Source of the DNA: an uncultured Marivita sp. | GTDB taxonomy: Bacteria; Pseudomonadota; Alphaproteobacteria; Rhodobacterales; Rhodobacteraceae | Assembly (NCBI RefSeq): GCF_947488135.1 | Contig: NZ_CANKYW010000001.1 | Span: 868,001-932,000, forward strand | Direction of reading: 5' to 3' | Length of the DNA: 64,000 nucleotides | In this document: in pieces, positions 1 through 64,000 of the stretch | Numbering within the stretch: position 1 is the first letter of the stretch | Layout of the letters: the number at the start of each line of letters is the position of its first letter | Program-made: the position numbers and the translations under genes | Notes under the pieces: model-generated | Seen by the model: the letters and a program-made list of their open reading frames with translations, nothing else | Database searches by the model: none | What the model was told of the DNA's origin: nothing

Positions 1-1
1 G

Positions 2-238
2 GTCATCGACCTGTGCCGCGACAACGGCATCCCGGTGTTCGAGAAGAACTATTCGCTCTACGAGGCCTATTCAGCGGACGAGGCGTTCCTGACAGGCACG
101 TTCGGCGCGCAGACGCCGGTGGCGTCGATCGACGGCAAAACCATCGGCACGGGGGAGCGGCCCATGACGGCCCGGCTCCGCGCGCTCTACAAGGAGGCCA
201 TCGCCCGCGATATCGCGGCGCAGAGGGCGGGAGGATGA
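2..238 (+). CDS. Class IV aminotransferase, C-terminal part (branched-chain/D-amino acid aminotransferase type)
   Basis: Only the last 78 residues lie in the window; the start is left of base 1 and the frame runs from base 2 to the TGA at 236-238. The tail (IPVFEKNYSLYEAY, then FLTGTFGAQTPVASIDGKTI, then MTARLRALYKEAI) matches the C-terminal end of PLP-dependent fold-type IV aminotransferases, where the TGT(F/A) segment helps bind the PLP phosphate. Such enzymes transaminate branched-chain or D-amino acids, or are aminodeoxychorismate lyases; the fragment cannot tell them apart. It ends 28 bp before pobA on the same strand. Confidence 0.72.
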   Translation, partial: VIDLCRDNGIPVFEKNYSLYEAYSADEAFLTGTFGAQTPVASIDGKTIGTGERPMTARLRALYKEAIARDIAAQRAGG

Positions 239-266
239 GCGTCGTGGTGTGCAGCAGGGGTACCCC

Positions 267-1436
267 ATGAAAACGCAGGTCGCGATCATCGGCGGCGGTC
301 CGTCCGGTCTGCTCTTGTCGCAACTGCTCAACCGGGCGGGTGTGGCGACCGTGGTTCTGGAACGCGCGTCGCGGGAGCATGTGCTGTCGCGCATCCGCGC
401 GGGCGTGCTGGAGACGGGCACCGTCGAGATGCTGCGCGAGGCTGGTGTGGGCGACCGCATGGCGCGGGAAGGCATCCCGCATGAGGGGTGTTACCTGACC
501 GACGATGACCTGATGGTGCGGATCAACTTCAAGGAGCTGACCGGGACATCGGTGATGGTCTACGGGCAGACCGAGGTGACGACCGATCTGTACGCAGCAC
601 AAGACGCCATCGGGGCGACGATCCTGCACGGGGTCGAGGACGTGGTGATCGGTGATGCGGACGGCGATGCACCCCATGTGATGTTCACGCATGGTGGTCA
701 GCGCACGCGGCTCGACTGTGACTATGTGGTGGGCTGCGACGGCTTTCATGGCGTCAGCCGCGCCACGATCCCGCAGGACAAGCGCCGTGCGTTTGAACGG
801 GTCTATCCGTTCGGCTGGCTGGGCGTCTTGTCGCGCACCCGTCCTGCGCATGAAGAGCTGATCTATGCCAATTCCTCCAACGGTTTCGCGCTGGCCTCGA
901 TGCGGTCCGAAACGCTCAGCCGCTATTACGTGCAGGTGCCGTTGACCGACAAGGTCGAGGAGTGGAGCGACGCGCGGTTCTGGGCCGTGCTGAAATCCTG
1001 CCTGCCTTCCGAGGTGGCCGACGCCATGCAGACCGGACCATCGATCGAGAAATCCATCGCGCCGCTGCGGTCCTTCGTCAATGAGCCGCTGCGCTGGGGC
1101 CGGTTGTTCCTTGTCGGGGACGCCGCGCATATCGTGCCGCCCACCGGGGCCAAGGGGCTGAACCTTGCGGTGTCGGATGTGCACTACCTGTATCAGGGCT
1201 TGATCGACGCGGTGACGCGGGGCGACACGCGGGGGATCGACGCCTATTCCGACCGCGCGCTTGTGCGGATCTGGAAAGCGATGCGCTTTAGCTGGCAGAT
1301 GACGACGACGCTGCACCGCTTCGACGGTGAGGACAGTTTCGCGGCCCAGATGCGCAAGGCCACGCTGCGGCATCTGGCGCAGTCCGAAACCGCGCGGCGC
1401 GATCTGGCCGAGAATTACATCGGCTTGCCCTATTGA
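267..1436 (+). CDS. pobA: 4-hydroxybenzoate 3-monooxygenase
   Basis: This 389-residue class A flavoprotein hydroxylates 4-hydroxybenzoate to protocatechuate with NADPH and O2, feeding the pca genes downstream. The N-terminal FAD-binding GGGPSG lies at residues 9-14, the CDGFHGVSR motif near residue 157, and the second flavin-binding motif GDAAHIVPPTGAKG near residue 285. All are typical of PobA, and so is the length. I chose the ATG at 267; an in-frame GTG at 249 would add only six residues. No pobR-like regulator is visible next to it. Confidence 0.95.
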   Translation: MKTQVAIIGGGPSGLLLSQLLNRAGVATVVLERASREHVLSRIRAGVLETGTVEMLREAGVGDRMAREGIPHEGCYLTDDDLMVRINFKELTGTSVMVYGQTEVTTDLYAAQDAIGATILHGVEDVVIGDADGDAPHVMFTHGGQRTRLDCDYVVGCDGFHGVSRATIPQDKRRAFERVYPFGWLGVLSRTRPAHEELIYANSSNGFALASMRSETLSRYYVQVPLTDKVEEWSDARFWAVLKSCLPSEVADAMQTGPSIEKSIAPLRSFVNEPLRWGRLFLVGDAAHIVPPTGAKGLNLAVSDVHYLYQGLIDAVTRGDTRGIDAYSDRALVRIWKAMRFSWQMTTTLHRFDGEDSFAAQMRKATLRHLAQSETARRDLAENYIGLPY

Positions 1437-1553
1437 TCCGGGCAGGCAGATGCGGTCAGTTCGCAATTTCAACCCGCTGCCAGACGTGCCAAGATTGCCC
1501 CCGAAACACGGCATCGCACGCGGTGTCCCGCGACTGAGCAAAGGAAACCGATC

Positions 1554-1937
1554 ATGTCCAGCCGCCATGACCAAGGCATGAAAACCCGGCGCGCGGTGTT
1601 GGGCGATGCCCATGTCGACCGGGCCGAGGCCGCGAAGACCGAGATGGACGCAGCGTTTCAGACGCTTATCACCGAAGGCGCGTGGGGCACGGTCTGGGCG
1701 TCGGACGCGATCAGCCAACGGGAACGGTCGATGCTGACGCTGGCGCTGTTGGCGGCGCTGGGCAATTTCGACGAGATCCCCATGCATATCCGCGCCACGG
1801 CCCGCACCGGGGCCAGCAAACAGGACGTGATGGAGGCGTTCCAGCACGTCGCCATCTATGCCGGTGTGCCGCGTGCCAATCGTGCGATCCAGATCGCCAA
1901 GGACACCTATGCCGAGATGGAGCAGACCGATGACTGA
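1554..1937 (+). CDS. pcaC: 4-carboxymuconolactone decarboxylase
   Basis: This 127-residue protein of the carboxymuconolactone decarboxylase/AhpD-like family converts 4-carboxymuconolactone to 3-oxoadipate enol-lactone in the protocatechuate branch. The conserved helix region RERSMLTLALLAALGN and the later FQHVAIYAGVPRANRA stretch, with the conserved His, are clear. The start at 1554 follows AAAGGAAA at a good distance. Its last 8 bases overlap the start of pcaH, so the two are translationally coupled. It follows pobA by 117 bp and may have its own promoter, but I see no convincing boxes. Confidence 0.93.
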   Translation: MSSRHDQGMKTRRAVLGDAHVDRAEAAKTEMDAAFQTLITEGAWGTVWASDAISQRERSMLTLALLAALGNFDEIPMHIRATARTGASKQDVMEAFQHVAIYAGVPRANRAIQIAKDTYAEMEQTDD

Positions 1938-2658
1938 CCGCGCCGCCCTGATGCCCCGGCGCAGGGAGTTGCAGCCGGACCCGTATGTCCCGGACTACAA
2001 GACCTCGGTCACCCGGTCGCCTGCGCTGCCGCTTCTGTCTATGGAATCGACACCGAGCGAGGAAACCGGCCCTCGGTTCGGGCACAGCCTTCTGGGACCG
2101 CTCGACAACGACCTGATCCGCAACTTCAGCGAGGGCAAGGCGCTCGCCATCGGGGAGCGGATCCGTGTGCATGGCCGCGTGCTGGACGAGACCGGTCGCC
2201 CGGTGCCGCAGACCTTGGTGGAGATTTGGCAGGCCAATGCCGGTGGGCGCTATCGGCACATCAAGGACACGTATTTCGCGCCGCTCGACCCGAATTTCGG
2301 TGGCTGCGGGCGGACGATCACCGATGACGACGGGCGCTACGAGTTCATGACGATCCGGCCCGGTGCCTATCCCTGGCCGAACCGGGCGAATGACTGGCGG
2401 CCCATGCATATCCACTTTTCGGTCTTCGGCCATGCCTTCGGGCAGCGGCTCATCACGCAGATGTACTTTCAGGGCGACCCCCTCATCGACCTGTGCCCCA
2501 TCGCCGCGACGATCCGCGACCGGAGCCAGCTTTACCGTCTGGTGGCCCCGCTCGATATGCAGCAGTCGCGCGGCATGGATTACCTCGCCTACAGGTTCGA
2601 CATCGTGCTGCGCGGTCGGCGTCAGACCATGTTCGAGAACAAGCCGGAAGGGATGTAA
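1930..2658 (+). CDS. pcaH: Protocatechuate 3,4-dioxygenase beta subunit
   Basis: This is the catalytic subunit of the intradiol dioxygenase that cleaves protocatechuate to 3-carboxy-cis,cis-muconate using non-heme Fe(III). Starting at the ATG at 1930 (inside the end of pcaC) gives 242 residues. With that start the four iron ligands fall at Tyr108, Tyr147, His160 and His162, the spacing known from Pseudomonas PcaH, which also supports the start. The HIH pair is in the segment PMHIHFSVFG. The partner subunit pcaG follows after 3 bp. Confidence 0.97.
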   Translation: MTDRAALMPRRRELQPDPYVPDYKTSVTRSPALPLLSMESTPSEETGPRFGHSLLGPLDNDLIRNFSEGKALAIGERIRVHGRVLDETGRPVPQTLVEIWQANAGGRYRHIKDTYFAPLDPNFGGCGRTITDDDGRYEFMTIRPGAYPWPNRANDWRPMHIHFSVFGHAFGQRLITQMYFQGDPLIDLCPIAATIRDRSQLYRLVAPLDMQQSRGMDYLAYRFDIVLRGRRQTMFENKPEGM

Positions 2659-2661
2659 GCG

Positions 2662-3261
2662 ATGGTGCAACCGCTTGAAGCGCTGGTCGAAACGCCAAGC
2701 CAGACCGCCGGTCCCTACGTGCATATCGGGTGCATCCCAAGTTTCGCGGGGCTTGACGGCGTCTACCCCGAAGACCTTGGCAAAAGCCCAATTTCGGAGG
2801 GCGCGAAGGGCGAGATCATCAGCATCACCGGCGCGATCCTCGATGGGACGGGCTGGGCCTTGCGCGACGCGATGATCGAAAGCTGGCAGGCGGATGCGGC
2901 GGGGATCTCTCCCGGTGACGATGGGGCCGATCCCAAGGTGACGGGGTTCTGCCGCTTTGCGACCGACAAGGACAGCGGCGACTTCACCTTGCGCACGGTC
3001 AAACCCGGGCCGGTCAGGGGCCGGAACGGACAGGTCTTTGCGCCGCATATCTCGCTCTGGATCGTGGCGCGAGGGATCAATATCGGGCTGAACACGCGGA
3101 TCTATTTCGACGACGAGGACAACAGCGCCGATCCGCTGCTCGCCCGCATTGAACAGCGCCCGCGTGTCGATACGTTGATCGCGAAGACGACCGGAGCGGG
3201 CAGTTATCGCTTCGATATCCGGCTTCAGGGCAAGGGCGAAACGGTGTTCTTGGACCTCTGA
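2662..3261 (+). CDS. pcaG: Protocatechuate 3,4-dioxygenase alpha subunit
   Basis: This 199-residue subunit pairs with PcaH. It has the intradiol dioxygenase fold (QTAGPYVHIG near the N-terminus, then ISITGAILDGTG, then FAPHISLWIVARGI) but lacks the HxH iron pair seen in PcaH, as expected for the alpha chain. Its stop codon overlaps the pcaB start by one base (TGATG), so the operon is tightly coupled. Confidence 0.95.
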   Translation: MVQPLEALVETPSQTAGPYVHIGCIPSFAGLDGVYPEDLGKSPISEGAKGEIISITGAILDGTGWALRDAMIESWQADAAGISPGDDGADPKVTGFCRFATDKDSGDFTLRTVKPGPVRGRNGQVFAPHISLWIVARGINIGLNTRIYFDDEDNSADPLLARIEQRPRVDTLIAKTTGAGSYRFDIRLQGKGETVFLDL

Positions 3262-4328
3262 TGACAGGCGTGTTCGATCATCCGTGGTTGTCCGGCCTGT
3301 TCGCGGATGAGGAAATCGCGGCGCTCTGGTCGGCAGACGCGCAGCTTGGTCATATGCTCGCCTTTGAGGCGGCGTGGTCGCGGCATGGGCATCTGGCCGG
3401 TTTGTGGAACAAGGACGAGGGCGCAAAGGCCGCTGTGGCCATCGCGGGGGCCGAGATCACACCGGATGACTTGCGCGACGGCACGGCGCGGGATGGTGTC
3501 TGTGTTCCTGCCTTGGTGCGGTTGCTGAAAGAGCGAACGGGCGCGACGGCTGTCCACACAGGGGCGACGTCGCAGGATGTGATCGACACCGCCACGGTTC
3601 TGTCGCTGGTCCGAAGCCTGGATGTCATTGACGTGCGGCTGGGTCAGGTTGCGGCGCGCTTGGGTGATCTCGAAGCCCGCTATGGTCAGCGCAGCCTCAT
3701 GGGTCGGACGCGGATGCAGGCGGCGGTGCCGATGACGGTGGCCGACCGTGTCGCGACTTGGCGGTTGCCCTTGCACACCCATCGCGACCGGCTGACGCAG
3801 CTTCGCCCGCGCGTGGCGCTGGTGCAGATCGGCGGCGCGGTGGGAGATCGCGCGGCTTTGGGCGACGGGGCGGACACCCTCTGCGCGGCGGTTGCGCAAG
3901 AGTTGGGGCTGTCGCTAACGGACCGGAGCTGGCACAGTCAGAGGGACGGTATCGCAGAGGCGGCGTCGGTCCTGTCGCTGATCACCGGCAGTCTGGGCAA
4001 GATAGGTCAGGATATCTGCCTGATGGCGCAGCAAGGGATCGACGACATCACGCTTGCGGGCGGCGGGGCGTCATCGGCCATGCCGCACAAGCGGAACCCG
4101 ATCGAGGCAGAGCTTCTGGTCACGCTGGCCCGGTTCAACGCGGTGCAATTGTCCGGGATGCATCAGGCGCTTGTGCATGAACAGGAACGCTCTGGTGCGG
4201 CATGGACGCTGGAATGGATGCTGTTGCCGCAAATGGTGGAGGCGGCGGGACGGGCGCTGACCGTCGCGGATGCGCTGGCTAACGCGGTGACCGGTATCGG
4301 CGGCACGGCCTCCGAGGCGGCACCATGA
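3261..4328 (+). CDS. pcaB: 3-carboxy-cis,cis-muconate cycloisomerase
   Basis: This 355-residue enzyme of the fumarase/aspartase superfamily lactonises 3-carboxy-cis,cis-muconate to 4-carboxymuconolactone, the step between PcaHG and PcaC. The superfamily signature GGASSAMPHKRNP near residue 270 is intact, and the earlier TGATSQDVIDT motif (near residue 98) is present. The length fits the shorter alphaproteobacterial PcaB form. The last bases (ATGA) overlap the start of the truncated SIS gene. pcaD, pcaI and pcaJ are not in the window. Confidence 0.95.
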   Translation: MTGVFDHPWLSGLFADEEIAALWSADAQLGHMLAFEAAWSRHGHLAGLWNKDEGAKAAVAIAGAEITPDDLRDGTARDGVCVPALVRLLKERTGATAVHTGATSQDVIDTATVLSLVRSLDVIDVRLGQVAARLGDLEARYGQRSLMGRTRMQAAVPMTVADRVATWRLPLHTHRDRLTQLRPRVALVQIGGAVGDRAALGDGADTLCAAVAQELGLSLTDRSWHSQRDGIAEAASVLSLITGSLGKIGQDICLMAQQGIDDITLAGGGASSAMPHKRNPIEAELLVTLARFNAVQLSGMHQALVHEQERSGAAWTLEWMLLPQMVEAAGRALTVADALANAVTGIGGTASEAAP

Positions 4329-4639
4329 CCGAAACACAGATGCGGCGCGACGTGCTCGAAATCCCTGCGGCGGTACAGCGCCTTCTGGACGCGGGCAGGG
4401 CCGATATCCAAGCGGCGGCAGAGGCGATCCGGGCCCTGTCTCCGGGCTACATGATCAGCGTCGCGCGCGGGTCGTCGGACCACGTCGCGACCTATCTGAA
4501 ATACGCCACAACGGATCGCGTCCAGCGTGCGCAGGTCTCGCCCATCGCGCGCACGGGTCATCCCCTGACCGATCCGATGCTCAGCTCGGCAGCCCCGGAC
4601 GCCCCGCGTCATTTGCAGAAAGTGACCGAGACGCGATGA
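4325..4639 (+). pseudogene. Internally deleted SIS-domain sugar isomerase/deaminase (GlmS/AgaS-like) remnant
   Basis: The 104-residue reading frame begins like SIS-domain aminosugar isomerases or deaminases that accompany nagA (RRDVLEIPAAVQRLL, then SVARGSSDHVATYLKYA, the first phosphosugar-binding segment). It then jumps to what looks like the extreme C-terminal end of the same family (DAPRHLQKVTETR). Full-length members are about 340 residues, so roughly the middle two thirds is missing, yet the frame is kept. The start overlaps pcaB and the end overlaps nagA (ATGA at both ends). I infer an in-frame internal deletion, so the product is probably inactive, although translation through it could still couple nagA to pcaB. 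Confidence 0.7.
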
Positions 4640-5790
4640 CACCTCCGACGAAAGCCTATGTCGGCGCGAAGATCCACGATGGCGTTACCCTTTTCGAGAC
4701 GCATGCGCTGGTCGTGAGCGTTGATGGCGTTTCCATCCTGCCGGAAACGGACCTGCCTGACGCGTGCGAGGTCACGCGACTGGACGACGGCCTGATCGCG
4801 CCAGGTTTCGTGGACCTTCAGGTGAATGGCGGGGGTGGCGTGATGTTCAACGACGCCCCATCGGTCGAGACCTTGCGCCGGATCGCGTCGGCCCACGCCG
4901 CGGTGGGCACGACGGCGTTCTTGCCGACGCTGATCACCGACACACCAGAACAGACCCGCGCGGCGTTCGAGGCTGTCGAGGCCGCGATCCGCGAGGGGGT
5001 CGACGGGATCGTCGGGCTGCACCTGGAGGGGCCGCACTTGTCGGTGGCGCGCAAGGGCGCGCATGACCCGTCGCTCATCCGGCCGATGGAGGACGCGGAT
5101 CTGGCGATGCTGTTCGACGCGTCCAATCGGCTGCCCAACCTCATGGTCACGGTCGCGCCGGAGAATACCAGCCTCGATCAGATCGCGGCGATGGCCGAAG
5201 CCGGGATCCTCGTGTCCCTGGGGCACACGGACGCGGATTACGCGACCTGTCACGCGGCCTTCGATGCCGGGGCGCGGTTTGTCACTCATCTTTTCAACGC
5301 GATGAGCCAGTTGACCAGCCGTGCGCCCGGCTTGGTCGGTGCGACGCTTGACCGGGAGGAGGTCTTCGCCGGGCTGATCGCCGATGGCATTCATGTCGAT
5401 CCTGCGACGATCCGGGTGGCGCTTGCCGCAAAGCCCCGGTCTGACAGGATATTTCTTGTCACCGATGCAATGGCGGTCGCCGGGTCGTCCAGTGATCGGT
5501 TCACGCTGAACGGGCGCGAGGTGATCCGCCGGGATCATCGCCTGACGCTTGTCGATGGCACATTGGCCGGGGCCGATCTGAGTATGCCAAGGGCAGTTTC
5601 GGTGATGTCGGGTGCGGTTGGCGAAAGCTTGTCCCAGAGTATCGCGCGCGCGACGTCGACACCGGCGGCGCTCTTGCGCGGGGTTGACGGTCTTGGCCGC
5701 ATCGGCAGGGACACACGTGTGGTCAACTATTTCCGCGATCTATCCCGGTTCGACACGAGCGACCGCATCTTGCTCGAGATACCGTCCTGA
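4636..5790 (+). CDS. nagA: N-acetylglucosamine-6-phosphate deacetylase
   Basis: This 384-residue amidohydrolase-superfamily enzyme removes acetate from GlcNAc-6-phosphate. Visible motifs are GFVDLQVNGGGG near residue 57, the metal-binding Glu in HLEGPHLS (near 132), LGHTDADY and VTHLFNAMSQ carrying metal-ligand histidines (near 197 and 216), and the catalytic Asp in VTDAMAVAG (near 276). The ATG at 4636 overlaps the stop of the broken SIS gene. Without that deaminase, glucosamine-6-phosphate would need another enzyme. It is the last gene of the pca-nag run and ends 25 bp from a convergent gene. Confidence 0.93.
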   Translation: MTPPTKAYVGAKIHDGVTLFETHALVVSVDGVSILPETDLPDACEVTRLDDGLIAPGFVDLQVNGGGGVMFNDAPSVETLRRIASAHAAVGTTAFLPTLITDTPEQTRAAFEAVEAAIREGVDGIVGLHLEGPHLSVARKGAHDPSLIRPMEDADLAMLFDASNRLPNLMVTVAPENTSLDQIAAMAEAGILVSLGHTDADYATCHAAFDAGARFVTHLFNAMSQLTSRAPGLVGATLDREEVFAGLIADGIHVDPATIRVALAAKPRSDRIFLVTDAMAVAGSSSDRFTLNGREVIRRDHRLTLVDGTLAGADLSMPRAVSVMSGAVGESLSQSIARATSTPAALLRGVDGLGRIGRDTRVVNYFRDLSRFDTSDRILLEIPS

Positions 5791-5815
5791 CTGGCGACTT
5801 AAACGCGGTGCGGGG

Positions 5816-6610
5816 TCACGAGACCCGCCGCGCGAACACATCGCCGGAATTGGCGGCTTCCGGCAGGGCGGCGATCTCTTCGGTGATGTCCTTGGCGCTG
5901 ATCCAATCCTCGCGCCTCAGTCGATGTTCTTCGCCAATGCTCCAATTGAACTCGTAACGCCCCAAGCCCGTCAGGCGCTCGATACAGGCCGACGCGATGG
6001 GCCTTTGGAGTGTCGTGAACTCGAAGGACAGCGCGGGCAAGGGTGTGCTGAGACCCGACAGAACGTCGAACTCGTGGCCCTCGACGTCGATCTTGACGAA
6101 ATCAGGTGTTCCGTACTCCGAGACCAAAAGATCAAGGGTGGTCATCGGAACACGCGCGCGGCCGTCCCAAACCTGCCCCCTCCAGCCAGGCGCGGTGCGC
6201 GCTGCCGTGACGAGATCTCGCGATACGGTAGAGACCGTCGGGTTCGCCGTGTTCACAAACAGGTCGATGCTGCCCGGCGCGGCCCCCACCGCCTCGGCGC
6301 TCAGCGTGACCTTGGGGTTTCGACCATGGATGAGACGGAGCGCCCGGAACACGCGCGGTTGCGGTTCCAACGCGACGACCGACGCCCCAAGCTGAAGAAA
6401 ACTCGCCGTCCGGTCGCCCACATGCGCCCCGAGGTCGAAGGCAAGACCACCCATAGGGACGAACCGGGCATTGAGCGCCGTCATGCGCGCCATGCGCGCG
6501 CGATCCCGGTAGTAGACGTCGAGCGACCGACCCACCCCTGTGCGCGCCGTGCCATGCCTGCCCTGCGCGTGATCCGGTATGTCGGCAGGGTGCATCGGAA
6601 GACCGTTCAT
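5816..6610 (-). CDS. FkbM family methyltransferase
   Basis: This 264-residue protein has the SAM-binding motif AFDLGAHVGDRT near residue 58, followed by ALEPQPRVFRALR and the FkbM-type segment PDFVKIDVEGHEFDVL near residue 167. These are hallmarks of FkbM-family O-methyltransferases, which usually methylate sugars or other polar metabolites. The target is unknown. The gene is monocistronic, convergent with nagA and divergent from the phosphatase-family gene at 6725. The N-terminal 30 residues are poorly conserved-looking, so an internal start such as the Met at residue 6 is possible. Confidence 0.83.
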   Translation of the reverse strand: MNGLPMHPADIPDHAQGRHGTARTGVGRSLDVYYRDRARMARMTALNARFVPMGGLAFDLGAHVGDRTASFLQLGASVVALEPQPRVFRALRLIHGRNPKVTLSAEAVGAAPGSIDLFVNTANPTVSTVSRDLVTAARTAPGWRGQVWDGRARVPMTTLDLLVSEYGTPDFVKIDVEGHEFDVLSGLSTPLPALSFEFTTLQRPIASACIERLTGLGRYEFNWSIGEEHRLRREDWISAKDITEEIAALPEAANSGDVFARRVS

Positions 6611-6724
6611 CTTGTTGCGTTCGATAGAGGACCTAGCACCGAACTGCGGGCTGAACAGCTGTGAAATCGGGGCGATCCGAATTCATCGACTTGCCTCCGT
6701 ACACGTGCGAAACACGTCAGGCGT

Positions 6725-7471
6725 ATGCAGACAACATCCGATCTTTCTTTGGTCAGTTGGAACATCCACCGGGGTCGGGGGAACGATGGCGTCGTGGATG
6801 CGGGCCGCACGCTCGACGTGCTCAAGACGGAGGTGCTGCGCCCCGGCTGCGAGGCGCTGATCCTTCAGGAGGCCGACGAGGAAACACCTCCGCATGAGGG
6901 CTTTCTCGACATCCCGCGTCTCGAAGCGGACTCGGAGTTGCGGCATGTGCAGGGCGATGCCGCTGCGCGGTGGGGGCGCGACAGTCATGGATTCCTAGGT
7001 GTGATCCTGTTCCTTGCACCCTCGGTCGAGATCGAAGACATTGTCCTTCTGGACCTGCCCGGACACTGCCATCGCGGTGCGGTGATCGTCGATGCGCGGC
7101 GCGACGGGCATCGGTTTCGCCTGATCGGAACGCACCTGTCGCTGTGGCAGGGATTGCGCGTCGCCCAGATGCGCACTTTGGGCCAGCATCTGTTTCGTCG
7201 GGACGATCGTCAGACCATCCTGTGCGGTGATCTCAACGAATGGCGCCCGTGGGGTGGGCTCGCCTTGTCCTCGGCGGTTCTCGGGCAACGTTTCGAAGGT
7301 CCGGCGCGCGCGACCTTTCCGGTGCGCAGGCCGTTCTTGCCACTGGATCGAGTGCTGACCAGCGCGCCGGGCCGGGTGACGTCCGCGCGCGTGCTGGACG
7401 GACCGGGCATTCGCATGGCGTCCGATCACCGGCCCTTGGCAGCGACCGTCAGTCTGGGCGATCCGGGTTAG
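6725..7471 (+). CDS. Endonuclease/exonuclease/phosphatase (EEP) family protein
   Basis: This 248-residue protein carries the EEP-fold catalytic motifs in order: SWNIHRGRG near residue 10, LQEAD near 47, GTHLS near 137, GDLNEW near 166 and SDHRPL near the C-terminus. Such enzymes are metal-dependent phosphodiesterases acting on nucleic acids, lipids or inositol phosphates. No signal peptide is evident. Its TAG stop overlaps the stop of the convergent opgG-like gene within four bases (7468-7471). In related genomes such proteins often sit near phospholipid genes; here the envelope genes at 7468-14655 are adjacent, but a lipid role is only inference. Confidence 0.78.
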   Translation: MQTTSDLSLVSWNIHRGRGNDGVVDAGRTLDVLKTEVLRPGCEALILQEADEETPPHEGFLDIPRLEADSELRHVQGDAAARWGRDSHGFLGVILFLAPSVEIEDIVLLDLPGHCHRGAVIVDARRDGHRFRLIGTHLSLWQGLRVAQMRTLGQHLFRRDDRQTILCGDLNEWRPWGGLALSSAVLGQRFEGPARATFPVRRPFLPLDRVLTSAPGRVTSARVLDGPGIRMASDHRPLAATVSLGDPG

Positions 7472-8976
7472 ACGCCGCCGTCGCGGGCGCGGGTCCAGCG
7501 GTGCAGCCAGACCGGATGCGCCACGCTGCCATTGGCATCGCGTAGGGTCAGGCGCAGCTCGGCGCTGTCCGCATCGCCGGGTGTGAGCAGGAAGGTGACG
7601 CGCGTGCCGCGATCCTCGGGCAGGGCGAAGAGGCTCGTTCCCAAAACCTCGGCAATGCCCGTCGCTGTGACCTCCGGCTGGAGCCCCTCCGGGTCGCCTT
7701 GGAAATCGACGACGTAACGGCGTGTTCCCTGACGGTCATGCTCGCGTCCACTGCGGGACGTGATGTGAGACCGGGCGGGGTCCGCGCTGGGCGGGGTCGC
7801 TGTCCATGTGAGGCCATATTCGAACCGGTAGGTGCCCCCGGGCTGCAACGCCTCGCTGGGCCGCCAGAAGGCGACGATATTGTCCATGAACTCGTCCCCC
7901 GTCGGGATCTCGACAAGCATGACCGACCCGTCGCCCCAATCGCCCTTGGGCCGAACGCGGGCCGATGGCCGGTCGTGATACCGCGCCTCGGTGTCCTGGT
8001 AGTCGTCGAACGCCCGTGCGGTCTGGTAGAGGCCGAAGCTGACCGGACCCCTGTCGGAAAAGGCCGAGGTCTGAAGCTGTGCCGGGTTCGCGATAGGCCG
8101 CCAGAGAAACTCGCCAGCGCCGTTTTCGATGACCAGCAGGTCACTGTCATGCACGCGTGGTCGGAAATCGTCGGAGACGGCCGCGTGAAGCGGTCCCTTG
8201 AGATACATCGACGTCAGCGGCGCGACGCCGATATCGGCGATCTCGACACGCGGGAACAGCGTGACGGCCACATCCATCGCCGTTTCGCTGCCGGGCGCGA
8301 GGGTGAGGTCAAGATGACCCGCAAGCGACGGGCTGTCGATCACCCCTTCGACGCGGATCGACGTCGCGGTGCCGGGATAGACCCGCAGCCGTGTGAAGCG
8401 GGGAAATTCCTCGGGCGCGGCGCCTCCTGTGCCGATGGCAACCGCCCGCGCAGAAAGGCCGTAGACCATCGCTTCACCGATGGCGCGGAAATAGCTGGCG
8501 CCCTGCATCACCAACACTTCGTCCATCCGGTCCGCCGCGTTCAGCGGATGGCGCACGCGCAGGCCGGAAAAGCCTGCACCCGGTGATTGGTCCGGGATCT
8601 GATCGAAGTAGCGGTCGTCGAAACTGAACAGGTCGGTGGAAAACGGCACGGTGCGCGGGCCACCCTCATCCACCAGTTCAATCTGAACCGGGTCGGGAAA
8701 GAAGAGGCCCGGCGGCAGCAGGTCGACCGCCCAGGATGGACCGTGGTCAAGCAGCGCCGCTTTTCCGGGAATGGGTCGAATGCCGCGATAGGCGTCGTAG
8801 CTCAGGTCGGAAAAGGGCGCCGGTAGCGGTGTTTTGTTCGGCGAATACGGTGTATGCGCAAGGGCTTGGGCGGCATCGTAAAGGCTTTCGGCCTTCCGGC
8901 TGTCCGCGAAAAGCGTGGTCGGTCGGACAGCCGTCGTCGCACCGAGCCCAGCCAGAACCGTCCGCCGATCCATCAT
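7468..8976 (-). CDS. opgG: Periplasmic glucan biosynthesis protein, OpgG/OpgD type
   Basis: This 502-residue MdoG-family protein acts in the periplasm on the glucan backbone made by OpgH. The N-terminus DRRTVLAGLGATTAVRP looks like a twin-arginine signal, which is typical of OpgD; OpgG proper uses Sec, so the paralogue assignment is uncertain. Family segments visible include SDLSYDAYRGIRP near residue 60, FSFDDRYFDQIPD and VLVMQGASYFRAIGE. The ATG at 8976 overlaps the TGA of opgH (ATGA), which fixes the start. It is the distal gene of the opgH-opgG pair. Confidence 0.9.
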   Translation of the reverse strand: MMDRRTVLAGLGATTAVRPTTLFADSRKAESLYDAAQALAHTPYSPNKTPLPAPFSDLSYDAYRGIRPIPGKAALLDHGPSWAVDLLPPGLFFPDPVQIELVDEGGPRTVPFSTDLFSFDDRYFDQIPDQSPGAGFSGLRVRHPLNAADRMDEVLVMQGASYFRAIGEAMVYGLSARAVAIGTGGAAPEEFPRFTRLRVYPGTATSIRVEGVIDSPSLAGHLDLTLAPGSETAMDVAVTLFPRVEIADIGVAPLTSMYLKGPLHAAVSDDFRPRVHDSDLLVIENGAGEFLWRPIANPAQLQTSAFSDRGPVSFGLYQTARAFDDYQDTEARYHDRPSARVRPKGDWGDGSVMLVEIPTGDEFMDNIVAFWRPSEALQPGGTYRFEYGLTWTATPPSADPARSHITSRSGREHDRQGTRRYVVDFQGDPEGLQPEVTATGIAEVLGTSLFALPEDRGTRVTFLLTPGDADSAELRLTLRDANGSVAHPVWLHRWTRARDGGV

Positions 8977-10547
8977 GCCGGAGCGTCGAGATAGTGGATC
9001 AACAGCGGAGCGGCCAGAAGCGGCAGGACCAGCGGTGTGAGCCAGAGAACGGCTGTTGCCGTGCCCGCCAATAGGGTCAGCGACAAGATCAGCGCGCCGA
9101 ATGCCATTTCGAGCACGCCTTTCGGCAGGGTGAAGCGTGCCGCGCGGCCCGATTTCCAACCGCAATCGCGCCCGACAAGAACCGCCAGGACGGACACGGA
9201 CTGGCGCACCATCACCAGCGGCGCGATCAATGCCGACATCATTGCCTCGGCCAGTGCGGCCCGCAGAATTGTCATCCGTCGGCCAAAGGTACGCGCGCGG
9301 CTGATCAAATCCGGCAGGGCGGAGGCTTTGGGCAGCAAGAGCAGCGCAATGATCAGGACGAAGGGCAGCGCGCCCGCGACCTCGACCGCGCCAGAGGCGA
9401 TCATCGCGACAAGCGCCAACCAGATCGGTGCGGACAGATAGCTGAAAACGCCGGATGCCAGATGAAACCGGCTGATCGGATGCAGCCCGGGTGCACTAAG
9501 CAGGCGCATGTGTTGCAGGTTGCCCTGGCACCAACGGCGGTCCCGGCGGTGAAACTCCTCAAGCGTCTGCGGCGCGTGTTCAGCGCTGCCCGCAAGCTCG
9601 GCATCCAGTTCGACGGCCCATCCGTTCTTGCGCATATGGGCCGCTTCGATGAAATCATGGCTCAGCACCGGTCCACCCAAGGGCGCTGACCCCGAAAGCG
9701 CGGGAAGCCGTGCGACCGAGCGGAACGCATCGACCCGGATGAGCGCATTGTGCCCCCAGTAATTTCCCGTCTCGCCGGTCCAGGCGGCAAAGCCTTGTAC
9801 GAAATTCGGGGACAGAAACCGCGCCGAGATGCGCTGGTGGCGGTCGAAACGCGTGGCGCCCGGCGCGAGGGTAATCGCGGCCTGCAACAAGCCCGTTTGC
9901 GGACGGGTTTCGAGCGTTCGGATCATCCGGTGGATCCGCGCGGCGCTCATCCGGCTATCGGCATCCAAGACCAGCATGAAATCGAACCCGGCGCCCTGCG
10001 TGTCGACCCACTCCGCGATATTGCCCGGTTTGCGCCCGGTGTTCACCTCACGGCGTCGGTAGCTGATGGCACCGTCTGAGCGAAGGACCGAAAGGGCCGT
10101 CTCCTCGGCTTCGATGTTTTCGGGGCCCGACGTGTCTGACAGGACGAAGATCTGCGTGCTGTCCGGGCGGGGCAGGTGATCGAGCTGTCGTCTCAGGTCC
10201 GCAAGATAACGCGCCACCGGGGCCGGGTCTTCGCCACAGAGTGTGACGAGGATCGCGGTTCGCGTCGTCGGCTGCCAGAACGCGTGCGGCGTTGGCGCGC
10301 CTGGCTGGCGGGGCAGCATGGCTCCGATCACTGCGGTCGCAGCGCCTCCGGCGATCCAGACCGCGCTTGCGCCGACGAGAACCAGCGCCAGAAAGGCCAT
10401 CGGGGTCCATACCGAAACCGAAACCGCGAAGGCGGCGATGCACGCGACCGAGAAAAGCGCGGTCAGGCCGATGAACGCCACCCGTGGGGCAGCGTGTCGG
10501 GAGGACGATCCCGCAGTGGCGTGAAGAAGTATCTCGGCTTGTGACAT
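8973..10547 (-). CDS. opgH: Glucans biosynthesis glucosyltransferase H
   Basis: This inner-membrane family 2 glycosyltransferase polymerises the osmoregulated periplasmic glucan backbone from UDP-glucose. Two N-terminal membrane segments precede the GT2 domain, which shows LVLDADSRMS (DxD-type, near residue 192), SHDFIEAAHMRKNGW and RRDRRWCQGNLQH, the QxxRW-like product-site motif near residue 333. Further membrane segments fill the C-terminus. At 524 residues it is much shorter than the enterobacterial protein (about 850), as is common in alphaproteobacteria. It is the first gene of the opgH-opgG pair. Confidence 0.92.
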   Translation of the reverse strand: MSQAEILLHATAGSSSRHAAPRVAFIGLTALFSVACIAAFAVSVSVWTPMAFLALVLVGASAVWIAGGAATAVIGAMLPRQPGAPTPHAFWQPTTRTAILVTLCGEDPAPVARYLADLRRQLDHLPRPDSTQIFVLSDTSGPENIEAEETALSVLRSDGAISYRRREVNTGRKPGNIAEWVDTQGAGFDFMLVLDADSRMSAARIHRMIRTLETRPQTGLLQAAITLAPGATRFDRHQRISARFLSPNFVQGFAAWTGETGNYWGHNALIRVDAFRSVARLPALSGSAPLGGPVLSHDFIEAAHMRKNGWAVELDAELAGSAEHAPQTLEEFHRRDRRWCQGNLQHMRLLSAPGLHPISRFHLASGVFSYLSAPIWLALVAMIASGAVEVAGALPFVLIIALLLLPKASALPDLISRARTFGRRMTILRAALAEAMMSALIAPLVMVRQSVSVLAVLVGRDCGWKSGRAARFTLPKGVLEMAFGALILSLTLLAGTATAVLWLTPLVLPLLAAPLLIHYLDAPA

Positions 10548-10644
10548 GGGTTGAGGTGGCCAGGTATCAGAGTCAACTGCCGCGCCGCCTCATGCGGAAC
10601 AGCGACCCGTTACGTATGACATCCATTCCCAGCGACAAGAGACC

Positions 10645-11202
10645 TTAGCTGGAGCGGCTCCCGAACGGGGGCCACATGCGCGAAAAAATGCCGTCGCGTT
10701 TGAGAACGCCGTGATAAAGAGCAGCGCCGATATGCATGGCCACGATTGCCCCGATTGCCAGGCCGCCGTAATAGTGCGCCGCCTTCGCGGTTTCCGCCAA
10801 TGCGTCCGACCGGGGCACGAGCGATGGCACGCCAAGCGCGTCGAGCGTTTCGATGGGAAACCCACCCGCCCTGACGCGGATATACCCGGCCATGGGCATC
10901 GCGAACAAAAGGACATAGAGCGCGGCATGGGTGGCGCCCGCGATCCTGGTTTGCCATGCAGGCAGGCTATTCGGCAAAGGCGCGGGCGGCCTTAGCCAGC
11001 GATAGATCAGGCGGACCGTCACCAGCAGAAGAATCAGAACACCGACATTCTTGTGAAAGATGAAAAGCGTGTTTTGAAGCGGCCGTTCGATCCAGTCCTG
11101 AACCATCAAAAGCCCCGCAGGGATCATCAGCAACACGAGCAGCGCCATGATCCAATGCAGGGCGCGCGCCGGGGCGCGGTATTGGAACGTCGAATTTGCC
11201 AT
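10645..11202 (-). CDS. Cytochrome b561 (diheme b-type cytochrome)
   Basis: This 185-residue membrane protein has four hydrophobic helices and the conserved heme-ligand histidines of the bacterial cytochrome b561 family: His16 in ALHWIMALL, a His in IFHKNVGVL near residue 50, and later ones in AAHYYGGL and AMHIGAALYHGVL. It would shuttle electrons between the quinone pool and an acceptor such as superoxide or a periplasmic partner. It is on the same strand as opgH with a 97-bp gap, so co-transcription is possible but no functional link is evident. Confidence 0.9.
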   Translation of the reverse strand: MANSTFQYRAPARALHWIMALLVLLMIPAGLLMVQDWIERPLQNTLFIFHKNVGVLILLLVTVRLIYRWLRPPAPLPNSLPAWQTRIAGATHAALYVLLFAMPMAGYIRVRAGGFPIETLDALGVPSLVPRSDALAETAKAAHYYGGLAIGAIVAMHIGAALYHGVLKRDGIFSRMWPPFGSRSS

Positions 11203-11300
11203 CTTTTCCTCCGGCTGTCCTGACGGTAAGCGAAGCGGTGATCAATTCAAGCTGTTTGGCCGCGCTCTTGACCAAAGTCGCGGCGCGCTAATTCAACTGC

Positions 11301-12068
11301 ATGGCATTTTGGCACCTGGATATGACCCGCCACGCGCGACGCAAGCTTTTCGACCTCGGCCTTGTCGGCCCGCACCGTCAGTTTTTCGGTGTGGCTGGTG
11401 CAGGGTTTTCGGCATTGCTCGTGCTTGGGCCGGTACTGGTGTCCGGCGTAACGCCGGTTTCGCTTCTGGCGACAACGGTGTTCTACGCCATCGGGGTCGC
11501 CCTTGCGGGCCTCGGGCTGTACCGCACCTTCCCGCATAGCAGTCTTGGAATGTGCAACGCGGTGACATTGTTCCGCTTGTTGCTTGTGTCCATCCTCGTC
11601 CTGTCGCTTCTGTCCGTAAGCGGCGACGCGGTGACGATATTTGCCGTGGCGGTGCTGGCCCTGGCGCTGGACGGGGTCGATGGCTGGTTCGCCCGGCGCG
11701 AAGGGCGGGTCTCGGATTTCGGCGCGCGGTTCGACATGGAGGTGGATTCGGCCCTGGCGCTGGTGCTGGCCTGTCTCGCCTTCCAGAATGAAACCGCCGG
11801 CCCGTTGGTCCTGCTGCTCGCTCTGCCGCGCTATCTCTTTGCCGCCGCGACGCTGGTTTTTCCCTGGCTCGACGGCCCGCTACCCGAGCGCTTCAGCCGC
11901 AAGGTCGTGTGCGTGCTCCAGCTTGGCACGCTGATCGTCGTGCAGGTGCCGTTTGTCCCACCGATGATCTCGGGCGGTCTCGTGGCGGTCTCTGCCCTGG
12001 CGCTGATCTGGTCGTTCGAACGCGACGTGGTCTGGCTGTGGCGCGCAAGAGCGGCTGCGCGCGTTTGA
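11301..12068 (+). CDS. CDP-alcohol phosphatidyltransferase family protein
   Basis: This 255-residue integral membrane protein contains the complete CDP-alcohol phosphotransferase signature DGx2ARx8Gx3Dx3D at residues 127-149, including all catalytic aspartates. Such enzymes move a phosphatidyl or phosphoalcohol group from a CDP-activated donor to an acceptor alcohol, as in phosphatidylglycerolphosphate or phosphatidylcholine synthesis. The acceptor is unknown. A later Met at residue 8 could also serve as start. The stop overlaps the next gene by one base (TGATG), so it is coupled to the membrane phosphotransferase that follows. Confidence 0.85.
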   Translation: MAFWHLDMTRHARRKLFDLGLVGPHRQFFGVAGAGFSALLVLGPVLVSGVTPVSLLATTVFYAIGVALAGLGLYRTFPHSSLGMCNAVTLFRLLLVSILVLSLLSVSGDAVTIFAVAVLALALDGVDGWFARREGRVSDFGARFDMEVDSALALVLACLAFQNETAGPLVLLLALPRYLFAAATLVFPWLDGPLPERFSRKVVCVLQLGTLIVVQVPFVPPMISGGLVAVSALALIWSFERDVVWLWRARAAARV

Positions 12069-13708
12069 TGACGTCTCGAATGCGGGCCTGTTTGCGTCTG
12101 GGTGCAGCGGCGGCTGTGCTGTACCTCGTGCTCATTCAACCCAACCACCCCGCCGCGATGACCTGGTGGGCGCTTTTGGTCTTCCCGCTCGAATTGCCGG
12201 TGATCCTGTTCGGTTTGCTCGTGATCGACACCGCGCGACTCCGCCTGACGGTCCGGATCGTCATCACCGCCGCGTTGTCCGTGATCGCTCTGCTCAAAAC
12301 CGCCGATTACGCCATGTTCACGGCGCTCACACGCGGCTTCAATCCGGTGGCCGACCTGCCGTTGATCGAGGCCGGGCTGCGCCTTCTGGTCGGGGCAATC
12401 GGGCCACTGCTGGCGACCGGGGCGCTTTTGATGGCCTTGGCGGCCGTCGCCTTTGTCATCAGCGCGATCTGGTGGGCCACGGGCGTCTGGGCCAAGACCT
12501 CTGCTCCGATGCCTGTCGCACGCGCAAGCGCCGGGGTGGCGGCCCTTTCCGGCGCGCTGGCCGTCGCCGAGATCGGTCAGGCGATGGGGCGGTGGAGCGT
12601 CCCGGGTTCGATCCCCGGCGCGGCCTTCACGGCGCGGGTCGGCATCGAGCGGGTCGATATGGTGGTCCGCACGATCGACGAATTGCGCAGCTTCAACGCA
12701 CTCGCCCGGCAGGATCCTTATGTCGATGCAGACGGGCTTTTCGCAGCGATTGATCGCGATGTGCTGATCGTCTTCGTCGAAAGCTATGGGCGCACCAGCC
12801 TCGACACCCCGTTCTTCGCAGAGATGCACCGCGCGACGCTGGCGCGCTCATCGGAAAGGCTGGCCGATCTGGGCCTGTCGATGCGGTCGGGCATCCTGTC
12901 CGCGCCGACGCGCGGCGGGCAAAGCTGGCTGTCCCATGCGACCTTCGCCAACGGACTGTGGATCAGCGACCAGACGCGCTACGGGGCCGCCCTGGCCAGC
13001 GGTCGGGCGACTTTGTTCCACCTTGCCGAGCGGGCGGGGTTTCGGACCGCCGCTGTCATGCCCCAGATCACCCTGGAATGGCCGGAAGCCGATTTCATGG
13101 GCTTCGAGACCGTGCTGGCCGCCGACGATCTGGACTACCGGGGGTTGCCGTTCAACTGGGTGACGATGCCGGATCAGTACACGCTGTCGGCGATGGATCG
13201 GCTGCTTCGTGCCGAGACAGGGGATGACACCCGGCCGCTCTTCGCGCAGGTTGCGTTGAGTTCGTCGCACGCGCCCTGGGTGCCCGTGCCCGAGTTGATC
13301 GATTGGGATACGGTAGGCAATGGCCGGATCTTCGATGTCATGGCGACACAGGGCGATCCGCCGGACGTGGTTTGGCGCGACCGTGACCGGGTGCGGGCGC
13401 AATATCGTCTGGCCATCGACTACGCTTTGCAGACGGTGTTCGACTACGCCGCGCGTCATGCGGCAGAGCCTCCATTGATGATCGTCGTGGGCGACCACCA
13501 GGCGGCGGGTTTCGTCGCCCTCGACGAACGGCCGGACGTTCCCGTTCATGTCATCGGCCCCGAGCATCTCGTGTCGCTTGTGGCGGAGTGGGGGTTTGCA
13601 CCGGGATTGGTCCCCGGCGATCAGATACCGGCGATCCCGATGGATCAGATGCGGAATATGATCCTCGACACGTTTTCGCGGGACAAAGAACGAGACACCG
13701 CAGGATGA
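12068..13708 (+). CDS. Membrane sulfatase/phosphoglycerol-transferase-like protein (alkaline phosphatase superfamily)
   Basis: This 546-residue protein has about four or five N-terminal membrane helices followed by a soluble alkaline-phosphatase-fold domain, the layout of LtaS, OpgB and EptA. Metal-site motifs include LIVFVESYG near residue 240 (the conserved Glu), RGGQSW near residue 281 (probable nucleophile Ser) and IVVGDHQAAGF near residue 475. I infer transfer of a phosphoglycerol or phosphoethanolamine-type head group from a lipid to an envelope polymer. Given opgGH nearby, an OpgB-like role on periplasmic glucan is attractive but unproven. The ATG at 12068 and the end (ATGA at 13705) overlap both neighbours. 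Confidence 0.8.
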   Translation: MTSRMRACLRLGAAAAVLYLVLIQPNHPAAMTWWALLVFPLELPVILFGLLVIDTARLRLTVRIVITAALSVIALLKTADYAMFTALTRGFNPVADLPLIEAGLRLLVGAIGPLLATGALLMALAAVAFVISAIWWATGVWAKTSAPMPVARASAGVAALSGALAVAEIGQAMGRWSVPGSIPGAAFTARVGIERVDMVVRTIDELRSFNALARQDPYVDADGLFAAIDRDVLIVFVESYGRTSLDTPFFAEMHRATLARSSERLADLGLSMRSGILSAPTRGGQSWLSHATFANGLWISDQTRYGAALASGRATLFHLAERAGFRTAAVMPQITLEWPEADFMGFETVLAADDLDYRGLPFNWVTMPDQYTLSAMDRLLRAETGDDTRPLFAQVALSSSHAPWVPVPELIDWDTVGNGRIFDVMATQGDPPDVVWRDRDRVRAQYRLAIDYALQTVFDYAARHAAEPPLMIVVGDHQAAGFVALDERPDVPVHVIGPEHLVSLVAEWGFAPGLVPGDQIPAIPMDQMRNMILDTFSRDKERDTAG

Positions 13709-14655
13709 GCGTGCTGGGTTGGACCGTCCCGCCGATACTTCTGCGCATCGTCCAGATCGCCGTCGCGCTGGGGCTCTTGGCGATCATCTGGTCCGCCGCA
13801 GACGGCCCCGAAGCGGCGCGCGCTCTGGCGGATGCCGATATCGCGTTCCTCGCCGCTGCCTTCGCGGCACTGACGCTCCAGACGGTGCTGTCTGCCTTGC
13901 GCTGGAGGCTGACGGCGGCGCAGTTGGGTATCCAATTGGGCCCCATCTGGGCGATCCGCGAATACTACATGGCGCAGATCATCAACCAATCGCTTCCCGG
14001 CGGGATGATCGGGGACGCGGGCCGTGCGGTGCGCGCACGGGAACAGGCCGGTCTGCTGGCATCGGGGCAGGCGGTGGTGTTCGAAAGGCTGGCGGGTCAG
14101 GTCGGCATGTTCACCGTCATGGCGCCCGCCTTCTTCATCACGCTCGCCATGCCGGGGGGAGTCGACTGGCCGTCATGGCTGGTTGTCCCGGTCACGGCTC
14201 TGATTGCAGGTCTCGCGCTTCTGCCGGTTCTGACGCTATTGGCCACGCGTTTGCCCGGAGCGGTTGGCCGGAAAACGCTGTCCTTCTGCCGAACGACCGC
14301 CACCGCGCTCTTGGCGAAAGAGGTTCTGCCGCGTCAGGTCGTCTTGAGCATCGGCACAACTCTGTGCAACCTCGCCGCCTTCGGCTTCTGCGCGATGGCC
14401 GTGGGCGCGGATTTGTCTCTGGTCGCGACACTCGCGCTTGTTCCATTGATCCTCTTCACCATGCTGATCCCGATCTCGGTCAGCGGTTGGGGCCTGCGCG
14501 AAGGTGCGGCGTCGATCCTCTTTCCACTGGCCGGCGCCGCCGCCAGTCAGGGCCTCGCGGCCAGTGTCGCCTTCGGATTGATCTTCCTTCTGTCCGTTTT
14601 GCCGGGACTGATCCCACTGTTTTTGCGTCCGAATGCGCGGGCGGAGAAAATTTGA
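13705..14655 (+). CDS. Lysylphosphatidylglycerol synthase-type transmembrane protein (UPF0104/YbhN-like)
   Basis: This 316-residue protein has about eight hydrophobic helices and the family features ALRWRLTAAQLG near residue 62 and the INQSLPGGMIGDAGRA segment near residue 95. It is the flippase-like membrane half of MprF without the aminoacyltransferase half. Relatives are thought to move or handle lipids or polyprenyl carriers. Its start overlaps the preceding phosphotransferase gene, forming a three-gene envelope unit with the CDP-alcohol enzyme. The exact substrate cannot be read from sequence. Confidence 0.85.
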   Translation: MSVLGWTVPPILLRIVQIAVALGLLAIIWSAADGPEAARALADADIAFLAAAFAALTLQTVLSALRWRLTAAQLGIQLGPIWAIREYYMAQIINQSLPGGMIGDAGRAVRAREQAGLLASGQAVVFERLAGQVGMFTVMAPAFFITLAMPGGVDWPSWLVVPVTALIAGLALLPVLTLLATRLPGAVGRKTLSFCRTTATALLAKEVLPRQVVLSIGTTLCNLAAFGFCAMAVGADLSLVATLALVPLILFTMLIPISVSGWGLREGAASILFPLAGAAASQGLAASVAFGLIFLLSVLPGLIPLFLRPNARAEKI

Positions 14656-14757
14656 GCACAACAAAAAGTTGATAGGCAAGCAACCGCCACAGCCCGGCGC
14701 ACACTTGCCATTCGCAAAAGCAAAGTTAGCCTTATGACCAAAGAAGAGGTGTATCCC

Positions 14758-15753
14758 ATGAAAAACGTGTTTTCCCGACGCAGTTTCCTGTCAACCGGCG
14801 CTGCGGGCCTTGGCCTTGGCGCCTCGGGTCTCTGGCCGAAGCTCGCGCACGCGCAGACGACGGCGAACCTGCAACTGTCCTGGCTGCATTCCGCTCAATT
14901 CGCGGGCAGTTACATCGCCATGGATCGCGGCTTCTGGTCTGATGCCGGGCTCGAGGTCGGCTTGCTTCAGGGCGGACCCAATGCGCCCGTTGAACCGCCG
15001 GTGGTCTCCGGCACGGCCTTGGTTGGCATCTCGGCCGCCGATTACACCGCTGCGGCGGTCGAGCAGGGGGCACCCTTCAAGATCCTCGGCGTCGCGATGC
15101 AGAAGAACCCGTTTGTCGTGGCCTCCCTGCCGGACAATCCGGTCAACGCACCCGCAGACCTCGTGGGCAAGCGGATCGGGATGGCTCTGGCCAATACGCC
15201 GGTCCTGCAAGCCCTGTGCAGCCTGAACGGCGTTGATATCAACGGCATCGAAATCGTCCCGACCCAGTATTCAGCCCAACCGCTTCTGGCGGGTGAAGTG
15301 GACTGCCTGCTGTGCTGGGAAACTGATCTGCCGGTGGCGATGGCGATGCAGGGCGTCGAAAGCGTGACGATGCTGATGGCGGATCATGGCTATGCGGTCC
15401 ATTCCCAGACCTACATCGCCACCGAGGACAGCCTCGCCACTCGGCGTGCGGACCTTGTCGCTTTGATGTCGGGCGAGGTCCGGGGCTGGGAAGCCTATCG
15501 CGAAGACACCGCCGCCGCTGCAGCCCTGACGGTCGAGATGTTCCCGGATGCAGGTCTCGATCTTGCCACGCAGGAATTGCAGGCGGAGCGTCAGGTGCCG
15601 TTGATGTTCTCGGACCTCACCGACGAAAACGGTTTTGGCTCCTGGACGGACGAGGCCGTGGCCGCGAATATCGAAACCCTTGCGCTTCTGGGTCGGACCG
15701 TCACGCCCGACCTTTGGGATCGCTCAATCCTAGACGAGGTTCATGGCGCTTGA
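14758..15753 (+). CDS. ABC transporter substrate-binding protein, NMT1/TauA/ThiY-like
   Basis: This 331-residue exported protein has a twin-arginine-type leader (SRRSFLSTGAAGLGLG) ending near the ALA-like site AHAQ. The mature part follows the NMT1/SsuA pattern: LSWLHSAQFAGSYIAMDRGFW, then ISAADYTAAAVEQG, then VGKRIGMALANTPV. Relatives bind sulfonates, pyrimidine precursors of thiamine or other small heterocycles; the ligand is unknown. The ATG at 14758 follows GAAGAGG; an ATG at 14734 lacks a ribosome site. The end overlaps the ATPase gene by 11 bp. Confidence 0.85.
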   Translation: MKNVFSRRSFLSTGAAGLGLGASGLWPKLAHAQTTANLQLSWLHSAQFAGSYIAMDRGFWSDAGLEVGLLQGGPNAPVEPPVVSGTALVGISAADYTAAAVEQGAPFKILGVAMQKNPFVVASLPDNPVNAPADLVGKRIGMALANTPVLQALCSLNGVDINGIEIVPTQYSAQPLLAGEVDCLLCWETDLPVAMAMQGVESVTMLMADHGYAVHSQTYIATEDSLATRRADLVALMSGEVRGWEAYREDTAAAAALTVEMFPDAGLDLATQELQAERQVPLMFSDLTDENGFGSWTDEAVAANIETLALLGRTVTPDLWDRSILDEVHGA

Positions 15754-16543
15754 TCCCACATCGCCGCCCGAGGTGATCTGCACCGGGCTGGCCAAGACCT
15801 TCGATGGCGGGCTCGACGCGGTCTCACCGACCACGTTGCGCTTTGCCGCCGGGCAGACAACGGCCTTGGTCGGCCCCTCAGGCTGTGGGAAATCGACGAT
15901 CCTTCGAATGATCGCCGGGCTCGAGACACCGAGCGCGGGCAGCATCTCGATCGGCGGCGCGCCACCCGCCGAAACGTTGCAGAAAGCCGATCTGGCGGTC
16001 GCATTCCAGGACCCGTCGCTTCTACCGTGGCGCAGCGTCCGGGGGAACATCGAACTGGCGCTGGGGCTGGCCCGGCGTCCGATTGTGCCGGAGGAGGTGG
16101 ATCAACTGATCCGCATGGTCGGCCTCGATGGCTTTGCCGAGACCCGTCCGGCGGAGCTCTCGGGCGGGATGCGCCAGCGCGCGGCCATCGCCCGTGCCTT
16201 AGCGACGCAACCGAAACTGCTGCTGCTCGACGAACCATTCGGAGCCGTCGACGAACTGACGCGCCAGCAACTGGCGCAGGATCTCCCTCGGCTCTGGGAA
16301 GCACGGGGCACGACCACGCTTCTGGTCACGCATTCCGTGCAGGAGGCGGTGATGCTTTCGGATCGCATCCTCGTTCTGTCGCCGCGCCCGGCGGCTGTCG
16401 TGGCGGATATCTCGGTCGATCTGCCACGGCCCCGCGACCCCGAATTGGCGCGGGACGCCGCCTTCACCACGCTGGTGGACGACGTGTTCTCCGCCCTGTC
16501 ACACGGCATGGCGCAGAGCCACCCTCCGCTCGTCGCGCAATGA
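15743..16543 (+). CDS. ABC transporter ATP-binding protein (SsuB/TauB type)
   Basis: This 266-residue nucleotide-binding subunit has Walker A GPSGCGKST near residue 44, Q-loop FQDPSLLPWRS near 92, signature LSGGMRQR near 138 and Walker B LLLLDEPFG near 158. The LLPWR motif after the Q-loop is typical of nitrate/sulfonate/taurine importers. It powers the fused permease encoded next, whose start overlaps its stop (ATGA). Confidence 0.92.
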   Translation: MALDPTSPPEVICTGLAKTFDGGLDAVSPTTLRFAAGQTTALVGPSGCGKSTILRMIAGLETPSAGSISIGGAPPAETLQKADLAVAFQDPSLLPWRSVRGNIELALGLARRPIVPEEVDQLIRMVGLDGFAETRPAELSGGMRQRAAIARALATQPKLLLLDEPFGAVDELTRQQLAQDLPRLWEARGTTTLLVTHSVQEAVMLSDRILVLSPRPAAVVADISVDLPRPRDPELARDAAFTTLVDDVFSALSHGMAQSHPPLVAQ

Positions 16544-18135
16544 CCGCGCTTCAGGCGACACTGTCGGCACCCGGATCACAGGCGAGACGGTCGCTGCCCG
16601 CCATTCTTGGCCTCGTGGGTGTGTTCCTGATCTGGGAGCTTGCGGCGCGCGCCTTCGAGGACGCGTTCGTTCTTGCCGGTCCGTCGGATGTATTGGCCTA
16701 TCTGATGGCCAATCAGGCGCTCATGGGGCGCGCATTGATGGTCACTCTGTCGAACGCGGCCATCGGCTTTGTTCTGGGCAACCTGGCGGCTGTGCTGCTC
16801 GCGCTGATCGCATTGCTCTGGCCGCGCAGCGAGAGCGTTGTCACGGGACTTGCGCTTTTCGTGTTCTGCCTTCCGCTTGTGGCGACGGGGCCGATCCTGC
16901 GGGTGTTTTTCGGGCCGGGAGAATGGCCGCAAATCCTGCTCGCGGCCCTGGCGGTCTATTACACGACGCTGATCCCGCTCCTCGTCGGTCTGCGTGCGGC
17001 GCCTGCCACGTGGTTCGATCTCGTGCGCAGCTACGGGCGCGGGCGTTTCGCGGCGCTGTTTCACGTGCGAATGATGGCCTCGCTCCCCTATTTCGTCGCG
17101 GGGCTTCAGATCGCGGCACCCGCCGCGTTTCTGGGCGCGATGGTCGGAGAGTTCACCGGCGCAGAACGCGGCATGGGCGTTCTGACGATCCGCGCGATGC
17201 GGGCGCTCGATGTCGATATGACCTGGGCGCTGGCGAGCGTCGCGACGGCGGTGGCGATCCTTGTCTACCTCGTCATCGGATGGCTGGCCCGCCTTGTCCT
17301 GAGCGACGCGCCGCCGGTGATCCTCGCAGCGCCACGCGCGTCGGTTTCGGGCCGCGCGGCGGTCTGGAAATCCACGGTCAACATCGCGCTGACCGTCGGC
17401 GTCGTTCTGGGGGTCTGGTGGGGCGCTCTGGCGGTGCTCGATGTCAGTCCCTTCTTCGCCAAAGGCCCGGCCGACGTGTTCGACGCGCTGTTCCTGGCGC
17501 CCGACGCGGCAACGACCCGCGCCACGCTCGGATCCGCGCTGATCGACACGTCGGTGCTTTTGCTGCCGGGATATTTCGCCGGGCTGCTGGCTGGGGCGGG
17601 GCTGGCGATGCTGGTCGTGCTCGTTCCGGCGCTGACCGGGATCGCGATGACCCTGTCGATTGCCCTGCGCTCGGTTCCCATCGTCACCACGGCACCGCTT
17701 GTCGTGCTGCTGGCCGGTCGCGGAGCGGTGGGCACCATCGTTCTGGTCGCCGTCATGGTGTTCTTCCCCACCTTCGTCGCCTGTCTGCACGGCTTGCGGC
17801 AAGCGCCGGGGCAGGTCATGGACGTGCTGCACTCCTACGCGGCAGGACCGATCCTGCAACTGATCCGCGTACGTATCCCGGCCATGCTCCCGGCCTTCTT
17901 CGCCGCCGCCCGGATGAGCGTGCCTGCCTCGGTTCTGGCGGTCACCGTGGTCGAGTGGCTGGCGACCGGCAACGGGATCGGCAGCCTGATGGCGGTCTCG
18001 GCCTCGCTGTCGGATTACGACATGCTGTGGAGCTCGGTCGTGCTGGTCTCGCTTCTGTCCTCGCTGGGCTACGCCGCCGTGGGCGCGATCGAATCCCGCG
18101 TTCTGCGCATCTACGCGCCGGAGCAGCTTGCATGA
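16540..18135 (+). CDS. ABC transporter permease with two fused membrane domains
   Basis: This 531-residue protein consists of two tandem BPD_transp_1 domains of about 250 residues each. The EAA-like loops are near SYGRGRFAALFHVRMMASLPYF (about residue 172; first half) and SYAAGPILQLIRVRIPAMLPAF (about residue 435; second half). TauC/SsuC permeases are normally single-domain homodimers, so this is an internal duplication that makes the whole channel one chain. It works with the binding protein and ATPase upstream. The stop overlaps the following glycosyltransferase gene (ATGA). Confidence 0.9.
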   Translation: MTALQATLSAPGSQARRSLPAILGLVGVFLIWELAARAFEDAFVLAGPSDVLAYLMANQALMGRALMVTLSNAAIGFVLGNLAAVLLALIALLWPRSESVVTGLALFVFCLPLVATGPILRVFFGPGEWPQILLAALAVYYTTLIPLLVGLRAAPATWFDLVRSYGRGRFAALFHVRMMASLPYFVAGLQIAAPAAFLGAMVGEFTGAERGMGVLTIRAMRALDVDMTWALASVATAVAILVYLVIGWLARLVLSDAPPVILAAPRASVSGRAAVWKSTVNIALTVGVVLGVWWGALAVLDVSPFFAKGPADVFDALFLAPDAATTRATLGSALIDTSVLLLPGYFAGLLAGAGLAMLVVLVPALTGIAMTLSIALRSVPIVTTAPLVVLLAGRGAVGTIVLVAVMVFFPTFVACLHGLRQAPGQVMDVLHSYAAGPILQLIRVRIPAMLPAFFAAARMSVPASVLAVTVVEWLATGNGIGSLMAVSASLSDYDMLWSSVVLVSLLSSLGYAAVGAIESRVLRIYAPEQLA

Positions 18136-19196
18136 CACACTGTCCTGCCGCCTTTGCCATCCCCGGCGATCTGGACACGATCACCGGAGGCTACATCTAC
18201 GAAAAGCACCTGCTGGAAGGTTTGCGCGCCGAAGGGCATGACGTGCACTACATCCGACTTGGTGCGTCTTATCCCGATCCGACACCGACCGACCTCACGC
18301 ACGCCATCGACGCGCTTTGCGCTGTTAACCCGGAGCGCGTACTGATCCTCGACGGCTTTGTGTCGGGCGCCACCGAAACCGAAGGGTTGGCGCAGGTCCG
18401 CGCGCTCATGGTGGCGATGGTGCATCATCCTCTGGCTCTGGAAAGCGGTCTGTCCGACGCCCGCAAGGCGCATCTCTACAAGACGGAGCGGGACAATCTG
18501 GCCCTGATGGAACACGTCCTCGTGCCAAGCCCGCACACGGCGGCGCTTTTGACCGAGCAATACAACGTTGCCCCAGAACGCATCACAATCGCCCGCCCGG
18601 GGACACGCCGCCCGCTCGGTCAGTCAAAGCGCATCGACCCACCGCTGATTCTGTCGGTCGGGCTGCTGCACCCGCGCAAGGGGCACGATGTCCTGTTGCA
18701 GGCGCTGGCCCGGATCAAGGGGCAGGAGTGGAAGGCCGTGATCGTCGGCGCGCCGCATGATCCAGACCACGCGCGGGCGCTGGCGGACCTTCGAAACACG
18801 CTCGGTTTGCAAGACCGCGTCCACTTCGCAGGCCGCATCCCGCAAGACGAACTGGACGCGCTTTACCGCCAGGCGTCCATCTTCGCGCTGGCCACGCGCT
18901 TCGAAGGCTACGGGATCGTCTTCGATGAAGCGCTCGCCTGCGGCCTGCCGATTGTCACTTGCCGGACCGGGGCCGTGCCGGACACGGTGCCGCCAGAGGC
19001 GGGACGCCTCGTACCGCCGGGTGAGGCAGAGCCCTTCGCCGCCGCCTTGTCCGACCTCTTGACCGATGACATCACGCGCACGCGTATGGCTGCGGCGTCG
19101 CAACGGGCGGCGGATCGACTAGCCACATGGGCCGACACCGCGCGCATCGCAAGCGCTGTCCTGAACGACATCGCGAAGCGTCGCACATCCGGCTGA
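18132..19196 (+). CDS. Glycosyltransferase family 4 (GT-B fold)
   Basis: This 354-residue protein has an N-terminal acceptor domain (GGYIYEKHLLEGLRAEGHDV near residue 17) and a C-terminal nucleotide-sugar domain with LSVGLLHPRKGHDVLLQAL near residue 173 and the EX7E-type stretch FEGYGIVFDEALACGLPIV near residue 256. These define GT4-like enzymes that build surface or lipid-linked glycans. It overlaps the ABC permease gene by four bases, although a functional tie to an NMT1-type importer is not obvious. Confidence 0.85.
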   Translation: MTHCPAAFAIPGDLDTITGGYIYEKHLLEGLRAEGHDVHYIRLGASYPDPTPTDLTHAIDALCAVNPERVLILDGFVSGATETEGLAQVRALMVAMVHHPLALESGLSDARKAHLYKTERDNLALMEHVLVPSPHTAALLTEQYNVAPERITIARPGTRRPLGQSKRIDPPLILSVGLLHPRKGHDVLLQALARIKGQEWKAVIVGAPHDPDHARALADLRNTLGLQDRVHFAGRIPQDELDALYRQASIFALATRFEGYGIVFDEALACGLPIVTCRTGAVPDTVPPEAGRLVPPGEAEPFAAALSDLLTDDITRTRMAAASQRAADRLATWADTARIASAVLNDIAKRRTSG

Positions 19197-19203
19197 TCGG
19201 TCG

Positions 19204-20235
19204 TCAGACCGATTCCGGCGTGTAAAGCAGTGGCTCAAACAGTCTCGGTTGCGCTTGCGCGGGTGGGCCGTCCACCGCCGCTCGGACCATCCGATCCACC
19301 AGCGCACGACACAAATCGCTCAGCGGCGTGGCGCTGACCAGAATGGCATAGTGATCTGCCAGCGCGGCACGGCTCTCTGACGTGAGTTCGTTGACGATCA
19401 GGGCGACCTTGCCCGGAGGACGCGCTTCGCGCAGCGCGGCGATTGCGCCTTCCATGCCGCCCCCGGCCACATACAACCCGGCGAGGTCCGCATGGCGCTC
19501 CAACAGGTCCAGCGTCGCCTCGTACGTCACTTGCCGCGTTTCGAGGTTCACGGCGGTGTCGGTCACGGTGATCTGCGGAGCGTATTCCCGAAGGGCAGTC
19601 CGGAACCCGGCTTCGCGAAGCCCGTGGCCATGCCACCGCGCGCCGCCGACGAACACGGCAACCCGGCAGGGACGCTGGAGATGGGTGGCCATCATCCAGC
19701 CCGCGATGCGACCGGCCTTCATGTTGTCGAGACCGAAATACCCGGCTCCGGCTTGCCCGGCAAAATCGTTGAGAAGCGAAAACACCGGCCTGCCGCGCGC
19801 CTTCAGGGTTTCAATGAGCCGGGACAGGGATGGGTGGTTGATCGCGGTCGCTGCCACCACCTGACCATCCGCCGCCGCGGCCTCGATCGCCTCGGTGAAA
19901 TCACCGGGCGATTGCGATGGAGAGAAGTTGATGAAGGGCGTGACAGTGGCATCCGGCACGGCGCGGCAGGCGCGGGTGATCTCTTGCGCGAAGCGTTGGT
20001 AGAACTCCTGCGAGGGTTTGTGGAGCACGAATCCCAGATCCAATCGCGGCTTGCTGGCATCGCTCAGCGACGCGACCGCGCCGGGCATCGGATAGCCGAT
20101 CCGCAAGGCCGCCTCGGCAATCGCCTTCGCGGTGCGCGCCGACACGTTGCCCCGGTCGTTCAGCGCCCGATCCACGGTTGCGGTCCCGACACCGGCGGCC
20201 CGTGCAAGATCCTGAATGGTGGGCCTGCGGGCCAT
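19204..20235 (-). CDS. LacI family transcriptional regulator (sugar-binding type)
   Basis: This 343-residue repressor has an N-terminal LacI helix-turn-helix (TIQDLARAAGVGTATVDRALN) and a periplasmic-binding-protein-like core. It is a clear paralogue of the regulator at 28952-29980: both carry a VGG(A/N)RWHGH segment and NLETRQVTYEATL, and long stretches such as YVAGGGMEGAI are shared. It is divergent from the mocD-like gene, and a TTGATG...CATCAA element lies between them, so it probably controls mocDE and itself. The start is supported by GGAGGAG just upstream. Confidence 0.9.
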   Translation of the reverse strand: MARRPTIQDLARAAGVGTATVDRALNDRGNVSARTAKAIAEAALRIGYPMPGAVASLSDASKPRLDLGFVLHKPSQEFYQRFAQEITRACRAVPDATVTPFINFSPSQSPGDFTEAIEAAAADGQVVAATAINHPSLSRLIETLKARGRPVFSLLNDFAGQAGAGYFGLDNMKAGRIAGWMMATHLQRPCRVAVFVGGARWHGHGLREAGFRTALREYAPQITVTDTAVNLETRQVTYEATLDLLERHADLAGLYVAGGGMEGAIAALREARPPGKVALIVNELTSESRAALADHYAILVSATPLSDLCRALVDRMVRAAVDGPPAQAQPRLFEPLLYTPESV

Positions 20236-20247
20236 CGCTCCTCCGGA

Positions 20248-20266
20248 TTGATGTAATTTGCATCAA
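20248..20266. promoter_or_regulatory. Candidate LacI-type operator between lacI-like gene and mocD-like gene
   Basis: The 19-bp element TTGATGTAATTTGCATCAA is a near-perfect inverted repeat (8 of 9 pairs match) 13 bp upstream of the regulator start codon. Its left part, TGATGTAAT, is repeated in direct orientation at 20282-20290, 33 bp (about three helical turns) away. The pattern fits cooperative repressor binding over a divergent promoter. Assignment to the adjacent regulator is inference. Confidence 0.5.
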
Positions 20267-20379
20267 ACGCCGTCTTCTGAATGATGTAATCTGATGTGAT
20301 CCGATGAGCAATCTGTTTCCGAGCCGGTACAGCCCCCCTATGCTCTCACAAACTCGGATCCATTGCCGGAGGGGGCATC

Positions 20380-21459
20380 ATGGCGACACGCGATTATTCT
20401 CTGCTCGGGCCGAACGCCCGACAGGCCGTGGACACCGGCCTCGCCGCGGCGGAGTGGTATCACACCGACATCCCCCGCGCCCGGATGAAGGATCTGATGA
20501 AACGCACCGACCAGCCCGCCATCCGCGACACGGCAATCCTCTTTGCGTGCATGGCTCTGTTCGCCGGCATCGGCATCGCGCTTTGGCCGTCGTGGTGGAG
20601 CGCACCGTTCTGGCTGGCCTATGGCATGCTCTACGGGTCCGCGATGGATTCCCGCTGGCACGAATGCTCCCACGGCACGGCCTTCAAGACACGGCCCTAC
20701 AACGACTGGCTCTACCAGGTCGCGAGCTTTTGCATGGTGCGCAATCCGGTCTCCTGGCGCTGGAGCCACGCGCGTCATCACACCGACACGATCATCGTCG
20801 GTCGCGACCCCGAGATCGTCGCCATGCGGCCCCCGGCCTTGTTCCGGATCGTGATGAATGTCTTTGGCATCTTCGACGCCTGGCACGGCTGGACGCGGAT
20901 GCTCTACAACGCGTCGGGTCGTATCCACCCCGAAGAGGCGGCGTATATCCCCGAACAGGAACAACCCAAGGTGATCCGTGTCGCGCGCATCTGGGTGGCG
21001 ATCTATGCCGCGACCATCGCCCTTGCGCTGGCTCTGGGGTCGATGCTGCCCCTGATGGTGATCGGACTGCCCCGGCTCTACGGCGCATGGCACCATGTCC
21101 TGACCGGTCTCATGCAGCACGCCGGTCTGGCGGAAAACGTCACCGACCACCGGCTGAACTCGCGCACCGTCTACATCAACCCGATCTCGCGCTTCATCTA
21201 CTGGAACATGAACTACCACGTAGAGCATCACATGTTCCCGATGGTGCCCTATCACCGCCTGCCTGATCTGCACGACGCGATCAAACACGATCTGCCCCCG
21301 GCCAATACCTCCATGTGGGAGGCCTATGCCGAGATCATTCCCGTTCTGCGCCGCCAACTGGCCTATGAGGACGTGTTCCTGAAACGCGACCTGCCTGCGA
21401 CGGCCAAACCCTACCGCGAAGATTTCCACAGCGCGGCCCTTGGCACCGCTGCCGAGTGA
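20380..21459 (+). CDS. mocD: Fatty-acid-desaturase-like oxygenase, MocD type
   Basis: This 359-residue membrane di-iron protein has the three histidine clusters of the desaturase/alkane-hydroxylase superfamily: HECSH at 94-98, HARHH at 130-134 and HVEHH near 283. Hydrophobic helices surround residues 50-90 and 195-215. With the MocE-like Rieske ferredoxin next door it resembles the rhizopine catabolism pair MocD/MocE, which is implicated in O-demethylating 3-O-methyl-scyllo-inosamine. The surrounding inositol genes support a cyclitol substrate, but desaturation of a lipid is not excluded. The start follows a strong GGAGGGGG. Confidence 0.75.
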   Translation: MATRDYSLLGPNARQAVDTGLAAAEWYHTDIPRARMKDLMKRTDQPAIRDTAILFACMALFAGIGIALWPSWWSAPFWLAYGMLYGSAMDSRWHECSHGTAFKTRPYNDWLYQVASFCMVRNPVSWRWSHARHHTDTIIVGRDPEIVAMRPPALFRIVMNVFGIFDAWHGWTRMLYNASGRIHPEEAAYIPEQEQPKVIRVARIWVAIYAATIALALALGSMLPLMVIGLPRLYGAWHHVLTGLMQHAGLAENVTDHRLNSRTVYINPISRFIYWNMNYHVEHHMFPMVPYHRLPDLHDAIKHDLPPANTSMWEAYAEIIPVLRRQLAYEDVFLKRDLPATAKPYREDFHSAALGTAAE

Positions 21460-21494
21460 CCGACCGCAAACCTGCCCAATAGAAAGGACCCGGC

Positions 21495-21803
21495 ATGCCC
21501 TGGATCGACGCCTGCGCGACCGACGATATCGACCAAGAAGACCTCATCCGCTTCGACCATGACGGCCGCACCTTTGCGATCTACCACAGCCCGGACGGCA
21601 CCTTTTTCTGCACCGACGGCCTGTGTACCCACGAACAGGTGCATCTCGAGGACGGGCTGGTGATGGACTACGAGATCGAATGTCCCAAGCACAACGCGAC
21701 CTTCGATTACCGCACCGGCGAAGCCAAGCGCGCTCCGGCCTGCGTGAACCTGAACACCTACGAAACGAAGGTAGAAGGCGGTCGGGTTTTCATCGCTGTT
21801 TGA
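21495..21803 (+). CDS. mocE: MocE family Rieske [2Fe-2S] ferredoxin
   Basis: This 102-residue soluble ferredoxin has the Rieske cluster ligands Cys44-x-His46 and Cys63-x2-His66 in CTHEQVH and CPKHNATFD. It would deliver electrons to the di-iron oxygenase encoded 35 bp upstream. MocE of rhizopine-degrading rhizobia has the same role. A reductase partner (MocF) is not in this window. AAAGGA precedes the start codon. Confidence 0.88.
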   Translation: MPWIDACATDDIDQEDLIRFDHDGRTFAIYHSPDGTFFCTDGLCTHEQVHLEDGLVMDYEIECPKHNATFDYRTGEAKRAPACVNLNTYETKVEGGRVFIAV

Positions 21804-21842
21804 CGGGCGGGGCGGCGCCACGCTTGCCCAAATCCGCGCCGA

Positions 21843-22667
21843 TCACCTCAACCCCCCGATCACCTCGCGGGCCTTTTGTGTCAAAGGGTCTTCGACCGCC
21901 GACAGGATCGCGATGCGGTCGAAGGCATCCGGCTTTGCGTCCAATGTCTGACGCAAGGCGGTGCCGAAGGCCATGCGCAGCTCGGTGCCGATATTGAACT
22001 TGCAGATCGCGCTCGTCCCGGCAAGCGAACGGCGCAAGGCGTGGGACAGGCCCGAGCCGCCGTGGATCACCAGGGGCACGTCCGTGGCGGCCTCGATCCG
22101 GGAGAGCCGTCCGCGGTCGATCTGCGCGGAGTGGTCGGTTTGCTGATGCACATTGCCGACAGAGACCGCCATCGCGTCGACGCCGGTGTCTCGTGCGAAC
22201 CGTGCGGCCTCGTTCGGGTCCGTGCCCTCAGAGGCTGCACCTTCACTGTAGCCGACAAAGCCGATCTCGCCTTCGCAGGACACGCCTGCCGCATGGGCCA
22301 TCTCGACGATCGCGCGGGTTTGGCGGATATTCTCGTCCAGTGGCAAACGTGACCCGTCGAACATGACCGACGTGAATCCCAGCGCGATGGCCTCTTCGCA
22401 CTCGGCCACACTGGTCCCGTGGTCCAGATGCGACACGACCGGAACCGATGCCGCATCCGCCAGCGCGTGAAACATCGCCGCCCAGACGGGCAGGGGCATA
22501 TGCGCCCGCGCGCCCGGACCGGCTTGCAGGATCACCGGCGCGCCTTCGGCCTCGGCGGCGGCCACATAGGCGCGGGCGTCCTCCCAGCCAAGACAGACCA
22601 ACCCGGCAACGGCGTACCCCTCCCGCAACGCGGGGCGCAGAACCTCGGCCAGCGTCGCGCGGGTCAT
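21843..22667 (-). CDS. Class II aldolase (fructose/tagatose-bisphosphate or IolJ-like)
   Basis: This 274-residue TIM-barrel aldolase shows the class II zinc and phosphate motifs VVSHLDHGT near residue 78, CEGEIGFVGY near 130, LVIHGGSGLS near 200 and KFNIGTELR near 223. IolJ, which cleaves 6-phospho-5-dehydro-2-deoxygluconate to DHAP and malonate semialdehyde, belongs here. Being the last gene after a PfkB kinase and an IolB-like isomerase, an IolJ-like reaction is likely. Its ATG overlaps the iolB-like stop. The main iol operon instead carries a DUF2090 aldolase domain fused to IolC. Confidence 0.82.
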   Translation of the reverse strand: MTRATLAEVLRPALREGYAVAGLVCLGWEDARAYVAAAEAEGAPVILQAGPGARAHMPLPVWAAMFHALADAASVPVVSHLDHGTSVAECEEAIALGFTSVMFDGSRLPLDENIRQTRAIVEMAHAAGVSCEGEIGFVGYSEGAASEGTDPNEAARFARDTGVDAMAVSVGNVHQQTDHSAQIDRGRLSRIEAATDVPLVIHGGSGLSHALRRSLAGTSAICKFNIGTELRMAFGTALRQTLDAKPDAFDRIAILSAVEDPLTQKAREVIGGLR

Positions 22668-23503
22668 TTGAACTTGGCCACCATGTCCATGATGCCGGGG
22701 ATCGTGTGCAGCTGTTCCGCGTGGGTCGGTTGGAAATACTGCTTGAGCGACCGCTGCGACAACCCGCCGAGGATGGTGAAGTAATACATCTCGTACCCCG
22801 GCAGAACGCAGCAGGGGTGATAGCCCTTGTCGATCAGAACCGTCGATCCGTTCATCACGTGATAGGCGTCGCCCGGTTCGTTGTCCTCGCGCTGGAGCAT
22901 CTGGAGGCCCGAGCCGTAATCCGGCTTGAACCGGAAGTTGTAGGTCTCGTCATGCCGCGTCTCGTCCGGCAGGCGATCCGTGTCGTGCTTGTGCGACGGA
23001 AACCCGGACCAGCCGCCCGCGCCGACGGTGAACAACTCCGACACCAGCAGGCGGCCCACCCGGTCATGATGGTTCGCGCCGAGGATGTGCTTGATCTTGC
23101 GATGGGTCTTGGTGTCGTCGCTGCCGTATTGCACCAGGTCCAGATCGTCCTTGCGGACCGCAAAGGGCGTCAGGGTGGTGTCGAACTTTGCACCGGCGAT
23201 GAACACTTCAGTGTCCGTCCGCGCCGTGATCCGCGCGCCTGTCCCCGTGGGGACATAGACGCCCTCGGGGTCGCCATCCCACACATCCGCGCCGCGATGG
23301 CCGATATCGGCAAAGGTCTCGCCGCCAGTTTCCACGGTCACGGTCCCGGTCGCGGGCACGATGCAGGTCTCGTAGCCGTCAAGCTGGTACGCGTAGCTTT
23401 CACCCGCCGTCAGCTTTACGATGTTGAAGTAATTGAGCGGCACCAGCGGGTGATCGACATCGACGATGGGCTGATTGGCGTTGTCATAGGGGGGGATGTG
23501 CAT
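22664..23503 (-). CDS. 5-deoxy-glucuronate isomerase family protein (divergent IolB paralogue)
   Basis: This 279-residue bicupin belongs to the IolB/KduI family. Metal-binding histidines are visible in GFPSHKHDTD near residue 172 and in KGYHPCC near 240, with the YEMYYF motif after. It differs clearly from the canonical IolB at 41006-41812, so it may act on a related but different deoxy-uronate. It lies between the PfkB kinase and the aldolase in one transcription unit, preceded by CAGGAGG. Confidence 0.82.
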   Translation of the reverse strand: MHIPPYDNANQPIVDVDHPLVPLNYFNIVKLTAGESYAYQLDGYETCIVPATGTVTVETGGETFADIGHRGADVWDGDPEGVYVPTGTGARITARTDTEVFIAGAKFDTTLTPFAVRKDDLDLVQYGSDDTKTHRKIKHILGANHHDRVGRLLVSELFTVGAGGWSGFPSHKHDTDRLPDETRHDETYNFRFKPDYGSGLQMLQREDNEPGDAYHVMNGSTVLIDKGYHPCCVLPGYEMYYFTILGGLSQRSLKQYFQPTHAEQLHTIPGIMDMVAKFK

Positions 23504-23514
23504 GGGGCCTCCTG

Positions 23515-24492
23515 TCAGGCTGGGCGCATTTTGGCATGCGCCATGAAATCGGTCAGGGCATCTTGGGTCGGCATGGCCGGGGCGCAGCCGACACGGGCCA
23601 CCACCATTGCAGCCGCAGCGGACCCCTGGCGCACCGCGTCCGCGACGGGCTGGCCGTCCGACAGGGCGGCAAGGAACCCTGCCATGAAACTGTCCCCGGC
23701 ACCCGTGGGCTTCAGGGCGTCGGTCTCGAAGATACCGGTGCGCGTTTCGCCCTCGGGGGTAATGGTGATCGCGCCCTTTTCGCCCATCTTGTAGATGACG
23801 ATCTGCGCACCCTCGGCCAGCAGGGCTCGCGCTTTATCGAGGCCCTGGCCCTTGGCGCCCGCCATGAAGTCGAACTCCACATCGTTGCCGATCACGATGT
23901 CACAGAGAGCCGCCGCGCGGGAATAGACCTTCGAGGCTTCCTCTGCAGAGGTCCAGGAATAGGGGCGGTAATCGACGTCGAAGATGATCGGCAGTCCCGC
24001 TTTCTGCGCGCGGTCAAAGGCATGGAACGTGGCGCTGCGCGACGGCTCTGCGGCCAGAACCGTGCCGGTTGTGACGAGCGCGGAGAACCCGTGATAGGGC
24101 AGCGCCTCGACGTCCTGCGTGGTCATGGCGAAATCGGCGGCATTGTTGCGGTAGATGACCGATTGGGTGTCTTCGAGCCTTGTTTCCACAACTGCCAGCG
24201 AATTGCGGGCCTCGCCCGCGACCGACCGGACGAAGCGCCGGTCGATCCCGTAAAGGTCGAGCTGTTTCAGGCAAAAGCGCCCCACCGCGTCGTCGGACAC
24301 GCATGTGACCAGCGCCGCGTCGCACCCCAGACGGCACAGACCGGCGGCAATATTGGCCGACGATCCCCCCAGCGCGGCGGTGAACTCCGTGGCCTCCTCC
24401 AACCGGGTTCCCGGTGGATGCGCATAAAGGTCCATCCCGGCACGGCCGATGACGAGGAACCCTTTGCCTTTGAGACGGTCCAGATTTTTCAT
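23515..24492 (-). CDS. PfkB family sugar kinase (5-dehydro-2-deoxygluconokinase-like)
   Basis: This 325-residue ribokinase-family enzyme has the N-terminal LGGSSANIAAG motif near residue 35 and the ATP-site/catalytic GAGDSFMAG near 265. It lacks the DUF2090 domain that is fused to the other IolC in this window. Position before the IolB-like and aldolase genes suggests it phosphorylates a 2-deoxy-keto-acid. I chose the ATG at 24492 because AAGG lies five bases upstream; an ATG four codons earlier (24504) has no such site. Its promoter faces the dehydrogenase at 24576. Confidence 0.85.
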   Translation of the reverse strand: MKNLDRLKGKGFLVIGRAGMDLYAHPPGTRLEEATEFTAALGGSSANIAAGLCRLGCDAALVTCVSDDAVGRFCLKQLDLYGIDRRFVRSVAGEARNSLAVVETRLEDTQSVIYRNNAADFAMTTQDVEALPYHGFSALVTTGTVLAAEPSRSATFHAFDRAQKAGLPIIFDVDYRPYSWTSAEEASKVYSRAAALCDIVIGNDVEFDFMAGAKGQGLDKARALLAEGAQIVIYKMGEKGAITITPEGETRTGIFETDALKPTGAGDSFMAGFLAALSDGQPVADAVRQGSAAAAMVVARVGCAPAMPTQDALTDFMAHAKMRPA

Positions 24493-24510
24493 GTGCGCCT
24501 TCATTTTGAG

Positions 24511-24539
24511 TTGCACGGGTTTTGCGCTGACGATACAGA
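24511..24539 (+). promoter_or_regulatory. Possible sigma-70-like promoter for the dehydrogenase operon
   Basis: TTGCAC at 24511-24516 and TACAGA at 24534-24539 are 17 bp apart on the plus strand, reasonable -35 and -10 elements. The LacI-type palindrome begins three bases after the -10, so repressor binding would cover the expected transcription start. The -10 match is weak, so the call is tentative. Confidence 0.35.
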
Positions 24540-24541
24540 TT

Positions 24542-24557
24542 TTGCAACCGGTTGCAA
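24542..24557. promoter_or_regulatory. LacI-type operator in the kinase/dehydrogenase divergent promoter
   Basis: TTGCAACCGGTTGCAA is a perfect 16-bp palindrome with a central CG, the classical shape of a LacI/GalR-family operator. It lies in the 83-bp gap between the divergent kinase (23515) and Gfo/Idh (24576) genes. The same arms recur at 28853-28870, in front of the LacI gene at 27805-28803, which is therefore the likely regulator of both directions. Confidence 0.75.
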
Positions 24558-24575
24558 GATGCGGGGAGGAACCAC

Positions 24576-25694
24576 ATGGCCGAGATCGGAATCGGGATCG
24601 TCGGGGGCGGCTACATGGGCAAGGCACATGCCGTTGCCATGGCCTCGGTCGCGACGGTGTTCGACACGCCCCTGCGCCCGCGCCTCGAGATGATCGCGGC
24701 CTCCAGCGCCGAAAGCGCCGAGCGGTATCGCAAATCCTTCGGCTTCAACCGCGCCGCACCCGACTGGCAGGCTCTGGTGGAAGATCCCAAGGTCGAGGCG
24801 GTGGTGATTGCCTCACCGCAGGACACACACCGCCCCATCGCCGAAGCCGCCATCGCGCTGGGCAAACCGGTGCTCTGTGAAAAGCCGCTTGCCGACTCGC
24901 TCGAGGACTCGCGCGCGATGGTGGCGGCGGCAGAGGCGGAGGGCGTGGTGAACATGGTCGGCTTCAACTACATCCGCACCCCCGCCAGCCAGTTCGTCCG
25001 GCACCTGCTGGCCGAGGGCACCATCGGCGATGTCACCTGGTTCCGCTGCGAGCATACCGAGGATTTCCTCTCCGACCCCGCGACCCCGTTCAACTGGCGC
25101 TGTACCGGACAGGCCAATGGCAACATGGGCGATCTGGCCCCGCACCCGATCAACGCGGCGCTGGCGATGATGGGGCCGATCGCCAAGGTCTGTGCCGATC
25201 TCGAAACCGTACATCTCGACCGTACGGGCGGTACGGTCGACAATGATGATCACGCCCAGATCATGTGCCGCTTTTCCTCCGGCGTCATGGGCCACATCTA
25301 TTCAAGTCGCATCGCGACAGGTCGCAAGATGGGCTACGCCTATGAAATCACGGGCACAAAGGGCGCGATCCGCTTCGATCAGGAGGATCAGAACGCGGTC
25401 TGGCTCTACCTCGCCGAAGGGCCCGAGGCGACCCGCGGCTTTCGCAAAATCCTCACCGGCCCCGCCCACCCCGACTACCTGCCGTTTTGCCAGGGGCCGG
25501 GGCATGGCACGGGCTACCAGGACCAGATCATCATAGAGGCCAAGGATTTCCTCACCGCGATCCATACCGGCAAGGCGCTCTGGCCGACCTTCCGCGACGG
25601 GCTCGAGGTGGCCGAGGTGATCGAGGCCATCCACGCCTCAGCCGCGCGCGGCGGTTGGGTGCCCGTCAGCGAGTTTCAGGAGACCACAGCATGA
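24576..25694 (+). CDS. Gfo/Idh/MocA family oxidoreductase
   Basis: This 372-residue NAD(P)-dependent dehydrogenase has the Rossmann motif GGGYMGKAHA near residue 9 and the catalytic-lysine signature CEKPLA near residue 104. Family members oxidise inositols, inosamines and other polyols. It is the first gene of a plus-strand operon followed by an IolE/MocC-like protein (ATGA overlap) and a second Gfo/Idh enzyme, so the unit probably oxidises and dehydrates a cyclitol derivative. GGGGAGGA precedes the chosen ATG. Confidence 0.88.
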   Translation: MAEIGIGIVGGGYMGKAHAVAMASVATVFDTPLRPRLEMIAASSAESAERYRKSFGFNRAAPDWQALVEDPKVEAVVIASPQDTHRPIAEAAIALGKPVLCEKPLADSLEDSRAMVAAAEAEGVVNMVGFNYIRTPASQFVRHLLAEGTIGDVTWFRCEHTEDFLSDPATPFNWRCTGQANGNMGDLAPHPINAALAMMGPIAKVCADLETVHLDRTGGTVDNDDHAQIMCRFSSGVMGHIYSSRIATGRKMGYAYEITGTKGAIRFDQEDQNAVWLYLAEGPEATRGFRKILTGPAHPDYLPFCQGPGHGTGYQDQIIIEAKDFLTAIHTGKALWPTFRDGLEVAEVIEAIHASAARGGWVPVSEFQETTA

Positions 25695-26581
25695 CCATTC
25701 GCATCGGCAATGCCCCCTGTTCCTGGGGCGTGGAATTCGCGGCCGATCCCCGCAACCCGCCCTGGCGGCAGGTGCTCAAGGAGTGCGCCGAGGCGGGCTA
25801 TACGGGGATCGAGTTGGGACCGGTCGGGTTCATGCCCGAAGACCCGGCGGAGCTGGGCGAGGCGCTGTCCGAACACGGGCTGGAGCTGATCGGAGGGGTG
25901 GTGTTCCGGCCCTTTCACGACGCGTCCAAATGGGACGACGTTCTCGATGGGGCGACCCGCACGGCGAAGGCGCTTGCCGCACATGGGGCGGAACATTTCG
26001 TTCTGATCGACTCGATTTCGCCCCGCCGCGCACCGACCGCAGGCCGCGCCGACGAGGCCGAGCAGATGGACGCGGACGAGTGGCGCGCCTTCGTGCAGCG
26101 CATTGAAACCGCGGCAAAAATCGGCGCTGAGGAGTACGGGCTGACGGCCTCCATCCATGCCCATGCAGGTGGGTTCGTGGACTTTGAGCCGGAGCTGGAG
26201 CGGCTCTTAAACGAGGTCGATCCGGCGCTCCTGAAGATCTGTTTCGACACCGGGCACCATTCCTATGCCGGGTTCGATCCGGTGGCGTTCATGCAGCGCC
26301 ACATGGACCGGATCTCCTACATGCATTTCAAGGACATCGACCCGGCGGTCAAAGCGCAGGTCGTCGCCAACCGCACCGATTTCTATGAGGCGTGCGGACA
26401 AGGTATCTTCTGCAATCTGGGGCAGGGCGATGTCGATTTTCCGGCGGTGCGGCACGTGCTTGTTGAGTCGGGTTTCGAAGGCTGGTGCACGGTCGAGCAG
26501 GATTGCGATCCAACGTTGGACGTGCGGCCCATCGACGACGCGCGCGCCAATCGGGCGTATCTTGGGTCCATCGGCTTCTGA
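25691..26581 (+). CDS. Sugar phosphate isomerase/epimerase, IolE/MocC-like
   Basis: This 296-residue AP endonuclease family 2 TIM barrel resembles inosose dehydratase (IolE) and the rhizopine protein MocC. The N-terminus RIGNAPCSWGVEF is the IolE-type opening, and metal-site residues occur in ICFDTGHHSYAG near residue 180 and YMHFKDIDP near 210. It probably dehydrates an inosose-like intermediate made by the adjacent dehydrogenases. It is distinct from the iolE at 38792, so this is a second copy of the function. Confidence 0.85.
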   Translation: MTIRIGNAPCSWGVEFAADPRNPPWRQVLKECAEAGYTGIELGPVGFMPEDPAELGEALSEHGLELIGGVVFRPFHDASKWDDVLDGATRTAKALAAHGAEHFVLIDSISPRRAPTAGRADEAEQMDADEWRAFVQRIETAAKIGAEEYGLTASIHAHAGGFVDFEPELERLLNEVDPALLKICFDTGHHSYAGFDPVAFMQRHMDRISYMHFKDIDPAVKAQVVANRTDFYEACGQGIFCNLGQGDVDFPAVRHVLVESGFEGWCTVEQDCDPTLDVRPIDDARANRAYLGSIGF

Positions 26582-26630
26582 CCGACGGGGTCAGACGACG
26601 GCACAGGTTTTTCACGAAAGGACAAGCAGA

Positions 26631-27791
26631 ATGGCAAAGCTTCGGTGGGGCATGATCGGCGGCGGCGAAGGCAGCCAGATCGGCCCGGCGCACCGTTTGG
26701 GCGCGGGGCTCGACGGGCATTTCGAGTTCACGGCCGGTGCGCTGGATCACCGCCCGGAGGCCGGGCGCGACTATGGCACGCGGCTCGGGCTGGCGGCGGA
26801 TCGCGCCTATGGCGACTGGCGCGAGATGCTCGAGGGCGAGCGGGGGCGCGACGACCGGATCGAGCTGGTGACCGTTGCCACACCGAACGCCACCCATTTC
26901 GAGATCACCAAGGCGTTTCTCGAAGCCGGGTTCCACGTGCTCTGCGAAAAGCCGATGACCATGACCGTGGATGAGGGCGAAGAGATCGTGCGCCTGTCGA
27001 AGTCTACCGGGCGCATCTGCGCGGTGAATTATGGCTATACCGGCTACAGCCTTGTCCGTCACATGCGGGCGATGGTGGCGCGCGGCGATCTCGGGCGCAT
27101 CCGGGTGGTGAAGGCCGAATTCGCCCACGGGCACCACGCCAACGCCGCCGATGCCGACAATCCCCGTGTGCGCTGGCGCTACGATCCGGCGCAGGCCGGG
27201 GTCAGCGCGCAATTCGCCGATTGCGGGATCCATGCCCTGCACATGGCAAGCTTCGTTATCGGCCAAGAGGTCGAACGGCTGAGCGCCGACACGGTCAGCT
27301 GCATCGAAAGCCGGGTTCTGGAAGACGACGCGATGCTGAACCTGCGCTTCGATGGTGGGACGGTCGGGCGGCTCTGGACGTCTTCGATCGCGGTTGGCAA
27401 CCAGCATGGCCTGACGCTTCAGGTTTTCGGGGAAAAGGGCGGTTTGCGCTGGGCGCAGGAACAGCCGAACCAATTGTACTGGATGCCGCTGGGCGAACGT
27501 TTGCAGGTGATCGAACGGGGCGAGGCGAACCTGTCGCCCGAAGCGGACCGCACCAGCCGCGTCACCATCGGCCATGCCGAAGGGATGCCGCTGGCTTTTG
27601 CGAACATCTACGCCGATCTGGCCGAAGCGATCCGCGCCGAGAAAGAGGGCCGCGCCATGGACCCGGCGGCGAACCTTTATCCCCGTGCTGAGGACGGGCT
27701 GCGGTCGATGGCCGCGGTGTTTGCGGTGGCCGAAAGCGGTAAGTCCTATGGTGCCTGGGTCGAGGCGCGCCCGCCGATGTTCCGAGGATAA
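26631..27791 (+). CDS. Gfo/Idh/MocA family oxidoreductase
   Basis: This 386-residue dehydrogenase has the variant Rossmann motif GGGEGSQIGPAHR near residue 9 and CEKPMT near residue 105. The (G)GEGS opening separates it from the other two Gfo/Idh proteins in the window, so it likely handles a different substrate or step. It follows the IolE-like gene by 49 bp in the same operon and converges on the lacI-like gene with 13 bp between stops. Confidence 0.87.
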   Translation: MAKLRWGMIGGGEGSQIGPAHRLGAGLDGHFEFTAGALDHRPEAGRDYGTRLGLAADRAYGDWREMLEGERGRDDRIELVTVATPNATHFEITKAFLEAGFHVLCEKPMTMTVDEGEEIVRLSKSTGRICAVNYGYTGYSLVRHMRAMVARGDLGRIRVVKAEFAHGHHANAADADNPRVRWRYDPAQAGVSAQFADCGIHALHMASFVIGQEVERLSADTVSCIESRVLEDDAMLNLRFDGGTVGRLWTSSIAVGNQHGLTLQVFGEKGGLRWAQEQPNQLYWMPLGERLQVIERGEANLSPEADRTSRVTIGHAEGMPLAFANIYADLAEAIRAEKEGRAMDPAANLYPRAEDGLRSMAAVFAVAESGKSYGAWVEARPPMFRG

Positions 27792-27804
27792 ACCGGATCG
27801 CGCG

Positions 27805-28803
27805 TCAGAGCCGCGCGCGCAATGTTTTGCGCTCCACCAATGTGCAGGGCAGCAGCACCATTTGTGGCGGCGTCGAGGGCGTCTCGATTCCCTGTCGGAT
27901 CAGGTCGACGGAGGTGGCCACGATCTGACGCACGGGCTGGCGGATCGTGGTCAGGCTGATGCGGTCCCACCCGGCCATTTCCATGTCGTTCAGACCGATC
28001 AGCCCCAAATCGTCGGGAATGGACCGCCCGGCAGCCCGTGCTGCGTCCATCGCGCCGATGGCAATGACGTCGTCGCCGCAGAACCACGCCTCGACCTCTG
28101 GCGCCGTGGCAAGCGCGCGGCTCATGGCGACACGCCCGGCCTCGTAGGAATAGGCTGCGGCGAACTGGACCTCGGGCGCGATCCCGTGTGTGGTCAACTC
28201 GGCCTGAAAGCCGGTCAGCCGGTCGCTTGTCGTCGACGCGCTTTGCGGCCCGCCCAGAAAGCCGACCCGCCGATAGCCGCGTTCCATCAGGGTGAGTGCC
28301 GCGAGATGGCCCGCCTCGCGGTTGTCGATGCTGACCCGCGCGGTTTGCGGTGTGTCTGATGACCAGCCAAAGGCGTGAACCACCGGGAGGCCCGCGTCGT
28401 GGAACACCTTGGCAAAGCCGGGGGGCAGGGTCGATGAGGCGACGATCACCCCGTCCACGTTGTATTGCCGGAGCATCGCCAGGGACTTGGCTGCATCCTC
28501 CTCGGCGCTCAGGTTGATCAGAAGTGGCCGCAGCGCCGCCTTTTGCAGCGCGCGGGTGAAGTGGTCGAAAATTTCAAGAAAATAGGGGTTGGTGAAATTG
28601 TTGGAGATCAGCCCGACCAAGGTCGTGCGTCCCGTCGTCAGGCTGGAGGCCAGAACGTTCGGATAATAGCCCAGTTCCTGTGCCGCGGCTTCGACCTTGG
28701 CACGGGTCTTGGCCGACACGGACGCGCCGGGTGTGAAGGTGCGGGACACGGCGGATTTCGACACGCCTGCGCGGGCTGCGACGTCCTGAAGGGTGATGGG
28801 CAT
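27805..28803 (-). CDS. LacI family transcriptional regulator
   Basis: This 332-residue repressor starts with a classic LacI HTH (TLQDVAARAGVSKSAVSRTF), the hinge helix region YYPNVLASSL, and a sugar-binding core with VGFLGGPQSASTTSDRL. It is more typical of GntR/CcpA-like LacI proteins than the other two in the window. An operator palindrome (28853-28870) lies 50 bp upstream of its ATG and matches the one at 24542-24557, so it probably represses itself and the kinase/dehydrogenase promoters. AAAAGGAAA precedes the start. Confidence 0.92.
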   Translation of the reverse strand: MPITLQDVAARAGVSKSAVSRTFTPGASVSAKTRAKVEAAAQELGYYPNVLASSLTTGRTTLVGLISNNFTNPYFLEIFDHFTRALQKAALRPLLINLSAEEDAAKSLAMLRQYNVDGVIVASSTLPPGFAKVFHDAGLPVVHAFGWSSDTPQTARVSIDNREAGHLAALTLMERGYRRVGFLGGPQSASTTSDRLTGFQAELTTHGIAPEVQFAAAYSYEAGRVAMSRALATAPEVEAWFCGDDVIAIGAMDAARAAGRSIPDDLGLIGLNDMEMAGWDRISLTTIRQPVRQIVATSVDLIRQGIETPSTPPQMVLLPCTLVERKTLRARL

Positions 28804-28852
28804 CGGTTTCGTTTCCTTTTCGTTGCACCTATCTGTTCCCGGAACTGCAACT

Positions 28853-28870
28853 TTTGCAACAGGTTGCAAA
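28853..28870. promoter_or_regulatory. LacI-type operator upstream of the lacI-like gene
   Basis: TTTGCAACAGGTTGCAAA has perfect 8-bp arms around a central AG. The arms (TTGCAAC/GTTGCAA) are identical to those of the palindrome at 24542-24557, which differs only in its central CG. Position in front of the regulator gene suggests autoregulation. Confidence 0.72.
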
Positions 28871-28905
28871 ATTTGCAGTCCAAAACTGTGGCCTTGCCGA
28901 AAAGC

Positions 28906-28922
28906 CATCATTCGTGATGATG
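28906..28922. promoter_or_regulatory. CATCAT/ATGATG inverted repeat upstream of second LacI-type gene
   Basis: CATCAT-N5-ATGATG is an inverted repeat 29 bp before the start codon at 28952. Related elements occur at 29977-29997 (ATGATG-N9-CATCAT) and 30015-30028 (CATCAT-N2-ATGATG), on the other side of the same regulator gene. The set suggests binding by that regulator, although the simple repeat could also arise by chance. Confidence 0.42.
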
Positions 28923-28951
28923 CTTACAGATGGATATCCGGAGGTCGCAGT

Positions 28952-29980
28952 ATGGCGCGCAGAGCAACGATCAAGGACGTGGCCCTTGTGTCCGGCTTGA
29001 GCACGGCGACGATTGACCGGGCATTGAACGGCCGGGCCAAGGTCCGCGAAGAAACCTTGCGCAAGATCGCCGATGCGGCGCGGGAGGTCGGCTACCACGC
29101 GCGCGGATTGCTGGAGCACCGGCTGGATGCGTCTGTGCCCGAACTCAAAATCGGGGTGCTGCTCCTGAAAGAAAAGCAACCGTTCTACCAGGCCTTTCGA
29201 AGCGAGATCGAACGCGCCATCGCAGCGCGGACCGACATTCGCGGCAAGGTCACGATCCGGTTTGCAAACTCGCAATCCCCCACGGAATTTGCCGACCTTT
29301 TGCAACGGTTGGGAGAGGTGTCGGACGCGGTCGCCGCCGTCGCCGTCAATCACCAAAGCCTTGATAAGGTGGTGTCTGACCTCAAGGCGAAGGATGTGCC
29401 GGTGTTTTCCCTTCTCAATGACTTCGCGCAGGGAATTCGGCGCAGTTACATAGGGTTGAACAACATGAAGGTCGGCCGGCAGGCGGCCTGGATGCTCACG
29501 CAGACGGCGACGCCGGGGCGCCTGGCGATTTTTGTCGGCGGCAATCGATGGCATGGTCACGACCTGCGCGAAGTCGGCTTCCGGGCTTTCATGCGAGAGA
29601 ACGGCCCGGGGTTCGAAACACTGGAAACCCTGGTGAATCTCGAGACACGGCAGGTCACTTACGAGGCGACGTTGAGCCTGTTGGAGCGGTATCCCGATCT
29701 GCGCGGCATCTACGTGGCCGGAGGCGGTATGGAAGGTGCGATAACTGCTCTGCGAGAGGTGCGCCCACCGGGCAAAGTCCGTCTGATCGTCAACGAAGTA
29801 ACGGCCGACAGCCGAGCCGGGCTTTTGGATGGATATGTCCAGATGGCCATTGTCACGCCGCTTGCGGAGGTGTGCCAAAGCTTGATCACGCTTGCGATCA
29901 AGGCGTGCTCTGATCCGGCGTCTTCGTCGGTCGAGCAGCATTTTCTCGACCCACGGATCATCCTTCCGGAAATTCTATGA
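28952..29980 (+). CDS. LacI family transcriptional regulator, probable regulator of the inositol operon
   Basis: This 342-residue regulator has the HTH TIKDVALVSGLSTATIDRALN and a ligand-binding core. It is paralogous to the regulator at 19204-20235. It lies directly upstream of the IolI-like gene and the ABC importer on the same strand, and CATCAT/ATGATG inverted repeats flank it on both sides. I infer control of the myo-inositol operon. The ATG at 28952 follows GGAGG. Confidence 0.9.
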   Translation: MARRATIKDVALVSGLSTATIDRALNGRAKVREETLRKIADAAREVGYHARGLLEHRLDASVPELKIGVLLLKEKQPFYQAFRSEIERAIAARTDIRGKVTIRFANSQSPTEFADLLQRLGEVSDAVAAVAVNHQSLDKVVSDLKAKDVPVFSLLNDFAQGIRRSYIGLNNMKVGRQAAWMLTQTATPGRLAIFVGGNRWHGHDLREVGFRAFMRENGPGFETLETLVNLETRQVTYEATLSLLERYPDLRGIYVAGGGMEGAITALREVRPPGKVRLIVNEVTADSRAGLLDGYVQMAIVTPLAEVCQSLITLAIKACSDPASSSVEQHFLDPRIILPEIL

Positions 29981-30028
29981 TGAGGTAAAAGCATCATTGT
30001 GAGGCGAGATAAAGCATCATTGATGATG
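29977..30028. promoter_or_regulatory. Tandem GCATCATTG elements upstream of the inositol operon
   Basis: GCATCATTG occurs twice in direct orientation (29991-29999 and 30014-30022), 23 bp apart. The second copy is part of the inverted repeat CATCATTGATGATG at 30015-30028. ATGATG at 29977-29982 pairs with CATCAT at 29992-29997. The cluster lies 96 to 147 bp before the IolI-like start codon and resembles the element in front of the preceding LacI-type gene. Confidence 0.45.
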
Positions 30029-30123
30029 TGAAATGCGCCGCTTGCTGTTGACGGAATCACTCCACCCGGACACTTCTTACGCTACGTTAAGATTGGCGAA
30101 GCATTTGGGAGGATGTGATCGTG

Positions 30124-30939
30124 ATGAAACGTGCGCTCAATCACATGACCGTGCCCACGCTTGGCTACGAGGCGTTTCTCGATCTGGCGGCATCTTTGGA
30201 CTGCGTTGGTGTGGAAGTCCGCAACGATCTGACGCGTTCCTTGTTCGATGGTATGACGGCGCAGGCGGCAGGAGAGATGGCCCGGGACAAGGGTCTCCGG
30301 CTGGTCGGGCTAAGCCAGGTCTACCCGTTCAACAGCTGGTCCGACGATATCCTTAAGGAGGTCCGCGATCTCATCACCACTGCGAAATCTTCTGGGGCCG
30401 AGACCATCAGTCTGATCCCGCGCAATGACGGCACGCAAACCGGCAATGGCGAACGGCACGCCAACCTGCGGATCGCGCTCAAGAATATCAAGCCGATGGT
30501 CGAAGACGCGGGTTTGGTCGCGCTGATCGAACCCTTGGGCTTCGCCCGCTCGTCCCTGCGATCAAAGCTGGAAACGGTGGAGACCATCGCGGCGCTGGAT
30601 GCGAAGCATGTGTTCAAGATCGTGCACGACACGTTTCATCACACGCTCGCGGGGGGCGGGGCGATGTTTCCGGCGCAGACGGGCATCGTGCATATCTCGG
30701 GTGTCACCGATCCGACGCTGGGCATCGACCAGATGGAGGACGCGGATCGCGTTCTGGTCGATGAGCGGGATCGGCTTGGGAATGTCGATCAAATCCGTGC
30801 CTTGCTGAAAGCAGGATATGATGGGCCGATTTCCTACGAGTGCTTTTCGCCCGAAATCCACGCCTTGGCGGAACCGCAAGCGGCGATCCGCAAATCGTTC
30901 GAATTCATTTCTTCGCAGCTTGCGGCGGAAGCCGCCTGA
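30124..30939 (+). CDS. TIM-barrel isomerase, IolI-like (inosose isomerase family)
   Basis: This 271-residue AP endonuclease 2-type TIM barrel resembles IolI (2-keto-myo-inositol isomerase): metal-site residues appear in VALIEPLGF near residue 139, KIVHDTFHHTLAGG near 163 and VHISGVTD near 188, with a C-terminal ISYECFSPE. It precedes the ABC importer genes, in keeping with inosose interconversion. GGGAGG lies 11 bases before the ATG at 30124; GTG codons at 30121 and 30115 are alternatives. Confidence 0.8.
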   Translation: MKRALNHMTVPTLGYEAFLDLAASLDCVGVEVRNDLTRSLFDGMTAQAAGEMARDKGLRLVGLSQVYPFNSWSDDILKEVRDLITTAKSSGAETISLIPRNDGTQTGNGERHANLRIALKNIKPMVEDAGLVALIEPLGFARSSLRSKLETVETIAALDAKHVFKIVHDTFHHTLAGGGAMFPAQTGIVHISGVTDPTLGIDQMEDADRVLVDERDRLGNVDQIRALLKAGYDGPISYECFSPEIHALAEPQAAIRKSFEFISSQLAAEAA

Positions 30940-31012
30940 GTGAAGGGCAACGCCCCTTGGGGGCTCCGGCGAAAAACGGGTGTGCCGGCACCAATTTGGG
31001 AGGACTAAACCA

Positions 31013-31957
31013 ATGAAAAAAACCTTGATCGCAGCCGGGCTCGCCGCCCTCATGTCGACGACCGCGATGGCCGAAACCATCGGCGCGTCGATCGCACGCT
31101 TCGACGACAATTTCCTGACCGTCATGCGCAACGGCATGGTGGAATATGCCGAAGGGATCGACGGCGTCGATCTACAGGTCGAAGATGCACAGGACGATGT
31201 GGCCAAGCAGCTTGACCAGATCAACAACTTCATCGCATCCGGCGTGGACGCGATCATCGTGAACGCGGTGGACACTTCGGCGACCGACGCGATGTCACAG
31301 GCCGCCGCCGATGCCGGAATCCCCTTGGTCTATGTCAATCGCCAACCGATCAACGTGGACAACCTGCCGGACAACCAGGCGTTCGTGGCATCGAACGAGA
31401 TCGAATCCGGCACTCTCGCGGCGTTCGAGGCCTGCAAGATGCTGCGCGCGATGGGTCACGCAGGGGGTGCGCAGGGCTATCTTATGATGGGCCAGCTGTC
31501 GAACCAGGCCGCCGTTCAGCGGACCAAGGATGTCGATGATGTGCTGGGCATGGATATGTGCAACTTCATCACGATCGTTGACCGTCAGACTGCGAACTGG
31601 TCGCGCGATGAGGCGCAGGATCTGATGACCAACTGGCTGTCTTCCGGCGAAGAGTTCCAGGTCGTGTTCGCGAACAACGACGAAATGGCCATCGGTGCGA
31701 TCCAGGCGATGAAGGCCAACGGGATCTCGATGGAAGACGTTGTCGTGGTGGGTGTTGATGCCACCCAAGACGCGCTGGTCGCGATGCAGGCTGGCGATCT
31801 CGATGCCACGGTGTTCCAGGATGCCTTCGGTCAGGGCGAAGGCTCGGTCGATGCGGCGCTGGCGCTCGCTCGTGGAGAGGACGTCGATCAGAAGGTCTAC
31901 ATTCCGTTCAAGCTGGTCACTCCCGCCAACCTGGACGACTTCATCGACCGCAACTGA
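31013..31957 (+). CDS. Sugar ABC transporter substrate-binding protein (probable inositol-binding)
   Basis: This 314-residue periplasmic protein has a Sec signal peptide with likely cleavage after TAMA (residue 21) and a peripla_BP_4-type core: IGASIARFDDNFLTVMRNG, then VDAIIVNAVDTSATD, then VVFANNDEMAIGAIQAM. This is the ribose/inositol-binding family (IbpA-like). The permease and ATPase follow, and the iol catabolic genes come next, so myo-inositol or a relative is the likely ligand. A stable hairpin follows its stop codon. Confidence 0.88.
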   Translation: MKKTLIAAGLAALMSTTAMAETIGASIARFDDNFLTVMRNGMVEYAEGIDGVDLQVEDAQDDVAKQLDQINNFIASGVDAIIVNAVDTSATDAMSQAAADAGIPLVYVNRQPINVDNLPDNQAFVASNEIESGTLAAFEACKMLRAMGHAGGAQGYLMMGQLSNQAAVQRTKDVDDVLGMDMCNFITIVDRQTANWSRDEAQDLMTNWLSSGEEFQVVFANNDEMAIGAIQAMKANGISMEDVVVVGVDATQDALVAMQAGDLDATVFQDAFGQGEGSVDAALALARGEDVDQKVYIPFKLVTPANLDDFIDRN

Positions 31958-31973
31958 TTGCGGTTCGAAGAAG

Positions 31974-32002
31974 CGGGTAGGGCGCGATGCGTGCCCTGCC
32001 CG
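31974..32002 (+). terminator. Intercistronic hairpin between binding-protein and permease genes
   Basis: CGGGTAGGGC (31974-31983) pairs with GCCCTGCCCG (31993-32002) with one G-U wobble, and the stem extends inward to a three-base loop. No T-run follows. Such hairpins after binding-protein genes usually protect the upstream mRNA or partly terminate, giving more binding protein than permease. Confidence 0.6.
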
Positions 32003-32058
32003 AAACCACGTATCCTGCCCGCAACGGGCGCAGATCAGATCGATCAGGAGTGTCACAG

Positions 32059-33141
32059 ATGGCGGAGATAACGCACGGGACCGGCGGGCTGAAATACGAC
32101 AACTCGAAGCGCAGCTGGCCGAACGAAGTCAACATTTTCATCGCGCTGGTGATCATCGTCGCGATCTTCGAAATCCTGGGGCAAGTCCTGCCCTACATGA
32201 ACGGGCAGAGTTTCCTGTTCGACACGAACGACCGGTTCGATTCCATATTCAATGAAGCGCGACTGCGGATCATCATCCTTCAAGTCGCGATCATCGGGAT
32301 CATCTCGCTTGGCGTGACGCAGGTGATCATCTCGGGCGGGATCGACCTGTCCTCGGGTCCGCTGGTGGCGGCGACGGCGATGATCGTCATGTCCTTCGCG
32401 CAGACGGAGTTGGTCAACGGCAACCCGAACCCGAAAGCGGTGTTCGGTCCCTGGGCCTTTGATCTGCCGGTCATCATTCCGATCCTCGTGGGGCTGGCTT
32501 TTGGTGCTTTCATTGGGTCGATTAACGGGATGTTCATCGCCTTCACCCGCATCCCGCCTTTCATCGCGACGCTGGGCATGTTCCTGATCTGCCGCGGCAT
32601 CGCGCAGTGGTGGACTCGGGGGCAGCCGGTGTCCTTTCCGACCGAAAGCTACGCCGCTCTGGGCGCGGGTATGATGCCGGTGGTGTGGTTCGTTCTGCTG
32701 GCCATCCTGTGCCACGTGCTTCTGCGCTACACAGTCTATGGCAAGCACACCTATGCCATCGGATCGAACGAGGACGCGGCGCGCATGTCGGGGATCAACG
32801 TGAAGCGGCACAAGGTCATGGTCTACATGATCGCGTCGATGTTGGCGGCGTTCGCGGCCATCATCCTGAGCTCCAAAAACCTGACGGCGCAATCCGGTAT
32901 GGGGCTGTTCTACGAGCTTTACGCCATCGCCATGGCCGTGATCGGCGGGGTCAGCCTGACCGGCGGGCGTGGGTCGATCATCGGGACGGTGCTGGGAGCG
33001 ATGGTCTTCGGCGTGATCCAATCCGGGTTCACCTATGTGAAGCTCGATGCGTATTTTCAGATCATGGCCATGGGCGCGATTATCATCAGCGCGGTCGTTC
33101 TCGACAAATGGCGTCAGCAACGCGCCATGATGCGGTCATAG
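32059..33141 (+). CDS. Sugar ABC transporter permease (probable inositol permease)
   Basis: This 360-residue membrane protein of the RbsC/branched-chain permease class shows ISLGVTQVIISGGIDLSSGP near residue 95, then FIATLGMFLICRGIAQ and IGGVSLTGGRGSIIGTVLGA. The N-terminal 20 residues are cytoplasmic and polar. AGGAG lies eight bases upstream of the ATG. A homodimer would complete the importer with the ATPase 12 bp downstream. Confidence 0.92.
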   Translation: MAEITHGTGGLKYDNSKRSWPNEVNIFIALVIIVAIFEILGQVLPYMNGQSFLFDTNDRFDSIFNEARLRIIILQVAIIGIISLGVTQVIISGGIDLSSGPLVAATAMIVMSFAQTELVNGNPNPKAVFGPWAFDLPVIIPILVGLAFGAFIGSINGMFIAFTRIPPFIATLGMFLICRGIAQWWTRGQPVSFPTESYAALGAGMMPVVWFVLLAILCHVLLRYTVYGKHTYAIGSNEDAARMSGINVKRHKVMVYMIASMLAAFAAIILSSKNLTAQSGMGLFYELYAIAMAVIGGVSLTGGRGSIIGTVLGAMVFGVIQSGFTYVKLDAYFQIMAMGAIIISAVVLDKWRQQRAMMRS

Positions 33142-33153
33142 GGAGGGGCGATC

Positions 33154-33933
33154 ATGTCGGATATCATTCTGGAAACACGGAACCTGACCAAACATTACGG
33201 CGGGGTGCACGCCCTTCAGGACGCAACCTTCACCTTGCGCAAGGGCGAACACGTGGCGATCATGGGGGACAACGGCGCGGGGAAATCCACCTTTGTCCGG
33301 CAGATCACCGGGGTCGAACAGCCCACGCGCGGAGAGATATACTTCGACGGTAAACCGGTGCATTTCGCGGGCCCGCTCGATGCGCGAGAGGCCGGGATCG
33401 AAGCGGTGTTCCAAACCCTTGCGCTGGCCGATGACCTCGACGTGTCGGACAACCTGTTTCTCGGGCGCGAGAAAACGAAGTTCGATTGGCTTGGCCCGTT
33501 TCGGTTGCTCGATTACAAGGCGATGCGGCAGGACACGATCGCCGCGTTGGAGAAGACGGCGGTCAAGATCCCCAACATCCGCAACACGATCCAGAACATG
33601 TCCGGGGGTCAGCGCCAATGTGTGGCCATCGCGCGCACGGCGACGTTCCACTCCAAGCTGACGATCATGGACGAACCCACGGCGGCGTTGGGTGTGCAGG
33701 AAACGGCGCAGGTCGAGAACATCATCCGAACGCTGAAAGAGCAGGGAGAGCCTTTGATCCTGATCAGCCACAACATGCGGCAGGTGATGGATCTTGTGGA
33801 TCGGATCGTCGTGTTCCGCCGGGGCCGGATCTGCGCCAACCTGCGCAAGGAAGACACGGATGGGCAGGACGTCGTGGCCTATATCACAGGGGCGAAGACC
33901 CAGCCGGAATACGATGTCGAGGATGTTGCCTAA
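33154..33933 (+). CDS. Sugar ABC transporter ATP-binding protein, single domain
   Basis: This 259-residue ATPase has Walker A GDNGAGKST near residue 37, signature MSGGQRQCVAIART near 149 and Walker B LTIMDEPTAAL near 170. It contains a single nucleotide-binding domain, unlike the fused double ATPases (RbsA type; compare 57822-59333) common in this importer class. It resembles FrcA-type subunits of alphaproteobacterial sugar importers. iolG follows after 111 bp that include a hairpin. Confidence 0.92.
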   Translation: MSDIILETRNLTKHYGGVHALQDATFTLRKGEHVAIMGDNGAGKSTFVRQITGVEQPTRGEIYFDGKPVHFAGPLDAREAGIEAVFQTLALADDLDVSDNLFLGREKTKFDWLGPFRLLDYKAMRQDTIAALEKTAVKIPNIRNTIQNMSGGQRQCVAIARTATFHSKLTIMDEPTAALGVQETAQVENIIRTLKEQGEPLILISHNMRQVMDLVDRIVVFRRGRICANLRKEDTDGQDVVAYITGAKTQPEYDVEDVA

Positions 33934-34007
33934 TCCAACGGCCCCGCGCATAGCGGTGCCATTGCAGGAGCCGCATTGTCGGCTTCGCTGACCATCACAC
34001 TCAAAGA

Positions 34008-34027
34008 CCCGCGCGGGAAGGCGCGGG
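34008..34027 (+). other. Small intercistronic hairpin before iolG
   Basis: CCCGCGC (34008-34014) and GCGCGGG (34021-34027) form a perfect 7-bp GC stem with a six-base loop, followed by GAAAAGGAAG, which holds the iolG ribosome site. It could separate transporter and catabolic transcripts by processing; no T-run is present. Confidence 0.45.
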
Positions 34028-34044
34028 CGCGAAAAGGAAGTCCC

Positions 34045-35049
34045 ATGACTGTCAGATTTGCCATTCTTGGCGCGGGCCGGATCGGCCAGGTGCATGCCAA
34101 GGCGGTCACCTCCACCGAAGGCGCGACGCTTGTCGCCATCGCCGATCCGGTAGCGGAGGCGGCCAGATCGGTCGCGGATCGCTATGGCTGCGACATTCGC
34201 AGCATCGACGATATCGCGGACTCCGATGATGTGGACGCGGTTGCGATCTGCACACCGACGAACACCCATGCCGATCTGATCGAGCGGTTCGCCAAGGCGG
34301 GCAAGGCGATGTTCTGCGAAAAGCCCATCGATCTGAGTCTCACCCGCGTGCGGGAATGTCTTGAGACCGTGAAGGCCGAAGGCGCGACGCTGATGGTCGG
34401 GTTCAACCGTCGGTTCGATCCGGATTTCATTGCGCTGAAATCCGCGATCGACGGGGGCCGTGTGGGCGAGGTCGAGATGATCACCATCACCTCGCGCGAT
34501 CCAGGGACACCGCCCATCGACTACATTAAGGTCTCGGGCGGCATCTTTCGGGACATGACGATTCACGATTTCGACATGGCCCGCTGGCTGCTGGGCGAGG
34601 AGGTGGAAACCGTGATGGCGCAGGCGTCGGTCCTGACCGACCCGGAGATCGGCAAGGCTGGGGATTACGACAGCGTCAACGTGATGTTGCGCACGGCCTC
34701 GGGCAAGCAGGCGGTCATCACCAATTCGCGCCGCGCAACCTATGGCTATGACCAGCGGATCGAAGTGCTGGGATCGGCGGGCATGGTGAGCGCGCGCAAT
34801 ATGGCAGAGGCGAATATCGAGCTTGCAACCAAGGACGGGTTCGGAACGCCGCCGCTGCTCAATTTCTTCATGACGCGCTATGTCGCGGCCTATGCCAATG
34901 AGATCGCCGCCTTCGTCGCCGCCGTGGCCGACAATGCACCGATGCCCACAACCGGGCAGGACGGATTGATGGCGCTGGCCCTGGCCGATGCGGCGGTGAA
35001 GTCGGTTGAAGAGGGCCGGGCCGTCAAGGTCTCGGAAATCACAGGCTGA
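34045..35049 (+). CDS. iolG: Inositol 2-dehydrogenase
   Basis: This 334-residue Gfo/Idh/MocA dehydrogenase oxidises myo-inositol to 2-keto-myo-inositol with NAD+. The Rossmann motif GAGRIGQVHA is at residue 8, the catalytic-lysine signature CEKPID near 94, and the substrate-site motif MTIHDFDMARW near 171. Position directly before iolC, iolD and iolE makes IolG the best of the three Gfo/Idh candidates in the window. AAAAGGAAG precedes the start. Confidence 0.92.
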   Translation: MTVRFAILGAGRIGQVHAKAVTSTEGATLVAIADPVAEAARSVADRYGCDIRSIDDIADSDDVDAVAICTPTNTHADLIERFAKAGKAMFCEKPIDLSLTRVRECLETVKAEGATLMVGFNRRFDPDFIALKSAIDGGRVGEVEMITITSRDPGTPPIDYIKVSGGIFRDMTIHDFDMARWLLGEEVETVMAQASVLTDPEIGKAGDYDSVNVMLRTASGKQAVITNSRRATYGYDQRIEVLGSAGMVSARNMAEANIELATKDGFGTPPLLNFFMTRYVAAYANEIAAFVAAVADNAPMPTTGQDGLMALALADAAVKSVEEGRAVKVSEITG

Positions 35050-35052
35050 GCC

Positions 35053-36966
35053 ATGACCAAGACACGCGATCTGATCACGATTGGACGGTCCTCGGTCGAC
35101 CTTTACGGCGCGCAAATCGGCGGTCGGCTCGAGGATATGGGCTCGTTCGACAAATATATCGGCGGATCGCCCACGAATATCGCCTGCGGAACGGCGCGGC
35201 TCGGGATGAAATCGGCGGTCATCACTGCTGTGGGCGACGAACATATGGGCCGCTTCATTCGCGAACAATTGGCGCGTGAAGGGGTGGATACGACCGGCGT
35301 CAAGACCGACCCCGAGCGCCTGACCGCGCTGGTCTTGCTGGGCATTCGCGATCAGGAACAGTTCCCGCTGATCTTCTACCGCGAGAATTGTGCCGACATG
35401 GGTCTGACAGAGGATGACATCGACCCGGAGTTCATCCGCTCCGCCCGCGCCGTTGTGGCGACGGGCACGCATCTCAGCCATCCGAGGGTCGAGGCGGCGA
35501 CGCTCAAGGCGCTGACCATCGCGCGCGAGGCGGGCATGCAGACCGCGCTGGATATCGACTACCGGCCCAACCTTTGGGGCGTGGCCGGACATGGCGACGG
35601 CGAGAGCCGGTTCGTTGAGTCCGCAGCTGTCACGGCCAAGCTTCAAAGCACGTTGCATTACTTCGATCTGATCGTCGGCACGGAAGAAGAGTTCCACATC
35701 GCCGGTGGCACCACAGACACCCTTGAGGCGCTGCGCGCGGTCCGGGCCGTGTCGGACGCGACCCTCGTTTGCAAGCGCGGCGCGGCGGGGGCGGTTGCCT
35801 TCACCGGCGATATTCCCGCCAGTCTGGACGACGGTGATGCGGGGCCGGGCTTCCCGATCGAGGTGTTCAACGTGCTCGGGGCCGGGGATGGCTTCATGTC
35901 GGGCCTGCTCAAGGGGTGGCTGGATGGCGAAGACTGGCCCACCTCCCTGAAATACGCCAATGCCTGCGGCGCGTTCGCGGTCAGCCGCCACGGCTGCACC
36001 CCGGCTTATCCAAGCTGGGAAGAGCTTCAGTTCTTCTTCGACCGCGGCATCATCCGCCCCGATCTGCGCAACGACGCAGAGCTGGAACAGGTGCATTGGG
36101 CGACAAACCGTGCGGGGGATTGGCCCAGCCTCAGGACCTTTGCCTTCGATCACCGGCTGCAACTGGAAGAGATGGCGGGCCATACGCCCGAAAAGGGCGC
36201 GGTGTTCAAGGAACTGTGCCTTGATGCCGCCTTGCAAGTCGCAGGCGGGCAGAGCGGTTACGGAATCCTCTGCGACAACCGGATCGGACGGTCCGCCCTG
36301 CACCGTGCGAGCGGCAGCGGTTTGTGGATCGGACGGCCCACGGAACTGCCGGGATCGCGCCCGATCGAATTTGAGCCGGAGCTGGGCGACGACCTCGGCG
36401 GCCTGCGCGAATGGGCGCGCGAGAACGTGGTCAAGCTCTTGGTGTTCTGCCACCCCGAGGATGACGACAAGACGGCCAAGATGCAGGTGGCACGGGTCAA
36501 GCGCCTCTTTGCCGCCGCGCGACGCAACGGTCTCGAATTCCTGCTCGAAGTGATCCCGTCCAAGGTCGGGCCGGTGGATGACAGCACCACGGCGACGTTG
36601 ATCCAGACGTTCTACGACGCCGGGGTCTACCCTGACTGGTGGAAGCTGGAGCCCTTCACGACCGAAGGGGCCTGGGAAAACGCGGTCGCCGCAATCACCC
36701 GCAACGATCCGCGCACACGGGGAATCGTGGTTCTGGGTCTCGATGCGCCGGAAGAGGACTTGGCCGCAAGTTTTGCCCTGGCGGCGAAACAGCCCTTGGT
36801 TAAGGGCTTTGCCGTGGGGCGCACGATTTTCGGGGATGCCGCGCGAAAATGGCTGGCAGGCCAGATGAGCGATGCCGAAGCAGTAACGCAGATGGCCGAC
36901 CGCTACGCGCGGCTTTGCAATATTTGGGATGAGGCGCGCGCAGGCGCGCAGGAGGACGCAGCATGA
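35053..36966 (+). CDS. iolC: Bifunctional 5-dehydro-2-deoxygluconokinase with C-terminal DUF2090 aldolase-like domain
   Basis: This 637-residue protein has an N-terminal PfkB kinase (GGSPTNIACG near residue 37; GAGDGFMSG near 277) and a C-terminal DUF2090 domain (about residues 335-630; FAFDHRLQLEEMAG near 363). The kinase phosphorylates 5-dehydro-2-deoxygluconate. The DUF2090 part is commonly annotated as the 5-dehydro-2-deoxyphosphogluconate aldolase, the IolJ step. This fusion is the usual proteobacterial form. It starts 3 bp after iolG and overlaps iolD by four bases. Confidence 0.93.
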   Translation: MTKTRDLITIGRSSVDLYGAQIGGRLEDMGSFDKYIGGSPTNIACGTARLGMKSAVITAVGDEHMGRFIREQLAREGVDTTGVKTDPERLTALVLLGIRDQEQFPLIFYRENCADMGLTEDDIDPEFIRSARAVVATGTHLSHPRVEAATLKALTIAREAGMQTALDIDYRPNLWGVAGHGDGESRFVESAAVTAKLQSTLHYFDLIVGTEEEFHIAGGTTDTLEALRAVRAVSDATLVCKRGAAGAVAFTGDIPASLDDGDAGPGFPIEVFNVLGAGDGFMSGLLKGWLDGEDWPTSLKYANACGAFAVSRHGCTPAYPSWEELQFFFDRGIIRPDLRNDAELEQVHWATNRAGDWPSLRTFAFDHRLQLEEMAGHTPEKGAVFKELCLDAALQVAGGQSGYGILCDNRIGRSALHRASGSGLWIGRPTELPGSRPIEFEPELGDDLGGLREWARENVVKLLVFCHPEDDDKTAKMQVARVKRLFAAARRNGLEFLLEVIPSKVGPVDDSTTATLIQTFYDAGVYPDWWKLEPFTTEGAWENAVAAITRNDPRTRGIVVLGLDAPEEDLAASFALAAKQPLVKGFAVGRTIFGDAARKWLAGQMSDAEAVTQMADRYARLCNIWDEARAGAQEDAA

Positions 36967-38792
36967 GCAAGACAATTCGACTGACCGCCGCGCAGGCGCT
37001 GGTGCGCTACCTGACAGCGCAGCTGAACGAGGATGGCGACACCTTCATCGCGGGCTGCTGGGCCATTTTCGGGCATGGCAATGTCGCCGGTCTGGGCGAG
37101 GCGCTGTACGGCGTGCGGGACGCCCTTCCCACCTATCGCGGTCACAACGAACAGACGATGGCCCACGCGGCGATCGCCTATGCCAAGCAGCTACGCCGTA
37201 CCCGCGCGATGGCGGTCACGTCCTCCATCGGGCCCGGGGCCACCAATATGGTCACGGCTGCCGCGCTGGCGCATGTGAACCGTCTGCCGGTGCTCTTTCT
37301 GCCGGGCGATGTGTTCGCCAACCGTGGTCCCGACCCGGTTCTTCAACAGCCCGAAGTCTTTACCGATGGCACCGTCACTGCCAATGATTGCTTCCGCCCG
37401 GTGAGCCGCTATTTCGACCGCATCACCCGGCCCGAGCATCTACTGACCGCCCTGCCGCGCGCCTTTCGGACGATGACCGACCCGGCGGATTGCGGCCCTG
37501 CGACACTGGCCTTCTGTCAGGACGTGCAGGCCGAAGCCTATGATTACCCCGAAAGCTTTTTCGAGCCGCGCGTCTGGCACCGCCGCCGCATCCATCCCGA
37601 CCCCCACGAACTGCACCGCGCGGTCAAGGTGATCCGCGCCGCCAAGCGCCCGGTGATCCTGGCCGGGGGCGGCGTGCACTACTCGGATGCGACGGGCGAT
37701 CTGAAATCCTTTGCCGAGGCGCACAACATCCCCGTGGTCGAAACGCAGGCGGGCAAGTCGGCGCTGCGGTGGGATCACCCGCTGAACCTTGGTCCCGTGG
37801 GGGTCACGGGGGGTGAACCCGCGAACACGGTCTGCGCCGAGGCGGATGTGGTGATCGGTGTCGGCACCCGTTTTCAGGACTTCACCACCGGGTCCTGGGG
37901 GCTATTCGCGAACCCGAACCGGACACTCATCAGCCTGAACGTGCAGGCTTATGACGCGATGAAGCACGGTGCTTTGCCGATCCAGGCGGATGCGCGGGCG
38001 GGACTGACCGAATTGGCCATCGAACTGGCGGGGTACGCCCCGGACGCCCCGACGGCGTCGCTCAAGGACGGCTGGTTCGCCAAGGTCGATCCGCTGACCG
38101 ACGCGCCTGAGGGCAACGCGCTTCCGACCGACATGCAAGTGGTCGGCGCGGTGCAACGCGCTGCGACCGATGAAACCGTTGTCATGTGCGCCGCTGGCAC
38201 GATGCCGGGCGAGCTGCACAAGCTGTGGAAGGCGGGCAAGCCGGGCAGCTACCACATGGAGTACGGCTTTTCCTGCATGGGCTACGAGATCGCGGGCGCC
38301 ATGGGTATAAAGATGGCCCAGCCCGAAGCGGACGTGATCTGCTTTGCCGGCGACGGCACCTACATGATGGCGAATTCCGAAATGGCCACCGCCGCGATGA
38401 TGGGCATTCCCTTCACCGTGGTCGTGACCGACAATCGGGGCTTCGGCTGCATCAACCGGCTGCAAATGGGCACCGGCGGGGCGGAGTTCAACAATCTGCT
38501 GGATCACGCGGTTCACGCGAACCCCAGCGCCATCGACTTTGCCAAACACGCCGAAGCCATGGGTGCGACAAGCGTCAAGGTCGGCTCCATCGCGGAGCTG
38601 GAAGAGGCGCTTTCCAAGAGGCACGACAAGACAGGCCCCTACGTGGTGGTCATCGACACCGACCCGTACCCGTCCACCGAACATGGCGGCACGTGGTGGG
38701 AAGTGGGCGTGCCCGAAGTGTCCGACCGCGCCGAAGTGCGCGCGGCGCATGAGGCCTATGTCGCCAACAAGAAACTGCAAAGGGCCGATTGA
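36963..38792 (+). CDS. iolD: 3D-(3,5/4)-trihydroxycyclohexane-1,2-dione acylhydrolase
   Basis: This 609-residue thiamine-diphosphate enzyme opens the cyclitol ring to 5-deoxy-glucuronate. The ThDP glutamate lies in GHNEQTMAHAAIAYAKQ near residue 61, and the Mg/ThDP motif begins at FAGDGTYMMANSEM near 460 and ends at VTDNRG. Length and motifs match IolD. It is the only IolD-type ring-opening enzyme in the window, although two IolE-like and two IolB-like genes are present. Confidence 0.96.
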   Translation: MSKTIRLTAAQALVRYLTAQLNEDGDTFIAGCWAIFGHGNVAGLGEALYGVRDALPTYRGHNEQTMAHAAIAYAKQLRRTRAMAVTSSIGPGATNMVTAAALAHVNRLPVLFLPGDVFANRGPDPVLQQPEVFTDGTVTANDCFRPVSRYFDRITRPEHLLTALPRAFRTMTDPADCGPATLAFCQDVQAEAYDYPESFFEPRVWHRRRIHPDPHELHRAVKVIRAAKRPVILAGGGVHYSDATGDLKSFAEAHNIPVVETQAGKSALRWDHPLNLGPVGVTGGEPANTVCAEADVVIGVGTRFQDFTTGSWGLFANPNRTLISLNVQAYDAMKHGALPIQADARAGLTELAIELAGYAPDAPTASLKDGWFAKVDPLTDAPEGNALPTDMQVVGAVQRAATDETVVMCAAGTMPGELHKLWKAGKPGSYHMEYGFSCMGYEIAGAMGIKMAQPEADVICFAGDGTYMMANSEMATAAMMGIPFTVVVTDNRGFGCINRLQMGTGGAEFNNLLDHAVHANPSAIDFAKHAEAMGATSVKVGSIAELEEALSKRHDKTGPYVVVIDTDPYPSTEHGGTWWEVGVPEVSDRAEVRAAHEAYVANKKLQRAD

Positions 38793-39697
38793 TGGCTGTC
38801 AAACTGGGGATTTCCCTGATCGCGTGGCAGAATGACGACCTGCCGGAGCTGACCGCCGCCTTCACCACCGAAGGTGCGATGGAGGATGCCGCGCGCATCG
38901 GCTACCACGGGGTCGAACGCGGACGCCGTATGCCTGCCGATACCGAGGGGCTGCGTACCTATCTTGACCGCTACGGCGTCGCGCTGTGCGGTGGCTGGTG
39001 CTCCGGCAATCTGATGGTCAACGACCTAGAAACTGAGAAAGCCGCCATCCGCCAGCAGGTCGAGCAATTCGCCGCGTTGAATGCGCCCTGCATCGTTTAT
39101 GCCGAATGCTCGAACACCATTCAGGGCGACATGGCACGACCTGTGAGCCAGCGCCCTAAACTGACCCGTGACGAGGTCATGGGCTATGCCGCCAAACTGG
39201 GCGAGCTGGCGAAATGGTCGGCGGATCAGGGCTGCGTGCTGTCCTACCACCACCACATGGGAGCGATGGTGCAGGATGCCGACGATATCGACTGGCTGAT
39301 GGAGGGAAGCGACCCCGCGCTGACCCTGCTTTACGACACGGGCCACCTGCATTTCGCCGGGGCCGATCCTCTGGCGGTGCTCGATAAGTGGGGCGACCGG
39401 GTGCATCACGTGCATTTCAAGGACGTGCGCCAACCGGTTCTGGACTGGGTTCGCGCCGAGGATCGCAGCTTTCTCGATGGTGTCGCCGCTGGCGTCTACA
39501 CGGTGCCCGGCGACCCGGATGGCTGTATCGACTTTCAGGCGATCACCGACCGGCTCAATGCGATGGGCTATGACGGCTGGATCGTGGTCGAGGCGGAACA
39601 GGACCCCGCCAAGGCACCGCCCTTTGACTATTCCGAGATGGGCTACGACCACATCCGCGCTATTTCCGGCGCCTCGGGTCTGGAGATTGCGCCCTAA
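38792..39697 (+). CDS. iolE: Inosose dehydratase
   Basis: This 301-residue TIM-barrel enzyme dehydrates 2-keto-myo-inositol to the trihydroxycyclohexanedione used by IolD. Motifs include the N-terminal LGISLIAWQNDDLPEL, SYHHHMGAMVQ near residue 151, LLYDTGHLHFAG near 180 and VHFKDVRQ near 207, matching IolE. The ATG at 38792 overlaps the iolD stop (TGATG). Confidence 0.93.
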   Translation: MAVKLGISLIAWQNDDLPELTAAFTTEGAMEDAARIGYHGVERGRRMPADTEGLRTYLDRYGVALCGGWCSGNLMVNDLETEKAAIRQQVEQFAALNAPCIVYAECSNTIQGDMARPVSQRPKLTRDEVMGYAAKLGELAKWSADQGCVLSYHHHMGAMVQDADDIDWLMEGSDPALTLLYDTGHLHFAGADPLAVLDKWGDRVHHVHFKDVRQPVLDWVRAEDRSFLDGVAAGVYTVPGDPDGCIDFQAITDRLNAMGYDGWIVVEAEQDPAKAPPFDYSEMGYDHIRAISGASGLEIAP

Positions 39698-39753
39698 GGG
39701 TTCACAGGCCCCGGATCGGGGTCCGCACCGCACGCCATGTAAAGGAGGACGAC

Positions 39754-40935
39754 ATGGGAGATCAGGCATTCGGCTATATCGGTTACTTCGATCGGGAGTC
39801 CTGCGATCTGGATGAATTCAAGATGCTGACCTCGCAACAGCTCGATCCGGCGGAGGTGCCCCATGCCGCCGGGATCGAAAAGAATGTTCCGATCTATGAC
39901 ATGGCGGAATTGCGGCCTGTGCTGGACAATGCCGACAAGCGCCGTGCGTTGATGGCGGAATGGGCGCGGGTCTTCCGCCAATCCGCAGGCGTGATTGCCT
40001 TGAAACGCGCCTATAGCGACATGGATGTGATTGACCGCGCGTCCGGAGTGTTCGACGCGATCATTGCCGAGGAAAAGGCCAGTTCCGCAGGCAAGGGCGA
40101 CCATTTCGCCGCATCGGGAGCCAATGACCGGGTCTGGAATTCCCTCCAAAAGCAATGCCTGCGCGACCCCGAAGGATTTGCGCTCTACTACGGCAACACG
40201 TCCATCGCGGCAGCCTGCGAGGCGTGGCTCGGACCGAACTACCAGGTGACTGCGCAGGTCAACCAGGTGCGGCCCGGCGGCAAGGCGCAATCGGCGCACA
40301 GAGATTATCATTTGGGCTTCCAAGGCGCGGAGCAAGCCGCGCGGTTTCCGGCGCACGCGCATGAGCTCTCTGCGGCGCTCACGCTTCAGGGGGCCGTCGC
40401 GCATTGCGACATGCCGATCGAAAGCGGGCCGACCAAGCTGCTGCCGTTTTCGCAGCTTTATCCGGCGGGCTATCTCGCATGTCACGACGCCGACCACCGC
40501 GCTCATTTCGAAGAAGCCCACATCCAGTTGCCGCTGGAAAAGGGCGACGCGGTGTTCTTTAACCCGGCGCTGTTCCACGCGGCTGGCGAGAACCGCAGCG
40601 CCGATATCAACCGATTGGTGAACCTGCTTCAGGTGTCGTCAGCGTTTGGACGCGCGACCGAGGCGGTGGACCGCCGCACCATGAGCGCCACGGTGTTCCC
40701 GGCGCTGATCGCTCTGAAGCAGGGCGGACGATTGTCGGCGGCTGAGCTCGACGCCGCGATTGCGGCCTGTGCGGAAGGCTATAGTTTCCCGACCAACCTC
40801 GACACCGATCCACCGGTCGGAGGCCTTGCGCCGGAAAGCCAAGCCGACCTTTTGCGTCGCGCGGTGGCAGAGGGCTGGACCGATGCGCAACTTGCCGACG
40901 CGCTCGGCCAGATGGCGACCCGGCAGGCGGCGTGA
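39754..40935 (+). CDS. Phytanoyl-CoA dioxygenase (PhyH) family Fe(II)/2-oxoglutarate oxygenase
   Basis: This 393-residue protein contains the HxD...H iron triad: HRDYHLGF near residue 181 and FHAAGENRS near 276, with a nearby Arg (DINR) for 2-oxoglutarate. The N-terminal segment and the 70-residue C-terminal tail are family-specific. It lies between iolE and iolB on the same strand, behind AAAGGAGG. I infer an oxygenase that prepares a modified cyclitol, for example by O-demethylation; direct evidence for the substrate is absent. Confidence 0.8.
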   Translation: MGDQAFGYIGYFDRESCDLDEFKMLTSQQLDPAEVPHAAGIEKNVPIYDMAELRPVLDNADKRRALMAEWARVFRQSAGVIALKRAYSDMDVIDRASGVFDAIIAEEKASSAGKGDHFAASGANDRVWNSLQKQCLRDPEGFALYYGNTSIAAACEAWLGPNYQVTAQVNQVRPGGKAQSAHRDYHLGFQGAEQAARFPAHAHELSAALTLQGAVAHCDMPIESGPTKLLPFSQLYPAGYLACHDADHRAHFEEAHIQLPLEKGDAVFFNPALFHAAGENRSADINRLVNLLQVSSAFGRATEAVDRRTMSATVFPALIALKQGGRLSAAELDAAIAACAEGYSFPTNLDTDPPVGGLAPESQADLLRRAVAEGWTDAQLADALGQMATRQAA

Positions 40936-41005
40936 TCCGCGCTTTCCCTCAAACAAGGCCGGGGCAACCCTGTGGCTGCCTCGGCTTCGAACAAGGACGG
41001 ACATA

Positions 41006-41812
41006 ATGGCTGATCTGCTTCGCAAACCTGTTGGAACTCACGGCAAGGTGCATGACATCACTCCGGCTTTGGCCGGGTGGCGCTATGTCGGGTTTACGCT
41101 CTACCGCCTGCGCGCGGGCGAAACCGTGACCGAAGCCACCGGCGACCGCGAGGTGATCCTCGTCATGGTCGAGGGCAAGGCAGCGATCACGGGCGCAGGG
41201 CAGGATTGGGGCGTGCTGGGCGACCGCATGGACGTGTTCGAAAAGACGCCGCCGCATTGCCTTTACCTGCCGAACGACAGCGACTGGACGGCAACGGCGG
41301 AAACCGACTGCACGATTGCGGTCTGTTCGGCCCCTGGCAAAGGCGGTCACACGGCGCGCCGGATCGGGCCGGATGGCATCACGCTCACCGAACGCGGCAA
41401 GGGGGTGAACACCCGCTATATCAACAACATCGCGATGGAGAACGAGGATTACGCGGACAGTTTGCTCGTGACCGAAGTGTTCACGCCGAACGGCCACTGG
41501 TCGAGCTATCCCAGCCACCGGCACGACGAGGACGACTTTCCACGCATCACCTATCTCGAAGAGACTTATTACCACCGCCTAAATCCCGCCGACGGTTTCG
41601 GCATCCAGCGGGTCTACACCGATGACGGCCAGTTGGATGAGACGATGGCCGTGAAGGATGGTGATGTCGTTCTGGTCCCGCGCGGGCACCATCCCTGTGG
41701 CGCGCCTTACGGGTTCGAAATGTATTACCTCAATGTCATGGCCGGGCCGCTGCGCAAATGGCGGTTCGTTCCGGCGCCCGAGCTCGCATGGATCATGGAC
41801 CGCGACGCCTGA
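41006..41812 (+). CDS. iolB: 5-deoxy-glucuronate isomerase
   Basis: This 268-residue bicupin isomerises 5-deoxy-glucuronate to 5-dehydro-2-deoxygluconate. Canonical IolB motifs are seen: YPSHRHDEDDFPRITYLEETYYHRL begins near residue 172 with the metal histidines, followed by GHHPCGAPYGFEMYYLNVMAG near 230. It completes the iolG-C-D-E-B set. The distal enzyme IolA (malonate semialdehyde dehydrogenase) is not in the window. AAGGA precedes the start. Confidence 0.94.
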   Translation: MADLLRKPVGTHGKVHDITPALAGWRYVGFTLYRLRAGETVTEATGDREVILVMVEGKAAITGAGQDWGVLGDRMDVFEKTPPHCLYLPNDSDWTATAETDCTIAVCSAPGKGGHTARRIGPDGITLTERGKGVNTRYINNIAMENEDYADSLLVTEVFTPNGHWSSYPSHRHDEDDFPRITYLEETYYHRLNPADGFGIQRVYTDDGQLDETMAVKDGDVVLVPRGHHPCGAPYGFEMYYLNVMAGPLRKWRFVPAPELAWIMDRDA

Positions 41813-41906
41813 CGATCCGATGCAACGGACAGGCTGGCGTGGTCCGGCAAGCTGTGGTTCAAAACCGTGGCTGCACGACGCAGGCACACTGGACGGGACC
41901 GCTTGA

Positions 41907-43577
41907 ATGGCCAAGGCAAAGAACATCCTTTTCATCATGTTCGATCAGCTTCGCTGGGATTACCTGAGCTGCTATGGCCATCCGCATCTCGACACGCCGA
42001 ATATCGACCGGCTCGCGGCCAAGGGCGTCCGGTTCGACAAGGCGTATGTCCAGGCGCCGCTGTGCGGTCCGTCCCGGATGTCGACCTACACGGGGCGCTA
42101 TGTCCAAAGCCACGGGGCCAGTTCGAACAACGTGCCTTTGAAGATCGGCGAACGGACGATGGGCGATCACCTGCGCGATGCGGGGATGGGCTGTTGGCTG
42201 GTCGGCAAGACCCATATGCAGGCGGATGCCGAAGGCATGGCGCGCCTTGGGCTCGAACCCGACAGCGTGATCGGCGCGCGGGTGTCGGAATGCGGCTTCG
42301 ACATCTTCGAACGCGACGACGGGATGCGCCCGGAAGGGCCGGGTGGGTTCTATGACGAAGGCGGCGCGCTGAAATACAACGCCTACCTGCGCGGCAAGGG
42401 TTACGAGAGTGACAACCCTTGGCACGACTACGCCAACTCCGCCAATGACGGAGAAGGCAACGTGCTGTCCGGCTGGTTCCTCAAGAACAGCGACCAGCCC
42501 GCGAATATCGACGAAGAGGACAGCGAAACGCCATACCTCACCCGTAGAGGCATGGAGTTCATCGCGGCGCAGGGCGACACGCCCTGGTGTTGCCATCTGT
42601 CCTACATCAAGCCGCATTGGCCCTATATCGTGCCCGCGCCCTATCACGACATGTATGGGCCCGAGCAATTCCTGCCGGTGGTGCGGAGCGATGCCGAACG
42701 GGACGCGGCGCACCCGGTGTTCAAGGGCATGATGGGCGCGCCCGTGTCCAAGGCGTTTGCGCGCGATGACGTGCGCGAGAAGGTGTTGCGCGCCTATATG
42801 GGGCTTATCAAGCAGTGCGACGACCAAATGGGCGTGTTGCTGGATTGGCTCGAGGCGACAGGCCGGATGAAGGACACGATGATCGTCGTCACCTCCGACC
42901 ACGGCGATTACCTTGGCGATCACTGGATGGGTGAAAAGACGTTCTTCCACGACACGGCGGTCAAGGTGCCACTCATCATCTACGATCCGTCGCCAGAGGC
43001 GGACGCAACGCGCGGCACCGTCTGCGATGCGCTGGTTCAGGCGATCGACCTTGTGCCGACATTTGTCGACATCGCCGGTGGCGACGCGGCGGCCCTCGAT
43101 CATGTCTTCGAAGGGCAATCGCTTCTGCCGCTGCTTTTCGGATCACAAGACGGGCCGTTCCGGGAGTATGTCATTTCCGAACTGGATTATTCCATGCGCC
43201 CCTTGGCCGATGCGCTGGGCCTTAACACGAGTGAGGCGCGGATTTTCATGATTGCCGATGCGCGCTGGAAGATGATCCATTTCGAAGGCGGGTTTCGCCC
43301 GATGCTGTTCGACCTGCAAACCGATCCTGACGAACTGACCGACCTTGGTGGGGACGCGCGATATTCCGGCGTCATTGGCAGGCTGCGCAACGCGCTTGAC
43401 CTGTGGGCGCGGCGACCGTCGCAGCGAACCACCATCTCCACCCAGACCCTGCTGGGCAATCGGCGCAAACCGAACACGACCGGCGTCTTGCTGGGTGTGG
43501 TTGATGAGGACGATGCGCCGGAAAAGGTGACGATGAAGTATCGCGGGCGGAAGGCGCCCAACTGGGATGAACGCTGA
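41907..43577 (+). CDS. Sulfatase / phosphonate monoester hydrolase-like protein
   Basis: This 556-residue alkaline-phosphatase-superfamily enzyme has the formylglycine signature Cys53-Gly-Pro-Ser-Arg57 in PLCGPSRMSTYTGR, the N-terminal metal site FDQLRWDYL, and SDHGDYLGDH near residue 330. The C-terminal extension after residue 480 resembles phosphonate monoester hydrolases/phosphodiesterases. No signal peptide is seen, so it probably acts in the cytoplasm. It lies 94 bp after iolB on the same strand, which suggests removal of a sulfate or phosphodiester group from an inositol derivative. Activation would need a formylglycine-generating system located elsewhere. Confidence 0.82.
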   Translation: MAKAKNILFIMFDQLRWDYLSCYGHPHLDTPNIDRLAAKGVRFDKAYVQAPLCGPSRMSTYTGRYVQSHGASSNNVPLKIGERTMGDHLRDAGMGCWLVGKTHMQADAEGMARLGLEPDSVIGARVSECGFDIFERDDGMRPEGPGGFYDEGGALKYNAYLRGKGYESDNPWHDYANSANDGEGNVLSGWFLKNSDQPANIDEEDSETPYLTRRGMEFIAAQGDTPWCCHLSYIKPHWPYIVPAPYHDMYGPEQFLPVVRSDAERDAAHPVFKGMMGAPVSKAFARDDVREKVLRAYMGLIKQCDDQMGVLLDWLEATGRMKDTMIVVTSDHGDYLGDHWMGEKTFFHDTAVKVPLIIYDPSPEADATRGTVCDALVQAIDLVPTFVDIAGGDAAALDHVFEGQSLLPLLFGSQDGPFREYVISELDYSMRPLADALGLNTSEARIFMIADARWKMIHFEGGFRPMLFDLQTDPDELTDLGGDARYSGVIGRLRNALDLWARRPSQRTTISTQTLLGNRRKPNTTGVLLGVVDEDDAPEKVTMKYRGRKAPNWDER

Positions 43578-43583
43578 TACCCC

Positions 43584-44828
43584 TTAGGTGCGCACGGACC
43601 GCGCTGGAAGAACCTTACCAGAGCATTCGCCGAACCCGATCCGATACCCGACGCCCTGTGCATGGCCGCGCAGCGTGATCGTGTCCCCGTCTTCGATAAA
43701 GCTGCGCGTGTCGCCGGTGTCCAGCGTCAGCGGCTCTTTGCCGCCCCAGCTTAGCTCCAGCAGCGACCCGCGTGCATGGGGATCAGGGCCAGAGATCGTC
43801 CCTGACCCCAAAAGGTCGCCAACCCGCATCGGGCATCCGCTTGAGCTGTGATGGGCGAGTTGCTGGGCCGAAGAATAATACATCTCGCGGTAATTGGTCC
43901 GCGCGATCACGGTTTCCGCGCGGCCTTCGGGGGCTAGCCCGACGCTCAGCGCGATGTCGTAGAGCATTGGCCCGGTATCGGCCAGATGCGGGAGTAACGG
44001 CGCTTTGCGCTCGGGCGTTAAGACGCGGAATGGCTCCAACGCCGCGGCGGTGACGATCCACGGGCTGATGGTTGTGGCCGTCGCCTTTGCCTGAAACGGT
44101 CCGAGCGGTTGGTATTCCCACGCCTGAATGTCCCGCGCCGACCAATCGTTGAGCAGGACGTAGCCGAAGATATTGTCAAACGCCTCGTCCACCGTCAGCG
44201 GCCCGTCCGAGGCAACGCCGACAACCGCCCCGAGTTCGAGCTCCAGATCGAAGCGGCGCGAGGGTTGGAAGGACGGCGTGTCGTGGTCCGGTCCCTTGAC
44301 CTGACCGAGGGGCCGCGTGACCGGTGTGCCGGATACGACCACGGACGATGCACGCCCGTTATAGCCGATGGGCATGTGCAGCCAGTTCGGGGGCAAGGCG
44401 TTCTCCGGCCCCCGGAACATCGTACCGACATTGGTGGCATGGTGCAGGCTGGCGTAGAAATCGGTGAACTCCGTCACTGCGAAGGGCATATGCAGGCGCG
44501 CGTCGGCCATCGGGGTGAGCAAGGGCCGTAGCCTGTCCTGATCCGCGCTATCTTCGCGCAGAAGGTCCCGCAGCGTGCGACGCAAATCCGCCCACGCTGC
44601 GGGACCCAGCGCCATAAAGGCGTTCCAATTGGTGCCTTGCAACGTGCCGCCGAAATCGACGATGCCGTTCGCCTCGAGCGCGTGGAGATCGAGAATCCGG
44701 TCCCCCACTGCCGTCCCGAGGCGAGGCTGACTGCCGGGTGTCGAGAACACGCCGTAGGGCAGGTTGTTGACCGGAAATCCCGTATCCGGCGCGTTTGCGC
44801 TGTCGATCCACGACCGTATCAGGGGCAT
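43584..44828 (-). CDS. fahA: Fumarylacetoacetase
   Basis: This 414-residue enzyme hydrolyses fumarylacetoacetate to fumarate and acetoacetate, the last homogentisate step. Motifs include the N-terminal NLPYGVFSTPG, DFYASLHHATNVG near residue 119, the metal site FDLELELGAVVG near 190 and GTISGPDPHARGSLLEL near 342. The ATG at 44828 follows GGAGCGG and lies 31 bp after hmgA. No maleylacetoacetate isomerase gene is in the window. Its stop is 6 bp from the convergent sulfatase stop. Confidence 0.95.
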   Translation of the reverse strand: MPLIRSWIDSANAPDTGFPVNNLPYGVFSTPGSQPRLGTAVGDRILDLHALEANGIVDFGGTLQGTNWNAFMALGPAAWADLRRTLRDLLREDSADQDRLRPLLTPMADARLHMPFAVTEFTDFYASLHHATNVGTMFRGPENALPPNWLHMPIGYNGRASSVVVSGTPVTRPLGQVKGPDHDTPSFQPSRRFDLELELGAVVGVASDGPLTVDEAFDNIFGYVLLNDWSARDIQAWEYQPLGPFQAKATATTISPWIVTAAALEPFRVLTPERKAPLLPHLADTGPMLYDIALSVGLAPEGRAETVIARTNYREMYYSSAQQLAHHSSSGCPMRVGDLLGSGTISGPDPHARGSLLELSWGGKEPLTLDTGDTRSFIEDGDTITLRGHAQGVGYRIGFGECSGKVLPARSVRT

Positions 44829-44859
44829 CCGCCGCTCCGGGGTGCTTGTCGGTGACGCC

Positions 44860-46209
44860 TCATTTCTTGCCCGGCGCTCCGTCGAACTTCTTTTCCAGCG
44901 ATGTCCAGCAGTCGATGTAATCGTCCTGCATCGGGGCCTCTTTCCCGGCAAATTCGGTCAGATGCTGTGGGAAGCGGGTTTCGAACATGAAGCTCATCGT
45001 CTGGTCCAGCTTGTCGGGGCCGAGATTGGCGTTGGAGGCCCGTTCGAACGCATCGCGGTCCGGCCCGTGCGGCAGCATCATGTTGTGAAGCGATACACCG
45101 CCCGGCACGAACCCCTGCGGTTTTGCGTCGTACTGGCCATAGATGTTGCCCATCAGCTCGGACATGACGTTCTTGTGGTACCACGGCGGGCGGAACGTGT
45201 CCTCGGCCACGAGCCAGCGTTCGCGGAACAGCACGAAGTCGATATTCGCGACCCCCGGATGCCCCGATGGCGCGGTCAGCACGGTGAAGATGGACGGATC
45301 GGGATGATCGAAGAGGATCGCACCCACCGGGCAATAGCTGCGCAGATCGTATTTGCAGGGGGCGTAATTTCCGTGCCACGCCACGATATCGAGCGGCGAA
45401 TGTCCGATCTGTGTCTCATGGAACTGGCCGCACCATTTGACGGTGACGGTCGACGGTGTTTCGCGGTCCTCGAACGCGGCGACGGGCGTCTTGAAGTCGC
45501 GCGGATTGGCAAGGCAATTGGCCCCGATCGGCCCCCGGTCGGGCAGGTTGAATTTCGCACCGTAGTTTTCGCAGACAAAGCCCCGGCAGGGGCCATCGAG
45601 CACCTCGACGCGGTAGACAAGACCGCGCGGCAGGATGGCGATTTCCTTGGGTTCGATGTCGATGATCCCAAGCTCTGTCGCAAAGCGCAGCCGCCCTTCT
45701 TGCGGCACGACAAGCAATTCGCTGTCGGCCGAGTAGAAATAGGCATCTTCCATGCTTTGCGTGACAAGGTAGACATGCGCCGCCATGCCGACCTGCGTGT
45801 TCACATCGCCCGCCGTGGTCATGGTGCGCATCCCCGTCAGCCACGTCAGCGGTTCATCGGAATGCGGAACCGGATCCCAACGGTACTGGCCCAGAGACGT
45901 CACATCCTCGACCACATGCGGCGCGGTTTTCCAATAGGGCAGTTGGGTCCGTTTGAAGCGGGTGGTGTGTTTGACCGAAGGCCGGATGCGATAGCACCAG
46001 GTGCGTTCAGGGCCGGGCTGAGTAAAGGCGGTGCCGGACAATTGCTCGCCATAAAGCCCGTAATTCACCTTCTGCGGAGAGTTCATGCCCTGCGGCAAGG
46101 CCCCCGGCAAAGCCTCTGTTTCGAAATCGTTTCCCCAGCCCGGCATATAGCCCGGGGTCAGGGCATTCCCGGTGGCCTGAATCATTGGGCTGATATCCTG
46201 AGACGTCAT
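44860..46209 (-). CDS. hmgA: Homogentisate 1,2-dioxygenase
   Basis: This 449-residue Fe(II) dioxygenase cleaves homogentisate to maleylacetoacetate. The N-terminal [20 protein letters not shown] and the iron-site region [16 protein letters not shown] (His and Glu ligands near residue 342), followed by [15 protein letters not shown] near 368, are diagnostic. The start overlaps the stop of the DUF2783 gene by four bases. Confidence 0.97.
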
Positions 46210-46403
46210 GGGCGATCTCCCTTTGCGGCTGTCAGGGCGTCGCGCAGGACAGCGCGGTCGCCGATGTGATTGGCAAGGATCAGAATGAGGCGCGCGTTCA
46301 ACGCGGCGCTTTCGTCATCCGATAGGCCCTCGTGCGCGGCAAGCAGATCGGCGTAGAAGCCGTCGGGGTCCGGGATGTTCGGCTCCAGGATCAGGTCGCT
46401 CAT
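46206..46403 (-). CDS. DUF2783 small protein, possible coupling subunit of the adjacent hydroxylase (MhaB-like)
   Basis: This 65-residue acidic protein ([23 protein letters not shown]) is of the DUF2783 type. It is locked between the flavin monooxygenase and hmgA by four-base overlaps at both ends. In Pseudomonas putida U, 3-hydroxyphenylacetate 6-hydroxylase has a large flavoprotein (MhaA) and a small coupling protein (MhaB) of similar size encoded near hmg genes. I infer an equivalent role from size and position, not from a proven sequence match. Confidence 0.7.
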
Positions 46404-48013
46404 GCCGCCCCCATCGCCCGGCGCAGGGCTGCTTCGATGTCGTTTGCCGACGCCGACCCCCATCGCGCCGCGATGTGCTGATCGGGTCGCACGAGGTAGT
46501 GGGCCTGTGGTGCGGGGCCAAGGTATCTGTCGGCAAGCTCCGGGCCAAGCGCGTCACCTGTCAGGGAGAGCGTCGTTACCCCGTCGATCTGGGGTCCAAC
46601 CGCTCCAAGCGACAGCAGCGTGAAACGCCCGCCAAGGTGATCCAGAAGAAACCCGTTGCCCACCGGCGCGTCCGGGCAACAGGCCCCTGGCCGCGTGCGG
46701 GCGGGTCCGCCCTCCAGCGCGTCGGGCGTGTTCAGCGGTGAGCCGTCATACACGCACGGCGTGCTCAGCCGCCCGGAATTGATCAGGGGCCGCGCGAATG
46801 CGTGTTCGCGGGCAAGGGTCAGGACGGCATCGCGGAACAGCTTGGATGTTCTGGACTTGGGCGTCAGGAAATCGGTGGAGCGGGTGGAGTTCAGGATATT
46901 CTCGTCCGCCGCTTGCAGGCGTTCGTGGTCGTAGCTGTCGAGCAACGTCTCGGGCGCGTGACCGTTCAGAACCGCACTTAGCTTCCAGCCCAGATTGTCG
47001 GCATCCTGAACGCCCGAGTTGGCCCCGCGCGCGCCGAAGGGCGACACCTGGTGCGCGCTGTCGCCGGCGAAAAGCACCCGCCCGTGGCGGAACCGTTCCA
47101 TCCGGCGGCATTGGAACGTGTAAATCGACACCCAGTCCAGTTCATACTCCACATCCGGCCCCAGCATCTGGTCCACCCGCGCGCGGACTTTCTCGGGGCG
47201 CAGCTCGGTGTTCCGGTCGATATCCCAACCAAGCTGGAAGTCGATGCGCCAGATATCGTCGGGCTGTTTGTGCAAGAGCGCGGAAGACCCGGATTTGAAC
47301 CACGGCTCGAACCAGAACCAGCGTTCGGTCGGAAAGTCGGCGGTCATCTTGACGTCGGCGATCAGGAAATTGTCCTCGAACACGCGCCCGTCGAAACCAA
47401 GGCCCAGCCTCTCGCGGATCGGAGACTTCGCACCGTCACAGGCGACGACGTAATCCGCCGCGATCCGGTAGGGGCCATCCGGCGTCATGATGTCGAGCAG
47501 GACATGATCGCCCATGTCCGTCAGCGCATCGACGCGGTTCTTGCCGCGCACGTCAATCGGAGCTCCGGCGGTTTGGGCACGGGTGACGGCCTCCATCTGG
47601 AACCGTTCGAAATGGGGCTGTTGCAGGTTGATGAAGGCGGGGCAGCGGTGGCCTTCCTCGGGGAGCAGGTCGAAGGCGAACACCTCGTCCCGGTCGCGGA
47701 AGACGCGGCCCTTCTGCCAGACCACACCCTTGTCGACCATCTCGGCCCCGGCACCAACGCGGTGCATGATTTCAAGCGTGCGCTTGGCGAAACAGATCGC
47801 GCGACTGCCAAGGCCCACGCCCTCGTGATCGTCCAGAACAATCACGGGCGTACCCTTCTGTCCGAGGTCAAGCGCCAGCGCCAGACCGACCGGTCCGGCA
47901 CCCACGATCACGACCGAGTGTCGCGCCGGGGTGCTGGCGTCCTGATCCGCCGACCGCCGGTAGGGGTACAGGCGAAACGCAAGCGGATATCGGTCGCGCA
48001 GCGGTGCGTTCAT
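46400..48013 (-). CDS. FAD-dependent aromatic monooxygenase (MhpA/MhaA-like; probable 3-hydroxyphenylacetate 6-hydroxylase)
   Basis: This 537-residue class A flavoprotein has GAGPVGLALALDLG near residue 44, the DG motif VACDGAKSPIRERLG near 185 and GDSAHQVSPFGARGANSGVQD near 302. These are typical of PheA/TfdB-type hydroxylases such as MhpA. The operon with hmgA and fahA implies a product of homogentisate, and the small DUF2783 partner resembles the MhaAB arrangement, so 3-hydroxyphenylacetate is the favoured substrate. Another meta-hydroxylated aromatic acid remains possible. Both ends overlap neighbours by four bases. Confidence 0.82.
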   Translation of the reverse strand: MNAPLRDRYPLAFRLYPYRRSADQDASTPARHSVVIVGAGPVGLALALDLGQKGTPVIVLDDHEGVGLGSRAICFAKRTLEIMHRVGAGAEMVDKGVVWQKGRVFRDRDEVFAFDLLPEEGHRCPAFINLQQPHFERFQMEAVTRAQTAGAPIDVRGKNRVDALTDMGDHVLLDIMTPDGPYRIAADYVVACDGAKSPIRERLGLGFDGRVFEDNFLIADVKMTADFPTERWFWFEPWFKSGSSALLHKQPDDIWRIDFQLGWDIDRNTELRPEKVRARVDQMLGPDVEYELDWVSIYTFQCRRMERFRHGRVLFAGDSAHQVSPFGARGANSGVQDADNLGWKLSAVLNGHAPETLLDSYDHERLQAADENILNSTRSTDFLTPKSRTSKLFRDAVLTLAREHAFARPLINSGRLSTPCVYDGSPLNTPDALEGGPARTRPGACCPDAPVGNGFLLDHLGGRFTLLSLGAVGPQIDGVTTLSLTGDALGPELADRYLGPAPQAHYLVRPDQHIAARWGSASANDIEAALRRAMGAA

Positions 48014-48960
48014 TTCTGAAGCGCCTCCCACATCTCCAGATCGCGCTGCGCCGTCCAGATGCGCGGCGTGTCGATATCGCGGGCCTCGTCAAAGGCGCGG
48101 GCGACGTTGAAGGGCAGGCAGTGTTCGTAGATCGCGTAATCCTTGAACTTCGGATCGCACACCTCGCGCACCGCATCCCACGCCTCTTTCAGCGTGCCGC
48201 CCCGCAGGGCGACTTTGGCAGCCGGGGCATAGGTGGAGCGCACGAAATCGGCGGTGGAATCCAGCGCGGCATTGACCATGTCGCGCCCGACCAACGCATC
48301 GCCCCGTCCGGGTGCGATGGCGTCCAGATCGAACCTGCGGATCCGGTCCAGTGTCCCGGTCCAATCGTGGAAATGGCCGTCGCCGCAATAACAGGCGGAA
48401 TGATATTCGACGATATCGCCGGTGAACATAACGTTTTGATCCGGCACGAAGATCACCGCGTCGCCTGCCGTGTGCGCGCGGCCCAGATGCATGATGTCGA
48501 CCCGCCGCTGTCCAAGATAGACGGTCATGCGGTCGTTGAACGTCGTCGTCGGCCAGGTGAGGCCGGGGATTTCCTCGTGCCCCTGGAACAGCCTTGGGAA
48601 ACGGGCGAATTCGCTGTCCCAGTCCTCTTGACCGCGTTCGACCACCATCGACCGGGCCTTCTCCGACATGACGATCTGCGGCGCATTGAAGGCCGAAGCC
48701 CCCAGCACGCGGACGGCATGGTAGTGCGTCAAAACTACATGGCTGATCGGTTTGTCCGTCACCGACCGCACGCAGTCGATGACCTTGCGGGCCAGACGCG
48801 GCGTTGCCTGTGCCTCTACGATCATGACGCTGTCGTCGCCGATGATGACGCCCGTGTTCGGATCGCCCTCGGCGGTAAACGCGTAGAGCCCGTCCCCGAT
48901 CTCGGTGAAGGAAATTTCCTTTTCCGCCATGTCTCCCTGCGAGGCGAACGACTTGGTCAT
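48010..48960 (-). CDS. MBL-fold metallohydrolase-like protein with altered metal motif
   Basis: This 316-residue protein has the metallo-beta-lactamase fold (DSVMIVEAQATP near residue 43, HTAGDAVIF near 163, VMFTGDIVEYHS near 178). The usual HxHxDH motif reads HYHAVR at residues 79-84, lacking the Asp-His half, so the second metal site is probably missing. It is the first gene of the homogentisate operon. Its role may be hydrolysis of a thioester or ester precursor, but this is uncertain. An alternative start at 48930 has AGGGAG just upstream; the ATG at 48960 has AGGA. Confidence 0.82.
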   Translation of the reverse strand: MTKSFASQGDMAEKEISFTEIGDGLYAFTAEGDPNTGVIIGDDSVMIVEAQATPRLARKVIDCVRSVTDKPISHVVLTHYHAVRVLGASAFNAPQIVMSEKARSMVVERGQEDWDSEFARFPRLFQGHEEIPGLTWPTTTFNDRMTVYLGQRRVDIMHLGRAHTAGDAVIFVPDQNVMFTGDIVEYHSACYCGDGHFHDWTGTLDRIRRFDLDAIAPGRGDALVGRDMVNAALDSTADFVRSTYAPAAKVALRGGTLKEAWDAVREVCDPKFKDYAIYEHCLPFNVARAFDEARDIDTPRIWTAQRDLEMWEALQK

Positions 48961-49008
48961 GCGGTGTCCTATCTATCGTTGGTTTTGGCGTGAACCGTTG
49001 GCCTCAAA

Positions 49009-49030
49009 ATTCGTAGCAATTGCTACGAAT
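49009..49030. promoter_or_regulatory. Perfect 22-bp palindromic operator of the homogentisate operon
   Basis: ATTCGTAGCAA at 49009-49019 is followed directly by its reverse complement at 49020-49030, a perfect 22-bp palindrome of the kind bound by MarR-, TetR- or IclR-type repressors. It lies 49 bp upstream of the first start codon and abuts a TTGACA box (minus strand, 49035-49030). It therefore sits where a repressor would cover the spacer of the promoter. No candidate regulator gene is adjacent. Confidence 0.8.
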
Positions 49031-49035
49031 GTCAA
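49030..49035 (-). promoter_or_regulatory. -35 box TTGACA of the homogentisate operon promoter
   Basis: Read on the minus strand, 49035-49030 is a consensus TTGACA. A -10 element would fall at the far edge of the 22-bp palindrome, but its match is poor (GAATTT-like). The arrangement fits a promoter repressed by a protein on the palindrome. Confidence 0.5.
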
Positions 49036-49254
49036 CGTACGCTGTCTTTGCCAAGCCCCCCTGAAATGCGCGACCGGCCTATGCTTCTGACAAGACCGCT
49101 CCGACCGTCTCATCATATCACACGCGCCGCCTTTCGCCCAAGCAAGGCATCCAGCCGCCGATCATCGCCCCTTGCGATGGCGACCGGTGGCTTGCATGAT
49201 CGCGCTCACGGCGGTGGCTTCGCCATCGCGACCTGACTATCGAAGAGATTTCTC

Positions 49255-51357
49255 ATGAGCCGCAATGACTTGGTTGTCCGTCTTGAACGCCGCGACGGTT
49301 TCGGCATCGTGACGATCGACAATCCGCCGGTGAATGCCGGGTCGACGCCAGTGCGGACGGAGTTGTTGGCCTGTCTGACAGAGGCCGCAACGCTTGACCT
49401 GCGCGGCATCGTGATCATCGGAGCGGGGCGCAGTTTCATCGCGGGATCGGACATCCGGGAATTCGGTGCTCCGTTGCAGGCTCCGGAACTGCCCGAGGTG
49501 ATTGCGGCAATCGAAGACAGCCCCCATGTTGTTTGCGCTGCGATCCATGGGGCAGCACTGGGCGGAGGCTTCGAACTCGCGCTTGGCTGCGACCTGCGCG
49601 TCGCAGCGCGGGATGCGGTCGTGGGCTTGCCGGAGGTGACGCTGGGTATTCTGCCCGGCGCGGGTGGCACGCAACGCCTGCCGCGCCTGACGGGCATTCC
49701 CGAGGCGATCAGCCTCATCTGCTCCGGTCGCCGCGTGCCCGCGCCGGACGCGCTAGAGCTTGGGTTGATCGACGCGCTGGCCGACACGTCTGGTCCCGAG
49801 GATATGGCCGCAACCGCAATGCGCGCGATCGAAGCGGCCCCGACCAAGCGCCGCCTGCGCGACATGGCCATTCCCGTCCCGAACCCTTCGGCTCTGACAG
49901 CAGCGGAAACCGCCGCGCTGCGGCGCGGGAAGGGACGCCCGAACGTTGTCGAGGCGGTTTCCTTGATCAAGCTCTCCGGCGAAACAACGGTGGAGGACGG
50001 CTTGAAACGGGAACGCGCCGCGTTTCAGTCGCTCAGGTTGCAGGAGGACGCGTTCGCATTGCGCCATCTGTTCTTCGCCGAACGCGCGGCTGCGCGGGTC
50101 GACGGACTGACCGAACCGGCGTCAACTTTAGAGAGGGTCGGGATCGTCGGCGGCGGAACGATGGGACTGGGCATCTGTCGCGCGGTCCTTGCGGCGGGTC
50201 TTCCCGTCACATTGATCGAGCGGGACGCGGCGTCGCGCGACGCTGTCAGGGCTGCGTTGGAGGACGCCTTGCACGCCGCCGTTTCCAAGGGGCGCGTGAC
50301 GGACGCCGAAGCTGAACGCCGGATGCAACTGCTGACCGTGAGCGATCAGATTGCGGACCTCTCTGACTGTGACCTTGTGATTGAAGCGGTGTTCGAGGAC
50401 ATGGCGCTCAAGACACGCGTCTTTCAGGACCTCGACCGCATTCTTAAACCGCAGGCGGTGCTGGCCACCAACACATCCTATCTCGACATCGACGACATGG
50501 CCGCTGCCACCTCACGCGCGCAGGACGTGATCGGCCTGCATTTCTTCAGCCCCGCAGACGTGATGAAGCTTCTCGAAGTGGTACTCGCGGCGAAAACGTC
50601 CGACCGGGCGCTTGCCACAGGACTGGCTTTTGCGAAGAAGCTGGGCAAGCACCCCGTCGTGGCGCGGGTGGCCGAGGGGTTTATCGGCAATCGCATCTAC
50701 GCCGCCTATCGTCGGCACGCGGAATTCATGATTGAGGACGGGGCGTCGCCGCAGGACGTGGATATGGCGGCGACCGCCTTTGGATTTGCCATGGGTCCCT
50801 GCGCGGTGGGCGATCTCTCCGGGTTCGATATCGCCTGGGCGATGCGCAAGCGACAGGCGGTGACCCGGGATCCCGACATGCGATACGTGGATATCCCCGA
50901 CCGCTTGTGCGAGGCCGGGCGCTTTGGTCGAAAGACCGGGGGCGGGTGGTATGACTATACCGACGGCAAGCCAGTGGCGTCGGATACGGTCGCGAGGATC
51001 ATTGCAGAGGCGCAAAAGGTGAAATCGGTCACACCGCGTGGTGTTTCCGCCGAAGAGATCCAGGACAGGTTGCTTGGCGCGATCCTGACCGAGGCCGCGC
51101 ATGTCCTGTCCGAAGAGATCGCGCAGCGCCCCGGGGACATCGATGTGACACTGGTTCACGGCTATGGTTTCCCGCGTTGGACGGGCGGTCCGCTGTGGTG
51201 GGCGTCGAACCAGACACCGGACCGGATCGCGCGTATGGTGAAAGCCGTCGCGCAGGCCGAGGGACGACCCGCAGATGCAGAGCACGTCGAGGCCATGCTC
51301 GCCCCATTACGGACCCAGCGTGTCGAGATCGAAAGAAGGAAACTGGGCCATGCGTGA
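49255..51357 (+). CDS. fadJ: 3-hydroxyacyl-CoA dehydrogenase / enoyl-CoA hydratase fusion
   Basis: This 700-residue bifunctional beta-oxidation enzyme has an N-terminal crotonase domain (FIAGSDIREFG near residue 60; HGAALGGGFELALGCD near 98; LPEVTLGILPGAGGTQRL near 123) and a C-terminal dehydrogenase domain (VGIVGGGTMGLGI near 297; GLHFFSPADVMKLLEVV near 424). It hydrates enoyl-CoA and oxidises the 3-hydroxyacyl-CoA. It overlaps the thiolase gene by 8 bp. Pairing with a PcaF-type thiolase suggests a dicarboxyl-CoA substrate from aromatic breakdown, though general fatty-acid oxidation is possible. Confidence 0.92.
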   Translation: MSRNDLVVRLERRDGFGIVTIDNPPVNAGSTPVRTELLACLTEAATLDLRGIVIIGAGRSFIAGSDIREFGAPLQAPELPEVIAAIEDSPHVVCAAIHGAALGGGFELALGCDLRVAARDAVVGLPEVTLGILPGAGGTQRLPRLTGIPEAISLICSGRRVPAPDALELGLIDALADTSGPEDMAATAMRAIEAAPTKRRLRDMAIPVPNPSALTAAETAALRRGKGRPNVVEAVSLIKLSGETTVEDGLKRERAAFQSLRLQEDAFALRHLFFAERAAARVDGLTEPASTLERVGIVGGGTMGLGICRAVLAAGLPVTLIERDAASRDAVRAALEDALHAAVSKGRVTDAEAERRMQLLTVSDQIADLSDCDLVIEAVFEDMALKTRVFQDLDRILKPQAVLATNTSYLDIDDMAAATSRAQDVIGLHFFSPADVMKLLEVVLAAKTSDRALATGLAFAKKLGKHPVVARVAEGFIGNRIYAAYRRHAEFMIEDGASPQDVDMAATAFGFAMGPCAVGDLSGFDIAWAMRKRQAVTRDPDMRYVDIPDRLCEAGRFGRKTGGGWYDYTDGKPVASDTVARIIAEAQKVKSVTPRGVSAEEIQDRLLGAILTEAAHVLSEEIAQRPGDIDVTLVHGYGFPRWTGGPLWWASNQTPDRIARMVKAVAQAEGRPADAEHVEAMLAPLRTQRVEIERRKLGHA

Positions 51358-52555
51358 CGCTTTTATCTGCGACTACATCCGGACGCCGATCGGCCGCTAC
51401 GCAGGTGCGCTTTCGTCGGTTCGGACGGACGATCTTGCCGCCGTGCCTCTGCGGGCGCTGATGGCCCGCAACAGCCGTGTGGACTGGGCCGCGATCGACG
51501 AAGTAATACTTGGATGTGCCAACCAGGCGGGCGAAGACAACCGCAACGTGGCGCGCATGGCGGTCTTGCTGGCGGGGCTGCCGGAAACGGTGCCGGGCGT
51601 CACTCTGAACCGGTTGTGCGGGTCGGGGATGGACGCGGTGATCGCCGCGTCTCGGGCAATCCGGGCCGGGGAAGCGGACATCATGATCGCCGGAGGTGTC
51701 GAAAGCATGTCACGAGCGCCGTTCGTCATGCCGAAAGCCGACAGCGCCTTTTCCCGCACCGCAGTGATCGAGGACACCACCATCGGCTGGCGCTTCATCA
51801 ACCCGATCATAAAAGCGCAATACGGCGTGGAGTCGATGCCGGAAACCGCCGAGAACGTTGCCGAGGCGTTTGAGATCAGCCGCGAGGATCAGGACGCCTT
51901 CGCGATCCGATCACAGCAGAAGGCCGGTGCGGCGATGGCCGACGGACGCCTGGCACCCGAGATCACCTCGGTCTCCATCCCGCAGCGTCGCGGCGATCCG
52001 CATGCGGTCGATATGGATGAACACCCGCGTCCGGACACCACTCTGGAGGCATTGGGCAAACTCCGCGCGCCGTTCCGCGATGGTGGGTCGGTCACGGCAG
52101 GCAACGCCTCTGGTGTGAACGATGGTGCAGCGGCGCTGATCCTCGCCTCGGAAGAGGCCGCAAAGGCGCATGGTCTTACGCCGATCGCCCGCGTTCTGGG
52201 GGGATGTGCGGTCGGCGTTCCGCCGCGTATCATGGGCATCGGCCCGGCCCCCGCATCGAAGAAGCTGATGGCGCGCTTTGGTCTTTCGCCGTCGGATTTC
52301 GATGTGATCGAACTCAACGAGGCCTTCGCAAGCCAGAGCCTCGCGACATTGCGCGATCTCGGCCTTGCCGATGACGACCCAAGAGTGAATCCGAATGGCG
52401 GGGCGATCGCCTTGGGCCATCCTTTGGGAATGTCCGGTGCGCGGATCGTGGGCACCGCCGCCTTGCAGTTGCAGATCACCGGAGGCACCCGCGCCCTGTC
52501 CACGATGTGCGTCGGCGTCGGGCAGGGCGTTGCCGTGGCGATCGAACGGGTGTGA
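51350..52555 (+). CDS. pcaF: 3-oxoadipyl-CoA thiolase / acetyl-CoA acyltransferase
   Basis: This 401-residue thiolase has the nucleophile Cys90 in LNRLCGSGMDAV, GHPLGMSGAR near residue 356 and the second Cys in CVGVGQG near 387. The N-terminus AFICDYIRTPIGRYAGALSSV and the CANQAGEDNRNVARMA region are characteristic of PcaF/PaaJ, which splits 3-oxoadipyl-CoA into succinyl-CoA and acetyl-CoA. It would complete the beta-ketoadipate route begun by pcaHGBC, although it is encoded 47 kb away. AGAAGGAAA precedes the start. Confidence 0.88.
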   Translation: MRDAFICDYIRTPIGRYAGALSSVRTDDLAAVPLRALMARNSRVDWAAIDEVILGCANQAGEDNRNVARMAVLLAGLPETVPGVTLNRLCGSGMDAVIAASRAIRAGEADIMIAGGVESMSRAPFVMPKADSAFSRTAVIEDTTIGWRFINPIIKAQYGVESMPETAENVAEAFEISREDQDAFAIRSQQKAGAAMADGRLAPEITSVSIPQRRGDPHAVDMDEHPRPDTTLEALGKLRAPFRDGGSVTAGNASGVNDGAAALILASEEAAKAHGLTPIARVLGGCAVGVPPRIMGIGPAPASKKLMARFGLSPSDFDVIELNEAFASQSLATLRDLGLADDDPRVNPNGGAIALGHPLGMSGARIVGTAALQLQITGGTRALSTMCVGVGQGVAVAIERV

Positions 52556-52773
52556 TCCGGCGGGAGCGTTCGTAGGGCGCGGAGGATACGCGGGCTCGCC
52601 GACCGCAAATCGCGTCCAAGCGAAGCGTCGGTGCGTATTCAACGATCATGGGTACGCTCAGGAGGCTAGCGTTCCACATCGCTGACGAAGAGCCGCTGGC
52701 CGTGGCAATATTTCTGCCAGATGCACACGGCTTCTCAATTCCCTCTGTCTGAAATTCCCGCTACTTCAGCCAG

Positions 52774-55281
52774 GTGGATATCGTACTCGTCACAACGATC
52801 ATTGCGTCGCTCTTCCTCGTGATCGGGGTCGCCGAGCCTTTGGCGGCGCGGTTGCGGCTGCCGTATAGCGTGATCCTGGCGGTGCTCGGCGTTCTGATCG
52901 GGGCAGGGGCGATCTTTTTCCTGCGCACCGATCTGACGGATGCGCTGAACCCGGTGGCCGAAGCGATCCTCGGGTTACCCATCCGGTCCAACGTTTTCCT
53001 TTACGTTTTCCTGCCGACATTGCTGTTCCAGGCGACACTGGGCATGAACCTGCGCAGGATGCTCGACGATTGGGTGCCGATCCTGATGCTCGCCATCGTC
53101 GCGGTCGTCGTGGCAACCCTGAGCGTCGGATACGCGCTTTTCTGGGTCAGTGCCTTGCCGCTTGCCGCCTGTCTGTTGATCGGTGCCATCGTTTCGACCA
53201 CCGATCCATCTGCCGTGGTCTCGATCTTCCGGTCGATCTCGGCCCCGCGTCGCCTTGCGCGCATCATCGAGGGCGAAAGCCTTTTGAACGACGCCGCCGC
53301 GATCGCGCTGTTTGGCCTCTTCATGGGCTTCGTGATGCTCGGCGTTCCGGATCCGAAACTGGCAGACGCGCTGACCCGGTTTCCGGTCCTGATCGCCGGT
53401 GGCGCGCTGACAGGGTGGTTCGCGGCGCGGATTGCGGTCTGGTTGATGGCGCTGTTCCGGCGGCACGAACTGGCGCAAATCTCGATCTCGGTGGCATTGC
53501 CCTACCTCGCCTATATCGGGGCCGAGCAAAGCATCGGGGCGTCTGGCGTGATCGCCGTGGTCGCGTCGGGCCTGACCCTGAACCTGACCGCTCCGGGTCG
53601 CCTGCCGCCACAGGCTTGGGTCAATCTGCGCGAAGTGTGGGACGTTCTCGCGCATTGGGCGGGGGCGCTCATCTTTATCCTTGCTGCGCTTCTGATCCCT
53701 CGCCTGCTGGAAGAGGTCCGGGTCGAGGACTTCCTGCTGGTGGGGGTCGTCGTGCTGGCAGCGATCGCCGCGCGGGTGGTGATCCTCTTCGGTCTGTTGC
53801 CGCTTCTGACGGTGCTCAAACTCTCCCCTCCGGTCGAGCGACCTTATCGGGCGGCAATCCTCTGGGGCGGTCTTCGGGGAGCGGTGACGTTGGCGCTGGC
53901 ATTGGCGGTGACCGAAAGCTTCCGGGTACCCGACGGCATCCAGCGCGTTGTCGGCATCCTAGCTACGGGCTTCACGCTGTTCACGCTCATCGTTCAGGGT
54001 ACAACCCTGCGCTGGGTCATCGGGCGGCTGGGCCTCGACCGGTTGTCGCCCATCGACGAGGCGCTGTCGCGGCAGGTGGTCGCGGTCTCTTTGCAGACTG
54101 TGCGCGAGGACGTGGCCGAGACGACCAGGAATTACGACCTGAACCGCGACACCGTGCGGTCCGAAGCCAAGTACTTTGCGGAGCGGCTGGACGAAGCCGT
54201 CAAATCCGCCGAGGACAGCGCCGACATCCTCGACCGTGACCGGATTACGCTCGGCTTGATTGCGCTCGCGGGGCAGGAGCGCGACACGATCCTCGCACGG
54301 ATGCGCGAACGGACGATTTCGGCGCGGATGGCCGAACAGGTGTTGTCGGATGCGGACCGGCTGATCGAAGGCGCGCGGTCGCAAGGTCGCAGTGGATACC
54401 AGCGTGCCGCGCGTCGCAGCGTGGCCTACGGAAAATCCTTTCGCGCTGCGGTGATCCTGAACAACCGTATCGGTGTCTCCTGGCCTCTGGCCCGCATGAC
54501 CGCCGACCGGTTCGAGCTTTTGCTGTCCCAACGCCTGATCCTGCGCGACCTCGGCGCCTTTATCGACGGGCGAATTTTGCGCATCCACGGGCGTCGTGTC
54601 GCCGATCTGCTTCAGGAACTGTTGTCCCGGCGGATCGAGGCGGTGGACACGGCGCTTGAGGGGCTACGCCTGCAATACCCGGGCTATGCCGAGGAACTGG
54701 AACGGCGCTTCATCCGACGCACCGCTCTGCGACTGGAGGAGCGGGAATATACCGCGATGCGCGAGGACGGTTTGATCGGGGCCGAAGTATACGCGTCGCT
54801 TATGCGGGATCTCGACACGCGGCGCGCGGCGGCTGAAGATCGACCAAGCCTCGATATCGCACTACGATGGGCGGAACTGGTGCGGCAATTCCCGCTTTTC
54901 GCCGATCTCGACGATGCCGCGCTCAACCGGCTTGGCCGGGCGCTCAAGACGCGTTACGTCAATGCGGGCGACCTGATCATGCGCAAGAACACTGCGGCGA
55001 AGAACGTGTTTTTCATCGCCTCCGGCGCGGTCGAGCTCGAAACCGCAGGTCAGACCTGGCGTCTGGGGCGCGGCGAGATGTTCGGACAGCTCTCGATCCT
55101 CGTGAACAAGGCGCGCCGGGCCGAGGTTCGGGCCATCGCACCATCGACATTGCTGGTTCTGGATGAGGCCCGGTTCCGCCGTCTTCTGGGCCGCAGCACG
55201 GCTTTGCAGGAGGCGGTTCGGGAAAGCGCCATCAAGCGTGGCGTGGAGCCGGGCGAGATTCTGCGTCCCGGCGCGGTTTGA
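52774..55281 (+). CDS. Na+/H+ (CPA1-type) antiporter with C-terminal cyclic-nucleotide-binding domain
   Basis: This 835-residue protein has about twelve membrane helices in residues 1-420, with the CPA1 ion-site motifs IVSTTDPSAVVSIF near residue 137 and EGESLLNDAAAIALF near 168. A long cytoplasmic, largely helical region follows, and a cNMP-binding domain spans about residues 700-820 (FPLFADLDDAALNRL, RGEMFGQLSIL). The layout resembles sperm-type/SOS1-type NHEs with a regulatory C-terminus. The start is a GTG at 52774 with no clear ribosome site. The 218 bp upstream hold no gene that I can see. Confidence 0.88.
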   Translation: MDIVLVTTIIASLFLVIGVAEPLAARLRLPYSVILAVLGVLIGAGAIFFLRTDLTDALNPVAEAILGLPIRSNVFLYVFLPTLLFQATLGMNLRRMLDDWVPILMLAIVAVVVATLSVGYALFWVSALPLAACLLIGAIVSTTDPSAVVSIFRSISAPRRLARIIEGESLLNDAAAIALFGLFMGFVMLGVPDPKLADALTRFPVLIAGGALTGWFAARIAVWLMALFRRHELAQISISVALPYLAYIGAEQSIGASGVIAVVASGLTLNLTAPGRLPPQAWVNLREVWDVLAHWAGALIFILAALLIPRLLEEVRVEDFLLVGVVVLAAIAARVVILFGLLPLLTVLKLSPPVERPYRAAILWGGLRGAVTLALALAVTESFRVPDGIQRVVGILATGFTLFTLIVQGTTLRWVIGRLGLDRLSPIDEALSRQVVAVSLQTVREDVAETTRNYDLNRDTVRSEAKYFAERLDEAVKSAEDSADILDRDRITLGLIALAGQERDTILARMRERTISARMAEQVLSDADRLIEGARSQGRSGYQRAARRSVAYGKSFRAAVILNNRIGVSWPLARMTADRFELLLSQRLILRDLGAFIDGRILRIHGRRVADLLQELLSRRIEAVDTALEGLRLQYPGYAEELERRFIRRTALRLEEREYTAMREDGLIGAEVYASLMRDLDTRRAAAEDRPSLDIALRWAELVRQFPLFADLDDAALNRLGRALKTRYVNAGDLIMRKNTAAKNVFFIASGAVELETAGQTWRLGRGEMFGQLSILVNKARRAEVRAIAPSTLLVLDEARFRRLLGRSTALQEAVRESAIKRGVEPGEILRPGAV

Positions 55282-55290
55282 AAGGAGGGC

Positions 55291-55315
55291 CGTCCTGAAA
55301 CGCGTGTTCAGGACG
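55291..55315. terminator. Bidirectional hairpin between convergent genes
   Basis: CGTCCTGAA (55291-55299) and TTCAGGACG (55307-55315) form a perfect 9-bp stem with a seven-base loop. It lies in the 51-bp gap between the convergent antiporter and FAH-family genes. There is no strong T-run on either side, so termination may be inefficient or factor-assisted. Confidence 0.65.
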
Positions 55316-55332
55316 ACCTCTAGGAGGTTTCT

Positions 55333-56193
55333 TCAGCCTTTCGCGGCCAGGACCGGGGAGGCTTGTTCACCCAGACCCGCGATGCCCAGCGTCACGACTT
55401 CGCCGCCCTTGAGGTAGCGCGGTGGCTTCTTGCCCATGCCCACACCCGGAGGCGTACCGGTCGAGATGATGTCGCCGGGTTGCATGCTCATGAACTGGCT
55501 GCAATACGAGATCAGATGCGGCACCTTGAAGATCAGGGTCGCCGTGCTGCCGGATTGCATACGCTCCCCGTCGACGTCCAACCACATCTCGAGATTGTCG
55601 ACATCGCCCACCTCGTCGGGGGTGACGAGCCACGGACCGGTCGGCCCGAACGTGTCGCAGCCCTTGCCCTTGTCCCATGTTCCGGCCCGGTCCAGCTGGT
55701 ATTCGCGTTCGGATACGTCGTTGATGACGCAAAAACCCGCGACGTGGTTCATCGCATCCGCTTCGTCGATATAGACCCCGGGTTCGCCGATCACGACGCC
55801 CAGCTCGACCTCCCAATCGGTTTTCTCTGATCCGCGCGGGACCTGGATTGGGTCGTTCGGACCGCAGATGGCCGAGGTCCATTTGTTGAAGATGATCGGT
55901 TCGGGCGGGATTGGCATACCGGCCTCTTCGGCGTGATCGGCATAGTTGAGACCAATGCAGACGAATTTGCCAACGCTCCCGACGCAGGGCCCGAGACGCA
56001 GGTCGTCTTGCGGAGTACCATCGACAACCGGCAACGTGTCCGGGTCCAGACTTTGCAGTGCTTTCAACCCGGACGGGCGCAGTGCGTCGCCACCGATATC
56101 GGCGACAACGCCCGACAGATCGCGGACACGGCCGGACGCATCGAGCAGGCCCGGTTTCTCGGCACCCGGGGCACCATAGCGCAGAAGTTTCAT
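55333..56193 (-). CDS. Fumarylacetoacetate hydrolase (FAH) family protein
   Basis: This 286-residue enzyme has the FAH-fold metal site: CIGLNYADHAEEAG near residue 79, DWEVELGVVIGEPG near 124 and STGTPPGVGMGKKP near 243. Relatives include 2,4-diketo-3-deoxy-fuconate/rhamnonate hydrolases and proteins often labelled ureidoglycolate lyase. As the last gene of a sugar-transport operon that also encodes an SDR, a diketo-sugar-acid hydrolase is a reasonable guess. The gap to the ThuA-like gene is 52 bp. Confidence 0.85.
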   Translation of the reverse strand: MKLLRYGAPGAEKPGLLDASGRVRDLSGVVADIGGDALRPSGLKALQSLDPDTLPVVDGTPQDDLRLGPCVGSVGKFVCIGLNYADHAEEAGMPIPPEPIIFNKWTSAICGPNDPIQVPRGSEKTDWEVELGVVIGEPGVYIDEADAMNHVAGFCVINDVSEREYQLDRAGTWDKGKGCDTFGPTGPWLVTPDEVGDVDNLEMWLDVDGERMQSGSTATLIFKVPHLISYCSQFMSMQPGDIISTGTPPGVGMGKKPPRYLKGGEVVTLGIAGLGEQASPVLAAKG

Positions 56194-56245
56194 TGGTTCT
56201 CCTTATCGTTCCGTTATGTGGTCGGTGCAGGCAGGCGGCGCTGCA

Positions 56246-56956
56246 TCACCGGGATTTTCCCGCAGCGGCCCAAAGGCTGCCGCGCCGGATGATCTCAGTT
56301 ACCTGCGGGACTTTCAAATCATCAAGTTCGTGCCCGATCGAGCAGTAGAAAACGCGTCCCTTGTCCCAGCGACGTTTCCAGACCACCGGGATCACCGTGC
56401 CTTCAATCCACCACAGGTGATCGCCCGAAAAGGTCGTGGTGGCCAGAACCTCGTTCGAAGGATCGACCAGCATGTAGTATTGTTCCGAGGTCAGCCGGAA
56501 GCTGCGGATCCCCTCAACGATGGGATCGTCCGGTTTGCAGATCGTCACATCGTAGTCGATGTAATCCTCGCGCGGTTGCAGATTGTCCGGCCAGCCCGGG
56601 GGGTGGGCAACGAACTGCCCGCCGATCAGGAAGTGATAGGTGGGCCGGTCGCGAAACGCGTCGCCCATGTGACCGTGCCAGCCCGCAATGCCGCAGCCAT
56701 CGCCGATCAGCTTGAGCAACCCGTCTTCCTGCGGTTTGGTCATGTTGCCGAATTCCGTGCGGTGGCCGGATCGGGCCGAGGACCAGATCGGTGTGATCAG
56801 GTCCACATCTGCCAGGGTCTCGGGACGCTCCAAAGGCTCCATCGTGTCGTAGACATCGACATCGAAACCGTTGTCTTCCAGCAGCGCCTTGTACCAGTCC
56901 GCAAACTCGGTCGGCGCATGGCCTTCCCAGCCGCCGACAAACAGAACCGCTTTCAT
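56246..56956 (-). CDS. ThuA-like domain protein
   Basis: This 236-residue class I glutamine-amidotransferase-like protein resembles ThuA of trehalose utilisation: AVLFVGGWEGHAP at the N-terminus, GCGIAGWHGHMGDAF near residue 88 and PVVWKRRWDKGRVFYCSIGHE near 190. ThuA-like proteins accompany 3-keto-glycoside or oxidised-sugar catabolism, but their reaction is not settled. The start overlaps the end of the upstream dehydrogenase gene by four bases. Confidence 0.85.
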   Translation of the reverse strand: MKAVLFVGGWEGHAPTEFADWYKALLEDNGFDVDVYDTMEPLERPETLADVDLITPIWSSARSGHRTEFGNMTKPQEDGLLKLIGDGCGIAGWHGHMGDAFRDRPTYHFLIGGQFVAHPPGWPDNLQPREDYIDYDVTICKPDDPIVEGIRSFRLTSEQYYMLVDPSNEVLATTTFSGDHLWWIEGTVIPVVWKRRWDKGRVFYCSIGHELDDLKVPQVTEIIRRGSLWAAAGKSR

Positions 56957-57822
56957 GGGCTTTCCTTTCGCATGTAATCGCGCATCGCCGCCATGTCCCG
57001 GTCGCCATATCCCTGCGCTTCGGCGTCCTTCAAACGCGCGAGGGTTTCGCGCCCTTGCGGAAAGGATACGCCCAGGTCGTGCGCCAGGGCTGCCGTGATT
57101 TCCATGTCCTTGCGCGCCAGCGAGACGGTGAAGGTCACGTCATGCGCGCGGTCATCAAGGTAAAGCGGGCGGCGGTAGGACAGCATCGGTGCCGCCGCCG
57201 CGCTGGCTTCGATCACGTCGAACGCGAGGTCCGGTGCGATGCCGGCCTTGTCCGTCAGGCTCAGCGCCTCGGACACGGTCTGGTTCATGCCGTGGATCAG
57301 GGCGTTCACCGCCAGCTTCATGATCGCGCCCGCACCCGGACGGCCAAGATAGACGGTCCGCTTGCCCATTGCCTCGAAGAGCGGCGCCAGTGTTGCCCCG
57401 TCCTGTTCCGTACACCCGGCCATGATCAGCAGCTGCGCATCGCTTGCCGCCTGCGTCGCGCCGGAGACTGGGGCGTCGATGACCGTGGTTCCGTCTGGCG
57501 CGGCCGCGACGAGCGCAGCAATGTGTTCCGGACTCATTGTACCCATCACCACCACGAAAGACGGCGCTGTGGACGCAAATACGCCTTTGTCCCCAAGGTG
57601 AAACGCTTCCGAGGAGGTATCGTCCGCCAACATGCTGATCACGACATCGCAGGTCTCGGCCAGATCGCGTGGTGTCTCCGCGACCGCGCACCCAATCTCG
57701 TCCGCAAACGCCAGCGCCTTTGAGGTGGTACGGTTCCAGACGGTCAGGTCGAAGCCCGCACGCGCGAGGTTTCGCGCCATCGGCACACCCATCCGGCCCA
57801 ATCCTGCAAAGCCGATCCGCAT
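56953..57822 (-). CDS. 3-hydroxyisobutyrate dehydrogenase family oxidoreductase
   Basis: This 289-residue beta-hydroxyacid dehydrogenase has the Rossmann motif GFAGLGRMGVPMARNL at residue 4, the substrate motif DAPVSGATQAA near 117 and the catalytic Lys region IMKLAVNALIHGMNQ near 167. It reduces or oxidises 2- or 3-hydroxy acids such as tartronate semialdehyde or sugar acids. The ATG at 57822 shares a base with the stop of the ATPase gene; a GTG one codon upstream is possible. Confidence 0.9.
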   Translation of the reverse strand: MRIGFAGLGRMGVPMARNLARAGFDLTVWNRTTSKALAFADEIGCAVAETPRDLAETCDVVISMLADDTSSEAFHLGDKGVFASTAPSFVVVMGTMSPEHIAALVAAAPDGTTVIDAPVSGATQAASDAQLLIMAGCTEQDGATLAPLFEAMGKRTVYLGRPGAGAIMKLAVNALIHGMNQTVSEALSLTDKAGIAPDLAFDVIEASAAAAPMLSYRRPLYLDDRAHDVTFTVSLARKDMEITAALAHDLGVSFPQGRETLARLKDAEAQGYGDRDMAAMRDYMRKESP

Positions 57823-59333
57823 CACGCGGCCTCGTTCGATTTGATCCCGGAAATGGCTTGAATGAGATTATCTTCGCTGACCTCTTCCGAAGTGAAGGTC
57901 CGCATGATCCGGCCCGAATACATGGCGACGATCCGGTCGGAGACGTGCAGCACCTCGGGCATTTCCGAGCTGATGACCATGACCGCATAACCCTGCGCGG
58001 CAAGTTCTCGTAGCAGCTTGTGAATTTCCGATTTGCTGCCCACGTCGATACCGCGCGTGGGTTCGTCCACGATCAGCACATTGGGATGCATAGAGAGCCA
58101 TTTGCCAATGACGATTTTCTGCTGGTTGCCGCCCGACAGGTTGCCGACCTGCTGTTTCCACCCCGGCGTGCGAATATCCAGCCGGTCGCGGTACTGGTCG
58201 AAGATCGCAATTTCGGCCCCTTCGGCCACGAACGGCCCGGCCTTGAGGTCATCGACCTGCGGCAGGGTCATGTTGTCCCGGCAATTCATGCCCAGCACGA
58301 GCCCTTGCCCCTTGCGGTCTTCGGGAACGAGGCTGATACCTCGCGCAATCGCGTCGGCGGGGGAGTGAATGCGCACCTCTTCGCCGTCGAGAAGGATCTT
58401 ACCGGCGGAGGGGTCGCGCAGACCGAACAGCGTTTCGGCGATCTCGGTTCGGCCTGCACCGACGAGACCGTAAAAGCCCACGACCTCACCCCGGCGAACC
58501 TCGAAGCTCACGTCCTGATAGAGTTTGCCGCAGCTCAGACCGCGCACTTCTAGTGCAACATCGCCCAGTTCGTGGTGCGATGCGTTTCGGCTGAGGTCCA
58601 GCGTGCGACCGATCATCATCTGAGTCACGGCTTCTTCGTCGGTGTCCGCCGTGGCCACGGTGCCTTGGTATTGCCCGTCCCGCAGGATCGAGATGCGGTC
58701 GGTGATCTTGAAGATCTCCTCCATCCGGTGCGAGATATAGATGATCCCCACGCCTTCGGATTTGAGATCAGCGATAACGTCGAACAACACGGACTTTTCC
58801 GCATCCGTCAACGAGGCGGTGGGTTCGTCGAAGATCACCGCCTTGGCGTCCACGGTGAGAGCGCGGGCAATCTCGACCATCTGCTGATTGGCAATGGACA
58901 GGTCGCCTACGCGGGTTTTTGCGTCGAACCCGACATTGAGCTTCTTCAGGATCGCATTTGTGCGCTCCGCAAGTGTCGCCCAATCGACGCGACCAAAGCT
59001 CTTTCGCGGCAGTTCCCCGAGGTAGATGTTTTCCGCGACAGTCAGTTCTTCGGCAAGGCTGAGTTCCTGGTGAATGAACACGATGCCTTTGGCCTTGGCT
59101 TCGAGCGGACCTGCCATGACCACCTTGTGGTCGCCCATATAGATCGCGCCGCCGTCGGGTTGGTAGATGCCGCCAAGCACCTTCATGAGCGTCGACTTGC
59201 CAGCGCCGTTTTCGCCCATCAAGGCATGTACCTCGCCCGGCATGACCGAGAAGGAAACTCCGTCGAGCGCGCGCACACCGGGGAAAGTCTTGACGATGTC
59301 GTCGAGGTGGAGAACGGGTTTCGCGTCGGTCAT
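57822..59333 (-). CDS. Sugar ABC transporter ATP-binding protein, double domain (RbsA/MglA type)
   Basis: This 503-residue protein contains two ATPase domains. The first has Walker A GENGAGKST near residue 40, a degenerate signature (LSIANQQMVEIARAL) and Walker B VIFDEPTASL. The second has the degenerate Walker A GLVGAGRTE but an intact signature LSGGNQQKIVIGKWL and VDEPTRGID. This split is normal for the family. The start overlaps the permease stop by four bases. It serves both permeases encoded upstream. Confidence 0.95.
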   Translation of the reverse strand: MTDAKPVLHLDDIVKTFPGVRALDGVSFSVMPGEVHALMGENGAGKSTLMKVLGGIYQPDGGAIYMGDHKVVMAGPLEAKAKGIVFIHQELSLAEELTVAENIYLGELPRKSFGRVDWATLAERTNAILKKLNVGFDAKTRVGDLSIANQQMVEIARALTVDAKAVIFDEPTASLTDAEKSVLFDVIADLKSEGVGIIYISHRMEEIFKITDRISILRDGQYQGTVATADTDEEAVTQMMIGRTLDLSRNASHHELGDVALEVRGLSCGKLYQDVSFEVRRGEVVGFYGLVGAGRTEIAETLFGLRDPSAGKILLDGEEVRIHSPADAIARGISLVPEDRKGQGLVLGMNCRDNMTLPQVDDLKAGPFVAEGAEIAIFDQYRDRLDIRTPGWKQQVGNLSGGNQQKIVIGKWLSMHPNVLIVDEPTRGIDVGSKSEIHKLLRELAAQGYAVMVISSEMPEVLHVSDRIVAMYSGRIMRTFTSEEVSEDNLIQAISGIKSNEAA

Positions 59334-60331
59334 ACCTTCAACTCCTCTTTGCCTTTGACGTTCAGTTGCCGTTCGAGGAACAGCACCGCGATAAGGATCA
59401 GGCCGATCACGAGGTTCACAGTCGAGGTATCGGCCCCGATATGGCCCAGCCCCTTGCGCAGAAGCTGAATGGCGATGACGCCACCGAAGGTGCCCATGAC
59501 GCTGCCTGCGCCGCCGGTGATTTTGGTGCCGCCCAGAACAACCGCCGTGATGACCCACAGCTCGTAAAGTTGCCCGTCATTGGGATTTACCGACCCGGAC
59601 TCCGAATAGAAGACCACTGCGGAGAGTGCTGCGAGGAAACCGATGATGGCGAAGTTGATCATCATATGTGGCCCGACGCGGATCCCTGCGTTGACAGCCG
59701 CCTCGCGATTGTCACCGATGGCATAGGCATTGCGGCCGTGCACGGTCTTGGTCATCACGAACCAGATCACCAAAGTGACCGCCAGCAGGAACCACGACGC
59801 CGTGGCAAGCCCCAGAAACTCGGCTTCGGCGATATCGACCAGAGTCCAGTTGAGGTGGCTCGTGGGGTTTTCGCCGTTGAACATGAAGACGATGCCCCGG
59901 AAGCCGAGCATGGAGCCCAGTGTCACGATGAACGCATCCACCCCGGTTTTCCACACGATCAAACCGTTCAGCGCCCCCAGGAGGGTTCCAACCGCAAGCG
60001 CCAGCAGGCAGGCCACCGGGATCACCCAATCGCCAAGGCCCGCGAAGATCGGCCAGGTCATGCTGTCCAGCAGGATGATCGCGGCGATGGCATAGGTGGC
60101 CCCGACACTCAGGTCGATATTGCCGTTCACCATCACGATCGTCATGCCCATGGCGATGATGCCGATGGGAGCCGACTGCTTGAGCAGCAACAGCATGTTG
60201 TCGTAATCCATGAAGGCTTTGTCGGACAGCGAGAGATATTCGCCTGCGACGCTGAAGAAGATCAGCTCAAGCACGATAAAGCCCCAGATCGCGCCGTTCT
60301 TCAGCGCTTTGGACAGTGCACCCGGTTGCAT
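59330..60331 (-). CDS. Sugar ABC transporter permease (RbsC-like)
   Basis: This 333-residue membrane protein has the family motif MGMTIVMVNGNIDLSVGATYA near residue 61 and VLGGTKITGGAGSVMGTFGG near 266. It is one of two different permeases in the operon, implying a heterodimeric channel. It begins 14 bp after the stop of the second permease gene. Confidence 0.93.
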   Translation of the reverse strand: MQPGALSKALKNGAIWGFIVLELIFFSVAGEYLSLSDKAFMDYDNMLLLLKQSAPIGIIAMGMTIVMVNGNIDLSVGATYAIAAIILLDSMTWPIFAGLGDWVIPVACLLALAVGTLLGALNGLIVWKTGVDAFIVTLGSMLGFRGIVFMFNGENPTSHLNWTLVDIAEAEFLGLATASWFLLAVTLVIWFVMTKTVHGRNAYAIGDNREAAVNAGIRVGPHMMINFAIIGFLAALSAVVFYSESGSVNPNDGQLYELWVITAVVLGGTKITGGAGSVMGTFGGVIAIQLLRKGLGHIGADTSTVNLVIGLILIAVLFLERQLNVKGKEELKV

Positions 60332-60345
60332 GGTTCTGCTCTCCC

Positions 60346-61365
60346 TTACGCGATTGGCGACAAAAGCTTGCCGCGCTTGGCCGCGATATCGAGCCAGACA
60401 GCAAGGATGATGATGACCCAGGTCACGATGAACTGGACGTAGAATTGCAGACCCAGAAGCAGCAGGCCGTTCTGGATAAAACCAAGGATGAGCACGCCGA
60501 TGACGGTCTTGAAGATCGTCCCTGAGCCACCAAGAAGCGACGCGCCCCCCAGAATGACTGCGGCCAGCACTTCAAGCTCCAGCCCTTGGCCAACAGTGTT
60601 CTGCGACCCCAGCGACCGGCTTGCCTGGATCAGCCCCGCTGTTGCCACACAGGCGGCGGATATGATGTAACAGGTGAACACGGTGCGCGCGCGTTTGATG
60701 CCCGAGAAAGTGGCGGCCGTGCCATTGCCGCCCACCGCGTAGACCTTCCGTCCGAAGGCCGTTTTGGCAAGCACGATGCCAAGCAATGCCGCAAGTGCTG
60801 CGAAGATCAGGATAGGGACGGGAATACCAAGCGCGGTCCCCTGTCCAAACACGCTGAACCAAGTGCCTTCCTTGTCGGCGATATCCATGTTCTGACCGCC
60901 CGAATAGGTCAGCGTCAACCCGTGGATCGCGGATAACATGCCAAGGGTGACGATCAGAGAATTGAGCCTGAGATAGCCGACCAAGAACCCGATGAAGGCG
61001 CCAAGGCACAATGTCATCCCGAACATGGCCGGAATGGCAAGGAACGGGCCGATCTTGTCGTGCAGGTCCAACACCACGATGGTCGAGAATGACATCATCG
61101 ACCCCACCGACAGATCAAGGTTGCCGCTGATCACAACAAACGTGACCCCAAGTGCCATGACCCCCAGTATGGCCGACGACCGCACGACGCTGAACACGTT
61201 GTCGACCGACAGGAATTTCGGATTGGCGATGGTGAACGCGATGATGAACACGGCAAAGGCAATCAGGATACCCTGCTTTGCCAGCACGCTGCCGATCTGT
61301 TGTTTGGTCAGTGTGGCCATGATCCCCTCCCTAAGGTCGCTGGCGTTCTGTTTCGTCTCCGTCAT
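60346..61365 (-). CDS. Sugar ABC transporter permease (RbsC-like)
   Basis: This 339-residue permease shows LGVTFVVISGNLDLSVGSMMSF near residue 74 and ILGGASLLGGSGTIFKTVIG near 268. Two starts are credible: 61365 (after GGGAGGGA) and 61320 (after AGGGAGGGG), which would remove 15 residues that look unlike a membrane helix. I keep the longer form. It follows the SDR gene by 23 bp. Confidence 0.92.
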   Translation of the reverse strand: MTETKQNASDLREGIMATLTKQQIGSVLAKQGILIAFAVFIIAFTIANPKFLSVDNVFSVVRSSAILGVMALGVTFVVISGNLDLSVGSMMSFSTIVVLDLHDKIGPFLAIPAMFGMTLCLGAFIGFLVGYLRLNSLIVTLGMLSAIHGLTLTYSGGQNMDIADKEGTWFSVFGQGTALGIPVPILIFAALAALLGIVLAKTAFGRKVYAVGGNGTAATFSGIKRARTVFTCYIISAACVATAGLIQASRSLGSQNTVGQGLELEVLAAVILGGASLLGGSGTIFKTVIGVLILGFIQNGLLLLGLQFYVQFIVTWVIIILAVWLDIAAKRGKLLSPIA

Positions 61366-61388
61366 GTCTCCCTCCCCATCACGTGCGG

Positions 61389-62186
61389 TCAGACCAAGGT
61401 CATCCCCCCGTCGATCATGACAATCTGGCCTGTCATGTAGTCACTGTCGCGCGAGGCCAGGTACGTCGTGGTGCCAGTAATATCCTGCGGCAACGCCACG
61501 CGTCCCTTCAGGATTTCCGCCGAAAACTCTTCCATTGCCTGTCCGGGTCGTTCAGCGGCGCCGATGTCGAGAAGGTCCTGATCGACCTGTTCCCACATTT
61601 CGGTGGCGACGACCCCGGGGGCAAAGCCCGTGACGGTGATATCATGTTTCGCCAGATCGCGCGCACCCGATTGGGTCAGCGACACGACCGCGAATTTCGA
61701 CGCGCAGTAGGGGGCGACATTGTCAAAGCCCTGCCTGCTGGCGATCGAGGCAGTGTTGATGATCTTGCCACCGGTGCCCTGCGCGATCATCTGGCGTGCC
61801 GCTTCCTGCATGCCGATCATGCAGCCCAGGCCGTTGACGCCCATGATGAAATTCCAGTTGTCCTCGGTCACGTCCATGAAGTTCATAGGCTTGTTGACGC
61901 CTGCATTGTTGAACTTCACGTCCAGCCTGCCGAAGGTCTCGACCGTGTGCGCCACCATGGCCCGGACCTGATCGCGATCGGTAACGTCGACCTGCGCCGA
62001 GGTGACGGCATCGGCGTGTCCGTTCATCCGGCTGCGATTGGCGTCGGCGACCTCGGCCACCTTGTCGCCATTGATATCGGCGAAACAGACCTTTGCCCCT
62101 TCGTCGAGCAGGGCTTCTCCGATGGCACGACCAATGCCCTGTGCGGCGCCTGTCACGATACAGACACGGTCAGAAACACGTCCCAT
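61389..62186 (-). CDS. Short-chain dehydrogenase/reductase (SDR)
   Basis: This 265-residue classical SDR has the cofactor motif TGAAQGIGRA near residue 12, NNAGVN near 92, the catalytic Ser in NTASIAS near 147, YCASK near 160 and a C-terminal IDGGMTLV. It resembles polyol and acetoin/butanediol dehydrogenases and probably oxidises the imported sugar, alditol or a derived sugar acid. It lies between the binding-protein gene and the permease genes. Confidence 0.9.
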   Translation of the reverse strand: MGRVSDRVCIVTGAAQGIGRAIGEALLDEGAKVCFADINGDKVAEVADANRSRMNGHADAVTSAQVDVTDRDQVRAMVAHTVETFGRLDVKFNNAGVNKPMNFMDVTEDNWNFIMGVNGLGCMIGMQEAARQMIAQGTGGKIINTASIASRQGFDNVAPYCASKFAVVSLTQSGARDLAKHDITVTGFAPGVVATEMWEQVDQDLLDIGAAERPGQAMEEFSAEILKGRVALPQDITGTTTYLASRDSDYMTGQIVMIDGGMTLV

Positions 62187-62223
62187 GCCGCGCCCCCCTG
62201 AAAACTGATTTGGAAAACAAACA

Positions 62224-62253
62224 TGCGGGGCGCAGACGATGCCGCGCCCCGCA
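62224..62253 (-). terminator. Hairpin with T-rich tail after the binding-protein gene
   Basis: TGCGGGGCGC (62224-62233) and GCGCCCCGCA (62244-62253) form a perfect 10-bp stem with a ten-base loop. In the minus-strand transcript it is followed by a T-rich run (TTTGTTTTCC). It lies between the binding protein and the rest of the operon, so it probably gives partial termination or mRNA protection and raises binding-protein level. Confidence 0.75.
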
Positions 62254-62266
62254 CGCGGGAGGAACC

Positions 62267-63226
62267 TTAGAACACCGGCTTGGTGAACTCGTCCATGTTG
62301 TCCTGCGTGATCTTCGGCGTGTCGAAGTAGTTGAGGAACGGCACGTCTTCACCGCTCAGGACGTCGATCGCCGTTTTCAGGGCCGCTTCGGCGTCATCGA
62401 CCGGGGACTGGTAGATCGACCCCCAGTATTCGCCCGCGGCCATTGCCTCATAGCCCACGGCAAAGTTCGTGGCGCCGACGAAGATGATCCCGTCACGACC
62501 CGCAGCTTTGGCCGCGTTCAGTGCGCCGACGCCCATGTTGTCGTCGCCTGCATAGACACCATCGATATCGTCATACTTGACCAGGAAGGCTTCCATGACC
62601 TGCTGCGACTTCTCGCGGTTCCAATCACCCGGCTGGGTGTCGACCACGGTGACGTTCGGGCAAACCTCGGGCAGGCGGTCTTCGAACCCCTTGGCACGTT
62701 CGATGGCCGTGGTGTAGCCCGGCTGGCCGGTGATGTGCACGACCTGCGCTTCATCGGCGATGCCCATCTCCTTGAACTTGTCGCACATGATCTCGGCCGA
62801 GCGGGCGCCTTGGGTGATGTTGTCCGGACCAGAGAACGACTTGACGAAGTCAAAGCCAGCTTCGGCGATGTTCGAGTTGGTGACGATGACCGGGATACCG
62901 GCCTGATGCGCCTTGCGGACAGCGGGGATCACCGCTTCACCATTGGTCGGCCAGATGATGATGGCATCGACTTCCTGCTGGATCAGGTCTTCCATCTGCG
63001 CGATCTGGCGCGCCACGTCGCCGCCAGCATCCAGGACGACCGCTTCGACCGCGTCGTTTTCCTCGGCGGCAGCGATAAAGGCCTTTTCATAGGTGGTCTG
63101 GTAGCTGTCCACGCCGACATTGTTCTGCGTGATGCCGATCTTCATGGTCTCGTGGCCTGCTGCATAGGCAGTGCCTGCCAGCGCGACGACGGCGGTGGAT
63201 GCTGCAAGAATATTGCGAATTTTCAT
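62267..63226 (-). CDS. Sugar ABC transporter substrate-binding protein
   Basis: This 319-residue periplasmic protein has a Sec signal peptide (cleavage near AYA-AG, residue 22) and a peripla_BP_4 core: IGITQNNVGVDSYQTTYEKAF, then VDAIIIWPTNGEAVIPAVRKA, then DGVYAGDDNMGVGAL near residue 226. It belongs to the ribose/rhamnose-type group; the sugar is unknown. It is the first gene of the operon, preceded by GGGAGGAGA. A divergent regulator gene starts 222 bp away. Confidence 0.92.
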   Translation of the reverse strand: MKIRNILAASTAVVALAGTAYAAGHETMKIGITQNNVGVDSYQTTYEKAFIAAAEENDAVEAVVLDAGGDVARQIAQMEDLIQQEVDAIIIWPTNGEAVIPAVRKAHQAGIPVIVTNSNIAEAGFDFVKSFSGPDNITQGARSAEIMCDKFKEMGIADEAQVVHITGQPGYTTAIERAKGFEDRLPEVCPNVTVVDTQPGDWNREKSQQVMEAFLVKYDDIDGVYAGDDNMGVGALNAAKAAGRDGIIFVGATNFAVGYEAMAAGEYWGSIYQSPVDDAEAALKTAIDVLSGEDVPFLNYFDTPKITQDNMDEFTKPVF

Positions 63227-63360
63227 GTGGGTCTCCTCCCGGGTGATGATGATAGCTCTTTTTTGTCCGGACGCCCCTCCCGGGCGCCCACCACCACTCG
63301 GATCACCGAGCGACTGGACGCCACTGTGCAAGGGTTGCCGCAGCGGCAACGCATCAATGA

Positions 63361-63386
63361 TATCCACTCTGGATAATAAATTATCC
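63361..63386. promoter_or_regulatory. Nested TATCCA/TGGATA inverted repeats in the divergent promoter
   Basis: TATCCACTCTGGATA (63361-63375) is an inverted repeat with 6-bp arms. It overlaps GGATAATAAATTATCC (63371-63386), which has perfect 7-bp arms. The shared half-site makes a compact array between the sugar transport operon and the divergent winged-helix gene, so it is a likely regulator-binding region. Confidence 0.55.
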
Positions 63387-63431
63387 ACTTTGAACATATC
63401 TGCGATACGCTTCATGGGTCACTTTGAACAT
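63386..63431 (+). repeat. Direct repeat CACTTTGAACAT
   Basis: The 12-mer CACTTTGAACAT occurs at 63386-63397 and again at 63420-63431, 34 bp apart (about three helical turns), just upstream of the regulator start codon. It may be an additional operator pair. Confidence 0.55.
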
Positions 63432-63448
63432 TTTCGGGAGTGCGGTTC

Positions 63449-64000
63449 ATGCGCCGTCAGAAATCATCCAAACCGGATAATGCTGTCAAGACAAGCCAGC
63501 CGAACGCAGGGAAAAGGCGTAACGCCAAGATGAATGCCATGGGAGGACATAGACAAGCCAACCCGGTTTCGCCACAGGCGCAAACCGAGACGCTTGAGGT
63601 TTTGTCCTTTCTGGAGGAATTTAGCGACGAGCTGGAAGGGGCGCTCGACATCATAGCGCCGAACGCGCACCTGCGTATGGCCTTGCACCTTTTGCAGGGG
63701 CATTTCGAAGCCAAGACCATTACCCCGACATCCCTGATCAGCGCCAGCCGCGTGCCCTATGCGACCGCCAATCGCCGCATGAAGGAGATGGTCGAGGACG
63801 GGTTGATCGAACAACGACCGCGCACAAAGACGGGCAAGAGCTTTTCCATGCATCCCAGCGAGCGGCTGTTGGCGCAGTGGATGCAGCTGTCCGGCCGCGT
63901 GCGTCGACTTGCCGAAACGCGGTTTGGCGGCGGCACCGACGATCAGGGCACGCGGGATTATTATTTCGGCGGAAGCTACGCCGCCGCACAATCCATCCCG
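63449..64000 (+). CDS. Winged-helix DNA-binding regulator, N-terminal part (runs off window)
   Basis: The frame is open from the ATG at 63449 to the window end (184 codons). After a basic, low-complexity N-terminus of about 45 residues comes a helical segment (VLSFLEEFSDELEGAL) and a winged-helix domain with the recognition region PYATANRRMKEMVEDGLIEQRP near residue 110. The last residues (DYYFGGSYAAAQSIP) may open a ligand-binding domain. It is divergent from the sugar ABC operon and probably regulates it. An earlier start is possible, since the upstream frame was not excluded. Confidence 0.7.
   Translation, partial: MRRQKSSKPDNAVKTSQPNAGKRRNAKMNAMGGHRQANPVSPQAQTETLEVLSFLEEFSDELEGALDIIAPNAHLRMALHLLQGHFEAKTITPTSLISASRVPYATANRRMKEMVEDGLIEQRPRTKTGKSFSMHPSERLLAQWMQLSGRVRRLAETRFGGGTDDQGTRDYYFGGSYAAAQSIP

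Follow-up and report, generated by a model that had tools for sequence, protein, structure and literature searches.

The 64,000-nucleotide stretch of DNA analyzed here (the window) contains two adjoining sets of inositol catabolic genes, the second of which has lost its own ring-opening enzyme and probably uses that of its neighbor instead. We consider it likely that this second set, a module at positions 21843–28803, represents an abbreviated copy of the synteny-defined alternative (type-2) iol operon and that its remaining enzymes depend on IolD1 of the main (type-1) iol operon. The initial annotation had recognized a second inositol-type module, which our analysis supports, and all genes that it named are open where it placed them. 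Its suggestion of an undescribed pathway did not hold up, as the module appears to be an abridged member of a second inositol operon lineage in the order Rhodobacterales. A literature search retrieved no published description of the module, which does not prove that none exists.

On the minus strand, the module encodes a class II aldolase (AldJ, 21843–22667; PF01116) with conserved motifs kept across loci and, presumably, the role of IolJ, a divergent 5-deoxy-glucuronate isomerase of the IolB/KduI type (IolB2, 22664–23503; PF04962, 267 bits), and a PfkB kinase assigned as 5-dehydro-2-deoxygluconokinase (IolC2, 23515–24492). The plus strand carries a scyllo-inositol dehydrogenase-like Gfo/Idh protein (GfoA, 24576–25694; 45% identity to PDB 5ya8 over 355 positions), an inosose dehydratase-like TIM barrel protein (IolE2, 25691–26581; PF01261), and a second Gfo/Idh dehydrogenase (GfoB, 26631–27791; PF01408), whose nearest solved chains bear the label "oxidoreductase" only. 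The gene of the putative module regulator, LacI_B (27805–28803, minus strand; PF00356/PF13377), completes the set. IolC2 passes the IolC model TIGR04382 (337 bits, cut-off 300). IolB2 scores below the IolB cut-off of TIGR04378 (166 vs. 205 bits), yet lies within PF04962, and IolE2 remains below the IolE cut-off of TIGR04379 (187.9 vs. 290 bits); both scores count against our preferred explanation. IolB2, IolC2, and IolE2 are 29–32% identical to their main-operon counterparts. That every step apart from ring opening has a second version here, as initially proposed, is thus true by family; it does not extend to the Gfo/Idh pair at the level of the IolG model TIGR04380, where GfoA (140.8 bits) and GfoB (63.8 bits) fall far short of the cut-off of 355.

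The main iol region, on the plus strand, begins with lacC, encoding LacI_C (28952–29980; PF00356, PF13407). It continues with a TIM barrel protein that is IolI-like by position and fold only (30115–30939; PF01261) and a sugar ABC transporter consisting of binding protein, permease, and ATPase (30980–33933). These are followed by IolG1 (33976–35049; TIGR04380, 422.5 bits, cut-off 355), the fused kinase/aldolase IolC1 (35053–36966; NF047869, 685.8 bits, cut-off 600), the ring-opening enzyme IolD1 (36963–38792; TIGR04377, 909 bits, cut-off 715), IolE1 (38789–39697; TIGR04379, 378.3 bits, cut-off 290), a PhyH-family dioxygenase (39754–40935; PF05721, 101.7 bits), and IolB1 (40985–41812, start approximate; PF04962, 359.8 bits). 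The same steps of the classical myo-inositol pathway, IolGEDBCJ, can be assigned to this operon and to the module, which has a single-domain kinase and a class II aldolase in place of the fused IolC1. The window keeps IolB2, IolC2, and AldJ beside IolB1 and IolC1, which is puzzling if their work is the same and counts against our preferred explanation.

No iolD was found within the module in the window. The IolD at 36963–38792 is the single copy in the genome, being the one match at E ≤ 1e-100 and the sole match above the TIGR04377 cut-off; the initial statement that IolD occurs once, in the main iol operon, was thereby confirmed genome-wide. A neighborhood survey of the IolB-like protein across Rhodobacterales, proposed in the initial annotation, revealed a recurrent inositol-type operon that often includes iolD. 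The full type-2 form consists of an ABC transporter, LacI_B, and gfoB-iolE2-gfoA, with a divergent iolD2-iolC2-iolB2-aldJ and often iolG. The window module matches this layout, with gfoB-gfoA divergent from iolC2-iolB2-aldJ, LacI_B, and the operator TTGCAACCGGTTGCAA; in the lineage of the window, the module lacks iolD2, iolG, and the transporter. Ruegeria sp. TM1040, Marinovum algicola, and Rhizobium sp. WL3 share with it the core genes, their order, the divergent arrangement, and the operator, but all three modules carry iolD, those of TM1040 and WL3 also an ABC transporter, and that of TM1040 iolG. In these three and in Limimaricola, the type-2 iolD lies between gfoA and iolC2. Altogether, an iolD sits between gfoA and the kinase gene of the module in 42 of the 77 classifiable named relatives. 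The truncated loci L060, L065, and L109 were left out of this classification; L065 nonetheless holds a partial iolD2 near its end. With a module-borne iolD in so many relatives and the single genomic IolD in the main operon, the proposal that the module borrows IolD is supported as the most likely one.

The LacI operator claimed initially proved to be real. The 16-bp sequence TTGCAACNGGTTGCAA occurs at 24542–24557 and 28854–28869 in the window (0 expected) and nowhere else in the 4.47 Mb of the genome. The first site lies in the divergent iolC2/gfoA promoter and the second between lacB and lacC, ahead of the main iol operon; both are predicted LacI_B operators. Exact matches to the sequence occur in 72 of 78 loci, irrespective of whether iolD is present, and relatives with iolD2 have this gene between the site corresponding to 24542 and iolC2. 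LacI_B is encoded at the module in 67 of the 77 classed loci (29/35 without and 38/42 with iolD). A different motif, CATCA-N4-TGATG, is present twice in the window (0.10 expected), at 28906–28919 and, before the IolI-like gene, at 30015–30028, and represents a candidate LacI_C operator.

What the sequence itself establishes are the genes, the missing iolD2, the single IolD, the operators, and the reciprocal patterns among relatives. From the gene assignments and operator positions we infer the following reactions and their regulation. GfoA and/or GfoB would oxidize a cyclitol to an inosose, which IolE2 would dehydrate. IolD1 of the neighboring type-1 operon would then open the ring, and IolB2, IolC2, and AldJ would process the 5-deoxyglucuronate, yielding dihydroxyacetone phosphate and malonate semialdehyde. 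LacI_B is predicted to switch the module via the operator at 24542 and may also control the main operon via the site at 28854. The separately regulated neighbor MocD/MocE probably strips O-methyl groups from cyclitols beforehand.

Of 390 Rhodobacterales genomes, 187 encode IolB2 (E < 1e-100), and 186 of these 187 contain some IolD. Entry from an acyclic deoxy-uronate, which would render IolD unnecessary and had been offered as the second option in the initial annotation, is therefore rejected as the main reading and very unlikely, given also the module-borne iolD in many relatives; moreover, dehydrogenase and dehydratase genes have largely been retained. The one exception, genome G253 (given as 100% complete), fits such an entry and counts against our preferred explanation in that it retains module and operator with no IolD above the family cut-off, but its assembly is split into 30 contigs, and iolD may be missing from it.

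Since only the best three IolD candidates per genome were scored, additional IolDs could be missed. On this basis, 122 of the 187 genomes have one type-2 IolD, 44 one type-1 IolD, 20 at least two IolDs, and one none. Among the 122 genomes with one type-2 IolD are 83 that have no IolB other than IolB2 at E ≤ 1e-20. Conversely, the fused IolC1 is missing in 24 of the 44 genomes whose only IolD among the best three candidates is of type 1. Each of these 24 has one IolC-type kinase (E ≤ 1e-50), which adjoins IolB2 in at least 22 of them; 20 of the 24 belong to one genus code, g22, which counts against our preferred explanation. In the congener G082, iolD is missing from one locus and iolC1 from the other. 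The near-universal IolD and the 24 genomes devoid of the main kinase make the module and the main operon look like interlocking halves. Related bacteria seem to share enzymes likewise, sometimes in the other direction, and the two operons appear to have developed into a single, interlocking pathway.

In the genome-wide IolD search, from which L095 was left out, 33 of 35 genomes with an iolD-less module had a type-1 IolD outside it, compared to 13 of 41 with iolD in the module (Fisher p = 1.4e-8, kinship ignored). Two observations count against our preferred explanation. A kinship-aware test of iolD loss against type-1 IolD was not significant (median p = 0.25, few informative pairs). Among the iolD-less loci, L096 has elsewhere only an IolD of 49% identity, L099, a 2.3-Mb MAG, has no IolD at E ≤ 1e-100, and L059, L062, L064, L067, L069, and L084 have a type-1 IolD plus another of 49–50% elsewhere.

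The iolD state changes nine times on the tree, with absences in several separate places, and among the 35 iolD-less loci iolE2 was not found in five and gfoA in one. This would suit a superfluous second copy that is slowly decaying and has no specific role. We regard such decay as improbable, because conserved motifs and operator are kept with few exceptions, iolC2 and aldJ are present in 35/35 iolD-less loci (iolB2 served as the bait), and gfoB is present in 34, the contig of L104 ending before it.

The same retention of iolC2 and aldJ, together with the incomplete retention of iolE2 and the lack of iolG from the module in all 35 iolD-less loci, agrees with a separate pathway that acts on another cyclitol, whether a stereoisomer or an O-methylated or amino derivative, and has ring opening as its one shared step. 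IolB2, IolC2, and AldJ would then be reserved for this pathway, its open-chain product being a stereoisomer that IolB1 and IolC1 do not accept. The adjoining MocDE genes point in the same direction, as does one substrate-site residue of GfoA. Otherwise GfoA resembles a scyllo-inositol dehydrogenase, in line with our preferred explanation. It is 45% identical to LgdA (Pl-scyllo-IDH) of Paracoccus laeviglucosivorans 43P, with eight of ten substrate-site residues identical. Paracoccus belongs to the same order as the source of the window. The substrate-site residues of Pl-scyllo-IDH, as given in PMC5969746, served as reference. The lgdA gene, encoding a scyllo-inositol/L-glucose dehydrogenase, sits in a putative inositol cluster of strain 43P according to PMC5969746 and PMC12632266; the likeness noted here is that of GfoA to LgdA. 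The triad K106, D191, and H195 as well as R178 and H318 are all kept in the GfoA of the window. Across 80 aligned GfoA sequences, K106 is found in 80, D191, H195, and R178 in 78 each, and H318 in 77, the remainder being gaps except for one R178 to C exchange. The residue that agrees with a separate pathway is Tyr163 of Pl-scyllo-IDH, which is replaced by His in the GfoA of the window and in 79 of the 80 sequences overall, the remaining one having a gap. We nevertheless give the separate pathway only a modest chance. The 83 genomes with IolB2 as the only IolB found alongside a type-2 IolD, and the 22 genomes in which the only IolC-type kinase adjoins IolB2 and the only IolD found is of type 1, suggest that IolB2- and IolC2-type enzymes work in the ordinary route.

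Beside the module, the genes for a MocD-like membrane di-iron oxygenase (20380–21459; PF00487), probably a cyclitol O-demethylase component, and the Rieske ferredoxin MocE (21495–21803), which passes the MocE family model TIGR02377 (165.6 bits, cut-off 136.15), are located on the plus strand. They lie alongside the module, as initially described, but calling them joined to it is too loose: mocDE forms a separate unit beside its own divergent regulator gene, encoding LacI_A (19204–20235, minus strand; PF00356, PF13407; 50% identical to LacI_C), and runs on the strand opposite to aldJ-iolB2-iolC2. We also rejected mocDE as part of the module on the grounds that it follows the main operon more closely; among 28 genomes with a MocD of at least 66% identity, 27 have an IolD of the main-operon type and 21 have IolB2. 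A palindrome search before mocD yielded no consistent operator. The search for a MocF candidate gave a 64% match to a Marivivens FAD reductase on a different contig. A PanB-like gene was not found in the genome in a search run without a positive control; tblastn detected one in nine of ten named loci with mocDE near the module.

MocD and MocE share 67% and 70% identity, respectively, with their counterparts in a moc-type cluster of Rhizobium lentis that holds a MocR-like gene, MocD is 71% identical to a Sinorhizobium meliloti pSymB protein, and the binding protein of the main-operon ABC transporter shows 62% identity to the R. lentis MocB-like protein. Compared with rhizopine catabolism (mocDEF, mocR, mocBA, mocC), the window thus has MocD, MocE, and a MocB-like protein, but LacI regulators instead of MocR; the MocR-like protein had no tblastn match in the window at E ≤ 1e-5. 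The rhizopine link via MocA and MocC was not supported as initially stated, since GfoA, GfoB, and IolE2 share only 24–32% identity with those proteins of the R. lentis cluster that were assigned as MocA-like and MocC-like by position and family. With no orthologs of MocA, MocC, and MocR seen in the window, we rejected a rhizopine (moc) catabolic locus, which we deem extremely unlikely. The MocDE oxygenase is hereby tied to inositol loci beyond rhizobia.

Taken further, our preferred reading would make the two operons mutually dependent, tied in the window by the pair of LacI operators, with the lower half (IolB2-IolC2-AldJ) and GfoA/GfoB now acting on another cyclitol, perhaps an O-methyl-inositol supplied by MocDE; we give this extension only a modest chance. 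If mutual dependence is true, one operon has given up ring opening and the other kinase and aldolase, depending on the lineage, and thus neither locus alone is a pathway. According to PMC9430895, a genome survey of inositol clusters kept one representative cluster per assembly, so that second clusters would drop from view. The order Rhodobacterales shows two mutually completing clusters; annotated singly, the pathway would seem broken or new. Such a duplicated pathway offers a clean test of why certain steps become shared and others are retained.

Within positions 19204–41812 of the window, taken from a genome of 4.47 Mb, we distinguished three inositol-related units. The first consists of LacI_A and mocD-mocE. 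The second, referred to as the module, has LacI_B (lacB) and two divergent gene groups, minus-strand aldJ-iolB2-iolC2 and plus-strand gfoA-iolE2-gfoB. The third is the main iol operon, with LacI_C (lacC), a TIM barrel, an ABC transporter, iolG1, iolC1 (fused kinase/aldolase), iolD1 (36963–38792), iolE1, a PhyH-family dioxygenase gene, and iolB1. A genome-wide search found a single IolD; iolC is present at both loci. The second inositol-type module without its own iolD, as described in the initial annotation, was borne out and can be sharpened. The PhyH-family dioxygenase (39754–40935) may be another cyclitol-modifying oxygenase; a 54% identical Marinovum protein (L115:13736–14923) adjoins a type-2 module. 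A rhizobial moc-type cluster encodes a MocB-like protein with which the sugar-binding protein of the main operon (30980–31957) shares 62% identity.

To sample relatives, we scanned named genomes using IolB2 as the query and took the best 80 loci among the matches listed, adding annotated loci from plasmid records. Comparison of their gene layouts showed a stable module core. Among the best 80 listed, 77 were classified for iolD; the other three are truncated, although L065 among them contains a partial iolD2. A second-type IolD is encoded upstream of iolC2 in 42 loci, between iolC2 and gfoA wherever gfoA is present, and iolD is missing from the module in the other 35. The type-2 IolD of Ruegeria sp. 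TM1040 shares 48% identity with IolD1 over 616 positions. A Photobacterium relative (L117) likewise has iolD within the cluster. The iolD-less loci all retain iolC2 and aldJ (35/35), and most retain gfoA (34), gfoB (34; the remaining locus, L104, ends before it), iolE2 (30), and lacB (29). In the same 80-locus sample, iolG follows the module in 19 of the 28 loci that have a module iolD but whose genomes lack type-1 IolD, in 3 of the 13 with both, and in none of the 35 without module iolD. We read the module as an ancestral iolD-containing operon that was later shortened, a direction that tree-based counting of changes cannot by itself separate from iolD gain. The gfoB genes of relatives fall into two classes of about 64–70% and 79–94% identity to that of the window, which, judged by eye, do not track iolD presence, as if gfoB had been swapped between operons.

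Whole-genome searches of 79 of the 80 named genomes, with type-1 IolD defined as at least 61% identical to that of the window, detected this type in 33 of 35 genomes with an iolD-less module versus 13 of 41 with a module iolD (Fisher p 1.4e-8). The two exceptions are L096, which has only a 49% identical IolD located elsewhere, and L099, a 2.3-Mb MAG without any IolD at E ≤ 1e-100. Among the 33 genomes, six additionally carry a 49–50% identical IolD outside the module. On a tree of 82 loci, iolD presence switches nine times; five supported independent pairs gave 2.8 in the expected direction and 0.1 against, and with so few pairs the trend does not reach significance (median p 0.25). Across the order Rhodobacterales, IolB2 (E < 1e-100) occurs in 187 of 390 genomes. 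With at most three IolD candidates scored per genome, 122 of these have a single type-2 IolD, 44 a single type-1, 20 two or more, and one none. IolB2 is the sole IolB (E ≤ 1e-20) in 83 of the 122 genomes with a single type-2 IolD, which suggests that many bacteria use the type-2 lineage as their ordinary inositol pathway.

The initial annotation had proposed that the module either borrows IolD or is entered from an acyclic deoxy-uronate. This interpretation held in part: dependence on IolD1 remains probable, but acyclic entry is compatible with only one of the 187 genomes, G253. This genome (estimated 100% complete, 30 contigs) has the module with an exact operator and approximately 260 bases between iolC2 and gfoA; no IolD above the family cut-off was found in it (top match 181.6 bits versus 715). 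Alternatively, an iolD may have been missed in G253, or its module may be dying.

In relatives, the two operons appear to interlock. Of the 44 genomes that pair IolB2 with type-1 IolD alone, 24 lack the fused IolC1 (E ≤ 1e-60), and each of these has exactly one IolC-type kinase (E ≤ 1e-50), which in four (G120, G262, G335, G363) scores slightly below the family cut-off. In the 23 genomes with a listed IolB2 position (all but G120), the kinase adjoins IolB2 in 22 and lies elsewhere in G283. One genus (g22) accounts for 20 of the 24; the remainder are G082, G106, G283, and G335. G082, a congener of the window genome, has an iolD-less module on one contig and an iolC1-less main operon on another. 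In G249, the main operon (iolG-ABC-iolD1-iolE1-phyH-iolB1) is convergent with aldJ-iolB2-iolC2. In such IolC1-less genomes, neither locus alone provides the full set.

A whole-genome search located TTGCAACNGGTTGCAA at two sites, the iolC2/gfoA gap and the lacB/lacC gap upstream of the main operon. Among the best 80 loci listed, leaving out the window (whose own site is exact) and L121, the exact 16-mer is present at the divergent promoter in 72 of 78 loci and a match of at least 13/16 in 76, and it is kept in modules both with and without iolD. A match of at least 13/16 lies within 250 bp upstream of lacB in 45 of 70 loci; as background, 13/16 is reached by 32 of 2400 randomly drawn 120-bp segments of these loci, a set from which real sites were not removed. 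Judging from the operator position, LacI_B would jointly control the main operon. The motif CATCA-N4-TGATG, a candidate LacI_C site, occurs twice in the window (28906 and 30015; expected 0.10).

Of the module enzymes, IolC2 scores above its family cut-off, and IolB2 and IolE2 below theirs. Even so, conserved catalytic motifs are retained in most alignment rows. None of the solved chains nearest to GfoB has an assigned function. The closest solved structures to GfoA are those of a scyllo-inositol dehydrogenase with L-glucose dehydrogenase activity (Pl-scyllo-IDH; 5ya8, 313 bits; 160/355 aligned positions identical, 45.1%). PMC5969746, which places lgdA in a putative inositol cluster, lists 10 site residues, of which GfoA shares 8. 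It differs from the Pl-scyllo-IDH site by Tyr instead of Phe17 and His instead of Tyr163; this His is found in 79 of 80 rows.

MocD shares 71% identity with a Sinorhizobium meliloti pSymB protein and 67% with a protein encoded in a Rhizobium lentis plasmid cluster. This cluster contains a MocR-like regulator, MocB-like and MocA-like genes, mocDEF, a PanB-like gene, and purU, where the names MocA, MocB, MocC, MocF, and MocR were assigned here by family and gene order. The rhizopine units named in PMC10107442 are mocDEF, mocR, mocBA, and mocC. By analogy with the rhizopine case, MocDE would be a cyclitol O-demethylase. MocD occurs at E ≤ 1e-60 in 71 of 390 genomes of the order. In the close group (at least 66% identity, a threshold chosen here; 28 genomes), 27 have type-1 IolD and 21 IolB2. 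Type-1 IolD is the best match in just 11 of the remaining 43 (counted by hand), and the mocD/type-1 link is therefore limited to the close group. Among the best 80 loci listed, mocDE is near the module in 10, nine of which have the PanB-like gene between mocE and aldJ; a genome search did not find this gene in the window genome. In rhizobia and Rhodobacterales it is next to or near mocE or a mocF-like gene (L034, L035, L038–L040, L042, L043, L046, L050, L120, L121, L129), and the two tested belong to PF02548. In R. lentis, purU follows it; our guess from gene order is that both handle C1 units after O-demethylation. A more distant mocD-like gene (L133 in G210; 56% to R. lentis MocD) directly adjoins the aldolase gene of a type-2 module. 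The top candidate MocE reductase (L126, 9032–10375; G000 contig 2) lies on another contig near a gene named AlkB-like from reading its sequence.

Overall, the module is best regarded as an IolD1-dependent, shortened version of an operon from a second inositol lineage.
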